Shown: in pieces, positions 1 to 53,293 of the stretch
How positions within the stretch are numbered: position 1 is the stretch's first letter
Layout: every line of letters starts with the position of its first letter
Assembly: GCA_944332555.1 (NCBI GenBank)
Contig: CALVKF010000005.1
Span: 1-53,293, forward strand
Source of the DNA: an uncultured Bacilli bacterium
Lineage (GTDB): Bacteria > Bacillota_I > Bacilli_A > RF39 > UBA660
Direction of reading: 5' to 3'
Length of the DNA: 53,293 nt
Program-made: the position numbers and the translations under genes
Notes under the pieces: generated by a model
What the model saw: only the letters and a program-made list of their open reading frames with translations
What the model was told of the DNA's origin: nothing
Database searches by the model: none

Positions 1-74
1 TCATTAAAAATATATATTTTCATATTCGTTTGTGCCTTTACGAACGAAGTGAGCAGAAAGGAATGATTAGATTT

Positions 75-335
75 ATGTATAATTTAATTGAGAGATATAT
101 GGCTATCATGACTAAAGATGATGTAGCTAATTTTGCCACTAAAAAAGGCATCAATTTAAGTGATGCCGAAGTAACTTTTACTTATAATTTTCTTAAGAAA
201 AATTGGAGAGATTATTTAAAAAATCCTAATGTCTTTGATATAAATCGTTATAAAGATAACTTTAGTCCTGAAAATTTTATAAAGGTGAAAAAAGTATTTG
301 AAGAATATTATCAAAAGTTTGGATCATTTTTATAA
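75..335 (+). CDS. DUF2624 (YqfT-like) small protein
   Basis: A protein of about 86 residues, mostly helical, resembling the DUF2624 family (B. subtilis YqfT). It has an N-terminal segment like 'MTKDDVANFATKKGINLS' and a C-terminal 'KVKKVFEEYY' helix. Its function is unknown. In Bacillus the family gene lies next to nfo, and here it faces nfo: the two genes converge and their 3' ends overlap by 25 bp. The start is uncertain. ATG at 75 has AGGA 12 nt upstream, ATG 63 lies directly after AAAGGA, and ATG 99 follows GAGAG. A frame open from ATG 30 has no ribosome site. The family call rests on recognition of the pattern plus the neighbour. Confidence 0.6.
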   Translation: MYNLIERYMAIMTKDDVANFATKKGINLSDAEVTFTYNFLKKNWRDYLKNPNVFDINRYKDNFSPENFIKVKKVFEEYYQKFGSFL

Positions 336-1207
336 TAATTTTCTACATCGCTTTCTAAACTCGGATTAAATTTTTTACTCTTAATCATGGCAATTTCAAA
401 TTTATATGGCGGAAATTCATTTATATATGGTGTTTCTAATATTTTAGGAACATCTTTTAGTTTTGGATTGTATATTACATTTAAAAGATTATCAAAACCA
501 ATTGTTCCAAAGCCTATATTAGCATGTCTATCCTTTTTTGAACCAATTACATTTTTACTATCATTTACATGAACACACTTAACTTTATCAAGACCAATTT
601 CACTATCAAAAACACTTAAATACTCATCAAATTTAGCAATATCTACTCCTGAATCATTCAAATGACATGTATCAAGACAAATGCCAACTTTATCTTTTAA
701 ATTAACTTTATTTAGTATACTTTTAAGTTCATAAATATTTATACCACATTCACTACCTTTACCCGCCATGGTTTCAAGGAGTATCATTGGCTTGGTATCT
801 TCATCAATTATAAAGTTTAGTGCAAGAGCTATATTACTTAGGGCTTCTTCCCTATCAAGTTTTAAGGCATTACCGGGATGCACTACAATATAATTTACTC
901 CCATTTCCGTAATTCTTTTTATTTCATTTTTTAAAAAACTAATAGAAAAATTCCAAGATTCAATCTTTTCTTTATTAGCTAAATTAATAATATATGGCGC
1001 ATGACATATAACATTGTTAATATCAATATTATTTTCCTTCATATATTCCCAAGCTTTCTCTGTTATATCCCGCTTTAATTCGGCCCTAATAGTATTTTGA
1101 GGAGCTCCAGTATAAAACATAAATGTATTTGCGCCGTAACTTACTGCAGTTTGAGCTGATGCTAATAATTGATCTTTACCAAAAGATACATGAGAACCTA
1201 TAATCAT
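311..1207 (-). CDS. nfo: Endonuclease IV (AP endonuclease)
   Basis: Zn-dependent TIM-barrel enzyme of base-excision repair that cuts 5' to abasic sites. The protein of 298 residues has the usual length. All nine metal ligands of the family can be placed: H69 (CHAP), H110 (VVHPGN), E145 (LLETMAGKG), D179 and H182 (CLDTCH), H213 (VHVNDSK), D226 and H228 (DRHANIG), E258 (LETP). The ATG at 1207 is preferred over an in-frame TTG 12 nt upstream because GGTGG stands at proper distance from the ATG. The stop is TGA followed at once by TAA. The gene converges on the DUF2624 gene. Confidence 0.96.
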   Translation of the reverse strand: MIIGSHVSFGKDQLLASAQTAVSYGANTFMFYTGAPQNTIRAELKRDITEKAWEYMKENNIDINNVICHAPYIINLANKEKIESWNFSISFLKNEIKRITEMGVNYIVVHPGNALKLDREEALSNIALALNFIIDEDTKPMILLETMAGKGSECGINIYELKSILNKVNLKDKVGICLDTCHLNDSGVDIAKFDEYLSVFDSEIGLDKVKCVHVNDSKNVIGSKKDRHANIGFGTIGFDNLLNVIYNPKLKDVPKILETPYINEFPPYKFEIAMIKSKKFNPSLESDVENYYKNDPNF

Positions 1208-1230
1208 TTTAACCACCAATATAATTATAC

Positions 1231-1256
1231 AAAAAAATTAGCTTTTAGAAAAGCTA
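1231..1256 (-). terminator. Intrinsic terminator of the pseudopilin gene
   Basis: Minus-strand hairpin TAGCTTTT-CT-AAAAGCTA followed by a run of seven T. It lies 25 nt after the pseudopilin stop and just before the nfo ribosome site. Confidence 0.8.
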
Positions 1257-1281
1257 TTTTAATGATTTTAATATGTTAAAA

Positions 1282-1845
1282 TTAAGGGCACGTTTCATAA
1301 GAGGTTTGCCAATTACTATCTGTAAGTCCCTCAACATCTCCTTCACCAATGCTAACATTGGCAACTGGATATCCTCCATTTGTTGTGGTGCCTTCACCCA
1401 AAATAACCATGCTATCACCTTTTTTAATCCAAACTTGATAAAAATACACATTACTATAATCGTTTTTGTATTCACTAGGAACATCTTGTGTAGTTAAATT
1501 TGAACCTTTAGTAACTACAACTCTACCCCTATACTCTGAATTATCTAATTCTGAATAACCTCCTAAAATCAAATCTTCAATTGTTACACAAGCAGTATCA
1601 CCGCTTGTTGAAGGCAATCCATTACTACTTCCAGTTAAACCCGCACTCATAAAATAACCTGATGCTGAATCAATAGCAACATTTGCTTCAATTGCAAATG
1701 AACTTCTTCTTGCTCTTTCCATTTGTGGTAATACCGCATTAACCGCAATTAAGATTATGATTGCTAAAACTACGATAACTGCTAGTAATTCGATTAATGT
1801 AAATCCTCTAAAACTATTTAATTCCCTATTTATATCTTTATTCAT
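1282..1845 (-). CDS. Type IV pilin-like / pseudopilin protein
   Basis: A protein of 187 residues with a class III signal: a short leader with basic residues, then G-FTLIELLAVIVVLAIIILIAVNA. This is the prepilin peptidase site (cleavage after Gly14, Phe15 methylated, Glu at +5) followed by the hydrophobic assembly helix. The mature part has a long helix and a C-terminal domain with Cys residues near 'DTACVTIEDL' and the end (ETCP), a pair that could form a disulfide as in minor pilins. The start is ATG with GAGGTG about 11 nt upstream. No pilus ATPase, platform protein or peptidase is present, and a terminator follows, so it is a single-gene unit. ComGC-like or another secretion pseudopilin is possible. 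Confidence 0.85.
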   Translation of the reverse strand: MNKDINRELNSFRGFTLIELLAVIVVLAIIILIAVNAVLPQMERARRSSFAIEANVAIDSASGYFMSAGLTGSSNGLPSTSGDTACVTIEDLILGGYSELDNSEYRGRVVVTKGSNLTTQDVPSEYKNDYSNVYFYQVWIKKGDSMVILGEGTTTNGGYPVANVSIGEGDVEGLTDSNWQTSYETCP

Positions 1846-1906
1846 TTTCTATAAGCACCTCTCTAGTCTTAATAATACTATAATTTTTAGTAATAGTCAA
1901 TAAGTT

Positions 1907-2128
1907 TTACTTTAAAATTTCCAAAACAGAGTTTATCATATCCATATTTTCTACTACATTATTAATTTTATCAGTTACGCGTTCTTTATACTTAATTTTC
2001 ATATCTTCATTAAATTTTTTATAATCAACTAGTCCCCGATTTAATTCTTTAAAATAATAAGAATTTTCTTTTAGTTGCCTATAGCTTTTAGCATTTTCTC
2101 GAAACTGCATTTGTAAATATATTTGCAT
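1907..2128 (-). CDS. ylbE: YlbE-like protein
   Basis: A helical protein of 73 residues resembling the YlbE-like family. Features are an N-terminal 'YLQMQFRENAKSYRQLKENSYYFKELNR' region, matching the family's pattern of a short helix, a tyrosine-rich middle and an R-N/R-G turn, and a C-terminal 'NMDMINSVLEIL' helix. The start codon overlaps the stop of the upstream ylbD-like gene (TAATG), so translation is probably coupled. Function is unknown. The recognition is strengthened by the neighbour, because ylbD and ylbE are adjacent in Bacillus too. Confidence 0.6.
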   Translation of the reverse strand: MQIYLQMQFRENAKSYRQLKENSYYFKELNRGLVDYKKFNEDMKIKYKERVTDKINNVVENMDMINSVLEILK

Positions 2129-2487
2129 TAGTCCTCAAAAAATTTATTTAGGGGCCTCGGAGCAACAGGACCTTTATTTAAATTATTAATAGGATTTTGG
2201 GGAGTTTTCTTGGTTAAATCTTGGACAAAATCAATAGCTTTTTGCGCGGTATTGATATGACTTTTAATTGAATCAACATTGACATTTTTCACCATATCGG
2301 TAATTTTAGAAATACTATCAACTGCAGCTCTATCATTATTTAAAATGTATTTATTCCAAACACTTTCATCTTCCCCATAAATATCATATAACTCATAAAA
2401 TTTCTGCCAAGTCATTTCTCCACTTTGGACATATTTAATTAATTCTGGCTTTGTCTTAATAAAATTTTTAAATGCTTCATGTTTCAT
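2128..2487 (-). CDS. ylbD: YlbD-like protein
   Basis: About 119 residues. The first half matches the YlbD 'putative coat protein' family pattern: 'FKNFIKTKPELIKYVQSGEMTWQKFYELYDIYGEDESVWNKY', cf. the family's K-P-x-L-I-x-x-V-R-x-G-x-x-T-W-Q-x-F-Y-E. The second half is a variable helical, proline-containing tail. ATG 2487 is chosen over GTG 2499 because GTGGGTG precedes it. That ribosome site lies in the 3' arm of the parC terminator, and the ATG follows right after the U-tract. The gene is translationally coupled to ylbE. The B. subtilis member is annotated from spores, but nothing else here points to sporulation. Confidence 0.6.
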   Translation of the reverse strand: MKHEAFKNFIKTKPELIKYVQSGEMTWQKFYELYDIYGEDESVWNKYILNNDRAAVDSISKITDMVKNVNVDSIKSHINTAQKAIDFVQDLTKKTPQNPINNLNKGPVAPRPLNKFFED

Positions 2488-2490
2488 ATA

Positions 2491-2531
2491 AAAAATCACC
2501 CACTAAATTTTATGAATTAAGTAGGTGATTT
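2491..2531 (-). terminator. parC terminator overlapping the ylbD leader
   Basis: Minus-strand stem of about 12 pairs, AAATCACCTACT with AGTGGGTGATTT (one G.U pair), 15-nt loop, then TTTTT. It begins 3 nt after the parC stop. The 3' arm contains GTGGGTG, the probable ribosome site of the ylbD-like gene, and the ylbD ATG starts 3 nt beyond the U-tract. Confidence 0.75.
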
Positions 2532-2534
2532 ATC

Positions 2535-5015
2535 CTATATTTTGAAATCTTTAACAAAATCATTAAATGATAATTGTTCTTGTTCTTTTACTTCTTCCTC
2601 TTTCTTTTCTTCTTTGGTTATTAAATTAACATCAACTGGTTTTAGTGCCCATAAATCTACTTGTTTTTTACTTAACACACTACCAGTACTTGTAATATCC
2701 ATAATAGGTATTTCACTATTTTTTACCTCTTTAATATCAGTATCAATTTTACATAAATTGACATCTTTACTATTAGTTAAATAAGCATAGTCTAATTTAT
2801 AATCTTTAGTTTTAGCTTTTTTAAATAACATATTACCTTTTTTAGCTCGAGATATTAAAGATAAATCACTTAATTTAATTCTTTTACCCGTATGTATATT
2901 GGTAAATATATTTAAATATTCATCTTCTTCTTTAATATCTGCCCCATATATTACATAATCTTCTTTTAAGTTAATTCCTTTAACACCACTAGCTTTTACT
3001 CCTACAACTGGAATTTCACTAGTTTTAAATCTAAGATAAAAACCATTATGAGTAACAAATAATGTATCTTCCTTAGCAGTTGTAACATTAACAAGTTCAT
3101 CGTCATTCTTTAGTTTTATAGCCATCATTGGTTTAGAATATCTAGTTACTTCAAAGTCTTTTAATGGGACTTGTTTAGTTAAACCATTTTTTGTAAACAT
3201 TACAACATTTTTCTTCTTATCTTTTAAAATCATACTAGCAACTATTTTTTCTTCTTCTTTGATAACTACCGTATTACTAATATGTTTACCTAAATCTTTC
3301 CATTTACATTCTGCTATTTTATGAACAGGAACATATAAATAATTGCCTAGGTTTGTAAATAATAGTAAGGCATCTTGAGTTGTTACAAAATATTTTGAAC
3401 GAACAAAATCTCCAGGTTTAAGGGCTGTTTCATCAGTTGCTGAATTATAACTCTTAAGACTAACTCTTTTTACATAGCCATCATTAGTAACTACTACTAC
3501 TACCTTTTCATTTGGTATCATTTCTTTTAAATCAACTTTTATTTCGGTAATTTCATCAACAATTTGAGTTTTTCGCGGGTTTGCATATTTCCTCTTAACA
3601 TCCCGAAGTTCTGATTTCATAACACTTTTAAGTTTAGCTTCATCATTTAATATTTCTTCACATTCTTGGATTAATCCTTCTAGTTTTTTGCTTTCTTCCT
3701 CTAGTGTTACAATATCCGTATTTGTTAAACGATATAATTGTAGGGTTACTATAGCTTCTGCTTGTTCCATGGTAAAATCAAAATTTTTAACTAAATTTTC
3801 TTTAGCATCTGCTTTATTTTTACTTGCTCTAATAACCTTAATTACTTCATCAAGTATTGATATTGCTTTAATTAAACCTGCGATTATATGATAGTTCTTT
3901 TTATAAAATGCCAAATCAAATTCAGTTCTTTTCGTAATTGTTTCTCTTAAGTGAGCAATGTATGCATCAATTATTTCTAAAATACCTAAAGTTTTTGGAG
4001 TTCTATTAACAATGGCTACCATATTGTAGTTATATGATATTTGTAATTCCGTATTTTTAAGCAAATAATTTATAATAAAATCTTTATTAGCACCACTCTT
4101 TAAATCAATTACTATTCTTAAACCTTCTCTATCAGTTTCATCACGAACTTCTGCGATGCCTTCGATCTTTTTATCAATTCTAATACCTTCCATTTTAGAT
4201 ACTAAATTTTGTTTATTAACATCAAAAGGTATTTCAGTAATGATTATTTGTTCTTTACCTTTTTCTTTTTTAAATTCATATTTACTTCGAACAATTACTT
4301 TACCTCGTCCAGTTTTAAAAGCATCAATTATACCTTGTTTACCTTGAGCTATACCTCCGGTTGGGAAATCTGGTCCTTTAACTATTTCTAAAATAGTATC
4401 TAAATAACAATTCGGAGAATCAATTCTCTTAATAGTAGCATCAATTATTTCTCCAAGATTGTGTGGCGGAATGTTTGTCGCATAGCCTGCGGAAATACCA
4501 TTAGTTCCATTAACTAACAAATTAGGAAACTTGGCAGGAAGTACAGTTGGTTCAAGTAGTCTATCATCAAAGTTTGGAGCCCAAGCAACTGTATTTTTAT
4601 CTAAATCACGAAGTAACTCACCACTAATGGGAGCAAGTCTTGCTTCGGTATAACGATATGCTGCTGGTGGGTCACCATCCATTGAACCATTATTACCATG
4701 AATATCAACTAAAATATGATTTTGTTTCCACCACTGGCTCATTCTAACCATTGCATCATATACTGATGAGTCTCCATGTGGATGATACTTACCTAAAACA
4801 TCTCCAACAGTTGTAGCACATTTTAAATATCCTTTATCCCAGGTATTACCAGCTTTAAACATTGCATATAAAATTCTTCTTTGAACAGGTTTAAGTCCAT
4901 CCCGAACATCCGGAATAGCTCTATCTTGAATTATTTCTTTAGCATATTTAGCAAATCTATCTCCCATGATTTCTTCAAGGGAATAATCTTCAATTTTCTT
5001 TAATATATTTTCCAT
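2535..5015 (-). CDS. parC: DNA topoisomerase IV subunit A
   Basis: DNA breakage-reunion subunit of topoisomerase IV, which decatenates daughter chromosomes. The protein of 826 residues has the N-terminal winged-helix/tower region with 'RAIPDVRDGLKPVQRRILYAM', the quinolone-site helix HPHGDSSVYDAM (S83, D87) and catalytic Tyr122 (AAYRYTEARL). The C-terminal beta-propeller follows, without the QRRGGKG-type GyrA box of DNA gyrase, so ParC fits better than GyrA. The tail is acidic and Lys/Glu-rich (KKEEEVKEQEQ). The ATG lies 3 nt after the parE stop (TAATAAATG), so the two subunits form one operon. Confidence 0.96.
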   Translation of the reverse strand: MENILKKIEDYSLEEIMGDRFAKYAKEIIQDRAIPDVRDGLKPVQRRILYAMFKAGNTWDKGYLKCATTVGDVLGKYHPHGDSSVYDAMVRMSQWWKQNHILVDIHGNNGSMDGDPPAAYRYTEARLAPISGELLRDLDKNTVAWAPNFDDRLLEPTVLPAKFPNLLVNGTNGISAGYATNIPPHNLGEIIDATIKRIDSPNCYLDTILEIVKGPDFPTGGIAQGKQGIIDAFKTGRGKVIVRSKYEFKKEKGKEQIIITEIPFDVNKQNLVSKMEGIRIDKKIEGIAEVRDETDREGLRIVIDLKSGANKDFIINYLLKNTELQISYNYNMVAIVNRTPKTLGILEIIDAYIAHLRETITKRTEFDLAFYKKNYHIIAGLIKAISILDEVIKVIRASKNKADAKENLVKNFDFTMEQAEAIVTLQLYRLTNTDIVTLEEESKKLEGLIQECEEILNDEAKLKSVMKSELRDVKRKYANPRKTQIVDEITEIKVDLKEMIPNEKVVVVVTNDGYVKRVSLKSYNSATDETALKPGDFVRSKYFVTTQDALLLFTNLGNYLYVPVHKIAECKWKDLGKHISNTVVIKEEEKIVASMILKDKKKNVVMFTKNGLTKQVPLKDFEVTRYSKPMMAIKLKNDDELVNVTTAKEDTLFVTHNGFYLRFKTSEIPVVGVKASGVKGINLKEDYVIYGADIKEEDEYLNIFTNIHTGKRIKLSDLSLISRAKKGNMLFKKAKTKDYKLDYAYLTNSKDVNLCKIDTDIKEVKNSEIPIMDITSTGSVLSKKQVDLWALKPVDVNLITKEEKKEEEVKEQEQLSFNDFVKDFKI

Positions 5016-5018
5016 TTA

Positions 5019-6923
5019 TTACACCGCCCTGTAATTATCTTCCATAGTAAATACTACATTTTCATTAATCCATTCCTTGCGGGGTTCTACTTTATCTCCC
5101 ATTAAGACATTTACTCTTTTTTCTGCTAGAGCAGCATCACTAATATTAACCCGTATTAAACTACGAGTATTAGGATTCATTGTTGTATCCCAAAGTTGAT
5201 CAGGATTCATTTCCCCTAACCCCTTGTATCTTTGAATAGAGTATTTACCAGTATTTTCTCTTTTTATTTCCTCTAATTCTTCATCAGAATAAGCATAATA
5301 TTTTTTCTTACCATAATCTAATTTATATAAAGGTGGCATAGCAATATAAAGTTTACCAGCTTCAATAAGTCCGCGCATATAGCGATAGAAAAATGTAAGC
5401 AGTAGTATTTGAATGTGTGCTCCATCAACATCGGCATCGGTCATAATAATTACTTTATCATAATTAGAATCATTTACATCAAAATCCGCACCAACACCAG
5501 CTCCAATAGTATAAATTAAAGTATTTATTTCTTCATTTTTCAAAAGTTCATCAATATTAGTTTTTTCACTATTGATAACTTTTCCCCGGAGAGGTAGTAT
5601 TGCTTGGAATTTTCTATCTCTTCCTCCTTTAGCAGAACCACCAGCTGAATCTCCTTCGACAATAAATAGTTCATTAATTTTGGCATTTTTACTACCAGCA
5701 GGAGCAAGCTTACTAGATAAATTTCTTTCTTGTTTTTTCGATTTGCCGTTTCTAGCATCTTCTCTTGCTTTACGAGCGGCTTCACGAGCTACTTTACTTT
5801 TCATAGCTTTATCAAGTATAGAAGTAGCTACTTCTTTATTTTCTTCTAAATAAAATTTAAGTGCTTCATAAGTAATACTTTCAGTTACACTTCTTGCCTC
5901 AGGTGTCCCAAGTTTTCCTTTAGTTTGTCCTTCAAATTGCAGTAATTCTTCTGGTATTCGTAAACTTATAACTGCTGATAATCCCTCACGGACATCTGAT
6001 CCATCTAGCGTTCCATCTTTAGCTTTAAAAATATTATTATTTTTCGCATAGTCATTAAATGCTTTAGTTATACCTGCTTTAAAACCAACTTCATGAGATC
6101 CGCCATCAACAGTTTTAACATTATTAACGAATGATAAAATATTTTCGTTATAAGTATCAGTGTATTGCATAGCAACATCTACTTCAATTTTACCTTTGGT
6201 ATTACTAAAATTAATTACTTTATGTAAGGTATTTTTACCTTCATTCATATATTCGACAAAACTAATTAACCCATTATCATAATGAAATTTAGCTTGTTTT
6301 TTATCTTCTTCATCAATTACTTCAATAGTAAGACCACTTAGTAAAAAGGCACTTTCTTGCATTCTTTCAACAATTGTTGTATAAGAAAAATTACAATCTT
6401 TAAATATTTCTGGGTCTGGCATAAACTTAACTATAGTTCCCGTTTTATTTGTTTTACCCACAGTTTTAAGAGAAGTTTTAACATGTCCCCCATTTTCAAA
6501 TTCAATCATTGAAATAAGGCCATCACGATAAATTACTACTTGCATAGATTTGGATAAGGCATTAACAACTGATGCCCCAACACCATGAAGACCTCCGCTC
6601 ACTTTATAACCGGCTTCACTAAATTTACCCCCAGCATGAAGTATAGTATAAATAACTTCTGGTGTTGGTTTACCAGATTCATGCATACCAATAGGTACAC
6701 CACGACCATTATCAGCAACCGTAATACTTCCATCTTTATTAATAATTACCTTAATATAATTACCATAACCATTTATTACTTCATCTATTGAATTATCGAC
6801 AATTTCCCATACTAAATGATGCAGACCTCTTTTGTCTGTTGACCCAATATACATTCCTGGTCTTTTACGAACAGCTTCAAGTCCTTCAAGAATTTTTATC
6901 GATGACTCATCATATTTTGCCAT
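5019..6923 (-). CDS. parE: DNA topoisomerase IV subunit B
   Basis: ATPase subunit of topoisomerase IV. The protein of 634 residues has the GHKL ATPase fold: VRKRPGMYIGST, E-N motif in VWEIVDNSIDE, DNGRGVP, GGLHGVGASVVNALS. Then come the transducer domain and TOPRIM (LFIVEGDSAGGSAK and DADVDGAHI). The HESGKPTPEV loop is typical of ParE. It ends normally. The start is set by AGGGTG 8 nt upstream. It is the first gene of the parE-parC operon and has its own extended -10 promoter. Confidence 0.97.
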   Translation of the reverse strand: MAKYDESSIKILEGLEAVRKRPGMYIGSTDKRGLHHLVWEIVDNSIDEVINGYGNYIKVIINKDGSITVADNGRGVPIGMHESGKPTPEVIYTILHAGGKFSEAGYKVSGGLHGVGASVVNALSKSMQVVIYRDGLISMIEFENGGHVKTSLKTVGKTNKTGTIVKFMPDPEIFKDCNFSYTTIVERMQESAFLLSGLTIEVIDEEDKKQAKFHYDNGLISFVEYMNEGKNTLHKVINFSNTKGKIEVDVAMQYTDTYNENILSFVNNVKTVDGGSHEVGFKAGITKAFNDYAKNNNIFKAKDGTLDGSDVREGLSAVISLRIPEELLQFEGQTKGKLGTPEARSVTESITYEALKFYLEENKEVATSILDKAMKSKVAREAARKAREDARNGKSKKQERNLSSKLAPAGSKNAKINELFIVEGDSAGGSAKGGRDRKFQAILPLRGKVINSEKTNIDELLKNEEINTLIYTIGAGVGADFDVNDSNYDKVIIMTDADVDGAHIQILLLTFFYRYMRGLIEAGKLYIAMPPLYKLDYGKKKYYAYSDEELEEIKRENTGKYSIQRYKGLGEMNPDQLWDTTMNPNTRSLIRVNISDAALAEKRVNVLMGDKVEPRKEWINENVVFTMEDNYRAV

Positions 6924-6941
6924 TTTTATTCACCCTAAACC

Positions 6942-6971
6942 ATTATATCAAGAAAAACCCGAGAAAATCAA
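6942..6971 (-). promoter_or_regulatory. parE promoter
   Basis: Minus strand: TTGATT (-35, 6966-6971), 18-nt spacer, TATAAT (-10, 6942-6947) preceded by TG (6949-6950), an extended -10. It lies 18 nt before the parE ATG. Confidence 0.75.
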
Positions 6972-6981
6972 GGATAAATAG

Positions 6982-7001
6982 AAAAAACAACCAAATGGTT
7001 G
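6982..7001 (-). terminator. Terminator after the acidic membrane protein gene
   Basis: CAACCATTTGGTTG followed by TTTTTT on the minus strand. It abuts the stop codon at 7002-7004. Confidence 0.75.
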
Positions 7002-7889
7002 CTAATGATTAATATTATATGTTTCCCCAGTTATATTGTCTATATTATTTACTTCCTTTTTTTCATCTTTTTTTAAAGTAGGAAGTTCTAAATCATCGTC
7101 TTCTATCGTAAATAAACTTACCTTTTTAGGTTCTTCTTTAACTTCTGGTTTTACTTCTTCTGCTTCTTTTTGTTCATCTTTGTTATTTACAAACACTGAA
7201 CTAAACACTGCACTAGGTTTATATTTCTTTTCTTCATTTTTATTATTTAATCTAGAAGGTATTTCTTTTTCTTCTACTTTTCTATCTAACCTTGATGGAA
7301 TAACATCCTCATCACTAAATATAGGTTTACTTTCTTCTTCTTTAGGTAAATCCATACTTCTAAACTCTTCTTTTAATTTTTCTAATTCTGATAAATCTTT
7401 ACCAATATCATCAATATCATTATTTGACATAAATAATGGTTTGTCATCTTCTTCTACTAATGATACCATTTTTTCTTCTACCTTTGGTTTTTCTTCTTTA
7501 ATAATTGGCTCAAATGTAGTAACCTCAACATTTTGTGGTTCTGCAATTTTTACATCTTTACTTTCTTCTTTAACTAACGGAATACTAGTAGTTTCATCAA
7601 AAATAGATTTCTTTGGTAATTCTCCTTCCTTCTTTTCATTATTTACTGGTACTTCTTCTTTTACATCATCATTCTTAACATCTACTTCTATTTTTTCTGG
7701 TAATTCTTTTTCTTCTTTAAAAGCATTATCCAATTCTATTTTTTGTAATCTTTTAGTTTCTTCTAACTTTTGATCTTTTTTACCAAAAAATAATACTACA
7801 ACAAATAAAATTACTAATATTACTAAAGCAATTGTTAAATATAAAACAAAATTATCATTTTGATATAAATCATATATAAAGTCCATCAT
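7002..7889 (-). CDS. Membrane-anchored acidic, Lys/Glu-rich protein of unknown function
   Basis: 295 residues. A short N-terminal stretch is followed by one transmembrane helix (about residues 16-37, 'LYLTIALVILVILFVVVLFF'). The cytoplasmic tail of about 255 residues is low in complexity and rich in Lys, Glu, Asp, Pro and Val, with repeated 'PSRL' segments (EDVIPSRLDRK, EIPSRLNNK). No enzymatic motif is visible. The layout (N-out short end, single helix, long charged disordered tail) recalls cell-division or scaffold proteins such as EzrA/ZipA-like or signalling adaptors, but this is a guess. ATG 7889 follows AGAGG by 8-9 nt. A GTG 9 nt upstream overlaps that site and is rejected. Confidence 0.7.
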   Translation of the reverse strand: MMDFIYDLYQNDNFVLYLTIALVILVILFVVVLFFGKKDQKLEETKRLQKIELDNAFKEEKELPEKIEVDVKNDDVKEEVPVNNEKKEGELPKKSIFDETTSIPLVKEESKDVKIAEPQNVEVTTFEPIIKEEKPKVEEKMVSLVEEDDKPLFMSNNDIDDIGKDLSELEKLKEEFRSMDLPKEEESKPIFSDEDVIPSRLDRKVEEKEIPSRLNNKNEEKKYKPSAVFSSVFVNNKDEQKEAEEVKPEVKEEPKKVSLFTIEDDDLELPTLKKDEKKEVNNIDNITGETYNINH

Positions 7890-8005
7890 ACTCGACACCT
7901 CTTTTTATCTTTATATTTTAATATTACCAAAATATGCTTAAAAAGTAAATAATTTTATTAATTATTTTACATTTTTAAACACATTTCCTCTTTTGTTTGA
8001 CAATA

Positions 8006-8031
8006 AATAAGCAACCCATAAGTTGCTTATT
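8006..8031 (-). terminator. yneF terminator-like hairpin
   Basis: Perfect 10-bp stem AATAAGCAAC/GTTGCTTATT with 6-nt loop. The yneF stop codon is inside the stem. The T-tract is interrupted (TTATTTATT), so efficiency is uncertain. Confidence 0.6.
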
Positions 8032-8236
8032 TATATCTATTCATTTGTTGCATAACTTGTTTAACTTGCTTTTGACTAGGTTTTCTTCCCATACTACTCA
8101 TCATCGCTTCAATCATTTTTTCATTAATCGGTGGATTTTTATCAATTTGTCTTTTCAAGAAATATCTTGCTAGAAAAAAACCAATTATTAAGCCTACAAC
8201 AAGGCCAATTACTAAATATAATATTAGTTGTCCCAA
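8027..8236 (-). CDS. yneF: UPF0154 (YneF) small membrane protein
   Basis: About 69 residues. One N-terminal transmembrane helix with Gly-rich face ([23 protein letters not shown]) is followed by the family signature '[34 protein letters not shown]'. This matches UPF0154/YneF nearly position by position, including NPPIN-x-x-M, the Met cluster and GxKPSQ. Function is not established. The TTG at 8236 has GAGGTG 6 nt upstream. A GTG at 8245 would give 72 residues but has no clear site. In B. subtilis yneF follows sirA and tkt, and the same genes lie upstream here, with a Fic gene interposed. Confidence 0.9.
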
Positions 8237-8283
8237 AATTATCACCTCATCTTAATTTTACTATAAATTCTAAATTTTAACAA

Positions 8284-9276
8284 CTATTCTTTGTAATATC
8301 TTTGATTTTTACTTGTTGGTTTATTCTCCTCAGTCATTTTAATTAAATTCATATCAAGAGCTGGTTGAATATAATTTTCTCTAAATGATTTTCTGGATTT
8401 TAAATTTAATTTATCCATAAGCTCTTTACTACTCATAGGTATTCCTACATCCATTACCTCTAATAATTTATTTACATATTCATTTCTATGAGTTAATTCT
8501 TTATTTATATTATCTATTAATGATGTTAAAGTTTCATCAATCATTTTTAGCATAAATTCAACAAATATTGTACTATCACCTTTATTATTACATTCATTAA
8601 TTGCTTTATAATAATCATCTTGGTAATCTTTTATTAAACTTTCAATTGGTACATATGCAAAAACTTCTTTCCAATCAGCAAGGATCATAGTTTGCCACAA
8701 TCTAGCCATTCTACCATTACCATCTGCAAAAGGATGAATAAAGACAAACTCATAATGAAATAGTGAAGACAAAATTAATGGATTAACATTATTTTTTTCT
8801 TTATTTAAATAATCAAATAAATTATTCATAAGTTCCAAAACCATTTCTGGTGGTGGTGCTACAAATATACAATTGCCTTCTTCATCAAAAACACCTTCAT
8901 TACCACTCCTAAATTTACCAGATTCTGTAACTAACATATCAGTCATTATTTTATGTATCTTTAATAAATCATCTATACTATATGGACTAATATGTCCTAT
9001 TTGTTCATATGCCCTATAAGCATTTTTAACCTCTCTTATTTCCTTTTCAGGTCCAATAACAGTTTTACCATTAATAACATCTTTAACTTGATTTTCAGAT
9101 AAATTATTTTCTTCTATTGCTAATGTAGAATGAACAGAATGAATACGCATATTTTTTCTTAAAATTGGCATTTTATTTAAATTATCATAATTATTAATCC
9201 TACCAATTTTCTCCATAATACTAGCAACATAATCTAACATCGTATTTGTAATTGAATAAGGTGGTTTATAATCCAT
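8284..9276 (-). CDS. Fic-domain protein (predicted AMP transferase) with C-terminal winged helix
   Basis: 330 residues. The complete Fic signature HPFADGNGRMAR is at 181-192 (catalytic His181). The family transfers AMP or another nucleotide part to target hydroxyls. An N-terminal inhibitory helix is visible (TLAIEEN, about 51-57), with Glu55 as the residue that would block the active site; Glu56 replaces the usual Gly/Asn. The last 60 residues look like a winged helix ('SSKELMDKLNLKSRKSFRENYIQPALDMNLI'), suggesting DNA binding or autoregulation. ATG 9276 follows AGGAG. It has its own promoter and interrupts the Bacillus-type tkt-sirA-yneF order, so it may be an insertion. Confidence 0.92.
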   Translation of the reverse strand: MDYKPPYSITNTMLDYVASIMEKIGRINNYDNLNKMPILRKNMRIHSVHSTLAIEENNLSENQVKDVINGKTVIGPEKEIREVKNAYRAYEQIGHISPYSIDDLLKIHKIMTDMLVTESGKFRSGNEGVFDEEGNCIFVAPPPEMVLELMNNLFDYLNKEKNNVNPLILSSLFHYEFVFIHPFADGNGRMARLWQTMILADWKEVFAYVPIESLIKDYQDDYYKAINECNNKGDSTIFVEFMLKMIDETLTSLIDNINKELTHRNEYVNKLLEVMDVGIPMSSKELMDKLNLKSRKSFRENYIQPALDMNLIKMTEENKPTSKNQRYYKE

Positions 9277-9301
9277 AAAAATCAACTCCTAATATAATAT
9301 T

Positions 9302-9310
9302 ATTATACCA
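9302..9310 (-). promoter_or_regulatory. Extended -10 promoter of the Fic gene
   Basis: TGGTATAAT on the minus strand, 25 nt before the Fic ATG. Confidence 0.6.
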
Positions 9311-9331
9311 TTTATGGCAGAAAAAAGCAAA

Positions 9332-9367
9332 TTATCTTGGGTGTTATCTTAGGTGCTATCTTAGGTG
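9332..9367. repeat. Three tandem 12-bp repeats
   Basis: Units TTATCTTGGGTG, TTATCTTAGGTG and CTATCTTAGGTG lie directly next to each other, differing by one or two bases. They stand between the sirA-like stop codon (9368-9370) and the Fic promoter. There is no hairpin. Confidence 0.85.
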
Positions 9368-9784
9368 TTATAATCTCACTAATTCTTCTAACCAAAAATA
9401 ATCTTTGTTTTCAAAATCACAAGCAAATAGTTCATTAAGGGGTAAAAACTTCCTAATATTTTTATTAATAATATTAGTTTTAAGTAAGATATGAGAATTA
9501 CGTACCCAGATATTTGTTTCTTCCTTACGATATTTATTCACTATCTTATGATTATCTCCAACTTTCATATAAAAATCATTATCTTTATTTAAATCATAGA
9601 TTAATCTATTATACTTAAGTTTATCTATTGGTACTATTAAATCATCTAACATTTCTTTACCATAACCAATATTTGCCTTATCTAGCAAATAGATTCCCTC
9701 CAAAGATTTGAATAAATTATAAGGAGATTCCCTTAATAACAAAGTCATACTACGATTAATTCTAAAAATATAAAAAGTCCGCAT
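9368..9784 (-). CDS. sirA: SirA-like protein (DnaA inhibitor family)
   Basis: About 138 residues. Weak but structured similarity to SirA/YneE: N-terminal 'RTFYIFRIN', and near the C-terminus 'LNELFACDFENKDYFWLEELV', corresponding to the Bacillus 'CFLAMDFNSKRYGWL' stretch. B. subtilis SirA binds DnaA and blocks initiation during sporulation. Position supports the call: it lies directly downstream of tkt, with yneF further on, as in B. subtilis. ATG 9784 follows GGGTG by about 7 nt. No sporulation gene is certain in this window, so the role here may differ. Confidence 0.65.
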   Translation of the reverse strand: MRTFYIFRINRSMTLLLRESPYNLFKSLEGIYLLDKANIGYGKEMLDDLIVPIDKLKYNRLIYDLNKDNDFYMKVGDNHKIVNKYRKEETNIWVRNSHILLKTNIINKNIRKFLPLNELFACDFENKDYFWLEELVRL

Positions 9785-9830
9785 TATTATCACCCAGATA
9801 TATGATAACACACGGAACTTAAAAAATTTG

Positions 9831-11834
9831 TCATATTATGTCGATAGATACATCTTTTGTTAAAAAACTTGTAATACTAGCTAAAATAGTAGCTTTATCA
9901 AACTTTAAATATTTTGCAACATCTTCGCTTTTACCACTCATACCAAAGCGATTTATTCCGAAAATATATTCTGGACGAGTGGCAAAACGATTCCAAATTA
10001 AGCTAGAACCTGCTTCAATGACAAATGTTGGTATGTCTTTTGGAAGTAATTGTTCTTCATATTTAGGATTTTGCTTTAAGAATAGCTCCATCGAAGGCAT
10101 TGATACTACTCTAGTATCTATACCCATAGTAAATAACTCTTTACTTATATCCATAGCCATTTCTACTTCTGAACCTGTGGCAATAATTATACCATCCAAA
10201 CGGAATTTTTCTTTTCTAATCATATATGCCCCATATTTAACAAATTTAGCATTAGTATTTTTGAGCTTACTACGTTTTTCTTTACTTACCACTAAAGCAG
10301 TTGGACAATTGTTTTTAAGTATATATTCCCATGAACCCATTATTTCATTAATATCTGCTGGTCTAAAGGTAATAAAATTAGGAATTGTTCTTAACATTGT
10401 TAACTGTTCTATTGGTTCATGCGTTGGTCCATCTTCTCCAACATAAATGGAATCATGAGTAAAAATATAAGTGACTGGCAAATTCATAAGGGCAGACATA
10501 CGAATTGCAGGTTTTTGATAATCACTAAAACTTAAGAATGTCGAACCAAATACTTTTAAATTGGATAGAGCCATTCCATTAAGTATAGATCCCATAGCAT
10601 GTTCTCTAACTCCAAAATAAATGTTTTTACCTACAGGATTATCAGGACTTTGAATAGTTGATTTATCTAAATTGGTTTTACAACTAGATGAAAGATCTGC
10701 TGAACCACCAAGAAAGAATGGACTTTTTGGGGATATAAAATTCATTATTTTATGATTACTTTCTCTTAATGATTCACTATATTCATCACTTATTTTAAAC
10801 TTTGTATCATCAAAATCAATTACAAAAGCATTACGTTCAAGTAAATTAAATAAGGAATTTAAACCAAAATTATTTGTTTCTTTAATATCACTATATTCTT
10901 CTTCCCAATTTTTAAAAATAGGTTCCATTCTTTTATTAATGGTATTTAATATATGTTCCCTATATTTATTATTTACTGTAAATGGTTCATTAGTTATTTT
11001 ATAAATCTCTCTTAAATTATTTAAATCTTCTTTACTTAAAGGCTTACCATGGACTTTATTAGTACCTTCTAATACGGAATCTTTACCAATTATAGTATGA
11101 CATATTATTATACTTGGTCTATCACTTTTTTTAGCTTGTTTAATAGCTTTAGATACTTCACTGTAATCACTAGCATTTTTAACCTCAAATATATCAAAAT
11201 CTAGTGCTTCAAAACGAATAGCAATATCTTCAGTAAAAGTTAGGTCAGTATCGCTATCTAAACTTACGTGATTTGCATCATATAAGATAATTAATTTATT
11301 TAAATTTTGGGTACTAGCAAAAGATAATGCTTCATAACTAATACCTTCCATTAAATCGCCATCGCCACAAAAACAATAGGTATAATAATCAATCAATTTA
11401 GTATTTTTCTTCTCAATATTAGCAATGGCATTTAAATATCTCTCAGCCATAGCCATACCAACAGCCATACCAACACCTTGACCAAGCGGACCAGTTGTTG
11501 CATCTACTCCTGGAGTAACTCTATATTCTGGATGCCCTGGAGTTAAAGAATTTAAAGACCTAAATTGTTTTAATTCTTCCATATCAATACCAAAACCCGC
11601 ATGATAAAGCATTGAATATAAAAGTGCTGAACCATGACCTGCTGACATAACAAAACGATCTCTATTTACCCAATCAGGTTTACTAGGTATGACATTTAGA
11701 TGATCTTTATATAAAGCATAAAGAATTGGAGCAGCTCCTAAAACTATGCCAGGATGTCCACTTCCAGCTTTATCAATCATATCTAATGCTAACATTTTAA
11801 TACTATTAATAGCTTCATTATCAATTTTACTCAT
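9831..11834 (-). CDS. tkt: Transketolase
   Basis: Thiamine diphosphate enzyme of the non-oxidative pentose phosphate pathway. The protein of 667 residues has full length. Visible motifs are DKAGSGHPG near the N-terminus, the ThDP/Mg site GDGDLMEG with a downstream Asn (DANH), GPLGQGVGMAVGMAMAE, and in the pyrimidine domain GVREHAMGSILNGMAL and 'THDSIYVGEDGPTHEPIEQL'. The C-terminal domain ends normally at a TGA. The start has GAGGATG upstream. It leads a probable tkt-sirA unit. Confidence 0.97.
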   Translation of the reverse strand: MSKIDNEAINSIKMLALDMIDKAGSGHPGIVLGAAPILYALYKDHLNVIPSKPDWVNRDRFVMSAGHGSALLYSMLYHAGFGIDMEELKQFRSLNSLTPGHPEYRVTPGVDATTGPLGQGVGMAVGMAMAERYLNAIANIEKKNTKLIDYYTYCFCGDGDLMEGISYEALSFASTQNLNKLIILYDANHVSLDSDTDLTFTEDIAIRFEALDFDIFEVKNASDYSEVSKAIKQAKKSDRPSIIICHTIIGKDSVLEGTNKVHGKPLSKEDLNNLREIYKITNEPFTVNNKYREHILNTINKRMEPIFKNWEEEYSDIKETNNFGLNSLFNLLERNAFVIDFDDTKFKISDEYSESLRESNHKIMNFISPKSPFFLGGSADLSSSCKTNLDKSTIQSPDNPVGKNIYFGVREHAMGSILNGMALSNLKVFGSTFLSFSDYQKPAIRMSALMNLPVTYIFTHDSIYVGEDGPTHEPIEQLTMLRTIPNFITFRPADINEIMGSWEYILKNNCPTALVVSKEKRSKLKNTNAKFVKYGAYMIRKEKFRLDGIIIATGSEVEMAMDISKELFTMGIDTRVVSMPSMELFLKQNPKYEEQLLPKDIPTFVIEAGSSLIWNRFATRPEYIFGINRFGMSGKSEDVAKYLKFDKATILASITSFLTKDVSIDII

Positions 11835-11870
11835 ATTTTCACATCCTCATATTTTAATAATAACATAAAT

Positions 11871-11904
11871 GAGAAAAAAAATAAACAACTCTGTAGTTGT
11901 TTAT
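11871..11904 (-). terminator. Terminator of the HD-domain gene
   Basis: Perfect 10-bp stem ATAAACAACT/AGTTGTTTAT with a 4-nt loop, then TTTTTTT on the minus strand. The gene's stop codon (11901-11903) lies in the stem. Confidence 0.88.
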
Positions 11905-12389
11905 CTTTGAATAAAACATAAATTTAAAATAAAAATAAGGGATGCTCCTACTTTTATTGGGGCTTTAAATTTAGCACATTCATATAGAGCTACAAATTTA
12001 TCGACACCACTTACTACCCAACTGCCTAAATTATTTGGTACAGTTCGAGCAATTGGAAACATATGCGATGCAATAATATTTTCTTGTCTTTTACTTAAAT
12101 CAAAATTATCCTGGGCATTTTTCAAAGCAGTTGTAGGATGATTTAAAAAAGCTTTTTGAGTTACTTCGTCGCTCTTAAAAAAATCATGCAATAATGCTGC
12201 TCTAGTTATTTCTTCATAATTTTTAATTTTTAATTTTTTACAGGTTTGATACGTAACTTTAGCCACATGTAATGAATGATCTAGGCGGGAAATACCATGA
12301 TGTATTTCATATTTAAGGGCAATAAAGTCTTTATTTTTTAGTATATCATTAACAATACTATTAAATTCTATTTCTTTATTTAATGTCAT
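11901..12389 (-). CDS. HD-domain phosphohydrolase-like protein
   Basis: 162 residues. It has the metal-binding HD superfamily pattern: H in 'GISRLDHSLHVAKVTY', the doublet in 'AALLHDFFKSD', later His (NHPTTA, ASHMFP) and a distal Asp in 'VVSGVDKFVALYE'. Such proteins hydrolyse phosphate esters of nucleotides or related compounds; the substrate cannot be read from sequence. The C-terminus (KVGASLIFILNLCFIQR) is hydrophobic. It has its own promoter and terminator, so it is a single-gene unit. GTGAGG lies before ATG 12389. Confidence 0.8.
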   Translation of the reverse strand: MTLNKEIEFNSIVNDILKNKDFIALKYEIHHGISRLDHSLHVAKVTYQTCKKLKIKNYEEITRAALLHDFFKSDEVTQKAFLNHPTTALKNAQDNFDLSKRQENIIASHMFPIARTVPNNLGSWVVSGVDKFVALYECAKFKAPIKVGASLIFILNLCFIQR

Positions 12390-12408
12390 TTTTACCTCAC
12401 GTCTATAA

Positions 12409-12417
12409 ATTATATCA
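12409..12417 (-). promoter_or_regulatory. Extended -10 promoter of the HD-domain gene
   Basis: TGATATAAT on the minus strand, 19 nt before the ATG at 12389. Confidence 0.65.
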
Positions 12418-12447
12418 CTTTTGGGGCAATTTTTGAACTACTTTTAA

Positions 12448-12975
12448 CTATTTTTTGTCAAATTCTTGTAATTTTATATCATTTTCCTCCAAAATTTGTA
12501 ATATTTTTTGCTCTGTTTTCTTTAATTCTAGCATTTGTTCATGTAATACTTCCAATATTAGCTCACTTTTTAAATCTATTCGATAATCATTTTTACTGCG
12601 CATGCTATCTTTTTTGGCTTCTCTATTTTGACTCATCATAATAATTGGCGCTTGTAAGGCAGCAATACAAGATAATACTAAATTAAGCAGTATAAACGGA
12701 TATGGATCAAAACCATCTAAATATTCATTTAAAAACATCCAAAAGAATAAAAAAAGAACAAAAGCAATAATAAAAGGCCATGAACCTACAGTTGCTGCCA
12801 CCATATCTGCTAATTTATCCCAAAAAGTTCTTTTTTCATCTTCTAATTTATCAATATCAATAGCTATTGGTTCATCAATAAGCATTTCAATTAATTCTTC
12901 TTCATCATCAGTTTTAAAATCTTCTTTCAATAAGTCTTTAACTATTTCTTTTTTTCTTGCTTTATCATCATTCAA
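12448..12975 (-). CDS. DUF1003 membrane protein
   Basis: 175 residues. It carries the DUF1003 signature: 'ADMVAATVGSWPFIIAFVLFLFFWMFLN', then 'FDPYPFILLNLVLSCIAALQAPIIMMSQNREAKKD'. These form two transmembrane helices joined by a short loop, with an acidic N-terminal tail and a C-terminal coiled coil (about 135-175). Function is unknown. The start is TTG at 12975, directly abutting the stop of the upstream gene; GGAGAG 7-8 nt before it, inside that gene's last codons, supports the start. It is the third gene of an envelope operon. Confidence 0.9.
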   Translation of the reverse strand: MNDDKARKKEIVKDLLKEDFKTDDEEELIEMLIDEPIAIDIDKLEDEKRTFWDKLADMVAATVGSWPFIIAFVLFLFFWMFLNEYLDGFDPYPFILLNLVLSCIAALQAPIIMMSQNREAKKDSMRSKNDYRIDLKSELILEVLHEQMLELKKTEQKILQILEENDIKLQEFDKK

Positions 12976-13632
12976 TTAGGCACTCTCCAGGTTCAAATTA
13001 AAGCGATAATGTCCAACTATTTTTTTTCTAGTTAAACCATCTTCTTCATAATTATGATACCCATCATGATGAATAATATAACTAATTCCTTTACTGTTTC
13101 TTTTATCACTTACAATTCCTATATGATCTTCATAAACTACAATATCTCCGCCTTGCCAAGCAGTATAATCACTAGCATCTGTTGTTAGTTTTTCAGCATA
13201 TTTATCTAAAAAAGCACGAATATTTTTAACTCTTCTAAAATCTATATTAGAATCAATTACATCTATATCATAATCACTTTGATTATTTTTAATATCTTCA
13301 TCAATCATTTCTTTAAAGTCATATCCGGCTTCCCCGAGAGCATACCAAATTAAATCAGTGCATACATAATAATCATCATCGGGATAACCTCCCGCATAAT
13401 AAGCACTTTTATATTTAGGTTTCATTGCTATAAAATCTCGTGCTCCATTTAAAATATCTGTATAATCATCTGTACCATCAGAATCATAATCAACATCACT
13501 TTTTATAAATTCTACTTCGATATCTGATGTCTTCCACCTATCTAAATATCCCAGTTCATTTACACAAATTAATGCCAGTAACAAAATTAAGAATAAAACT
13601 AATAAATGACCAAATCGCAAGAAAAACTTCAT
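12976..13632 (-). CDS. DUF1287 secreted, NlpC/P60-like protein
   Basis: 218 residues. An N-terminal hydrophobic anchor or signal (about 8-27) precedes a DUF1287 domain: 'GGYPDDDYYVCTDLIWYALGEAGYDF' (candidate catalytic Cys), 'NIDFRRVKNIRAFLDKY', 'AWQGGDIVVYEDHIGIVSDKRN' (candidate His) and HHDG. The family is related to cysteine peptidases of the NlpC/P60 type and is expected to act outside the membrane on the wall. It carries a Ca-binding-like 'DVDYDSDGTDDYTD' loop. Its ATG overlaps the upstream stop (TAATG), with AGGAGG in that gene's last codons. Confidence 0.88.
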   Translation of the reverse strand: MKFFLRFGHLLVLFLILLLALICVNELGYLDRWKTSDIEVEFIKSDVDYDSDGTDDYTDILNGARDFIAMKPKYKSAYYAGGYPDDDYYVCTDLIWYALGEAGYDFKEMIDEDIKNNQSDYDIDVIDSNIDFRRVKNIRAFLDKYAEKLTTDASDYTAWQGGDIVVYEDHIGIVSDKRNSKGISYIIHHDGYHNYEEDGLTRKKIVGHYRFNLNLESA

Positions 13633-14441
13633 TATTCCTCCTTAATACGGAGTAAAAATTTAGAAGCTAAACTATCTTTATCTCTATTTTTAACATAGAA
13701 AAAGCCAATTACACAATAAATTAATGCACCAACAAAGTTAACTGCCAAATCCTCCATTGTATCAATTAAACCAATATCTAAATATCCATCATTAATAATA
13801 TAGGTAGTATTATCACTAGTAGTTATAGTAGATGAAGTTATATCATCAACATGAATAGCTACATTTTCTCCTGATTCATTTAATGAAACTGATGAAATAG
13901 ATTCAACTATTGTGTCTTTTTGCATATCAGTTTTAAAATATACATCTACTCCATATTCAAAAAATTCCCATAAAACTCCGATAGTCATTGAAAAACAAAA
14001 TCCAACGATTGCTACAAATAAAGGAGATAAATTCAAATGAAATTTCTCGGTTCTATTTAATATATCAATAAGTGAAAAACCAATTGCTGCACATAAAAAG
14101 CCATTAATAGTATGAAGTATGGTATCCCAATGAGAAAACAAGTTAAAGAAATTTTGCATTTCTCCTAAAATTTCTGCTGCAAAAACAAATAAAAATATAA
14201 CTATTTCTAATGTTTCTGGCATCTCAATATTGAACTTTCTTTCAATAAAACCTGGTATTAAAAATAAAATTAAAGTTAATACACAATAAAAGGCATGTTC
14301 ATAATTACCACGAATTAATTGTAATACTAAAGTTACTAATATTAAAAATCTTAAAACAAAGTAAACTATAAATGCCTTTTTATGATGTTTCATTTCATGC
14401 TTAATTTCTTTTTTTATATTTCTTTTTTTCTTTTTTTCCAT
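13632..14441 (-). CDS. Polytopic membrane protein, DUF2238/YjdF-like
   Basis: 269 residues. A basic N-terminus (MEKKKKRNIKKEIKHEMKHHKK) precedes about six or seven hydrophobic helices, including 'HWDTILHTINGFLCAAIGFSLIDIL' and 'IGVLWEFFEYGVDVYF', motifs of a Bacillota membrane family close to DUF2238. A loop of about 50 polar residues rich in Ser/Thr (about 190-235) precedes the last helix pair. No transported substrate can be assigned. ATG 14441 follows GGATGGTG by 6 nt; the open frame extending upstream is not coding. It is first in an operon with the DUF1287 and DUF1003 genes. Confidence 0.75.
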   Translation of the reverse strand: MEKKKKRNIKKEIKHEMKHHKKAFIVYFVLRFLILVTLVLQLIRGNYEHAFYCVLTLILFLIPGFIERKFNIEMPETLEIVIFLFVFAAEILGEMQNFFNLFSHWDTILHTINGFLCAAIGFSLIDILNRTEKFHLNLSPLFVAIVGFCFSMTIGVLWEFFEYGVDVYFKTDMQKDTIVESISSVSLNESGENVAIHVDDITSSTITTSDNTTYIINDGYLDIGLIDTMEDLAVNFVGALIYCVIGFFYVKNRDKDSLASKFLLRIKEE

Positions 14442-14461
14442 CTTTGACACCATCCATAATA

Positions 14462-14470
14462 AGTATATCA
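14462..14470 (-). promoter_or_regulatory. Extended -10 promoter of the envelope operon
   Basis: TGATATACT on the minus strand, 20 nt before ATG 14441. Confidence 0.55.
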
Positions 14471-14493
14471 TATAATTGTGCGTTTTTAAGCAA

Positions 14494-14520
14494 AAAAATG
14501 CAAAAATCGGTTGCATTTTT
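14494..14520. terminator. Hairpin between divergent units
   Basis: AAAAATGCAA, 7-nt loop, TTGCATTTTT. It separates the minus-strand envelope operon promoter from the plus-strand tRNA promoter. It has T-tracts on both strands but no gene ends here, so it may act as an insulator, or its right arm may serve as the -35 region of the tRNA promoter. Confidence 0.4.
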
Positions 14521-14539
14521 ATACTTTGTGTAATATAAT
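14511..14539 (+). promoter_or_regulatory. Promoter of the tRNA pair
   Basis: TATAAT at 14534-14539, with TTGCAT 17 nt upstream as a weak -35. The first tRNA begins 21 nt further on. Confidence 0.6.
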
Positions 14540-14560
14540 TATAGTGCATTAGGAAATTCT

Positions 14561-14637
14561 GCGCCCATAGCTCAACTGGATAGAGCGCTAGACTACGGAT
14601 CTAGAGGTTGGGAGTTCGAATCTCTTTGGGCGTACCA
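14561..14637 (+). tRNA. tRNA-Arg (anticodon ACG)
   Basis: Full cloverleaf of 77 nt. Acceptor GCGCCCA pairs with TGGGCGT (first pair G.U). Anticodon stem CTAGA/TCTAG has loop CTACGGA. The T arm has GTTCGAATC, and CCA is encoded. The ACG anticodon would be read as ICG after deamination by TadA. Confidence 0.97.
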
Positions 14638-14651
14638 TTTTTAAAGATTTT

Positions 14652-14728
14652 CGAGAAGTAGCACAATTTGGTAGTGCACTACATTTGGGATGTAGGGGTT
14701 GCAGGTTCAAATCCTGTCTTCTCGACCA
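14652..14728 (+). tRNA. tRNA-Pro (anticodon TGG)
   Basis: 77 nt. Acceptor CGAGAAG/CTTCTCG, D stem GCAC/GTGC, anticodon stem CTACA/TGTAG with loop TTTGGGA, T stem GCAGG/CCTGT, CCA encoded. It lies 14 nt after tRNA-Arg and shares its transcript. Confidence 0.97.
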
Positions 14729-14740
14729 TTTATGTATTTT

Positions 14741-14761
14741 AGTCCGATATGGACTTTTTTT
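14741..14761 (+). terminator. Terminator of the tRNA pair
   Basis: AGTCC-GATAT-GGACT followed by a run of T, 12 nt after the tRNA-Pro CCA. Confidence 0.85.
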
Positions 14762-14829
14762 ATGTCCCAAACAAATTCTCTACTACTACAAATTTATTTT
14801 CTTAAAATGCCCAAAAAGATTCTTATAAA

Positions 14830-15549
14830 TCATTTAAACACCGGAGTATATATATCTTTCAAGTCTTCTTCAGCTATAGCAAAATCAATTCCATGATTAT
14901 GAATTTGTCCTTTTCTTGGTCCACTTAAAAATGTTCCTATTTTAAAACGCATTGTAACTTTGCCCTTTTCAATTGCTTTTAAAAAATTATCAAACTTAAC
15001 ATTTTTATAAAAGAAAATACGATAATACCAATAATATTCAACATTATCAATTTTTTTAGTACAACATTTTACTAAAGCTAACTTTTGTAATTTTAAATAT
15101 ACTCTTTCTTTCAAAAGTTCAAAAGTCCACCATATGTCTTTAGAAACTAAATTATAAAATCTGTCAAAAATTAACAAAACAACATTCTCATTTTGCCAAT
15201 CGACAAATATTTGAAAATAATATCCATTATAACGATGTTTAGTAATTGCGGATAATTCAGTTAAAAATTTTTGCTTATTAACACCATACTGTTCAACTAG
15301 ATTTTGAATTGCAAAAAGATATTTTCCATCAGGATTAGCAGTAAACAAAGCAATTTTTGTTTTACTATAACCTTTTTTAGTTTTTAATTCAATTCCATTA
15401 TAATCCGGTAAAAAAAACTCATCTTGTTCTTTTCCTAATAAATGTTCAAAAGTTATACCACTATTATTCTTATCTTTATAACTTCTAACATATCCCATTT
15501 TCTTAATTTCTTTAAATTTTACATATAAATCGACCATAGATTTATCCAT
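14830..15549 (-). CDS. MvaI/BcnI-family restriction endonuclease
   Basis: 239 residues. It matches the MvaI/BcnI family: 'GYVRSYKDKNNSGITFEHLLGKEQDEFFLPDYNGIELKTKKGYS'. This gives the G-x-T-x-E-x-x-L-G motif (Glu), the P-D...E-L-K active site (Asp, Glu, Lys), and a following 'TKIALFTANPDGKYL'. These enzymes recognise CC(A/T)GG- or CC(C/G)GG-type sites; specificity cannot be read here. The ATG at 15549 follows GGAGG, while an upstream in-frame ATG at 15582 does not. No DNA methyltransferase is present within the window. It lies between the tRNA pair and the Ca2+ ATPase. Confidence 0.85.
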   Translation of the reverse strand: MDKSMVDLYVKFKEIKKMGYVRSYKDKNNSGITFEHLLGKEQDEFFLPDYNGIELKTKKGYSKTKIALFTANPDGKYLFAIQNLVEQYGVNKQKFLTELSAITKHRYNGYYFQIFVDWQNENVVLLIFDRFYNLVSKDIWWTFELLKERVYLKLQKLALVKCCTKKIDNVEYYWYYRIFFYKNVKFDNFLKAIEKGKVTMRFKIGTFLSGPRKGQIHNHGIDFAIAEEDLKDIYTPVFK

Positions 15550-15621
15550 TTTCCAAAACCTCCATGTGTACAATAATAACACAAAAATTATGTGTATTTT
15601 GTCGAACCATGTCGAAAATAT

Positions 15622-15648
15622 TAAAAAATTGCAAATTTTGCAATTTTT
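15622..15648 (-). terminator. Terminator of the Ca2+ ATPase gene
   Basis: Stem AAAAATTGCAAA with TTTGCAATTTTT; the stop codon (15647-15649) is inside the stem. The T-tract is the distal arm itself. Confidence 0.65.
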
Positions 15649-18205
15649 ATACTCCTAAAGCAATATGTTTTTTCTTTAATATGTATTTTCTTAAGAAATC
15701 TACCGGGAAAACTGTTAGAGCTAAAATAAATACTAATATAAGCTCATTTAATTCAAGTCCATAAGTTCTAAATATATCTCCCCCATTATAGATGATATAA
15801 AGTTGAGCAATAAAGATAAAGCTAAATATTGCTACAAATACTTTATTTTTAGATAAGTTAGCTAGTATATTTATTCTGGAAGTTCTAGCATTAAAAGCAT
15901 TAAATATTCCCATGAATATGAACATTGCAAAGTAAGCGGTCATTAAATATTCATTATTTTCACTAGGTCTAATAAATTCTCTTACTATAGGAAGTTTTAA
16001 AAATAATATACAAAGAATTGCACAATATAGACCCGTCCAGATGATTTCACTATACATGTACTTATTCATAATTGGAGTATTTTTTTTCTTTGGTGGTTCT
16101 TCCATATATTCTTCAAGTGGTGCTTCATATGAGAAGGCTATGCCTGAGAATGTGTCCATAATCATATTAAGCCAAAGCATTTGCACTATAGTAATTGGAG
16201 TCGATATGCCAATTAAAGAACCAACTATTGATAAAATTAAAGCACAAGTATTAACGGTTAATTGATAAATTATGAATTTACGAATACTTTTAAAAATTGT
16301 TCTGCCATATAAAATTGCTTTACTAATTGATAAGATATTATCATCAAGTATGACAATATCCGCTGCTTCTTTAGCAACATCAGTTCCACTTCCCATAGCA
16401 AAACCAACATTGGCTTTTTTTAGAGCTGGGGCATCATTTACTCCATCTCCAGTCATGCCTACAACTAAAGACATATCTTCAAGTATGTTTACCAAACGAC
16501 TTTTATCATTAGGTAAGGCTCTCGCAATAACTCTAATATCACTTAATTTTTCTTTTATTTCTTCATCACTCATTTTAGCAAGATCACTACTAGTTAAAAC
16601 AATTTGTTTATCATTAGTGATTAGACCAACCTCTTTAGCAATAGATGTGGCAGTATCTATTGCATCCCCTGTAATCATAATTGTTTGAATACCTGCACTT
16701 TTTATAAGTCTAATGCCTTCGAATGCTTCACGCCTTAACTCATCTTTAATATTAACAAAACCTAAAAATGTTAAATTATCCATGCTTTTGCCATATGCAA
16801 ATACTAAAACTCTACCGGATTTTTTAGTATATTCTTCTACTTTTCTTTTTATAATAGATGGGGAAAATAACTTACTTTCTTTATTATTGCTATTTAAGAT
16901 ATTTTTACATTTAGGTAAAATAACTTCCATTGCTCCTTTAATTAAAATAGTTCCATCATCTAAAGTAATACTACTATATTTTTTAGCACTATCAAATTCT
17001 TCTCTTTTAATTATTTTTGCATTTATGCTACTATTAATTGTAATATATTCAAGTATGGCTCTATCAGTAGAGTTTCCACCGATTACTTTAGTATCACTAA
17101 TCATACTAGCATTATTATAAAACAAAGACTTATAGACTAACCCATAAATAGGATATTTTTTTAACACATTAAAATCTTTAAATACTTTAAAATCCCCGCT
17201 GACAAATTCGGTTACTTTAAGGGTTCCAGTTGTAAGTGTTCCGGTTTTATCGGTAAGTAGTACATTTAGGCTGCCTGCCGTTTCAATACCTACTAGTTTT
17301 CGCACTAATACATTATCCTTAAGCATTTTTTTCATATTGCTTGATAAAACTAAAGTAATCATCATGGGAAGACCTTCAGGAACAGCTACAACTATAATTG
17401 TAACTGATAAAGTTAGAGCATAAATTAAATGATTGAACATTACAGGAAAATCAGTTAATGTCGCCATAATTAAATCATAATCAAAATTATTATCAATAAC
17501 TATACAAGAAAATAGATAAGAAATACTAGCAAGAATTGCTCCACAATATCCTATTTTGCTAATAGTTTTAGCAAGTCCTCTTAATTTTAATCTTAAAGGG
17601 CTTTCTGGAATATCACTTTGGAGTTCTTGGGAAATTTTACCCATAATGGTTTTATCTCCAACTAATTCTACTTGCATTTTGGCATTACCATTATATACAA
17701 CTGACCCCCGATATACTTTGCTATTAATTTTCTTTTTAGCTTCTTTTGATTCGCCATTTAAAGCTGATTCATCAACTGACAAATTACCACTAATAAGTAC
17801 GCCATCGGCAGGAATTTTATCTCCACTATTTAAAATTACAATATCTCCCACTACAACTTCACCAGTAGTTATTTCAACCACTTTGCCATTTCTAATAACT
17901 TTTACTTTACCTCTTAATGCATCACTTTGCAAACGATTAAAAGCTTGCTCAGAACCATATTCGGAGATAGTAGAAATAAATGATGCTAAAAATATGGCAA
18001 TAAGTATTCCTATTGTTTCAAACCAATCAAAATGTCTAAATAAAACTATGACCTTAATAGCTAAAGCAATAAGTAAAATTTTAATGATTGGATCAGCAAA
18101 AGATTCAAGCAATAAATGCCAAAAAGTATTCTTTTTAACCTCTGTTATTTCATTTGTACCATATTCTGTTCTGCTTTTAATTACTTCATTATCACTAAGT
18201 CCCAT
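15647..18205 (-). CDS. Calcium-translocating P-type ATPase
   Basis: 852 residues, full P2-type ATPase, pumping Ca2+ (perhaps Mn2+) out of the cell. In order: cation ATPase N-domain ('LSDNEVIKSRTEYGTNEI'), A-domain with the loop 'SALNGESKEAKKK' (TGES-like, here NGES), M4 with VAVPEGLP, phosphorylation site LLTDKTGTLT, hinge TGDGVNDAPALKKANVG, and M6 'LWLNMIMDTFSGIAF' with the Asn and Asp expected for Ca2+ binding. The ATG at 18205 has GGGAGGA upstream. The -10 (TATACT, 18226-18231) lies between this start and the 39-bp repeat, so the -35 region would fall in the repeat. Confidence 0.93.
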   Translation of the reverse strand: MGLSDNEVIKSRTEYGTNEITEVKKNTFWHLLLESFADPIIKILLIALAIKVIVLFRHFDWFETIGILIAIFLASFISTISEYGSEQAFNRLQSDALRGKVKVIRNGKVVEITTGEVVVGDIVILNSGDKIPADGVLISGNLSVDESALNGESKEAKKKINSKVYRGSVVYNGNAKMQVELVGDKTIMGKISQELQSDIPESPLRLKLRGLAKTISKIGYCGAILASISYLFSCIVIDNNFDYDLIMATLTDFPVMFNHLIYALTLSVTIIVVAVPEGLPMMITLVLSSNMKKMLKDNVLVRKLVGIETAGSLNVLLTDKTGTLTTGTLKVTEFVSGDFKVFKDFNVLKKYPIYGLVYKSLFYNNASMISDTKVIGGNSTDRAILEYITINSSINAKIIKREEFDSAKKYSSITLDDGTILIKGAMEVILPKCKNILNSNNKESKLFSPSIIKRKVEEYTKKSGRVLVFAYGKSMDNLTFLGFVNIKDELRREAFEGIRLIKSAGIQTIMITGDAIDTATSIAKEVGLITNDKQIVLTSSDLAKMSDEEIKEKLSDIRVIARALPNDKSRLVNILEDMSLVVGMTGDGVNDAPALKKANVGFAMGSGTDVAKEAADIVILDDNILSISKAILYGRTIFKSIRKFIIYQLTVNTCALILSIVGSLIGISTPITIVQMLWLNMIMDTFSGIAFSYEAPLEEYMEEPPKKKNTPIMNKYMYSEIIWTGLYCAILCILFLKLPIVREFIRPSENNEYLMTAYFAMFIFMGIFNAFNARTSRINILANLSKNKVFVAIFSFIFIAQLYIIYNGGDIFRTYGLELNELILVFILALTVFPVDFLRKYILKKKHIALGV

Positions 18206-18234
18206 ATGCTTGTCCTCCCAAAACAAGTATATGA

Positions 18235-18273
18235 ATCTTAATTTAAAAAAATGTAGATTTTTATTCTACATTT
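18235..18273. repeat. 39-bp direct repeat, copy 1 (cassette edge, terminator)
   Basis: Identical over 39 bp to 23819-23857 in the same orientation. It contains the inverted repeat AAATGTAGA/TCTACATTT with a 7-nt loop and a T-tract for minus-strand transcripts. The last two codons and the TAG of the PfkB-SIS gene (GAA ATG TAG) are part of it. Confidence 0.97.
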
Positions 18274-20221
18274 CACCTTTATAAAAATAAATATTCATTG
18301 CATCATCAGAATATTTTGGTTTTGATACATCGATGTCTAGTATTTTACCAATATAATAAACGATAAATTGTGATGCAATTAAAAGATCAAATTCCGCAAG
18401 TATTCCATTATATCTACTTTCAATAATTAAATTCTTATCTTTCAAATATTTAATTAATTCTACTTCATATTTACTAGTAGATTTTTGTTTAAAATAAATG
18501 GAATATATGTTATTTAAATTTTCATAATTAATGAATCTTCCATGAGAAAAATTCTTTTTTTCATGAATTATACAATTAAATACACCAGATTCAATAATTT
18601 TACTCTCTAAATCATAACAAGCACTATCAGTATAGTCTCCTCGGAAAATATTTATTAAATTGTGTTTTTTCATTTTATTTATAATTTCTTTGTTCAAAAT
18701 TTGATTCAAATAATTCTTCCAATAAGTCATAGATTCTTTGATAAAGTTATTTATATCAAATGTACTATCAACTATATTATAGTAATATTTCAAAAATATC
18801 GCTGCAGGTACTACTGCTCCTTCAAATGATAAAAACCCTCTTTCTTTTCCTTTATTTGTTGATGTTTTATAACATAAAATGTTTTTCTTTGTTATTCCTG
18901 TTTTTAAAACTATATTTTTAATATCTCCTTTAGTAATAATATACATATTTTTCTTATCAAAATCTTTAACACTATTAATAATATCATTAGTTGTGCCAGA
19001 ATAAGAAAATAAAATAACTTTATTTATATTTTGATTATTTCGATATACTACATCCCTAGGATATAAAGCATAGGTGTTACAGCCATATAATAAATTAATA
19101 ATTTTAGATGCAAAATAAGCTCCAGCATAGGAACCACCTGTTCCAATAAACAAACAATTATCATTTTCATTAAAACCTATATTATTCACCATTTTACTAG
19201 CAGAAGAATTAAGAGCATTAATAATCCTAGATTCCAAATTATTAATGTTTATATTGCATCTTTTAATAGTTTTTCTTTTTATATAAATAAAATTATCACA
19301 AGCACAACAATTATCCATTTTCTTTATTTTAAACAATGTATTAATATGTCCTCTAGCACCCATAACAGATACCACTTTAGAAGTTAATTTATTAGAATTT
19401 TCATACCATTTTCTAAATAAATTACTATTATATTTAAAATTATTTTTAATAGCATCTTTTATTATGCTAGAAATAAAAGCATCACCAGCCCCAGTAGAAT
19501 CAACAACTTTTCCTTTATAAATCAAATCAAAATTATACTCTTTACCACTTTCTATAAATGTAGCCCCATTTTCACCTCGAGTTATACTCATAAATTTGGG
19601 TTTAAGTAAATTATATAACTCTATATCATCCTTTAATTTTAATCTATTTAATAAATATTTACTAACTCTTTCATTAAAATTAATTATTTCAAACTTATTT
19701 GCTAACTTATCAATTATCTCTTGATTAGACAAGACTTCAAATTCAAAATACTGTCCTAAATCAATTATTTTTTTATTATCAGTTTTATCAATAATTGTTT
19801 GATTTTTATTATTTAAATTATCAAATATTAAAATATCGTCATGTTTAATATTATCAATAATATTTTTTATATCAATTAAACTTTCTTCATACCATTTTTT
19901 ATTTTGACAAAATGGACATCTTTTCTTGGAAATAAAGGTTAATTTACCATCATTATCAAAATAAGATACATGAAAAGCACGAGTTTTAACATTATCTAAC
20001 ATTTTTATATTATCTATATCTACACCTAGTTTTTTTAAACTTTCAATTGCTATTTGCCCTTGAATATCATTACCACATACTCCAAAAACTGAAACAGGTA
20101 TTTTCATTTTTGCTAAATTAGCAATAATGTTATGAGATGTCATTCCTCCATTTATTCCCAATAATTTTTGATCTTTGTAATAATAATCAACTACTAAATC
20201 ACCAATACCTACTACTCTCAT
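18266..20221 (-). CDS. PfkB-family sugar kinase fused to a SIS (sugar isomerase) domain
   Basis: 651 residues. Residues 1-300 form a ribokinase/PfkB kinase: 'GIGDLVVDYYY', substrate-side GGMTSHN (25-31), and the anion hole with catalytic Asp DSTGAGDAF (241-249, D247). Residues about 325-651 form a tandem SIS region: FIGTGGSYAGAYFA, FSYSGTTND (405-413), and a second half ending 'KILDIDVSKPKY', like the GlmS/AgaS/FrlB group. Two Cys clusters, CPFC (102-105) and CCAC (305-308), are unusual and might bind zinc. The kinase-SIS pairing recalls FrlD-FrlB (fructosamine 6-kinase plus deglycase). Its ATG overlaps the upstream TGA (ATGA). Confidence 0.85.
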   Translation of the reverse strand: MRVVGIGDLVVDYYYKDQKLLGINGGMTSHNIIANLAKMKIPVSVFGVCGNDIQGQIAIESLKKLGVDIDNIKMLDNVKTRAFHVSYFDNDGKLTFISKKRCPFCQNKKWYEESLIDIKNIIDNIKHDDILIFDNLNNKNQTIIDKTDNKKIIDLGQYFEFEVLSNQEIIDKLANKFEIINFNERVSKYLLNRLKLKDDIELYNLLKPKFMSITRGENGATFIESGKEYNFDLIYKGKVVDSTGAGDAFISSIIKDAIKNNFKYNSNLFRKWYENSNKLTSKVVSVMGARGHINTLFKIKKMDNCCACDNFIYIKRKTIKRCNININNLESRIINALNSSASKMVNNIGFNENDNCLFIGTGGSYAGAYFASKIINLLYGCNTYALYPRDVVYRNNQNINKVILFSYSGTTNDIINSVKDFDKKNMYIITKGDIKNIVLKTGITKKNILCYKTSTNKGKERGFLSFEGAVVPAAIFLKYYYNIVDSTFDINNFIKESMTYWKNYLNQILNKEIINKMKKHNLINIFRGDYTDSACYDLESKIIESGVFNCIIHEKKNFSHGRFINYENLNNIYSIYFKQKSTSKYEVELIKYLKDKNLIIESRYNGILAEFDLLIASQFIVYYIGKILDIDVSKPKYSDDAMNIYFYKGEM

Positions 20222-22557
20222 TTCACTAATCTCCTTTTATATTCTCCAACTTCACTATATTCATTAAAATCATGATTTTTTATTAAACACTCTATTATCT
20301 TTTTCCTATTTAAATCAAACACACCTAATGTATCAGTATAATTAATAGTACCATTTTCATGCTTCCATTCATTATCTTTCCAACTATAAGGACTATTAAA
20401 ACATAAACCATATATATAATCAAAAAACAAATGATAATCAATGGCTGCCGGATTATCTAAAAACATTTGATTAATTCTATTAATACTAGGATATCTAACA
20501 ATACAAATGTTTTTAACGTGAATATCACAATCATATAAAGAGTTAATAGCTAACTGTAATGTTTTCCCAGTTAAAACATTATCATCAAACAAATCAACAG
20601 TTAATCCTTTAAAAAAACTTGAATTTATTAAACCACCCAAATCATTTATATTAAAATTTCTCAAATCAATAAGTTGTTTATTTGTATAACCAGATACTTT
20701 TTTATTAAATTTTAAAAGAAATAGTTTTTCAATTTTATTTTGATTTATTATTTTAGTTAATATTGGCAACTCTATGCCACCATAACTTAGTCCGCACGCA
20801 CTGCTAACTTCATTATTGTTGCTTTTTTCCTTATATAAAGACACTGCTACATAATTTTCTCCAAAATTGTCAATTTCTCTATAAGCTCTATAATCTTTTG
20901 AATAATCCGCTTTTTCTTCATTATTAATCTCAATTTTCAAGTTATCTTCCAAAATAATTTTTGTATTAATTATATTTCTAACAATCTCATCTTTACTTAT
21001 TATGTATTGTTGGCGAAAACATATTTCACTCATCATTTTATCAACTTCAAACAAGGAATTATAAATATTAAAAATTTGTTTTTCTTTACTTGAAGAAATA
21101 TCTAACAAAATATTATTATCATAATAATTTGAAAACAAATTATGATTTAACAAAACAAGTAGTACGTTTCTACAATTATCTAAAATACCTAGTAACATTT
21201 TTTTGTTAATTTGATAATTTAAATTATCGACTATTGAAACCGCCTGTATTGAATTGTTAAAAAAAATTAAATAATTTTGATACCAATTCAATATATTATT
21301 TTTGGATGTAACATCAACTCCATTATTACTTATTCGATTTGATATAAAATAATAATAAGTATTAGAGCCTCGCAAAAGGTAATTATTATCATCTCTAATT
21401 GAATAAATTTGATTCCCGTTAAATGATGTCCCCCATAATTCTTTTAAAGGATTATTTTCTAATAGTTCCCATTCATACATAGGTATTTTAACACTTCCAC
21501 TAAACTTATCAAATAAATCATCTATACCATTACATTCATTAAAGTTTTTATTAATAATCTCATTATATTTATTTAATAATTTTTTTCTGCCCAATACAAT
21601 ATTTTTTTCTATATTAGCAAATTGTCGTTGATAAGTAAGTTTATCAGCTTTTTCCAAACACACTGTAGGCAAAATTTTAGCACTTTTTATCAACTGAAGT
21701 GTGGCATCTACTCCTTTTATTATATTACCATATTCATCAAATACAGGAAAACAGGAATTTATAGAACCATTTATTTTATCTACACTATATCCTTGGTTAC
21801 AATTAAGCATTGAATAATCATTTCCACGTAAATCACCACAGTCACCAACTCTCATCATTGAATTTTTAGGTACACCTATTATTTCTTCTACTCTTTCAAT
21901 AGCCTTATCTTTAGTAGTAGTGCCTATTTGAATAACTGCTTTATTTTTATACATACCTCTAGTTAAATTAATTCCATGAAAATTATTATCTTGTATAAAG
22001 GTTTCAATACTATCAAACACCAAATTTATCTCTTTTTTTTCATTTGTATTAAATACAATTCTAATATTTATAATTTCAGCAGTTTTTAAATCTTTAGAAT
22101 ATGTAATATTAAATAATCCATTATATGAATAATTTATTTTTATATTATTAATCATTTTATTTACTTTTAACAATTGATTTAATTCTTCTTTTGTAGAAAC
22201 ATAAACATTTTCATTTAAAAATTCTTCTTTAGATGTATTTTTACTATAAAATAATCTGGCCCCATCATTAGTCAAAACATATATTCTTTTTATATCATTA
22301 CCAGTTATATTTTCAGCATATTTAACATGCTGATATATATCATTTTTCAAATCATTCAGTCCAGTTTCACCACGCCCAGTAATAAATACTACTGGGACTT
22401 TTTTCTTTAATAAATTTATAATCATTTCTATCGCTCTATCATCAATTGACTTTGAATTTTTAACCGTTAAAGTACCATCAATATCAAAACAAACAGCATT
22501 ATATTTTTGCATTAAAGATTTTTGATAATTTTTAAACAATAATTCTTCTTTTTTCAT
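20218..22557 (-). CDS. HAD phosphatase - phosphoribosyltransferase fusion
   Basis: 779 residues. The N-terminal 280 residues are a Cof-type HAD phosphatase: CFDIDGTLT (D25, D27), FITGRGE (T60), a Lys in 'GTTTKDKAIERVEE', and MRVGDCGDLRGNDYSML (about 235-251). The middle (about 285-540) has no recognised motif. The C-terminus is a type I phosphoribosyltransferase: CGLSYGGIELP (like the ground loop of PyrE-type enzymes) and the PRPP loop LFDDNVLTGKTLQ (about 656-668). It would join or split a base/ribose-phosphate bond and remove a phosphate; the substrate is unknown. It is 5 nt downstream of the small HAD gene, overlaps the PfkB-SIS gene by 4 nt, and has AGAGGT before its ATG. Confidence 0.82.
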   Translation of the reverse strand: MKKEELLFKNYQKSLMQKYNAVCFDIDGTLTVKNSKSIDDRAIEMIINLLKKKVPVVFITGRGETGLNDLKNDIYQHVKYAENITGNDIKRIYVLTNDGARLFYSKNTSKEEFLNENVYVSTKEELNQLLKVNKMINNIKINYSYNGLFNITYSKDLKTAEIINIRIVFNTNEKKEINLVFDSIETFIQDNNFHGINLTRGMYKNKAVIQIGTTTKDKAIERVEEIIGVPKNSMMRVGDCGDLRGNDYSMLNCNQGYSVDKINGSINSCFPVFDEYGNIIKGVDATLQLIKSAKILPTVCLEKADKLTYQRQFANIEKNIVLGRKKLLNKYNEIINKNFNECNGIDDLFDKFSGSVKIPMYEWELLENNPLKELWGTSFNGNQIYSIRDDNNYLLRGSNTYYYFISNRISNNGVDVTSKNNILNWYQNYLIFFNNSIQAVSIVDNLNYQINKKMLLGILDNCRNVLLVLLNHNLFSNYYDNNILLDISSSKEKQIFNIYNSLFEVDKMMSEICFRQQYIISKDEIVRNIINTKIILEDNLKIEINNEEKADYSKDYRAYREIDNFGENYVAVSLYKEKSNNNEVSSACGLSYGGIELPILTKIINQNKIEKLFLLKFNKKVSGYTNKQLIDLRNFNINDLGGLINSSFFKGLTVDLFDDNVLTGKTLQLAINSLYDCDIHVKNICIVRYPSINRINQMFLDNPAAIDYHLFFDYIYGLCFNSPYSWKDNEWKHENGTINYTDTLGVFDLNRKKIIECLIKNHDFNEYSEVGEYKRRLVK

Positions 22558-22562
22558 ATGTA

Positions 22563-23078
22563 TTACCTCTTAATTAAAAATTCTAAACTTCTAACCCTTC
22601 CATGTGCGTTTTTATCAATAGTAGAATCAAATATTAATCCTGAACCACCATTTTCAATCCATTCTCTAATATTTTTTTCAGAATCATCAATAAGTAACTG
22701 ATTATTTGGAATAATAACTTGATACTTTTTTGATCCTGGCGGGACAAATAATACTGGACACATAATGTTCCTATTTTCTCTTAAATCTTCAATTTTCACT
22801 TTCATCTCATAAAGAGTATGAATTTTTGTTAAAATCGCAATTTTTGTTTTCATTTGTTCAAGTTCTTTTATTATTTCAACAGAATCATTAATTGAATTAG
22901 CCCCTCTAATAATATAATCCCATTCTTCAGGATTTAAATTTGCATATTCAAAGTACTTATCAAACTCACTTTTATTTTCATGATCTCGTAATCCTAATTC
23001 ATATTTCCTCTGTAGCATTCTTTCTTCTGAATCTAATATAACCCCATCAAAATCAATAAAAATATAATCATCCATCAT
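22563..23078 (-). CDS. Small HAD-superfamily phosphatase-like protein
   Basis: 171 residues. HAD motifs: FIDFDGVILDSEE (D9, D11), IAILTKIHT (Thr), a Lys in 'PPGSKKYQVII', and LLIDDSEKNI (acidic pair). The cap is short and helical (about 20-75). The size and order fit the 5'-nucleotidase/NT5C-like or NIF-like branch; the substrate is unknown. It has its own extended -10 promoter and AAGGAG before ATGATG, and begins the three-gene enzymatic operon of the cassette. Confidence 0.78.
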   Translation of the reverse strand: MMDDYIFIDFDGVILDSEERMLQRKYELGLRDHENKSEFDKYFEYANLNPEEWDYIIRGANSINDSVEIIKELEQMKTKIAILTKIHTLYEMKVKIEDLRENRNIMCPVLFVPPGSKKYQVIIPNNQLLIDDSEKNIREWIENGGSGLIFDSTIDKNAHGRVRSLEFLIKR

Positions 23079-23099
23079 AATTTTTTTCTCCTTGAAAAT

Positions 23100-23108
23100 A
23101 TTATATCA
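23100..23108 (-). promoter_or_regulatory. Extended -10 promoter of the cassette enzyme operon
   Basis: TGATATAAT on the minus strand, 21 nt before the HAD gene ATG and after the WYL regulator stop. The enzymes can thus be transcribed apart from the regulator. Confidence 0.6.
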
Positions 23109-23134
23109 CAGCAAAATGAAATATTTTGTCTTTA

Positions 23135-23725
23135 TTATTTTATATTAACAATTCTTTTTAATTCAAAATGTCTTATATCATTTCTCAACTCACAAAAAGC
23201 TGTTATATAATATTCATCTTTATATTTAAATAAATGCAGTGGATGAATTGTTCTTTTTGATTGTCTGCCATCAATATCATTATATATAATTTCAATTTTA
23301 TCATTTTTGTTGATGGCAGATTTAATTATTTTCTCTATTTCACCAGGCATATCAATATCTATATTAGAAATATATTTACTCTTTTCATCATAAATTGAAT
23401 ACATTTTTTTTGCCTTGTTTAAAAAATCTCTAAATTTTTCTACATATTCAAAGTTATTATGAGATAAAAAATTACATATGTTTTCTAATAACTGAATATC
23501 ATATTTATTAACATGTATATAATTTTTAACCTTATCAATCATAAAATATCCTCCGTTAGGGCCCTTAAATGTTTCAATAGCAATTCCATTATTACAAATT
23601 TCATTTTTATAATAGCGAATCATTCTTTCTGTTACTCCTATTTTTTTGGATAACTCTTTTAATGAATATATATTTCCCGTATTTAATAAATCTACCATAT
23701 ACATCATATTTAATAATTTTCCCAT
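23135..23725 (-). CDS. HTH-WYL transcriptional regulator
   Basis: 196 residues. An N-terminal helix-turn-helix of the DeoR/HTH_11 type ('NTGNIYSLKELSKKIGVTERMIRYYKNEI') is followed by a wing 'IETFKGPNGGYFM'. A C-terminal WYL-like domain follows ('KIEIIYNDIDGRQSKRTIHPLHLFKYKDEYYITAFCELRNDIRHFELKRI'), in which the literal W-Y-L triad is not kept. WYL domains sense ligands, in several cases nucleic acid or nucleotide-like, and often control defence or stress genes. ATG 23725 follows GAGGTGG. It is the first cassette gene, with its own promoter, and probably regulates the cassette. Confidence 0.85.
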   Translation of the reverse strand: MGKLLNMMYMVDLLNTGNIYSLKELSKKIGVTERMIRYYKNEICNNGIAIETFKGPNGGYFMIDKVKNYIHVNKYDIQLLENICNFLSHNNFEYVEKFRDFLNKAKKMYSIYDEKSKYISNIDIDMPGEIEKIIKSAINKNDKIEIIYNDIDGRQSKRTIHPLHLFKYKDEYYITAFCELRNDIRHFELKRIVNIK

Positions 23726-23748
23726 TTTTACCACCTCAATTACATAAT

Positions 23749-23757
23749 ATTATATCA
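23749..23757 (-). promoter_or_regulatory. Extended -10 promoter of the WYL regulator
   Basis: TGATATAAT on the minus strand, 23 nt before ATG 23725. The region between it and the 39-bp repeat (23758-23818) is very A+T-rich and could hold an operator, but no clear palindrome stands out. Confidence 0.6.
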
Positions 23758-23818
23758 CAAAACTTACTTTCACTTAATAACATAATACATTCTAATTATA
23801 ATTAATGCATACTTAATT

Positions 23819-23857
23819 ATCTTAATTTAAAAAAATGTAGATTTTTATTCTACATTT
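23819..23857. repeat. 39-bp direct repeat, copy 2 (clpC terminator, cassette edge)
   Basis: Identical to 18235-18273. Its hairpin AAATGTAGA/TCTACATTT plus T-tract stands about 20 nt after the ClpC-like gene's stop codon and would end that transcript. Confidence 0.97.
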
Positions 23858-23876
23858 TGATTTAAACTCAATATAA

Positions 23877-25973
23877 CTATTTTATTTTAATATTTTCTTT
23901 TTCTAAAAATTTATCTAAACCTCTAAAACCAAATTTGCGATAATCGTAATTACTAATATCAATATTTTCCATATTTTTTAATTTTAAATAATATAAAATA
24001 TTATCTAGAGTAATATCATTAAATTCAATTATTTCTTTAAATCTAGCTATTAATTCTTTACTAAATTCATGATTATAATTACTGTTACTTTCCATAAAAC
24101 CAATTTTTTTGTATCCTTTAACATTAGATGTAGCAAAAATATAGGTGTTTTTAAAATTTATGGTTTCTCCTTTAGCATTAGTAATTATTCCTTCATCAAG
24201 TATTTGTAAAAATAAATTAAGAACTTGAGGACTAGCTTTTTCTATTTCATCAATTAAGATACAAGAGTATGGTTCCATTTTAATTTTGTCAAATATAGCC
24301 CCATCATCATATCCGATATATCCGGCGGATGCTCCGATCAAACGAGATATGGATATTTCATTATTATATTCACTCATATCTAATTTTAGTAAAGGCATAT
24401 TTAAATATTTACTAATCAATTTAACTGTTTGAGTTTTACCAACTCCAGTAGAACCAGTAAGAAGCAGCGATAATGGTAAATCATTATTATGATTTTTGAT
24501 AGCATCTATTATTTTTTCTATAGCATTTTCTTGCCCAATAATATTGTTATTTAAATATTTTTCTAAAGCATTAAAATCATATTTTAATAAAGGAATATTA
24601 TATTTTCTACTTAACAATGTATATAAATCTTTTTTAGTTATTTTACTAGAAGTTAAACTTGCTCTATTTATCTTTTTTTCTAGAAATATTTCTTTATTGT
24701 GTAACAATAAAGCTTTTTTAAAATCATTCTTTTTTACCATGTCTTCTTTTTCAACTATAATTTTCTTTAGTTCTTTTTTTAAATTATTTATTTTATTTAA
24801 AGTATAACTATCTACTTCTTTCATAGCACAAACAGAATCTAAAATATCTAAAGATTTATCAGGATTTTTTTTATCAACAATATATTTATTAGCTATATAA
24901 ACAATATCTTTTATATTTTCTTTACTAATTTTTATATTATAATGATTTTCATAATTTATTTTAACATTTTTTAGTATATTTATTGTTTCATTTGTATTTG
25001 GTTCTAAAACCCGAATTAATTCAAATCTTCTGTTTAAAGCTTTATCTTTTAAAATAAATTTATTATATTCTCCAGTTGTTGTTGCACCGATTACTTTGAT
25101 TTTGCCACGAGCTAAATAAGGTTTTAATATATCACTAGCATTTATTGCTCCTTCAGCTCCTCCAGCATTAACAATTGTGTGTATTTCATCAATAAATAAA
25201 ATTATTTCCGGATTGTTTTCTAATTCTCTAATTAATTTAGTTAACTTTTCTTCAAATTCACCACGATATTTAGTTCCTGCAACCAAAGAGCCCATTTCTA
25301 ACATCACTATTTTTTTATCTTGTAATATTTTAGGAACTTCACATTTTTTAATTCTTCTTACTAATTCTTCAACTATAGCAGTTTTACCTACGCCAGCATC
25401 TCCAACTAATAAGGGATTGTTTTTATTTTTACGAATCAAAGTTTCTATTATTAAAGAAATCTCTTTATCTCTACCTATTACTTGTTCATCCATATTGGTA
25501 ATATCCATTAAATTTTTACCAATATTAAATATTTCTAATTTTTTATTATTCTTTTTAACATTATCTTTTACTTCATCATATAATTTTTCTAAATCTATAT
25601 TCATGCCATATAAAAGACGAATAGCTATTCCTTCTCCTTCTTCTAATAAAGCTTTAAATAAATGAATAGCATTTAATTCAATTCTTTTTTCATTTGCCTC
25701 TTCTAAACTTAAGTTAATTATTCTTTTAAGCAAAGGCGTATAAAGTATATATTTACTCTTTTTAGTAGAAGAACCTACAACTAAAATTAACTCTTTTTTA
25801 AAATTATCATAGGTTAAATTATTTTTGTTAGCAATATTAGCAATTACTTTTGAATTTTTTAATAAACTTAATAATAAATGTTCACTTCCAACATATGGAT
25901 GATTTAACTCAAGCATTTCTTCTTCAGCATCTTTAAAAATTCTACTAATTTCTAAACTATATTTATCAAACAT
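23877..25973 (-). CDS. clpC: ClpC-like AAA+ unfoldase
   Basis: 698 residues, shorter than usual ClpC (about 810). In order: two Clp N repeats (1-140), AAA1 with GDAGVGKTA, pore loop MGSLVAGTKYRGEFE and ILFIDEIHT; a short middle coiled coil ('LKKELKKIIVEKEDMVKKNDFKKALLLHNKE'); AAA2 with GSTGVGKTQT and CILIDEIEKA; a ClpP-docking type loop 'KKIGFMES'. After the AAA2 core only about 45 residues remain, with a sensor-2-like 'FGFRGLDKFLEK', so the small C-terminal domain is shortened. It feeds substrates to ClpP if the loop works. The start has GGGAGGA. No clpP, mcsA/B or ctsR lies nearby. Confidence 0.85.
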   Translation of the reverse strand: MFDKYSLEISRIFKDAEEEMLELNHPYVGSEHLLLSLLKNSKVIANIANKNNLTYDNFKKELILVVGSSTKKSKYILYTPLLKRIINLSLEEANEKRIELNAIHLFKALLEEGEGIAIRLLYGMNIDLEKLYDEVKDNVKKNNKKLEIFNIGKNLMDITNMDEQVIGRDKEISLIIETLIRKNKNNPLLVGDAGVGKTAIVEELVRRIKKCEVPKILQDKKIVMLEMGSLVAGTKYRGEFEEKLTKLIRELENNPEIILFIDEIHTIVNAGGAEGAINASDILKPYLARGKIKVIGATTTGEYNKFILKDKALNRRFELIRVLEPNTNETINILKNVKINYENHYNIKISKENIKDIVYIANKYIVDKKNPDKSLDILDSVCAMKEVDSYTLNKINNLKKELKKIIVEKEDMVKKNDFKKALLLHNKEIFLEKKINRASLTSSKITKKDLYTLLSRKYNIPLLKYDFNALEKYLNNNIIGQENAIEKIIDAIKNHNNDLPLSLLLTGSTGVGKTQTVKLISKYLNMPLLKLDMSEYNNEISISRLIGASAGYIGYDDGAIFDKIKMEPYSCILIDEIEKASPQVLNLFLQILDEGIITNAKGETINFKNTYIFATSNVKGYKKIGFMESNSNYNHEFSKELIARFKEIIEFNDITLDNILYYLKLKNMENIDISNYDYRKFGFRGLDKFLEKENIKIK

Positions 25974-26009
25974 AGAATCCTCCCTATATTAATTCTATGT
26001 TAATAATGT

Positions 26010-26663
26010 TTATCTAGTCCCAAAATTATTCATATCTATGCCACTTTTAATTTCTTTTTCTGAACTTGGATATAGTTTTAAAATATTGACTGCTAGGGAA
26101 TAATTAAAATTATATAAAATACGATAAATATTTTTTAAATCTTTCATAAGTAAGGAATTTTTAATTATTATATCTAGGGAATTGGCTTTATCAGAGATTT
26201 TTAAATGAACACTAGTTAGAGGATAATTACCACTAGCTTTAATTTTGCTTTTTTCTTTAGTAACTAAACTTACAAAATGAATAGTTTTTATTTCTTTATC
26301 TTTAGTAATAGCATAAAATTCGGTAGAATAATATTGATATGTATCATCCTCTTTGGTTTCTCCCCAGATTATTTTTAAAGTATTTGGTAAAAGTAAAATA
26401 CTTGTATTTAATTCTTTAGAATATATTTCAATATCATTATCTTTATCTAATGCTGGGGCGATAAATATTCTCGTACCTTTATCTTTTAATAAGTTAAGAA
26501 ATTCTTTTATAAATAATTCATCTATTATTTCCGGGGAAACATTAAATAATGCTATAAAATCTTCTATAGTAATTGATAGTTCTTTTAGACACTCCAAAAT
26601 TGATTTATTTTCTAAATCACATTTCTTATTAATAGATTTAATTAATTTCCAAACTTCTCTCAT
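26010..26663 (-). CDS. Protein of unknown function upstream of clpC
   Basis: 217 residues, soluble, no recognised domain. The N-terminal third is helical ('VWKLIKSINKKCDLENKSILECLKEL', a possible small helix-turn-helix in 'LSITIEDFIALFNVSPEIIDELF'). The rest is mixed beta/alpha. ATG 26663 (MREVWKLI) is taken as start. No Shine-Dalgarno is seen, and a TATAAT lies only 6 nt before the ATG, so the message may be leaderless. It lies 36 nt from the ClpC-like gene on the same strand and may be co-transcribed with it. Confidence 0.55.
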   Translation of the reverse strand: MREVWKLIKSINKKCDLENKSILECLKELSITIEDFIALFNVSPEIIDELFIKEFLNLLKDKGTRIFIAPALDKDNDIEIYSKELNTSILLLPNTLKIIWGETKEDDTYQYYSTEFYAITKDKEIKTIHFVSLVTKEKSKIKASGNYPLTSVHLKISDKANSLDIIIKNSLLMKDLKNIYRILYNFNYSLAVNILKLYPSSEKEIKSGIDMNNFGTR

Positions 26664-26690
26664 ATATTTATTATATAGTAAAAATGGCAA

Positions 26691-26716
26691 GAAAAAAAGA
26701 ACCAATTTGGTTCCTT
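26691..26716 (-). terminator. Terminator of the second YfcC-like gene
   Basis: AAAGGAACCAAATTGGTTCTTTTTTT on the minus strand, stem GGAACCAA/TTGGTTC(T), then T-tract. It starts at the stop codon. Confidence 0.82.
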
Positions 26717-28479
26717 TACATATAAGTTACTACTGTAAATAGTACTAACAGAATTATAAGCATACCTACAACAAATAACCAAATGTATTTTAACCATGAC
26801 TTATAGTCTATTTTCATAAGTGAAAGACCGGTGATTAAAATAGCACTAGTTGGCATGAATAATTGGATAAGTCCATACATAGATGTATAAATTGTATGAA
26901 CTAGGTCAATATTTGAGCTATAAACTGAAGTTATAAAGCTACCAACTGAATAACCAGTATAACCTAAATCTTGACTAAATACTGAACCTATAAAAGCACA
27001 GAATGATGTAATAAATGGATTAAATCCTTCAACTAGATTAAATAGCCAATTGCAAATTGTTGAAGTAAATGGAATACTTACTATAATTCCAAATACCATA
27101 TATGAAGCAACAAATAATGCGATTGGTTTAACCATTTTCTTTACACCTTCGAAAAATCCTTGAATAAATTCATCAACTTTCATGCGATATAAGAATGCTA
27201 GAAGCATAGCCATTAATATAAAGACACTGCATAAGAAGAAAACATAAGTAAATTCTCCGAAAGGCATTGCTCTTTGACCTAGAAGATAACTTATAATTGT
27301 GAAATCTTCTACTGGAGCAAGAGTCGTTAACCATTCATGGAATTCTCGGAAAATTGTAATTTCAAAATGATCATACCATGCTATATATCCTAAAATTGTT
27401 ATTATCATTATTATAAAGAAAATAATAGCAACTGGAATAGCATTTTTCTTCTTTGATGGTTCTACTTTAAATGGATCATCTTCAATTTCACTATTTTTAG
27501 TATTTTTCTTTGTTTCACTTAAAACTTTTTTAAGACGCATACAAATGAAGAAATTGTATAAAACAACTGTTACTGCTGCAATGATAAAACGGTAATTTAA
27601 ACCTGTTGTAATATCGGCAGAAATATAGTAGTTTAATGAATCAATTCCTTCAGTACCATAAGTAGTTCCAAGAATACCAGCAAGTACTGAACCAAACGTT
27701 ACAATAAATACTGATAATTTGTCTAGATTCATCTTAAGTAAAATACTTACAAAAAATGGTACAAATGTTAGAACTATAAAAGTTTGACTAAACAAAGATG
27801 TTAATAAAAATAGGAAAACGGAAACAATGACTGCAAATACAATAGTATGTTTCTTACATTTTTCTGCTATAGCTGTAACTAATCTTTGATAGCCACTAAC
27901 TTTTGATAAAACACCATATACCCCAGCTAGAATAAATAGGAATACTACTTTATCCATAGCATAATATAGAGCATTATACATTGATATACTTATGTCAATA
28001 ATACCAACTCGTCCCATGCCGTAATCATAAAAATCACCACCAGAGAATTGGCCATATGGTAAAATCCAAGTAAATATTATAGCAGCTAATACTATAACAA
28101 AAATGGATTTCGCTAAACGATGATCTTCAGCAGTAACTGAAATCATTAAGCCACCAACAACAAAGAATATCAAGGCAGTTAGTTTTAAAATCATTACTGG
28201 ATTAGTTTCAGTAACAAAAATTGCGGCAGCTACTAAAGCACATGATAAAGCAATTAAAGTTGCTCCAACAAAACCAACTTTAGTTAGTTTTTCTTTTAAA
28301 TTTTTAAATATAAGTAAATAAATACCTATAACTAAAAATACTGAACCAACAATTTTTAAAACTATATCTGGAGTTGTTGCATCAACAAAGTAAGATACAG
28401 CAAGCAAGATTACTGCTATTACACCCATTAAAGCTCCAATGCATTTTAACATCCCATGTTTTTCTAGTTTATTTAACAT
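26716..28479 (-). CDS. YfcC/ArcD-like membrane carrier with extra N-terminal helices
   Basis: 587 residues. The first 115 residues add about four transmembrane helices in two similar pairs (compare 'VAVILLAVSYFVDATTPDIVLKIVGSVFLVIGIYLL' with 'IALSCALVAAAIFVTETNPVMILKLTALIFFVVGGL'). These precede a core of about 12 helices that resembles the YfcC-type antiporter next door ('AKSIFVIVLAAIIFTWILPYGQF', 'ILAGVYGVLSKVSGY', 'FMPTSAILITGLSLMKIDYKSWLKYIWLF'). It probably carries an amino acid or carboxylate. It follows the arc operon by 89 bp but has its own promoter and terminator. AAGGAGG precedes the ATG. Confidence 0.75.
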   Translation of the reverse strand: MLNKLEKHGMLKCIGALMGVIAVILLAVSYFVDATTPDIVLKIVGSVFLVIGIYLLIFKNLKEKLTKVGFVGATLIALSCALVAAAIFVTETNPVMILKLTALIFFVVGGLMISVTAEDHRLAKSIFVIVLAAIIFTWILPYGQFSGGDFYDYGMGRVGIIDISISMYNALYYAMDKVVFLFILAGVYGVLSKVSGYQRLVTAIAEKCKKHTIVFAVIVSVFLFLLTSLFSQTFIVLTFVPFFVSILLKMNLDKLSVFIVTFGSVLAGILGTTYGTEGIDSLNYYISADITTGLNYRFIIAAVTVVLYNFFICMRLKKVLSETKKNTKNSEIEDDPFKVEPSKKKNAIPVAIIFFIIMIITILGYIAWYDHFEITIFREFHEWLTTLAPVEDFTIISYLLGQRAMPFGEFTYVFFLCSVFILMAMLLAFLYRMKVDEFIQGFFEGVKKMVKPIALFVASYMVFGIIVSIPFTSTICNWLFNLVEGFNPFITSFCAFIGSVFSQDLGYTGYSVGSFITSVYSSNIDLVHTIYTSMYGLIQLFMPTSAILITGLSLMKIDYKSWLKYIWLFVVGMLIILLVLFTVVTYM

Positions 28480-28499
28480 TTCTTTACCTCCTTAATAAA

Positions 28500-28508
28500 A
28501 TTATATCA
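28500..28508 (-). promoter_or_regulatory. Extended -10 promoter of the second carrier gene
   Basis: TGATATAAT on the minus strand, 20 nt before ATG 28479. Confidence 0.6.
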
Positions 28509-28519
28509 CTCTAGCAAAA

Positions 28520-28547
28520 GAAAAAAAAGCAAATATTGCTTTTTTTC
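28520..28547 (-). terminator. Terminator of the arc operon
   Basis: AAAAAAAGCAA-TAT-TTGCTTTTTTTT on the minus strand, 22 nt after the arcD-like stop. The tracts would also work in the other direction. Confidence 0.8.
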
Positions 28548-28568
28548 ATAGTTTTTTCCAACTTTTAT

Positions 28569-30014
28569 CTAAAATACTAAAGTTATTAACTCTAAAACTA
28601 ACATATTGGCAACAGCAATAGTTAAAACTATTTTAAATGCCCATTTAAACCAAGTTGTATATTCAACTTTAGCTAAAGCAAGACCACCCATTATTGCTCC
28701 ACAAGTTGGAGTAATTAAATTAACTAGACCATTGGCAGCAACAAGCGTCATAATTGTTACTTCAACATTGTAACCTAAAGTACTTGCAAGACCACCCATG
28801 ATTGGAGTTGATAAGACTGCAAGACCACTAGATGATGGTACAAGTATTGATAAGACAACATGAAGCAAATAATTTAGTGGAACAAAAGCAAGTTCTGGTA
28901 AGTTGGAAAGTAAATCAGCAGAATTATAGATAATATAGTTATCTAAGTATGTTACTCCCATTAAGACACTTGCTCCACGAGCAACAGCAATTATTAAGAT
29001 AACTGCAATCATATCATTGGCACCATCAACGAATGTATCAACAATTTCTTTTTCTTTAAAGCGATTAATTATACCTATAATAATAGCCATTACAAAGAAC
29101 CAAACTGAAGCTTCAGCAAAGTACCAACCACCTAAAGATGTACCAGTAAGCCAGCCTGTAAATTTATCAAATATTGTTACATTAAAGTCTCCCCAAGGAA
29201 TAAAGCCAATAATCATGACTACAAATGTTAAACCAAGTAATATTAAAGTTATTCTTTGTTTAATACTTAATTTTACATCTTTTTTCTTATCTTTAGAATC
29301 TTCTTCTTTAATAAATTTCTTTTCCATTGCTTTTTGTTCTTGTAAAGATAGGAATGTTGAACCCTTATCTTCTTGAACTTTTTTAGCATAATTCATGACA
29401 AAGATAATTGATATTAAAAGAGTTGTAATCCATAAAATTAGGCCTGTAAATATTAATAAACCTTGATTAGCAGTAACACCTTCTGGTAAACTACTTACAG
29501 CAACACCAACCGCAAAAGGGTTAACTGTTGAACCTAAAACACCAGAACCAGCTCCTAATAAAACTATTGCTGAACCAACAATGGTATCATATCCAGCAGC
29601 AACCATTGTAGCAGCAAGTAAAACATAAAAGCCTACTGTTTCTTCTAGCATTCCATAAGTTGTACCTCCAACAGAAAAGATAAACATTAAAATAGGTATT
29701 AATACTATTTCGTTACCTTTTAGCTTTTTTACTAAAACTTTGATACCAGTTTCTAAAGCTCCTGTTTTATTGATAATTGCCAAAAACCCACCTAAAATTA
29801 AAATGAACACACATACATCAACTGCATCACTAAAGCCTAAGATTGGTGATAGTAAAAAGTCTGATAGTTTGGCTCCGACAGTACCACTACCATCAACAAG
29901 TATGCCATCAACAAACTGAGCATCAGGTAAAATGTGTGAAAATATCGCTAATATAATTATCAAAATAAAGATAATTGAAAAAGCAGATAACATAAATTTT
30001 TTCCTTTTAGCCAT
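28569..30014 (-). CDS. arcD: YfcC-family arginine/ornithine antiporter
   Basis: 481 residues and about 12 transmembrane helices. Motifs of the YfcC family (an ArcD-type exchanger group): 'FILILGGFLAIINKTGALETGI', 'FSVGGTTYGMLEETVGFY', 'GAGSGVLGSTVNPFAVGVA', 'LVPSSSGLAVLSTPIMGGLA' and 'GLVNLITPTCGAIMGGLALAKVEYTTW'. Its place directly after arcC (gap 2 nt) in an arcABC operon makes arginine-ornithine exchange the likely role; this exchange needs no extra energy. A charged cytoplasmic loop of about 45 residues lies in the middle (QEDKGSTFLSLQEQKAMEKK). GGAGG precedes the ATG. Confidence 0.85.
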   Translation of the reverse strand: MAKRKKFMLSAFSIIFILIIILAIFSHILPDAQFVDGILVDGSGTVGAKLSDFLLSPILGFSDAVDVCVFILILGGFLAIINKTGALETGIKVLVKKLKGNEIVLIPILMFIFSVGGTTYGMLEETVGFYVLLAATMVAAGYDTIVGSAIVLLGAGSGVLGSTVNPFAVGVAVSSLPEGVTANQGLLIFTGLILWITTLLISIIFVMNYAKKVQEDKGSTFLSLQEQKAMEKKFIKEEDSKDKKKDVKLSIKQRITLILLGLTFVVMIIGFIPWGDFNVTIFDKFTGWLTGTSLGGWYFAEASVWFFVMAIIIGIINRFKEKEIVDTFVDGANDMIAVILIIAVARGASVLMGVTYLDNYIIYNSADLLSNLPELAFVPLNYLLHVVLSILVPSSSGLAVLSTPIMGGLASTLGYNVEVTIMTLVAANGLVNLITPTCGAIMGGLALAKVEYTTWFKWAFKIVLTIAVANMLVLELITLVF

Positions 30015-30016
30015 TT

Positions 30017-30949
30017 TTATCCTCCTATTATTCTTGTGCCATTATTATTTTCTAGAGCTTCATTTGCTTTATCTAATGAAGTAATTATTGCATATTTATC
30101 TTTATCAACAAAGTTTAAGCAAGCTTCTATTTTAGGTAGCATACTGCCTTTGGCAAATTCGCCTTTTTCTATATATTTTAACGCTTCACTTTTCTTAATA
30201 GTATCTAAACCTATTTTATCTTTACTTAAATAATTTAGATATACTTTATCAACAGAGGTTAAAATAAGTAGTATATCAGCATCTATTAACTTAGCAAGTA
30301 AAGCACTTGATAAGTCTTTGTCTATTACAGCATCAATTCCTTCTAAAAGCTCTTTTTTATCTTTTTTGATAACAGGTATTCCACCACCCCCACAAGCAAT
30401 AACTAAAACATTTTCTTTTAAAAGTGTGGCTATTGCTCTTTTTTCAATAATATCTTTAGGTATCGGCGATGGCACTATTCGCCGATATCCAGCATCAGGA
30501 ATAAAAGTAAATTCATAGCCTTCTTCTTTTTTTAATTTTTGCATTTCTTCTTCTTTGTAATATGCTCCAATCGGTTTTGTCGGATTTTGGAAGGCAGGAT
30601 CACTTGAATCCACTAATACTTGTGTTATAACGGTTATACAATCTTTTTTTACTTTTTGTCTTTCCATTTCATCTTGCAGTGCTTGTTGCATTTGATAACC
30701 GATATAGCCTTGAGACATACTCCCACATTCTGCAAAAGGCATATGAGGAGTCTTTTTTTTAGCACTAGCATATTCCATTGCTAGAGCTATTTGACCAACT
30801 TGTGGTCCATTACCATGGGTAATTACAATATCATGGCCTTCTTTTATTAATTTAACGATAATTTTAGAAGCTTTTTCTAAATTATCCATTTGTATTTCCG
30901 GATTATCTCCGAGAGCATTTCCCCCAAGAGCAACTACTATTTTACTCAT
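30017..30949 (-). CDS. arcC: Carbamate kinase
   Basis: 310 residues. It makes ATP from carbamoyl phosphate in the last step of the arginine deiminase pathway. Amino acid kinase fold with '[10 protein letters not shown]', '[20 protein letters not shown]', '[22 protein letters not shown]', '[12 protein letters not shown]', '[11 protein letters not shown]' and '[14 protein letters not shown]', all typical. The ATG overlaps the arcB 3' end by 8 nt. Confidence 0.97.
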
Positions 30950-31940
30950 CTTTATCCTTTAGAGTAGCATACATTACCGCTTTTATAGTATGCATTCTAT
31001 TTTCGGCTTCATCAAAGACTTTAGAATATTTAGATCTAAATACTTCATCTGTTACTTCCATTTCTTTTAATCCAAATTTCTTGTAAATCTCTTCACCAAT
31101 TGTAGTATTTAAATCATGAAATGAAGGTAAGCAATGTAAAAATATTACATCTTGAGAAGCATTATTTAATACATTCATATTTACTTGATAATTCTTAAGT
31201 AAATTTAGCCGTTCTTCCCAAATATTATCTGCTTCTCCCATTGATACCCAAACATCTGTATATATACAATTGGCATCTTTAGTAGCCTTAATTATATCTT
31301 CTTCAAATTCAATTTGACAATTTGTTGATATAGCAATATCTTTACAAATATTAACTAAATTTTCATCTGGCCATAAACTTTTAGGGGCCGCAAGAGTATA
31401 ATTTACTCCTAGTTTGCTACAAGCAACCATTAAAGAATTAGCAACATTATTTCTACCATCACCACAAAAGACTAATTTTAGACCTTTAAGATGACCAAAG
31501 TTTTCTTTAATAGTTAAAAAATCAGCAAGCATTTGGGTTGGATGAAATTCATTAGTTAAACCGTTCCATACTGGAACACCGGCTGATGCAGCTAAATTTT
31601 CAACAATGCTTTGAGAAAATCCTCGATATTCTATTCCATCATACATTCTTCCTAATACTTTTGCAGTATCTTCAATGCTTTCTTTTTTACCCATTTGACT
31701 AGATTGGGGATCTAAAAATGTAACATGCATTCCTAAATCATAAGCCGCAACTTCAAAGGCACATCTAGTTCTAGTTGATGTTTTTTCAAATAAAAGAGCA
31801 ATATTTTTACCTTTTAAGTATTCATGAGGAATATTATTTTTCTTCTTATTTTTAAAGTCAGCACTTAAATCTAATAAATATTCAATTTCTTCTTTAGTAT
31901 AATCTAATAGTTTTAAAAAACTTCTTTGTGATAAATTCAT
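30942..31940 (-). CDS. arcB: Ornithine carbamoyltransferase (catabolic)
   Basis: 332 residues. It splits citrulline into ornithine and carbamoyl phosphate. Motifs: carbamoyl phosphate loop [15 protein letters not shown], 'EYRGFSQ', '[13 protein letters not shown]', ornithine-side 'DVWVSMGE' and catalytic HCLPSFHD. The context between arcA and arcC marks it as the catabolic enzyme. ATG 31940 follows GGGAGG and overlaps the arcA stop by one base (TAATG). Confidence 0.97.
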
Positions 31941-33181
31941 TAATCCTCCCGATATAATGGCATACTCATACATCTAGGACCACCACGACCGCGGGAAAGT
32001 TCAGCACTAGACATTTCAATTACTTTAATACCATGTGACCTTAATACTTCATTAGTAATATTGTTCCGATTATATACAACTACAACACCAGGGGCAATAC
32101 ATAAAGTATTTGTTCCATCGTTCCATTGTTCTCTTTGACTAGCAACATCATCACCACCAGCACACGGAATAATTGTAACTTTTACTCCTAGATATTTAGT
32201 TAAAATATTTTCTAGAGTATCATTTATTTCTTTAACATTTAAATCTTCATCACTATTAGGGTCATTTCCTTCAGTAATTTCAAATACTTGCAATGTTCCC
32301 ATAATTCCTGGATGATATGTAAATTTATCAACATCTATTTGAGTAAATACTGTATCTAGATGCATAAATGCTCTTGATTCAGGAATATTAAAAGCTAATA
32401 TAGTATCTATTTTACAATCTTTATCTTTAAATAAATTTTTAGCTAGTTTATCAATTGCTCCTGCTTCGGTTCTTTGGGAAATACCTATGGCTAGGACATG
32501 ATCATTTAAATTTAGAACATCCCCACCTTCAATATGCCAATCTAAATTACGATCATAATAGCGATCAACTTTAGCTTTAAATTTTGGATGATATTTAAAA
32601 ATATAATCTGCGTAGATGGTTTCTCTGTTTCTTGTAACAGAATACATCTTATTTAAAACTATACCACTACCTACACTAGCAAATGGATCACGCGTAAAAT
32701 ACAGATTAGGCATTGGTTCAACAATAAAATCTGTTTCATCAGTTACTAAATCAACTAATGATTTTTCCATTACCCTTTTACTTTTGTCAAGTTCATATAT
32801 TTGAACTCCTTCCATAGTCTTTAAAACAAATTCCTTTGTTTCTTCAATACTCATCAAATAATCAAATACTAATTCACGATATTTGGGAGTATTAACACCC
32901 GCTTCACTGATGAATTGTCTTAAAAATTTTTCTTTAATTTCGGGATTATAATCTAATGTTTCAGTCATTAAATCTTCAAGATAATAAACTTTAACATCAT
33001 TATCTCTTAAAATTTGAACAAATTCATCATGTTCCGCTTGGGCTACTTTGAGATAAGGAATATCATCAAATAACAAGCGATGTAGTGTATCGGGAGTTAA
33101 ATTAAGTAATTCCTTACCTGGACGGTGAACTAAAACTTCTTTTAATGGTTTTATTTCACTCTTAACATTAATTACACTCAT
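31940..33181 (-). CDS. arcA: Arginine deiminase
   Basis: 413 residues. It hydrolyses arginine to citrulline and ammonia. Guanidine-modifying fold with '[17 protein letters not shown]', '[10 protein letters not shown]', 'HIEGGDVL', '[12 protein letters not shown]' (catalytic His) and the terminal '[14 protein letters not shown]' with nucleophile Cys404. First gene of arcA-arcB-arcC-arcD. AGGAGGAG precedes the ATG, with an extended -10 promoter further up. Confidence 0.97.
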
Positions 33182-33204
33182 ATTCTCCTCCTTATTATAC
33201 TTTA

Positions 33205-33213
33205 ATTATAACA
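33205..33213 (-). promoter_or_regulatory. Extended -10 promoter of the arc operon
   Basis: TGTTATAAT on the minus strand, 23 nt before the arcA ATG. A second TATAAT at 33194-33199, with TTGTCC 17 nt upstream, would start transcription inside the ribosome site and is less likely. No convincing ArgR box was seen. Confidence 0.6.
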
Positions 33214-33220
33214 CAAGGAC

Positions 33221-33251
33221 AAAATAAAAACATCTAAAATATAGATGTTTT
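33221..33251 (-). terminator. Terminator of the amino acid ABC operon
   Basis: AAAACATCTA-TATTT-TAGATGTTTT followed by TATTTT on the minus strand. The stop codon of the ATPase gene is in the stem. It insulates the arc operon from the ABC genes. Confidence 0.85.
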
Positions 33252-33969
33252 ACATTAAACTGTCTAAAAATTCTTTTAATTTAGAACTTTTAGGATTTTT
33301 AAATATTTCTTGAGGTGTTCCTTCTTCAATAATTTCTCCATCATCCATAAAAATTATTCGACTAGCAAAGTTTTTAGCAAAAGCCATTTCATGGGTTACA
33401 ACAATCATTGTTAGACCACTTTTACCTAACTCTTCCATTAATTCTAAAACTTCTTTTTTCATTTGTGGGTCTAGTGCTGAAGTAGGTTCATCAAAAAGCA
33501 TTAATTTGGGTTCTAAAATTAAAGCTCTAGCAATTGCTACTCTTTGCATTTGACCACCAGATAATTCTTTGGGATAGTTAGCCTCTTTATCTTCTAAGTG
33601 AATTTTTAATAGTAATTCTCTAGCTTTTTTAATTGCTTCTTCTTTAGTTAATAAGTTTAATTTTACTGGAGCTAAAATAATGTTTTCTAAAACTGTTAAG
33701 TGAGGAAATAAATTAAATTGTTGAAAAACCATACCCATTTTAATTCTGATTTTATATAATTCTTCGTTATCATCTAGAGGAATTCCTTCAAATAAGACTT
33801 TTCCTTTTGTAGGTTTTTCAATATGATTGATACAGCGAAGAAGTGTTGATTTACCACAACCACTGGGGCCAATAATAACTAATCTTTCTTTTTCATTTAC
33901 TTCTAAATTTATTTTTTTTAATACTTTTGTTTTACCAAAACTTTTTTCTAAATTTTTAACTACTAACAT
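33250..33969 (-). CDS. Polar amino acid ABC transporter, ATP-binding protein
   Basis: 239 residues, GlnQ/ArtP-type ATPase. Walker A GPSGCGKSTLLRC, Q-loop VFQQFNLFPHLTVLENI, signature LSGGQMQRVAIARAL, Walker B LMLFDEPTSALDP and switch His 'VTHEMAF'. It powers the importer formed with the next two genes. It overlaps the permease gene by 14 nt and has AAGGAAG upstream. The neighbouring arc operon suggests arginine as substrate, but glutamine or another polar amino acid cannot be ruled out. Confidence 0.95.
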   Translation of the reverse strand: MLVVKNLEKSFGKTKVLKKINLEVNEKERLVIIGPSGCGKSTLLRCINHIEKPTKGKVLFEGIPLDDNEELYKIRIKMGMVFQQFNLFPHLTVLENIILAPVKLNLLTKEEAIKKARELLLKIHLEDKEANYPKELSGGQMQRVAIARALILEPKLMLFDEPTSALDPQMKKEVLELMEELGKSGLTMIVVTHEMAFAKNFASRIIFMDDGEIIEEGTPQEIFKNPKSSKLKEFLDSLM

Positions 33970-34642
33970 TATTTAACTTCCTTTCCATTAAACTTACTAA
34001 TTTGCTTAAAATTAAAGTTAGTATGAAATAAATTACGGCAACAATTATAAGAGGGAAGAAATAATCATAAGTTCTTGATGCTATAATATCACTTGCTTTA
34101 GTTAATTCAACAATTCCAATATAAGCTCCAACTGAGGTTTCTTTTACTAAAGTAATAAATTCATTACCTAACGCCGGCAGGATGTTTTTTATAGCTTGGG
34201 GCAAAATGATATAACGCATTATTTGATAATATTTAAAGCCAATTGATGCTCCCGCTTCTATTTGACCTTTATCAATCGAGTTTATTCCTGCTCGAATTAC
34301 TTCAGCAACATAAGCACCAGAATTAATACCAAAAGCTAAAATACCTACTAAAACAATGTTTATATCAACACTAGCAAATATTACATAATAAATAATCATT
34401 AACTGTAAAATTGAGGGAGTTCCTCTAATTATATTGACATAGCTTTTAGCTAAGAAATTTAAAAACTTAAATTTTTTACTATAATCACAATAATTTCTAA
34501 TTAAAGCAATAAATATTCCAATAATACATCCTAAAATTACCGCAAAAAAGGCAATTATTAATGTATTTTTAAGACCTTCTAAAAAGAAGAGATAACGATT
34601 ATCAACAATAAGAGTATCATATAAATTTTCAAACAACTTCAT
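33956..34642 (-). CDS. Polar amino acid ABC transporter, permease
   Basis: 228 residues, HisM/GlnP-type. Four or five transmembrane helices; the cytoplasmic coupling (EAA) loop reads 'EAGASIGFKYYQIMRYIILPQAIKNILPALGNE'. The 'NIIRGTPSILQLMIIYYVIF' stretch is typical of this group. AAGGAG precedes the ATG. It probably works as a homodimer, since there is one permease gene. Confidence 0.94.
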   Translation of the reverse strand: MKLFENLYDTLIVDNRYLFFLEGLKNTLIIAFFAVILGCIIGIFIALIRNYCDYSKKFKFLNFLAKSYVNIIRGTPSILQLMIIYYVIFASVDINIVLVGILAFGINSGAYVAEVIRAGINSIDKGQIEAGASIGFKYYQIMRYIILPQAIKNILPALGNEFITLVKETSVGAYIGIVELTKASDIIASRTYDYFFPLIIVAVIYFILTLILSKLVSLMERKLNNVSS

Positions 34643-34650
34643 AAAACTCC

Positions 34651-35361
34651 TTAAGAATGATTAATTATATATTCTTCTATTTTTCCTTCATCAAGTAATT
34701 GTTGTAATACTTCATTTATGGCATCGAGTAATTCTTTATTACCTTTTTTAACAATCATTCCATAAGAATCTGTAAATAACTCAGTATCTAATATTTTAAG
34801 ATTGGTATTTTCTTTTAAAATAGCTTTAGCTGGTAGTTCATCCATAACAACACAATCAGCTTTACCGGTTTTTAAATCTTCGATCGCCGCAAGGTACTTT
34901 TTTTGGCGAATAATTTTAGCATTTTCATAATTTTGTGTTACATAAGAATCACCAACACTACCTAATTGAACAGCAATTGTTAAATTTTCTAAGTCTTCTT
35001 TCTTAGAAATATTTGAATTTTCTCTTACCACAATTATTTGCTTACTAGTTGCATAGTTTATTGTAAAATCAACTTCTTCTGCTCTTTCTTCATTATAGCT
35101 AATACCTGCAGCTCCAAAATCAGCTTTACCAGTTTTTACTTCATTTACTATTGAATCAAAAGCCACATCTTTAATTTCTAATTCTTTGCCTAATTTTTTA
35201 GCAATTTCCCGAGCAATGTCAACATCTACTCCCACAATTTCACCATTTTCATAATATTCATAAGGAGCAAAACCCGCTTCAGTTACCATGACTAATGTAT
35301 CTTTATTACCACAGCCACTTATAAATAATAAACTAATTAATAAAACAACAATTTTTTTCAT
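34651..35361 (-). CDS. Extracellular amino acid-binding lipoprotein
   Basis: 236 residues, SBP family 3. Lipoprotein signal with lipobox LFISGC (Cys17). Then the binding-protein fold: 'GFAPYEYYENGEIVGVDVDIAREIAKKLGKELE', 'FDSIVNEVKTGKADFGAAGISYNEERAEEVDFTINY' and 'GKADCVVMDELPAKAIL'. The last part 'EVLQQLLDEGKIEEYI' is typical. It is the first gene of the importer operon. Confidence 0.95.
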   Translation of the reverse strand: MKKIVVLLISLLFISGCGNKDTLVMVTEAGFAPYEYYENGEIVGVDVDIAREIAKKLGKELEIKDVAFDSIVNEVKTGKADFGAAGISYNEERAEEVDFTINYATSKQIIVVRENSNISKKEDLENLTIAVQLGSVGDSYVTQNYENAKIIRQKKYLAAIEDLKTGKADCVVMDELPAKAILKENTNLKILDTELFTDSYGMIVKKGNKELLDAINEVLQQLLDEGKIEEYIINHS

Positions 35362-35384
35362 TTACTACACCTACTTTCATTTAA

Positions 35385-35393
35385 AGTATATCA
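35385..35393 (-). promoter_or_regulatory. Extended -10 promoter of the ABC importer operon
   Basis: TGATATACT on the minus strand, 23 nt before the ATG of the binding-protein gene. Confidence 0.55.
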
Positions 35394-35419
35394 AAAAATG
35401 ATAAAAATTTCTACTAAAT

Positions 35420-35449
35420 AAAAGAAACTTTACATGAATGTAAAATTTC
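35420..35449 (-). terminator. Terminator after the lysS-linked unknown gene
   Basis: GAAATTTTACA-TTCA-TGTAAAGTTTC (one mismatch) followed by TTTTATTT. The stem touches the stop codon. Confidence 0.75.
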
Positions 35450-36423
35450 TAATTACTTAAAATGCTTAAACGACTTAAATTTATAGCATTTTCATTATCG
35501 ATTATATCTTTAATAGCCGTATTAATACATTCTAGTGATCCATCTTCACTAATATAGGCGTAACTTAAAGCTATTAATTCTTCTTCTAAATCTTTGCTTC
35601 CTAAAAGTAAAATTGATTTCATTATATTTTTGGCAAATTCTATTTCAAATAATTTATCAACTGATAATGTATCTTCATTATCAAAACTAATTAATTTTTC
35701 TAAATATTTTAAATAATATTTTTTTAAAAAAGCAGCACTGGCTTCTTTACTAGTATCACTTGATATACCATAAAAATAATTAATAATATCTGATGATACA
35801 ATATAATCATTAACAAAAGAAAAATTACTTTGAAGCATTTTATCTTCAATAAAAGGAATTACATAACATAAATCATAAAAGTTATGAATTAGTACATTTT
35901 TTAATAAAGGATTACTTGATTGATAGTTTATTTGACCAAGAATATTTAATAAATCTTGCATTAAATAATTTTGTAGTGATGTAACAAAACTTGAATCTTT
36001 AATAATTTTTATTTTCATTTCATCATCAAAAGTATATTTACGCATTAAAGGATTTAAAAACAATTCATCAAAATTATTAATTATATAAAATATAAAGGTA
36101 TTAATTAATCTAATTATTACAGAATTTTTAATGGTAATTTTATCTGGTAGTATTAAACTTAGAGAATCGTCTTTTGTATCAAGATATTTTTCTTTTAAAT
36201 ATTTTATTATTGTAGTTATATCAGAATAATTTTTGGATATTTTTTTTAATTCTTCATTAACAAAGTATTTTAATGATTTTATTCCTTTAACGGCTTCTAA
36301 ATATTCTTTACTATCTTTTAAATTATTAATGTCTATTTCAAATAATATGGCATATTTTTCTTTTATAGATAATAATAATGAAGTAATATTATCTAATATT
36401 TTTATAACTTCTAGATTTAACAT
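35449..36423 (-). CDS. Helical protein of unknown function coupled to lysS
   Basis: 324 residues, apparently all helical, soluble, Ile/Leu/Asn/Lys-rich. No signal peptide, Cys cluster or catalytic motif was recognised. Its start overlaps the lysS stop by one base (TAATG) and there is no separate promoter, so it is made together with lysyl-tRNA synthetase. A terminator follows. The pattern of long amphipathic helices is loosely like the two helical proteins at 40202-42129, but no aligned motif was found. Function unknown. Confidence 0.65.
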   Translation of the reverse strand: MLNLEVIKILDNITSLLLSIKEKYAILFEIDINNLKDSKEYLEAVKGIKSLKYFVNEELKKISKNYSDITTIIKYLKEKYLDTKDDSLSLILPDKITIKNSVIIRLINTFIFYIINNFDELFLNPLMRKYTFDDEMKIKIIKDSSFVTSLQNYLMQDLLNILGQINYQSSNPLLKNVLIHNFYDLCYVIPFIEDKMLQSNFSFVNDYIVSSDIINYFYGISSDTSKEASAAFLKKYYLKYLEKLISFDNEDTLSVDKLFEIEFAKNIMKSILLLGSKDLEEELIALSYAYISEDGSLECINTAIKDIIDNENAINLSRLSILSN

Positions 36424-37907
36424 TATTTATCTCGTGGTTTCATGGTTGGGAATAATATTACTTCTCTTACTGTTTCAGCACCAGTTAAAAGCATAACAAG
36501 ACGATCTATTCCAATACCTAACCCACCAGCTGGAGGCATACCATATTCTAGAGCCTCAACAAAATCGATATCCATTTCATTAGCTTCATCATTACCAAGT
36601 TCTCGCTCTTTTAGTTGACTAGCAAACCTTTCATATTGATCAATTGGATCATTTAATTCTGTAAAGGCATTACCATATTCAGAACCACAAATAAATAATT
36701 CAAATCTCTCTGTAAATCTAGGATCATTTGGATCTTTTTTAGCTAAAGGACTTATTTCAATCGGATGACCAAAGACAAATGTTGGTTCAATTATTGTTTC
36801 TTCTACAAAACTCTCAAAGAAAGCATTAACTATGTGCCCATAGCCAAAGTGTTTTTCTACTTCAATACCATGATCTATTGCTAGCTTTTTAGCATCTTCA
36901 AAAGACATATCTTGGAAGAAATCAATACCCGTTTTTTCTTTAATTAAATCAACCATATGAGCTCTTTTGTATTTTGGAGCTAAATTAATATGAGACCCAA
37001 GAAAATCTACTTCATAAGTGCCATTTAATTCATAAGCTGCTGTACTTATAATACCTTCACAAATATCCATCATACCTTCTAGGTCAGAGAAAGCTTTATA
37101 AAGTTCAATAGTCGTAAATTCCGGATTATGTTTACGATCCATACCTTCATTTCTAAATAATCTACCTATTTCATAAACCGCATCCATACCACCAACTAAA
37201 AGGCGTTTTAAAGGTAGTTCGGTAGCAATACGCAAGTACATATCGATATTTTGAGCATTATGATGCGTTATAAATGGCTTTGCGGCTGCTCCTCCAAGGA
37301 TAGTATTTAAAACTGGTGTTTCTACTTCGGTATATCCCAAATTATCCAAATACCTCCTAATAGAACGAATTATTTTAGGACGAGCAAAAGCAATACGCCT
37401 AGCATCATCATTCATTATAAGATCAACATATCTTCTTCTATATCTTTCTTCAACATCATTTAAGCCATGATATTTTTCAGGAAGAGGCCTTAAGGCTTTA
37501 ACTAAATGGGTATATTCTAGGCATTTAATAGTAATTTCACCAGTTTGGGTTTTCATTAAAACACCTTTGATGCCCACAATATCTCCGATATCTGCACTTT
37601 TAAATAAAGTATATGCTTCTTCACCAACATCATTAATTGAAATATAAATTTGAATATTACCTAATTTATCCTTGATTGAGAAGAAACTAGCTTTACCCAT
37701 TTTCCGAATAAACATAATACGACCTGCGACAGTTACTTCCTTATGTAATTCTTCAAGTTCATCATGAGTCATATCTTGATACTCATCTTTAATATTTTTA
37801 GAAAAATCCGTTATTTCAAAACGATGACCAAATGGGTCAATTCCTAATCCTCTTAACTTATTTGCTTTTTCTCTTCGAACTAATTCTTGTTCACTAAATT
37901 CTCGCAT
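36423..37907 (-). CDS. lysS: Lysyl-tRNA synthetase, class II
   Basis: 494 residues. OB-fold anticodon domain (about 50-160, '[23 protein letters not shown]'). Class II catalytic core with motif 1 around '[20 protein letters not shown]', motif 2 '[23 protein letters not shown]' and motif 3 '[13 protein letters not shown]'. Length and motifs are normal. ATG 37907 is chosen because AGGTG stands 7 nt before it; ATG 37913 lies directly on that site. Confidence 0.97.
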
Positions 37908-37933
37908 TTCCATCACCTGAACATATTTTACCA

Positions 37934-37965
37934 CAAAAAAACAATCTTAGAAACCCAAGATTGTT
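37934..37965 (-). terminator. Terminator of the surface protein gene
   Basis: AACAATCTT-GGGTTTCT-AAGATTGTT then TTTTT on the minus strand, 9 nt after the stop. Confidence 0.85.
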
Positions 37966-37974
37966 AAAAACTAC

Positions 37975-38508
37975 CTAAATCTTATATAATTTTTTGTTTT
38001 TCTTAGATACTACGTAGATTACTGCCACTGCTCCAATGCCACAAGCAAGTATTGCTATAGGTAATGTTGCGCCAGTATCAACTTCTGTTTCGGTTGTAAT
38101 TTCAATATCAATTTCCCCACCAACTGATGGATTAGATACGGTTAATGCACAACCAGTAACGCCTTCTTCTACTTCAAGAACTACAGTTGCTAAATCAAAA
38201 CTTGCATCACTGATTCCTTCAGTAGAGGTAAACATGAAGTTTGCAGAATTTCCAGTGTTATTAGTCCAACCATCACCAGGAGTTACTGAAACTATTTCTC
38301 CTTTATCTGATGGTGTAAAAACAAATTCACCACTAAAGTCATTTAATGTTTGAGTATTGTTTTCTACTCTAATTTCACAAACAGAACGACATGTTCCTTC
38401 AGGACAATCAGTATCTTTTTCACAATTACCAACAATGTTTAATGCTTTAGCACTAAGTGGAAGTAATGCAACTACTCCTATTACTAAAAAACTCAATAAT
38501 TTTTTCAC
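37975..38508 (-). CDS. Secreted surface protein with cohesin-like domain and C-terminal anchor
   Basis: About 177 residues. Signal peptide (KKLLSFLVIGVVALLPLSAKA). A Cys-rich start follows ('NCEKDTDCPEGTCRSVCE'), then a beta-sandwich of about 100 residues that reads like cohesin-type domains. The C-terminus is DTGATLP, hydrophobic helix, then KKNKKLYKI. It looks like a wall-sorting signal with an NPxTG-like site reduced to VDTG; otherwise it is a simple membrane anchor. GTG 38508 has AGGAGA 7 nt upstream. ATG 38514 is too close to that site. It is divergent from the sortase gene, a likely enzyme-substrate pair. Confidence 0.72.
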   Translation of the reverse strand: MKKLLSFLVIGVVALLPLSAKALNIVGNCEKDTDCPEGTCRSVCEIRVENNTQTLNDFSGEFVFTPSDKGEIVSVTPGDGWTNNTGNSANFMFTSTEGISDASFDLATVVLEVEEGVTGCALTVSNPSVGGEIDIEITTETEVDTGATLPIAILACGIGAVAVIYVVSKKNKKLYKI

Positions 38509-38538
38509 ACACATCTCTCCTATCTCTATTATGTCTAA

Positions 38539-38547
38539 ATTATATCA
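38539..38547 (-). promoter_or_regulatory. Extended -10 promoter of the surface protein gene
   Basis: TGATATAAT on the minus strand, 30 nt before GTG 38508, in the 128-bp gap to the divergent sortase gene. Confidence 0.6.
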
Positions 38548-38636
38548 TAAAAATACAAAAAACAACATATTTTTTTAAAAAATATATTAAAAAATGTAAA
38601 ATTGTGTTATCATATTAGAGTAATATAGGTGAAGTT

Positions 38637-40205
38637 ATGAGAAAAATATTAATAAAAATTAAAGATAATGCATTTATTGTTAAAGAAAAAATTAAGCTTT
38701 CTAGTGAATACAAGTCGATCATTAATACTAATGTGATAAGTTGTAATGAACTAGTTTTTTCTGATGAATACATTGAAAATAATAAAAAAATAGTAGCAAC
38801 TTTTATTGGAGAATTAACTAAAACATACAATATTGATACCATGATAATAGAAAAAAATGATTTTGCTTTACTATTGATTGACATAATTAAAAATAATAAA
38901 AATATTACTTCTTTAGTTTTAAAAGAAGATAGTCCTTTAACTTTTAAAATGTGTGAAGCGATAATGCATTCTAGCATTAAAAGTGTTAGTTGTTATACTT
39001 TACAACCATTTATGATTGAATATTTAGATAAATACAATATATTAGTAGAATCACGAAATGAAATATTATATCTTTCAAAATTTATGATTGACAATAATTT
39101 GAGTATATTTTCATCAATGTTTTATAAAATGACTATAAATTTAGACTTACCTTTAAGTGAGCAGGATGAACAAGATTTTGAAGCTTTTTGTAAAATAAAT
39201 AAATATTTAAAAAATATAAATGTTAATATTGTAAATAAAAATGATTTAGAATTAATTATTAAAATATTAAGACAAAATAACAAAAAGAATATTAAAATAA
39301 ATATTCATGAGAATATTAGTAATAATGAAATAATTGAATATTTAAGAAATTTTAATAAAAAGAAAAGTAAAAGATATAAAATATATTTTAGATTAGAATA
39401 TAGTAATGATTATTTAAAAGATAATATATTTAAACAAACTAATATAAGTATTTTAAAAACTTGTGGTTATTTTATACTATTAATTGTATTTTTTTCCTTT
39501 GGTTATGTCTTTTATGATAATTATAGTGCCATGCAAAATGATAATACTATAAAAGAAAATATTACAAAAGTTATTGAAATAAATAATTCGGAAGATATTA
39601 TTACTCAATTAAATGAAAATAAAAAAGAAGATGAAAAGTTAGTTGTTAATGAAGATATAGCTAGTTTAATTAATATTAATCCAGAAGTTGTTGCTTGGTT
39701 AAAAGTTAATAATACTAATATTGATTATCCAGTAGTTCAAAGTGAAGATAATTCATATTATTTAAAACATAATATTTATTTAGAAGAAGATAATAATGGT
39801 TGGGTATTTATGGATTATCGGAATGATACTGAACATTTGAGTGATAATATTATTATTTATGCTCATAATAGATATTATAATGGAGTTATGTTTGGAACGC
39901 TCCAAAATACTTTAAGATATAGTTGGTATAGTAATCCCGAAAATCAAATAATTAGTTTTAGAACTCTTTTTGAAGATTTAGAATACCAAGTGTTTTCAAT
40001 ATATAAAATATCAGTAACAACCGACTACATGCAAACTATATTTGCGGATGATGCTGAAAGATTAGAATTCTTTAATATGTTAAAGGATAGAAGCATTTAT
40101 GATTTTGGAGTTGAACTCTCTGGGGATGATAAAATTATTACTTTATCTACTTGTGCTGATGAATATAATCGTTATGTGTTACATGCTGTTTTAAAAGAAG
40201 CTTAA
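38637..40205 (+). CDS. Class B-type sortase with a large N-terminal cytoplasmic domain
   Basis: 522 residues. Residues 1-265 have no signal peptide and no recognised motif: alternating helices and strands, predicted cytoplasmic. A transmembrane helix (about 271-293, 'SILKTCGYFILLIVFFSFGYVF') and a linker follow. The sortase domain spans about 345-522: 'NPEVVAWLKVNNTNIDYPVVQ', 'DNIIIYAHNRYYNGVMFGTL' (catalytic His), TLSTC (Cys506) and NRYVLHA (Arg512). Usual class B sortases are 230-300 residues with only a short N-terminus, so the added 265 residues are exceptional. AGGTG lies 6 nt before the ATG. Its stop overlaps that of the convergent gene. Confidence 0.9.
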   Translation: MRKILIKIKDNAFIVKEKIKLSSEYKSIINTNVISCNELVFSDEYIENNKKIVATFIGELTKTYNIDTMIIEKNDFALLLIDIIKNNKNITSLVLKEDSPLTFKMCEAIMHSSIKSVSCYTLQPFMIEYLDKYNILVESRNEILYLSKFMIDNNLSIFSSMFYKMTINLDLPLSEQDEQDFEAFCKINKYLKNINVNIVNKNDLELIIKILRQNNKKNIKINIHENISNNEIIEYLRNFNKKKSKRYKIYFRLEYSNDYLKDNIFKQTNISILKTCGYFILLIVFFSFGYVFYDNYSAMQNDNTIKENITKVIEINNSEDIITQLNENKKEDEKLVVNEDIASLININPEVVAWLKVNNTNIDYPVVQSEDNSYYLKHNIYLEEDNNGWVFMDYRNDTEHLSDNIIIYAHNRYYNGVMFGTLQNTLRYSWYSNPENQIISFRTLFEDLEYQVFSIYKISVTTDYMQTIFADDAERLEFFNMLKDRSIYDFGVELSGDDKIITLSTCADEYNRYVLHAVLKEA

Positions 40206-41194
40206 TGCCTCTTTTTCATTTTTTTTAAAGTTTGAACTTCTTGATCAAAAAAGGGATTAAATTTTTTCATTTCATTACTTTTACCTAGTCTTAAGAAATC
40301 ACTACGACGATCCATTATTTCTTGATACTCTAAAAAATCATTAAAATCGAAGAATAGATCAATAATTTCTAACATGAATTTATTATTATTTAAAAATTTT
40401 GCTAATATTTCTTGGGATGAAGTATTTTCTAAATATTGAATTAATTTATTATATTTTCTTTGATATTGCTTTTTTTGAATAGAAAGATTTTCATAAACAA
40501 TACCTATAATCATTAAGTAAAAAGCTAATATATGATCTTCATTATAATTAAAATGTTTATCTACTAATTCTTGAAAATTATCTATTATAGTACTATCAAA
40601 ATTTTCTTCATCTAGTTCATCTTCAAATGCCGCTTTTTCTAAAGCTTTATCATATAAGTTGTAAGTTAGTTGAATAGTAAATTCCGTTTTGGGAAAAAAC
40701 ATTTCCATACAAATATTTTCACTATCTAATAAAATAAAGGGATTTTTATAAATAATTTTTTTCATTTTATCTTTTTTTAGGGCATTTTGCCAACAACAAT
40801 AACGAAAAATATAATTATTTTGTAAATAATCATAAGATAATTCATAGATTGTTTCTAAATAATCATTATCATCAAAAAATAATTGAATTGTTTCATTTAT
40901 GTTTAAATTTTCAAGAAATTGTAGTATTTCTGCTGATTTTTCAGTATTTATATCTCGGGTTATATTATATTCACATACTAAATTAGCACAACTAACTATA
41001 GTTAACATCATAGCTATTTTAATAATATGAGGATCTATTTCACAAATCATATATTCCCTAAATATTTCTTCTAAATCATTTTGATCAGTCGTTAAAAAGG
41101 AAAGTAATTCAACAAATGTTTCTTGCTTTTTTTCATTACAAATATCATCAATATCATTTAATATTTTATTAGCATAGTCAAATATATTTTTCAT
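40202..41194 (-). CDS. Helical protein of unknown function, paralogue A
   Basis: 330 residues, helical, rich in Phe, Tyr, Asn, Asp and Glu, no membrane segment. It contains 'KSAEILQFLENLNINETIQLFFDDNDYLETI' near residue 95 and a related stretch 'NKLIQYLENTSSQEILAKFLNNNKFMLEI' near 250, an internal repeat. It is similar in plan to the adjacent gene at 41209. The C-terminus is basic (KKMKKRH). GGAG precedes the ATG. Last gene of a three-gene run. Function unknown. Confidence 0.65.
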   Translation of the reverse strand: MKNIFDYANKILNDIDDICNEKKQETFVELLSFLTTDQNDLEEIFREYMICEIDPHIIKIAMMLTIVSCANLVCEYNITRDINTEKSAEILQFLENLNINETIQLFFDDNDYLETIYELSYDYLQNNYIFRYCCWQNALKKDKMKKIIYKNPFILLDSENICMEMFFPKTEFTIQLTYNLYDKALEKAAFEDELDEENFDSTIIDNFQELVDKHFNYNEDHILAFYLMIIGIVYENLSIQKKQYQRKYNKLIQYLENTSSQEILAKFLNNNKFMLEIIDLFFDFNDFLEYQEIMDRRSDFLRLGKSNEMKKFNPFFDQEVQTLKKMKKRH

Positions 41195-41208
41195 AAAACT
41201 CCATTAAA

Positions 41209-42129
41209 TTAATTATCATTATAATGTTTAATTCTATTTAATACTTCTCCATCATTATTTTGATTAAAATACCAATTAGTTTCCTCAATAAAACCTTTGG
41301 TTATGGCACGATTGGTAATATAAAAATATTCTAAAAATTCTATAGCTAATTCGGCATTTTCTTCTAAATCACCAATTATTTCGTTTACTGGGGTACTTTC
41401 GATATATTCAATTAATTCTTGATTACTCTCATCTGTTTTTGAAGTTGCGTTAGTAACAAAAACAAATTTATATACATTAGCAATTAAACATTGATATATT
41501 TTAGTTAGATCATCATGCTTCATTTTCGTATACATAATAAATTTAGCCCAGAATTCTTCGTCACTAACTTTGTTAGCATTAGAAAACGATAAATATGTTT
41601 GATTATAAATATTTATGATTTCTAAAACAATACTTTCTTCATAACTTAAGGGTTCAAGTAATAAATCCATTGTTAAAAGACCAAAAGGATATATTTTTAA
41701 ATATTCTTTTAAAATTTTAGCTTCAACTATATATTCTTGAGCTTTGGTGTGTGCTAGATAACTGGAATTTATTTGAAACTCTAAATATTCAGCTAAAATG
41801 CCTTCATCTAGTGGTTTATTTAACATATCTTCATAAGTCAATGATTCTAAATAAGTTATTATTTCAGCACTTTTTAAAGTTGCAAGCCCAATACTACAAC
41901 GGTAATTCACTGCTAAATATGCTGTACCATAAACGTGAAGTTTCATAATTGCTTTAGCTTCTTTTTGTGATATTGGTAAATCTTTTAGATACATATCCTC
42001 TTTATTATCAGACAAATATTTTTTTAATTCTTGAATTGCATTTGGTTTTACACTATCAACAAATATTGTTGCTGTAGCAGCAAGTTTATCTTCACAAATT
42101 TTAACTATATTTTCACTTAAATCTTCCAT
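41209..42129 (-). CDS. Helical protein of unknown function, paralogue B
   Basis: 306 residues, helical, soluble. It shares with its neighbour 'KSAEIITYLESLTYEDML' (about 85) and 'LIEYIESTPVNEIIGDLEENAELAIEFLEYF' (about 240), so the two genes look like diverged tandem copies, each with the repeat 'I-x-Y-L/I-E-S/N-x-x-x-x-E'. GGGGGAGAG precedes the ATG. Only 14 nt separate it from paralogue A and 21 nt from the membrane-anchored gene upstream. Confidence 0.65.
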   Translation of the reverse strand: MEDLSENIVKICEDKLAATATIFVDSVKPNAIQELKKYLSDNKEDMYLKDLPISQKEAKAIMKLHVYGTAYLAVNYRCSIGLATLKSAEIITYLESLTYEDMLNKPLDEGILAEYLEFQINSSYLAHTKAQEYIVEAKILKEYLKIYPFGLLTMDLLLEPLSYEESIVLEIINIYNQTYLSFSNANKVSDEEFWAKFIMYTKMKHDDLTKIYQCLIANVYKFVFVTNATSKTDESNQELIEYIESTPVNEIIGDLEENAELAIEFLEYFYITNRAITKGFIEETNWYFNQNNDGEVLNRIKHYNDN

Positions 42130-42150
42130 AACTCTCCCCCGATCTATAAA

Positions 42151-42939
42151 TTATACTTCTTGAGATGAAACCCAATAAAATTCTTCTGTTTGAGTATCAT
42201 ATTTAAAAGTATGTTCATATGTTACTAAATTATTAATATAACTTTCAATATTTAAATTAGGACTATAAGTAATAAAATCATTAACATTTCGTCTTCTTTC
42301 ATCATTATAACATATATTAGTTGTTGTATCACATTTTAAATAATAATCATATATTTTTATAATTGTATTATTTTCAGTTAAGGCATACCTTGTCATATTT
42401 TTATATTCTGTAAATGTTATTTCTTCTTCATTATTTAAATTATATATATAATAATAGTTTGTTTCCTCATCATAATGAGCTCTAATATTTTTAGAATAAT
42501 TAAATGTTTTAGGAGTAAAGGTGATATCTGGACCAAAAATTGTTGATAAATTATCTAAAAAAACATCTAAACTAACTTTATAAAGCGGAGTAAATCCACT
42601 ACTATTATTGACAATGCTTCCTAATTCTTGTGGGGTTAGAGTTTCTAAAGCAAATTCATCATAATTTATGATATATTGATAAATCATTGTTTGAATAGCA
42701 TCTACACTCAAAGTGTTATAGGTGGTATAAAAAGCGGAATGTAGAGCATTTAATTCCATTTCATTATTTTCTATTAAATAAGAGTATAATTTATCTACTA
42801 ATTCTTCATTTACTACTATTTCTGGCACATTATTTTCTTCTTCGGAATTTTCAAAATCAAATAACTTAATAAAAGCAAAGCATATTCCTATAACAAAAAT
42901 TATTACTATAACAAATATCAATATTTTCTTTTTATTCAT
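42151..42939 (-). CDS. Membrane-anchored extracytoplasmic protein of unknown function
   Basis: 262 residues. A basic N-terminus and one transmembrane helix (about 5-27, 'KILIFVIVIIFVIGICFAFIKLF') precede an extracytoplasmic domain of mixed fold, with one Cys pair ('YYLKCDTTTNICYNDE') and many Tyr and Asn residues. No known motif. ATG 42939 follows AAAGGTG; a GTG 12 nt upstream overlaps that site. It starts the run that continues with the two helical paralogues, which may be its cytoplasmic partners (inference). Confidence 0.65.
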   Translation of the reverse strand: MNKKKILIFVIVIIFVIGICFAFIKLFDFENSEEENNVPEIVVNEELVDKLYSYLIENNEMELNALHSAFYTTYNTLSVDAIQTMIYQYIINYDEFALETLTPQELGSIVNNSSGFTPLYKVSLDVFLDNLSTIFGPDITFTPKTFNYSKNIRAHYDEETNYYYIYNLNNEEEITFTEYKNMTRYALTENNTIIKIYDYYLKCDTTTNICYNDERRRNVNDFITYSPNLNIESYINNLVTYEHTFKYDTQTEEFYWVSSQEV

Positions 42940-43020
42940 ATCAAGCTTCACCTTTCGCTTTCTCTAATTAAATTTTACCACGAGTTTATGACTTAAGCAA
43001 TTTATTTTTTTAGAAATTTG

Positions 43021-43049
43021 AAAAAAGATGTTAAGCCCAACTTAACATC
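43021..43049 (-). terminator. Terminator of the Ig-like membrane protein gene
   Basis: GATGTTAAG-TTGGG-CTTAACATC followed by TTTTTT on the minus strand. The TGA stop begins the stem. Confidence 0.88.
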
Positions 43050-44487
43050 AATTTACATTCATATTATTAATACAAGTATAACCTAAATTATCTTCATAAT
43101 AATCACTAAAACCATCATAAGATACATCAAAGGTTCCTCCCGCTTCTAAATCTAGAGTAGCTTGAGGTAAATCGGCAGAAATAGTTAAGATATGATTAGT
43201 ATCATCATAAGAAGCTAGACCTGCTACATTGTTGAATGTTATTACTTCAGGTTTATCCCCAATAATATTTAAATAGTCTTGTTCATTTGTGAAAGTATAA
43301 GTATAAACTCGTCTTGATAAGCCCATATAATTTAAACCATTATCACTTCTGCCAATTAATAAGTTATCACTAACTGTCATAGTTCCTTCATATCCTTCAA
43401 TACTTGTTTCAGGAGAAGTACATTCTCTAATTGCAGTTATATCATAAGGAGCCACATATAATATAGCATTAACTGTTTTTTCATTACTAGCTTCATCAGT
43501 TAAAATAATACCAATATCATATGGACCTCCAGCAGTTGTTAGATAGTTTTGAACTGCTGTTTCATCTGCAAAACTATAACTACAATTAGAAGCATCCGTA
43601 CATGATTCAACAAAATCATCTATAGAATATGATGTCGTATTTACAACTTTATATGCAACTTTAAGTTCCGCAGTTGGTTTAGTTTCATCAACAACATGAA
43701 CAGTGCCACTATATGAATCATCACCACAAGTGATAGTGAAATTGTAATCTCCTAAAGCATTGGCATTAACATTATTGTTATTTAAAGTACAAGAACTTGC
43801 TCCACCACCAGTAATTGTAGCATAATCATTAATATTATCTGAAACAGTTTCACCTAAAGTTATAATAACTTCTTTAAGATTAACATTAGCTTTATTATTA
43901 CTCATGTTTAAATAATAATATACTCCAAAAGCAACGGCAGCAATTAAAACAATAATAATGATTATAAATAAAACTTTATTCATTGGCCTTTTAGGTTTTT
44001 CTTGTTTAGGTGGAACAGCTCCAATATCTTCAATTTTTGTTGGTTCTACATAACCACTACCAACATTACCTAAAGTTATACCACTAGGATCAGCTCCAAT
44101 GCCACCGCTATTACTTGGCATATTAGAATTAGCATTTTCCGTGCCTGGTATTGGTGTTGCAACTGGTTCTGTTGGTGCACTTTGAGGTGCAGGTTCTACA
44201 TTAGGTGTTGGTGTGCTTTGTTGCATTACTGGTTCAGGATTTGCAGTATTTGGCACAGTATTTACTTGTGGTGTTGGCATAACCGGTGGAACTGGAGTAG
44301 TTCCTTGCATTGGTTGAGAGATACCTTGAGCAGGATTTGTGCCAACTTGAGGATTTTGATTCATCACAGGTTGATTTATCGATGGTGCTGGAGTAACATT
44401 TACATTTTCTCCTCCCGGTTGTGATGTTCCAAGAACACTAGGTTCACCTAAATTTTGTGGTTGTCCTAAATTATTATTTTCATTCAT
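43048..44487 (-). CDS. Proline/asparagine-rich membrane protein with Ig-like extracellular repeats
   Basis: 479 residues. Residues 1-165 are low-complexity (Pro, Asn, Gln, Thr, Val), presumably disordered and cytoplasmic. A basic stop 'KQEKPKRPMNK' and a transmembrane helix (about 170-192) follow, then an extracellular part with two or three beta-rich DUF5011/HYR-like modules ('VIITLGETVSDNINDYATITGG', 'YKVVNTTSYSIDDFVESC'). Cys pairs occur in each module. Many uncultured Bacillota have similar surface proteins; function unknown. Stop TGA. It is monocistronic by position, with TATAAT about 30 nt upstream of the ATG. Confidence 0.72.
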   Translation of the reverse strand: MNENNNLGQPQNLGEPSVLGTSQPGGENVNVTPAPSINQPVMNQNPQVGTNPAQGISQPMQGTTPVPPVMPTPQVNTVPNTANPEPVMQQSTPTPNVEPAPQSAPTEPVATPIPGTENANSNMPSNSGGIGADPSGITLGNVGSGYVEPTKIEDIGAVPPKQEKPKRPMNKVLFIIIIIVLIAAVAFGVYYYLNMSNNKANVNLKEVIITLGETVSDNINDYATITGGGASSCTLNNNNVNANALGDYNFTITCGDDSYSGTVHVVDETKPTAELKVAYKVVNTTSYSIDDFVESCTDASNCSYSFADETAVQNYLTTAGGPYDIGIILTDEASNEKTVNAILYVAPYDITAIRECTSPETSIEGYEGTMTVSDNLLIGRSDNGLNYMGLSRRVYTYTFTNEQDYLNIIGDKPEVITFNNVAGLASYDDTNHILTISADLPQATLDLEAGGTFDVSYDGFSDYYEDNLGYTCINNMNVN

Positions 44488-44543
44488 TTAATCAGCCCCT
44501 TATTATTAATATATTTTAATTATACTGTTTTCTATAAATTTTT

Positions 44544-46457
44544 TCAAGCTTTTTTATCAAATTCGCTTGTAATTACTACTTCGGGAACATTACTCCAATC
44601 AACCTTTTTAGTTAATATATTAACTATTTTTTCTCGCAATTCATTTTTATTGAAGGGTTTAGCAATATAATCGGCAAATCCTAAATTTAAATATTTTTCT
44701 TCTGAACCAGCAACTGCATCAGCTGTAACTGCTATAACAGGAGTAGTAAAATTAGTTATTTCTTGTAACTTTGCAAGTGTCTCTTCCCCACTCATCTCGG
44801 GCATCATTATATCCATTAAAATTACATCATACTCCTCTTTAGCAATAATTTTACTAATTACTTCTTTACCACTAGTACAAGTATCAATAATTAATCCTAA
44901 ATCTGCTAGAGCTTTTTTGGCAACTTTAATATTTAATAAATTATCATCAACTATTAATACTCTTTTATCTTTTACTTGGGTATCGTTTTCTAAATTGGCA
45001 ACAATATTTATTACTTGAGTTTTACTTAAATCTTCTTTATTTAACTCTTTTATTTTTTGAGGAATTTGAACCAAAAATATTGACCCTTTACCGAAACTAC
45101 TTTGAACATTAATAGTACCATGCATTAAATCTACTAATTTTTTAGTAATGGCCAGTCCTAAACCAGTTCCCTCAACAGTTGTATTTTTTTCGACATCTAA
45201 TCTTTCAAACTTTTGAAATAATTTCGTAATATTTTCTTTTTTTATACCAATTCCAGTATCTTCAACACTAATTATAAGTAAACATTTATTTTTTTGATTA
45301 ATACATTTTAAATTAAGATTAATATGACCTTCATTAGTATATTTTATAGCATTAGTAAGTAAATTGCTAATAATTTGTCTGATATGGACTTTATCACCAA
45401 TTAACATTGTAGGTATATCTTCAGCAACTGAAAACTTAAATTCGATATTCTTATCTCCAAGTCTAGTTTTTGCTAACTTTGTGATATTATCAATTAATTC
45501 TCTAGGATTATAGGGAATATCTGTTATTTCCATTTTTTCACTTTCAATTTTGTTAATATCTAGGATATTTCCCACAATATCTTGAAGAGTTAATGAAGCA
45601 TTTTTGATATCTACAATATCCTCCATTACAACTTCGGGAACATTATCTTTATAACTGGCTATATCTTCACTTAAACCAATTATAGCATTTAGAGGTGTTC
45701 TTATTTCATGCGACATACTTGATAAAAAATCACTTTTAGCCCGATTGGCTTTTTCGGCTGCATCTTTAGCAAGACCAAGTTCCGTAATCAATCTTAAATC
45801 TGGGTTTTCAATTGTAAAATACATAATAGTTATTACCAGACCAAAAACAGCATTAGTTAAAAGTATTTGAGGGTTAATATTTTGAATAATTGCTGTAAGA
45901 CTAAGTAAAACTAATAAAACAATAATTGGTAAACATTTCTTCTTTTTAACATTTTTAAAATGGGTTATTAGCATAATAAACATCACAAACATATAAATAC
46001 CTGTTATTATAAAGACAATATTAACACTAGGGCCTGTTGTGTATTTAGCACCACCTACATCATTAAAATATATGGGGCTAAACATAATAGCTAAAGCACA
46101 AATTAAATTAAAAACTAAAAATATATGATAAATTTTTTTATATTTAGTGATATTTTCTTCATCTGATTTATTATTATCAAACATAGTTATCGCAAAGGTA
46201 TAATCCATAAATCTTGATAACCATAAAAGAACAAATACTAGGAATAACTTTTGAATAAAAGTTCCTAAATATGGAATATCTTTAGTAAAGACAATTAATA
46301 ACTCTGTAATACAAGATAGTAAAGTTAGAATTATTAAACGTTTAAACATTCTATTTTCTAATTTATTAATTTTTTCTTTTGAAAAAAATAATATTGTCGT
46401 AACTATTGTATAAATTAAAGCCGATACTGTAAAGAATATTGTTGAACTAGCATTCAT
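44544..46457 (-). CDS. Hybrid sensor histidine kinase with receiver domain
   Basis: 637 residues. Seven or so transmembrane helices (1-215) form a membrane sensor. HisKA with [13 protein letters not shown] (phospho-His) is followed by HATPase with N box '[13 protein letters not shown]', G1 '[11 protein letters not shown]' and G2 '[13 protein letters not shown]'. After a linker comes a receiver domain with acidic pair IVDDN, phospho-Asp in [12 protein letters not shown], Thr/Ala and Lys in 'YIAKPFNK'. No output domain or separate regulator is close by, so a phosphorelay partner must lie elsewhere. ATG 46457 follows AAGGATGTGG. Confidence 0.93.
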
Positions 46458-46510
46458 AAGTACCACATCCTTGTATTTATTATAAACTATTTTTAGATAT
46501 TTTTAAATAG

Positions 46511-46542
46511 AAAAAAAACTTGGCTTTACAAAGTCAAGTTTA
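46511..46542 (-). terminator. Terminator of the murD-linked operon
   Basis: AAACTTGACTTT-GTA-AAGCCAAGTTT (one mismatch) followed by TTTTTC on the minus strand. The stop codon of the AMP-binding gene is inside the stem. Confidence 0.82.
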
Positions 46543-48336
46543 AATATTTCTTACTCGGGATTTTCCCATTTGTTCTTCAACAATTTGTCTACCTAATTTT
46601 TCTAAAAGAGGAATATTCATTTTTTCATTTGGAGTATAAGGTATTTCTTCTATTTCTTCAAAATAAGAAGGTATTTCATAATCTGGAAGATTATCAAAAC
46701 AATATTTTTTTATTTCTTCTAAATAATCATTAATATTAAATCCTTCATTAAAGACTATGAATGCCATTGGAACATTTTTAGATACTTTATCAGGAACACC
46801 AACTACAACACATTTTTTAACAAAAGGTAAAGCATCAATAACTTCTTCGATATTATCAGGACTAATTTTAAATGCTTCTTTATTAATAACTCGCCGATTT
46901 CTTCCTTTATGATAAATAAAATAATCTTCATCAATATAAGCAAGGTCACCAGATTTAACCCACTCACCAGATTCATCTTGAATTTTTATGTTTTTAGTTG
47001 ATTCGGGATTACCATGGTATTCAACAAATATATTATCACTTTGAGCATATAATTCTCCAACTTGGTTAAATGATAGAGTTTCCTGTGTTTCCGGATCTAC
47101 TATTTTTATTTTAACATCATGCATAGGTACACCGATAGAACCAGGCCTGTTTGCATATCTTGGAGAGACTACTATAGCTCCAAGGCATTCGTTATTACCA
47201 TAACCATTGACAATAACTTTATCAAATTCATTTTGCATATCGATAAGTTCTTGAGCCTTTATTTCATCACCACCAGAAACAAACACTTTTGCTCTTTTAA
47301 TGCCCTCTAGGACTCTTTTTAATTCATGCATTTTTTGTTTTAATTCTTTATATTTTTTAGGATCTTGTTCTAAAGCTTCAATATCACTTTTTAATTGAGT
47401 CAATTTATCATAAATATAACGATAATGAACAGGTGTTGCTAGGGCAATATCAAATTTACCTAAATCATTATAAACAGATTCGGCATTAATATAAGGATTT
47501 AGTTCGGCTTTCATCGTAAAAGCTAATGATGCATAAAAAGAATTACCTAAACCATAAATGATAAATGGTGGAACAGATATATGCATAGCTTCACCCTTAT
47601 AAAAAGGTAAATCGGTATAAGCCATTTTTTGGACTGCTGAATTAAAATTATATTCGGTATGAACTATTTGTTTAGGTTTACCTGTACTTCCTGATGATTG
47701 TACAACTAGTGAAGGTCTTTCTTTTTCAAAAGATACTGGTGTAACTAAAGTATTTTTTCCCCTATTTAAAAATTCTTTAAAAGAAATAAACCTTTTATCA
47801 CTAGGCATTTTTTTACCTTCGATTTTTCCTTTAATAGTGCCAAGAGTACTTATTAGAGGATTTAAGTAATCAAGAGGTGATGAAATAATAACTGTTTGTA
47901 AATTAGTTTCATCAATAAAGTTTTGAAACATTTCAACTAAATCCTCTTTTTCAAAAACAATTGCTGTTTTACAATCATAATTATTAATATATGTCATTAT
48001 ATCTTTATCTTTACATCTTAAATCAATCCATACCATTTGGGCACCGATTTTACTTAAAGCAAGAAGACATTCTTCAACAATTGGAGTTGATGTAGTACAT
48101 ATAGCTACAGCATCTCCTTCTTTAACTCCTGATGCTTTAAGTGATGCCGCAAGTTGATCTGATTCTTTAATTAAATCTTTATAAGTCATATTGGAACCCA
48201 GAAAACCTGTAGCATATAAATTTAAATCATTTTTAGCTTCATTAGTAACTAAAGAATACATTGTTTGATTTAAATTGAATTCTTTTATTGGTTTTTTTCT
48301 GTTATACTTATCAGTACTAAAAATTATTTCTGCCAT
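46540..48336 (-). CDS. AMP-binding (acyl-CoA synthetase-like) enzyme
   Basis: 598 residues of the adenylate-forming (ANL) superfamily. Phosphate loop VVQSSGSTGKPKQIVHTE, 'FVSGGDEI', 'VNGYGNNECLGAIVVSP' (A5-like), 'KSGDLAYIDEDYFIYHKGRNRRVINKEAFKISPDNIEEVI' (A7-A8) and a C-terminal Lys region 'IPYTPNEKMNIPLLEK'. It activates a carboxylic acid as adenylate; the acid could be a fatty or other acyl chain. An unusual coiled-coil insertion (about 315-350, 'KSDIEALEQDPKKYKELKQKMHELK') is present. AGGGAGG precedes the ATG; it is 12 nt downstream of murD. Confidence 0.88.
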   Translation of the reverse strand: MAEIIFSTDKYNRKKPIKEFNLNQTMYSLVTNEAKNDLNLYATGFLGSNMTYKDLIKESDQLAASLKASGVKEGDAVAICTTSTPIVEECLLALSKIGAQMVWIDLRCKDKDIMTYINNYDCKTAIVFEKEDLVEMFQNFIDETNLQTVIISSPLDYLNPLISTLGTIKGKIEGKKMPSDKRFISFKEFLNRGKNTLVTPVSFEKERPSLVVQSSGSTGKPKQIVHTEYNFNSAVQKMAYTDLPFYKGEAMHISVPPFIIYGLGNSFYASLAFTMKAELNPYINAESVYNDLGKFDIALATPVHYRYIYDKLTQLKSDIEALEQDPKKYKELKQKMHELKRVLEGIKRAKVFVSGGDEIKAQELIDMQNEFDKVIVNGYGNNECLGAIVVSPRYANRPGSIGVPMHDVKIKIVDPETQETLSFNQVGELYAQSDNIFVEYHGNPESTKNIKIQDESGEWVKSGDLAYIDEDYFIYHKGRNRRVINKEAFKISPDNIEEVIDALPFVKKCVVVGVPDKVSKNVPMAFIVFNEGFNINDYLEEIKKYCFDNLPDYEIPSYFEEIEEIPYTPNEKMNIPLLEKLGRQIVEEQMGKSRVRNI

Positions 48337-48348
48337 TTTTTAACCTCC

Positions 48349-49656
48349 CTAAATTAATTTTTTAAATTCGTCTCCCCGATCTTCAAATTTTTTATATTGG
48401 TCTTGAGAAGAACTTCCTGGTGATAATAATACTATATCACCAAATTCGACATTTTCTTTAATCTTTTTCATCGCACTTTTCATATTATAACATTTAAATG
48501 CGGGAATATCTAGACTTTTAGCAAAATTTACTACTATATCGGTAACCTCACCAATAGCATAAATCATTTTAACCTTACCTAAATAATCTTTAAGTTCATT
48601 AAAATCTTGATTACGATTTAAACCACCTAAAATTAAGTGAATTGGTCTGTTAAATGTTTTTAGAGCAGTTATGGTAGATGTTGGATTAGTAGATTTCGAA
48701 TCATTATAGTAATCAACTCCATCAATAGTTTTAACATATTCAATGCGGTGTTCTACTCCCCTAAAAGTTTTGATAAATTCTTCGACTTTTTCTTTATCTA
48801 ATTTAAAAAGTTTAACAACAAGTAGTGCCGCAAGTAGGTTTTCATAGTTATGTAATCCTTTAAGTAACATATTATCTAAATTTAAATATTTTTTACTATC
48901 TAAATATAAAAGGTTATCTTTAATATAATTTAAATCATTATTAAAATATATTTTAGTTGATGAAATATCCCCAGTCAAATTCATTGAATCACTATTACTA
49001 TAATTAATTATAGCAATATCTTTATTAGTATGATTATTAAATATTTTTTTCTTAGTATTTATATAATTTTCATAAGTTCCATGATAATCTAGATGAGTGT
49101 GATAAAGATTAGTTAAAACACTAATATTAGTTTTGAAATCATGAAAATCATATAATTGATGATCACTAATTTCTAAAAGTAAAATATCATTACTACTTAT
49201 ATCACTTAATAAATCACATAAAGGGGTGCCAATATTGCCTCCGAGGATAACTTTATAGCCATGTAATTTTAATAAATTATAAATCATTGTTACAGTTGTT
49301 GTTTTACCATTAGAACCTGTTACACCAATAATGGTTAAATACTCAGGTAAATAGTGATATGCTAGTTCCATTTCATTAATACAAGGAATACCTAAATGCT
49401 CAATTTTTTTAGTAATATCACTAGTAGCCATTATTGCGGGATTTTTGACTATTAAATCATAATCATTACTTATTAAACTACATTGATCATCAGTAATAAT
49501 TACTTTGACTCCTAAACTCTCTAGTAAATCTTGATCTTCTTTTTTTAGTTCTTTTAAATCACTAATTGTAACATCATTGTTACTTGCAAGTATTTTGGCT
49601 GCCGCAATACCACTACGAGCAGCTCCTAAAATTAAAATTCTTTTTAATTCATACAT
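48349..49656 (-). CDS. murD: UDP-N-acetylmuramoylalanine--D-glutamate ligase
   Basis: 435 residues. It adds D-glutamate to UDP-MurNAc-L-Ala in peptidoglycan synthesis. N-terminal Rossmann domain (ILILGAARSGIAAAK), ATP loop GVTGSNGKTTTV, 'LEISDHQL', 'THLDYHGTYENY', hinge 'GVEHRIEYVKTIDGVDYYNDSKSTNPTST' and C-terminal 'LSPGSSSQDQYKKFEDRGDEFKKLI'. ATG 49656 follows AGGTG by 6 nt. It shows that the cell has a murein wall. Confidence 0.96.
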   Translation of the reverse strand: MYELKRILILGAARSGIAAAKILASNNDVTISDLKELKKEDQDLLESLGVKVIITDDQCSLISNDYDLIVKNPAIMATSDITKKIEHLGIPCINEMELAYHYLPEYLTIIGVTGSNGKTTTVTMIYNLLKLHGYKVILGGNIGTPLCDLLSDISSNDILLLEISDHQLYDFHDFKTNISVLTNLYHTHLDYHGTYENYINTKKKIFNNHTNKDIAIINYSNSDSMNLTGDISSTKIYFNNDLNYIKDNLLYLDSKKYLNLDNMLLKGLHNYENLLAALLVVKLFKLDKEKVEEFIKTFRGVEHRIEYVKTIDGVDYYNDSKSTNPTSTITALKTFNRPIHLILGGLNRNQDFNELKDYLGKVKMIYAIGEVTDIVVNFAKSLDIPAFKCYNMKSAMKKIKENVEFGDIVLLSPGSSSQDQYKKFEDRGDEFKKLI

Positions 49657-49704
49657 ATCTATCACCTAATAAAATTATATAGATTTATTGTTTATTTTGC
49701 AATA

Positions 49705-50451
49705 TTATCTTTTATTTAAACTGACAATATAATCATATCCTGAAATTACTGAAGGTATTTTAGTAATAGCAAAACCATTTTGATAAAATTCTTTTTGTTC
49801 TTTGCTATTCATCCCCCAAGTATATAAAGCTAAAATATTAGGAATATTAAATTTATTTAAAAATTCATGATAATCAGAAACATTAAAATCTAAATAATGA
49901 TAAATATTTGATAATATTAAAATATCAAACTCATTACTTATTAAATTTTTTAAATCTAATAAATTGCAATTATAAAATACGGGAATATCGATATGTTTTA
50001 GTATATCTTGTAATTCATAGTATTTTTCTTTATTTAAATAGGGTATTTTTAAATTATTATTTTTTAATGATGATAAAAATAAAGTATTATTAGTTTTTAT
50101 TGAAGAAAATTTTCTTTTTAAAAGAGATAATTGGTTAAAAAACCAAATACAATCTTCTGGTAAATACGGAAGTATTTTATTATATATTTTTAAATTATCT
50201 AAATTATCTGTTATAAACATTTGATAAAAATCTTCATAAGATAAATATTTAATTGATATAAATTTTAATAAAAAATAATACCAAGTAACAATATTATAAT
50301 CAAAAACTTCAATATTTTTAGCCCCATTTAAAAGAGATGTGAAATATTGATCACCACTACCTAAAACTGTTAGAACACGAGCATTAGAAAAATCAAATAA
50401 ACTTTTAAAAGCACCAACATTTTCATTAGTAAAATCATATATTTTTTGCAT
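49705..50451 (-). CDS. SAM-dependent methyltransferase-like / DUF3419-like protein
   Basis: 248 residues. 'ARVLTVLGSGDQYFTSLLNGAKNIEVFDYN' is a class I SAM motif I (glycine loop) followed by an acidic residue at the end of strand 2. 'EFDILILSNIYHYLDF' is a motif IV-like strand, and 'VSDYHEFLNKFN' a following helix. This order resembles DUF3419-type aminocarboxypropyl- or methyltransferases. The target is unknown. ATG 50451 follows AAGGGGGA; the frame open upstream lacks such a site. Confidence 0.65.
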   Translation of the reverse strand: MQKIYDFTNENVGAFKSLFDFSNARVLTVLGSGDQYFTSLLNGAKNIEVFDYNIVTWYYFLLKFISIKYLSYEDFYQMFITDNLDNLKIYNKILPYLPEDCIWFFNQLSLLKRKFSSIKTNNTLFLSSLKNNNLKIPYLNKEKYYELQDILKHIDIPVFYNCNLLDLKNLISNEFDILILSNIYHYLDFNVSDYHEFLNKFNIPNILALYTWGMNSKEQKEFYQNGFAITKIPSVISGYDYIVSLNKR

Positions 50452-50510
50452 AATATCCCCCTTTAAATATGGGATATATACTAACATAAATTACTAATTT
50501 TGTCAAATTA

Positions 50511-50538
50511 AAGGAGATGCCTTAAGCAGCATCTCCTT
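50511..50538 (-). terminator. rpoC terminator built from its last codons
   Basis: Minus strand: AAGGAGATGC, 8-nt loop with the TAA stop, GCATCTCCTT, then TTAATTT. The 5' arm is coding sequence for the last residues (Gly-Asp-Ala). The U-tract is moderate. Confidence 0.7.
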
Positions 50539-53293
50539 GTGTTTCTTCTAAATCTGTTTTTAAATCAGCATCATCCATAAGTTTTTCTTCTAACATCTCA
50601 CTAGCATCATCATCTAAAACATCTTTTTCAAGTTCTATTGTGATATCGCTATATTGTTTATAGCCAGTACCTGCAGGGATTAGTTTTCCAATGATAACAT
50701 TTTCTTTTAAACCTTGTAAGTAATCGACTTTACCATGAATAGCAGCATCGGTTAGAACACGAGTTGTTTCTTGGAATGAAGCTGCCGATAAGAAGGAATC
50801 TGTTTCAAGAGATGATTTAGTAATACCAAGCATGATTGGATTACCTTTAGCAGGTACGCCACCAGATAATATTACTGGTTTATTTCCTTCAGTAAATTCT
50901 CTTAAGGATACAGTTAGGCCTTCGACAAAGTCAGTATCACCACTATCTGTAATACGAACTTTATTAATCATTCTCTTAACAATAATTTCAATATGTTTAT
51001 CGGAAATATCAACACCTTGAAGTTTATATACTTTTTGAACTTCTTTTAGTATGTATTCTTGAGCTGTAAGTGGATCAGTTACGGCTAGTAATTCTTTTGG
51101 TGAAATAACACCTTCAGTAAGTTTATCACCAGCTTCAACCATGTCTCCAACACTTACACGAACTTTCATGTTATAGTTAGTTACATGTTCTCTTACACCA
51201 GCTTCATTTTCAATGGTAATTAAGTGTTTACCATTTTGTTCTTCAATACCAATAACTTTACCGCTGATTTCAGCAATAGTTGCTTTACCTTTTGGTGTGC
51301 GTGCTTCAAATAGTTCTTCAACTCTTGGAAGACCTTGAGTAATATCGGCATCTCCACCATGGGCTACCCCTCCAGAGTGGAATGTACGCATGGTAAGTTG
51401 GGTACCTGGTTCACCAATTGATTGAGCAGCCATAATACCTACAGCTTCACCCTTTTCAACTAGGTTACCAGTTGCAAGGTTACGTCCATAACATTTTTGG
51501 CATACACCATTATTTGATTTACATGTTAGAATGCTTCTAATTTCTACGCGTTTAATACCTGCTTTAGTGATTTTAGCTACAGCATTTTCAGTAATCATTT
51601 CTCCTGCTTCAACGATAACTTCTTTAGTTTCAGGATTAACAATTTTCTTAGATGCAAAACGACCTAAAATTCTTTCAGCAAGTGGTTCAATTATAGTATT
51701 ATCTTTATCATTTAATAAATCATATACTACAAGTCCTTGAACAGAACCACAATCGTAATCTTTAACAATGATATCTTGAGCTACATCAACTAAACGACGA
51801 GTTAAGTATCCAGAGTCAGCAGTACGAAGAGCAGTATCGGCAGAACCTTTACGAGAACCATGGGTTGATAAGAAGAATTCCGATACGGATAAGCCTTCAA
51901 TAAATGATGAAGTAATTGGAATTTCTACGGTAGAACCATCTGGTCTAGCCATAAGTCCCCGCATTCCTGCAAGTTGGGTGAAGTTCGAAATTGAACCACG
52001 AGCTCCACTATTCATCATCATGAAAATTGGATTATCATAATTATTCTTACTTAATTCTGCAAGTTCATCTTTAATTTCATCTGTTGCTTTATTCCATGAA
52101 GCAATTACATTTTCATATCTTTCAGCTTCAGTTATTAAACCTCTTTGATATTGTTTATTAATTTTATCTACTTTAGCTTTGGCTTTTTCGATAATTTCAT
52201 GTTTATCATCACTTCTTACAACATCAGCAATTGATACAGTAACACCAGCAACAGTTGAATATTTGAAACCTAAATCTTTTAATTTATCAAGCATAATTGA
52301 TGTTTCAGTTGTTTTATATCTTTTAAATACTTGAGCAATCAACCAGCCTAAAGTTTTCTTAATAAAAGGTTGAACTAATGGCATTTTGGCAATTTCTTCA
52401 GGAATATTTGAACCCATACTTAAGAAATATTTATCTGGAGTTATTCCTTCGATATTTTCTTTAGTTCCTTCATTAACATATGGGAATGTATCTGGTAGGA
52501 TTTCATTAAATTTAATTTTACCTACAGTTGTAACTAAATATTTATCTTTTTGTTCATCAGTAAACAATTTATATTTAAATGAACTAACTGGAATAGCAAT
52601 TCTGGTATGAAGATCTATTTCTCTTCTTTCATAAGCCATTAATGCTTCATTTGGATCTTTATATACGTGTCCTTCATTTGGTAGACCCGCATATTCAATG
52701 GTTAGGTAACAATTACCTAAAACCATGTCTTGGCTAGGTGTAACGATTGGTTTTCCATCTTTAGGATTTAAAATGTTATTAGCACCAAGCATTAATATTC
52801 TAGCTTCAGCTTTTGCTTCTTCAGAAAGTGGTACGTGAACAGCCATTTGGTCTCCATCGAAGTCAGCATTAAATGCTGTACAAACAAGTGGGTGAAGACG
52901 AATTGCTTTACCACCAACAAGGACTGGTTCAAATGCTTGAATACCAAGTCTATGTAGTGTTGGAGCACGGTTTAATAGCACAGGATACTCTGTAATTACA
53001 TCTTCTACAATATCCCATACAGCTTCATCACGAGCATCAATTAATTTTTTAGCCCCCTTAATGTTATGAGCAAGTCCACGTTCAACTATACCATTAATTA
53101 CATGTGGTTTAAATAATTCAATGGCCATTTCTTTAGGTAGACCACATTGATACATTTTTAAATTTGGTCCAACTACAATAACTGAACGACCAGAATAATC
53201 AACTCTCTTACCTAACAAGTTTTGACGGAATCTTCCTTGTTTACCTTTAAGCATGCTAGATAAACTCTTAAGTGGACGATTACTTGCAGCAGT
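50522..53293 (-). CDS. rpoC: RNA polymerase subunit beta' (3' part, cut by the window edge)
   Basis: The frame stays open to the last base, so the first few hundred residues lie outside the window. About 923 residues are present, beginning '[19 protein letters not shown]'. Visible: '[26 protein letters not shown]', the catalytic Mg loop [16 protein letters not shown], the trigger-loop region '[38 protein letters not shown]', the second zinc site (DCGS, then [15 protein letters not shown]), and '[24 protein letters not shown]'. It ends with an acidic tail. It is the last gene of the rpoBC operon by position. Confidence 0.98.

Follow-up and report, generated by a model that had tools for sequence, protein, structure and literature searches.

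Genome comparison indicates that uncultured gut bacteria of one group repeatedly swap genes at a single place, immediately upstream of the gene of a calcium pump. The widespread layout in the genus consists of the gene of an AAA+ ATPase, a small membrane-protein ORF, its terminator and the gene of a P-type Ca2+-ATPase. In several lineages, cargo separates this terminator from the promoter of the ATPase gene and is itself framed by two copies of the resident terminator. This single locus, followed in about thirty related species, offers empty sites, varied cargo and a scar that recurs in three unrelated terminator sequences. Many bacterial hotspots of gene turnover lack an integrase. At the present site, cargo probably enters by an integrase-free exchange, in which homologous recombination at a block formed by the terminator and the ATPase 5' end adds cargo and duplicates the resident terminator.

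A four-gene cassette between two terminator copies

The window is the whole stretch of DNA analysed, 53,293 nucleotides long, from the genome designated G000; all genomes compared here are metagenome-assembled genomes (MAGs). All genes at the locus lie on the minus strand, where the order is the ClpA/ClpC-like AAA+ gene, a first terminator copy (T1), four cassette genes, a second copy (T2) and the Ca2+-ATPase gene (Table 1). An earlier note on this DNA had described perfect 39-bp direct repeats at both edges of the cassette, each a terminator, and both points are confirmed. T1 and T2 are identical at 39 of 39 bases, in the same orientation; outside them, no 22-mer of the 53-kb window is exactly repeated in direct orientation. 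Each copy, reading AAATGTAGAATAAAAATCTACATTTTTTTAAATTAAGAT from 5' to 3', folds as an intrinsic terminator: a 9-bp stem (TGTAGA/TCTACA plus A-T pairs), a 7-nt loop and a T7 tract (-6.9 kcal/mol, z -3.0). A simple terminator scan missed it because the stem has only two G-C pairs. The last gene of the cassette has its stop codon inside T2, in the 5' arm of the hairpin. With up to three mismatches, the 39-mer has two matches in the whole 1.33-Mb assembled genome, both at the cassette flanks, while shuffled sequence gives no match. The terminator does not recur widely in the genome.

Table 1. Features of the variable site, listed in minus-strand order
Feature	Position in the window	Strand	Basis or remark
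Flank: ClpA/ClpC-like AAA+ ATPase, 698 aa	23877..25973	-	adjoins the Ca2+-ATPase gene in many genus members
T1: 39-bp copy, hairpin and T7 tract	23819..23857	-	19 nt past the AAA+ ORF; repeat search and folding
Cargo gene 1: HTH and WYL-domain regulator, 199 aa	23135..23734	-	PF13280, 4e-15
Cargo gene 2: HAD-superfamily phosphatase, 171 aa	22563..23078	-	TIGR01509, weak match, below cut-off
Cargo gene 3: HAD-IIB with C-terminal phosphoribosyltransferase (PRTase)-like motif (VDLFDDNVLTGKT), 779 aa	20218..22557	-	PRTase by motif only
Cargo gene 4: PfkB-family sugar kinase fused to a SIS (sugar isomerase)-like region, 651 aa	18266..20221	-	family matches
T2: identical 39-bp copy, followed by the conserved ATPase leader	18235..18273	-	repeat search and folding
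Conserved ATPase leader (TCATATACTTGTTTTGGGAGGACAAGCAT)	18206..18234	-	fixed right border of the variable site across the genus
Flank: P-type Ca2+-ATPase	15647..18226	-	likely true start ATG at 18205, behind GGGAGG

Their families and one motif suggest that the four cassette genes belong to a pathway for a sugar-phosphate- or phosphoribosyl-derived metabolite. The AlphaFold model of the 779-aa protein is of low confidence (pLDDT 63) and was left out of fold searching. To note, a partial paralogue of this protein, about 30% identical and restricted to the C-terminal part, is encoded on contig C12 of the same genome (L144:8254-9675). None of the four genes received a defence annotation beyond generic WYL matches. 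No recombinase was found among them either, as the earlier note had stated, which fits homologous recombination. The cassette operon is rare: it occurs in 4 of 30 genus genomes and, in a class-wide sample of 296 genomes, in two (that of the window and one from another genus of the family), and its genes were not found in viral contigs or in plasmid and phage collections. The foreign composition that had been attributed to the four genes is a weak sign. They have 21.7-26.9% GC and 27.5-36.2% N+I+K, against 27.5 +/- 4.2% and 25.5 +/- 4.4% for the other genes of the window, but the neighbouring AAA+ gene (22.6% GC, 34.8% N+I+K) and several others look alike. Base composition was rejected as an indication of recent import.

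The site in related genomes

Thirty genus genomes were scanned with a gapped hairpin pattern. An ungapped pattern allowing three mismatches had overlooked the terminator of G001, G002 and G003 because the loop varies in length, and the gapped one recovered them. The hairpin was found at the ATPase locus; two further cases, in G004 and G020, have a longer loop, the one in G004 lying behind the AAA+ gene at a contig end. This G004 assembly contains two near-identical copies of an AAA+ and DcuC gene pair (L082 and L083, contigs C14 and C29), each followed by a TGTAGA/TCTACA-type hairpin, which reflects either a duplication or a mixture of strains. The AAA+ and Ca2+-ATPase genes are close to each other in the window and in G002, G003, G007, G008, G011, G012, G014, G018, G019 and G039, and lie on separate contigs in G001, G013, G017 and G022.

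Both an empty site with a single copy of the terminator and other cargo between two copies, for which the earlier note had looked to relatives, do exist, and the variable site bounded by a terminator is thereby borne out. The empty site is that of G002, formed by the AAA+ gene, the small ORF (MDKRQK...SVE*), one terminator and the ATPase gene. The last codons of the small ORF make up the 5' arm of the hairpin, which identifies it as the native terminator of this ORF. In G013, the small ORF, T1 (here again the ORF's own terminator), the same cassette as in the window, T2 and the ATPase gene follow one another; over most of its length, the cassette differs by 2-11% between the two genomes, and the ATPase by about 6%. 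No cassette is present in the G022 assembly, though its ATPase is equally close to that of the window. In G001, the small ORF and T1 precede a different cargo (a transposase remnant with a Mu-type C-terminal domain, secreted proteins and two ABC/FtsX genes), followed by a terminator copy, about 180 bp, a decayed copy and the ATPase gene. G003 and G022 keep the terminator before the ATPase gene behind yet other cargo, only its right half in G022. The cassette of G012 and G043 resides elsewhere in the genome and has no such terminator: its PfkB-SIS proteins stop at almost the same position (KGEI*, NGDL*) and other sequence comes after. T2 was therefore fused to the cassette at the stop codon.

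The same arrangement recurs with terminators of unrelated sequence. In G005 and G044, the terminator of the small ORF is unrelated to the 39-mer (AAGTAAATTAAATAATTAATTTGCTTTTTT), and a second copy, 92% identical over 52 nt, directly precedes the ATPase gene. The cargo includes an ABC transporter and, ahead of the second copy, a sigma factor, a membrane protein and an AbiQ-like toxin; there are exactly two copies per genome, their order being read across contig ends. A third terminator sequence (GCCGAT...ATCGGCATTTT) occurs on both sides of a gene of 701 aa in G039, exactly twice in the genome and with a short match of about 18-25 nt. G007 has an empty site with one copy, the equivalent of that in G002 with another terminator. 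Each of the five two-copy genomes (G000, G013, G005, G044, G039) has its terminator at the two flanks only, and the shared stretch measures, depending on the genome, about 18-25, 30, 39 or 52 nt. Left and right borders score 18-38 against each other within a genome or clade, versus 7-16 across clades. When direct repeats of the ATPase-proximal segment were sought at 83 ATPase loci, G000, G013, G005 and G044 stood far above 60 shuffles and G039 only slightly above them; no comparable terminator repeats were seen at the other loci, mostly outside the genus. One of these, L187 (ATPase 64% identical), gave a strong match that is not terminator-like, a perfect 33-bp direct repeat (TACCTAGGTATTACTACTGAAGGTACGTCTTTT) with copies 450 bp apart, at about -450 and within -130 of the ATPase gene. 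The AbiQ-like toxin, a weak match, is found at the same locus in distant species (L230:2215-2952 and L081:3154-3902), adjoined by two tandem repeats of about 46 nt reminiscent of a type III toxin-antitoxin system.

Routes of cargo entry

The toxin module indicates which partner owns the terminator. Between G017 and G044 it is 91.5% identical over 749 bp, against about 78% for the ATPases, and each copy lies beside its own species' type of terminator. The terminator therefore belongs to the resident site and not to the cargo: it is a boundary of the cassette, as the earlier note had it, but originally that of the small membrane-protein ORF. The duplicated block can also extend beyond it. After T1 of G001, the leader and start of the ATPase gene reappear (18 of 19 nt), together with an exact, inverted 53-bp internal piece of that gene. 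G044 has, between the ABC-transporter cargo and the toxin cargo (contig order inferred), a fragment of the ATPase that breaks off near residue 292, and the two copies of the stretch around the ATPase start are 96% identical. It follows from these pieces that the block can include the ATPase 5' end, which favours integration driven by homology over recognition of a hairpin. The homologous recombination between terminator copies suggested in the earlier note fits in kind, yet the terminator is resident and the block can be larger.

The probable course would thus start with donor DNA from a relative, brought by transformation or present as a circle or tandem-duplication intermediate, that pairs via the terminator/ATPase-5' block. 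Integration by RecA-type homologous recombination, through a single crossover or one-sided homology, would duplicate this block; the spare ATPase 5' end would be lost afterwards. Both terminators would be retained, it is proposed, because they insulate three units from each other: the AAA+ gene with the small ORF, the cargo and the pump. For the window genome and G013, which have no ATPase remnant beside T1, this large-block route would be extrapolated from the other genomes. A block of 30-39 bp is short for efficient RecA recombination, and cargo-bearing relatives without an intact duplication are also found (G012, G019, G003, G022). Transposition may have brought some cargo genes, given the transposase remnants with a Mu-type C-terminal domain in G001.

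The window genome would have undergone a further rearrangement, which placed the AAA+ gene right next to T1 and carried the small ORF off to contig C12 (L143:13846-14295). There it lies behind a CDF transporter and ends in AGTGTAGAATAA, the left arm of the terminator, with no intact terminator after it; next comes a 278-aa family whose members lie behind the AAA+ gene in G001, G017 and G022. A breakpoint of this rearrangement was thus at the terminator as well. It could be asked whether the two copies are a mere by-product of such an event, terminator copies having recombined and exchanged their flanks around cargo that happened to be present. The displaced ORF would suit this reading, which is nevertheless very unlikely: the two copies of G013, G044 and G039, where the small ORF still precedes T1, are left unexplained. 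No other genome shows the AAA+/T1 junction of the window genome, and with MAGs throughout, the 39-bp repeat might have led the assembler to join an AAA+ contig to the cassette. Such an error is extremely unlikely, since the separate MAG G013 presents terminator, cassette, terminator and ATPase in this order, the missing terminator behind the small ORF leaves no alternative T1 junction in G000, and the AAA+ gene is near the ATPase gene in G002, G007, G014 and others.

The ATPase pieces of G001 and G044 and the transposase remnant of G001 would equally suit a tandem duplication of the terminator/ATPase 5' region by slippage or unequal crossing-over, followed later by illegitimate or IS-mediated insertion of cargo. 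This order of events is unlikely: in at least three lineages, two events would have had to coincide, and no cargo-less tandem, with or without an intervening ATPase piece, was seen among the genomes examined. IntI recognises folded attC, and a trans-acting tyrosine recombinase might similarly recognise the terminator hairpin and insert or excise circular cassettes there. In the window, G013 and G039, each border has a precise hairpin; the three hairpin sequences, unrelated to one another, would be compatible with recognition of shape; and several tyrosine recombinases were found in every genome checked (tandem trios in some). These points speak for such an enzyme. It is distinctly improbable all the same: the ATPase pieces between or beside the terminators of G001 and G044 put the junction outside the hairpin, the window cassette has no recombinase, the shared stretch varies in length, and the hairpins are not dispersed over other parts of these genomes. 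The wider idea that terminator hairpins of any sequence serve as exchange points, in a structure-directed, integron-like manner with the enzyme encoded elsewhere in the genome, is highly improbable. A transposon with a fixed target-site duplication was rejected because the repeats vary in length (about 18-52 nt); the window cassette has no transposase either. Nor does the site fit an integrative element with att duplication, as the insert has no integrase and the border sequences are of three unrelated kinds, or an integron or gene cassette (no integrase among the locus genes, tyrosine recombinases being encoded elsewhere).

Known exchange systems and neighbouring rearrangements

Minimal mobile elements of Neisseria are whole-gene cassettes, variable between strains or species, located between two conserved genes, devoid of mobility genes and exchanged by homologous recombination (Saunders and Snyder 2002, as presented in PMC3898611). 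Likewise, the region described here is flanked by two conserved genes (those of the AAA+ protein and the Ca2+-ATPase) and holds different whole-gene cassettes or none; mobility genes are absent from the window cassette, the G001 cargo having a transposase remnant. The minimal mobile element is defined in that account by its conserved flanking genes, whereas here the cargo has a copy of the resident terminator at either end, with ATPase 5' pieces in some genomes. Hotspots flanked by core genes likewise display high gene turnover and evidence of homologous recombination at their flanks, and 27% of them contain no integrase or transposase (Oliveira et al. 2017, PMC5635113). That paper reports no terminator signature (the word terminator is absent from it), and its model is a double recombination, which replaces the border rather than duplicating it. 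In pneumococcus, a short, partly repeated donor fragment can produce a duplication with a hybrid repeat border through RecA pairing (Johnston et al. 2013, PMC3784515). The duplications of such merodiploids are large, whereas the block duplicated here is tiny, and what is seen of the process is its outcome only. With integron cassettes the site shares cargo bounded by hairpin-forming repeats, but there is no attI/IntI context, each unit has several genes and its own regulator, and the hairpin is the site's own terminator.

The earlier note knew of no described element with this layout. This has to be narrowed: recombinase-free exchange of cassettes has already been described (PMC3898611, PMC5635113), whereas the terminator-duplication signature looks undescribed, no description of it around cargo having been found in the open-access literature searched. 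The site probably works like a minimal mobile element to which duplication of the resident terminator is added; the pattern is real and recurrent, and its probable mechanism is the homologous recombination deduced from comparisons of MAGs. Genome-wide searches for the scar can reveal recombinase-free insertions in other bacteria and could separate additive (single-crossover) from replacement events. It also suggests that intergenic terminators would be safe landing sites, at which both transcription units stay insulated after insertion.

Beside the site, positions 28700-36400 of the window (7.7 kb) are 98-100% identical in nucleotide sequence to G022, with sharp borders; most of the remaining sequence is about 90% identical, and the DcuC-p231-AAA+ block next to it about 82%. 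This segment reads as a recent homologous import between species, in line with the recombination proposed for the site. ComEC, present in 10 of 10 genomes checked, is the one gene family that points to possible competence in these bacteria. Downstream of the ATPase gene, positions 14487-15582 harbor an MvaI/BcnI-type restriction endonuclease that is not at this place in G013 and G022, and an adjoining segment of about 290 bp is inverted relative to these two genomes. The tandem trios of tyrosine recombinases are RIT-like and lie on contigs C61 and C62 of G000, C17 of G013, C57 and C85 of G017, and C118 of G022; RIT elements have been described for alpha- and beta-proteobacteria (PMC2864759).
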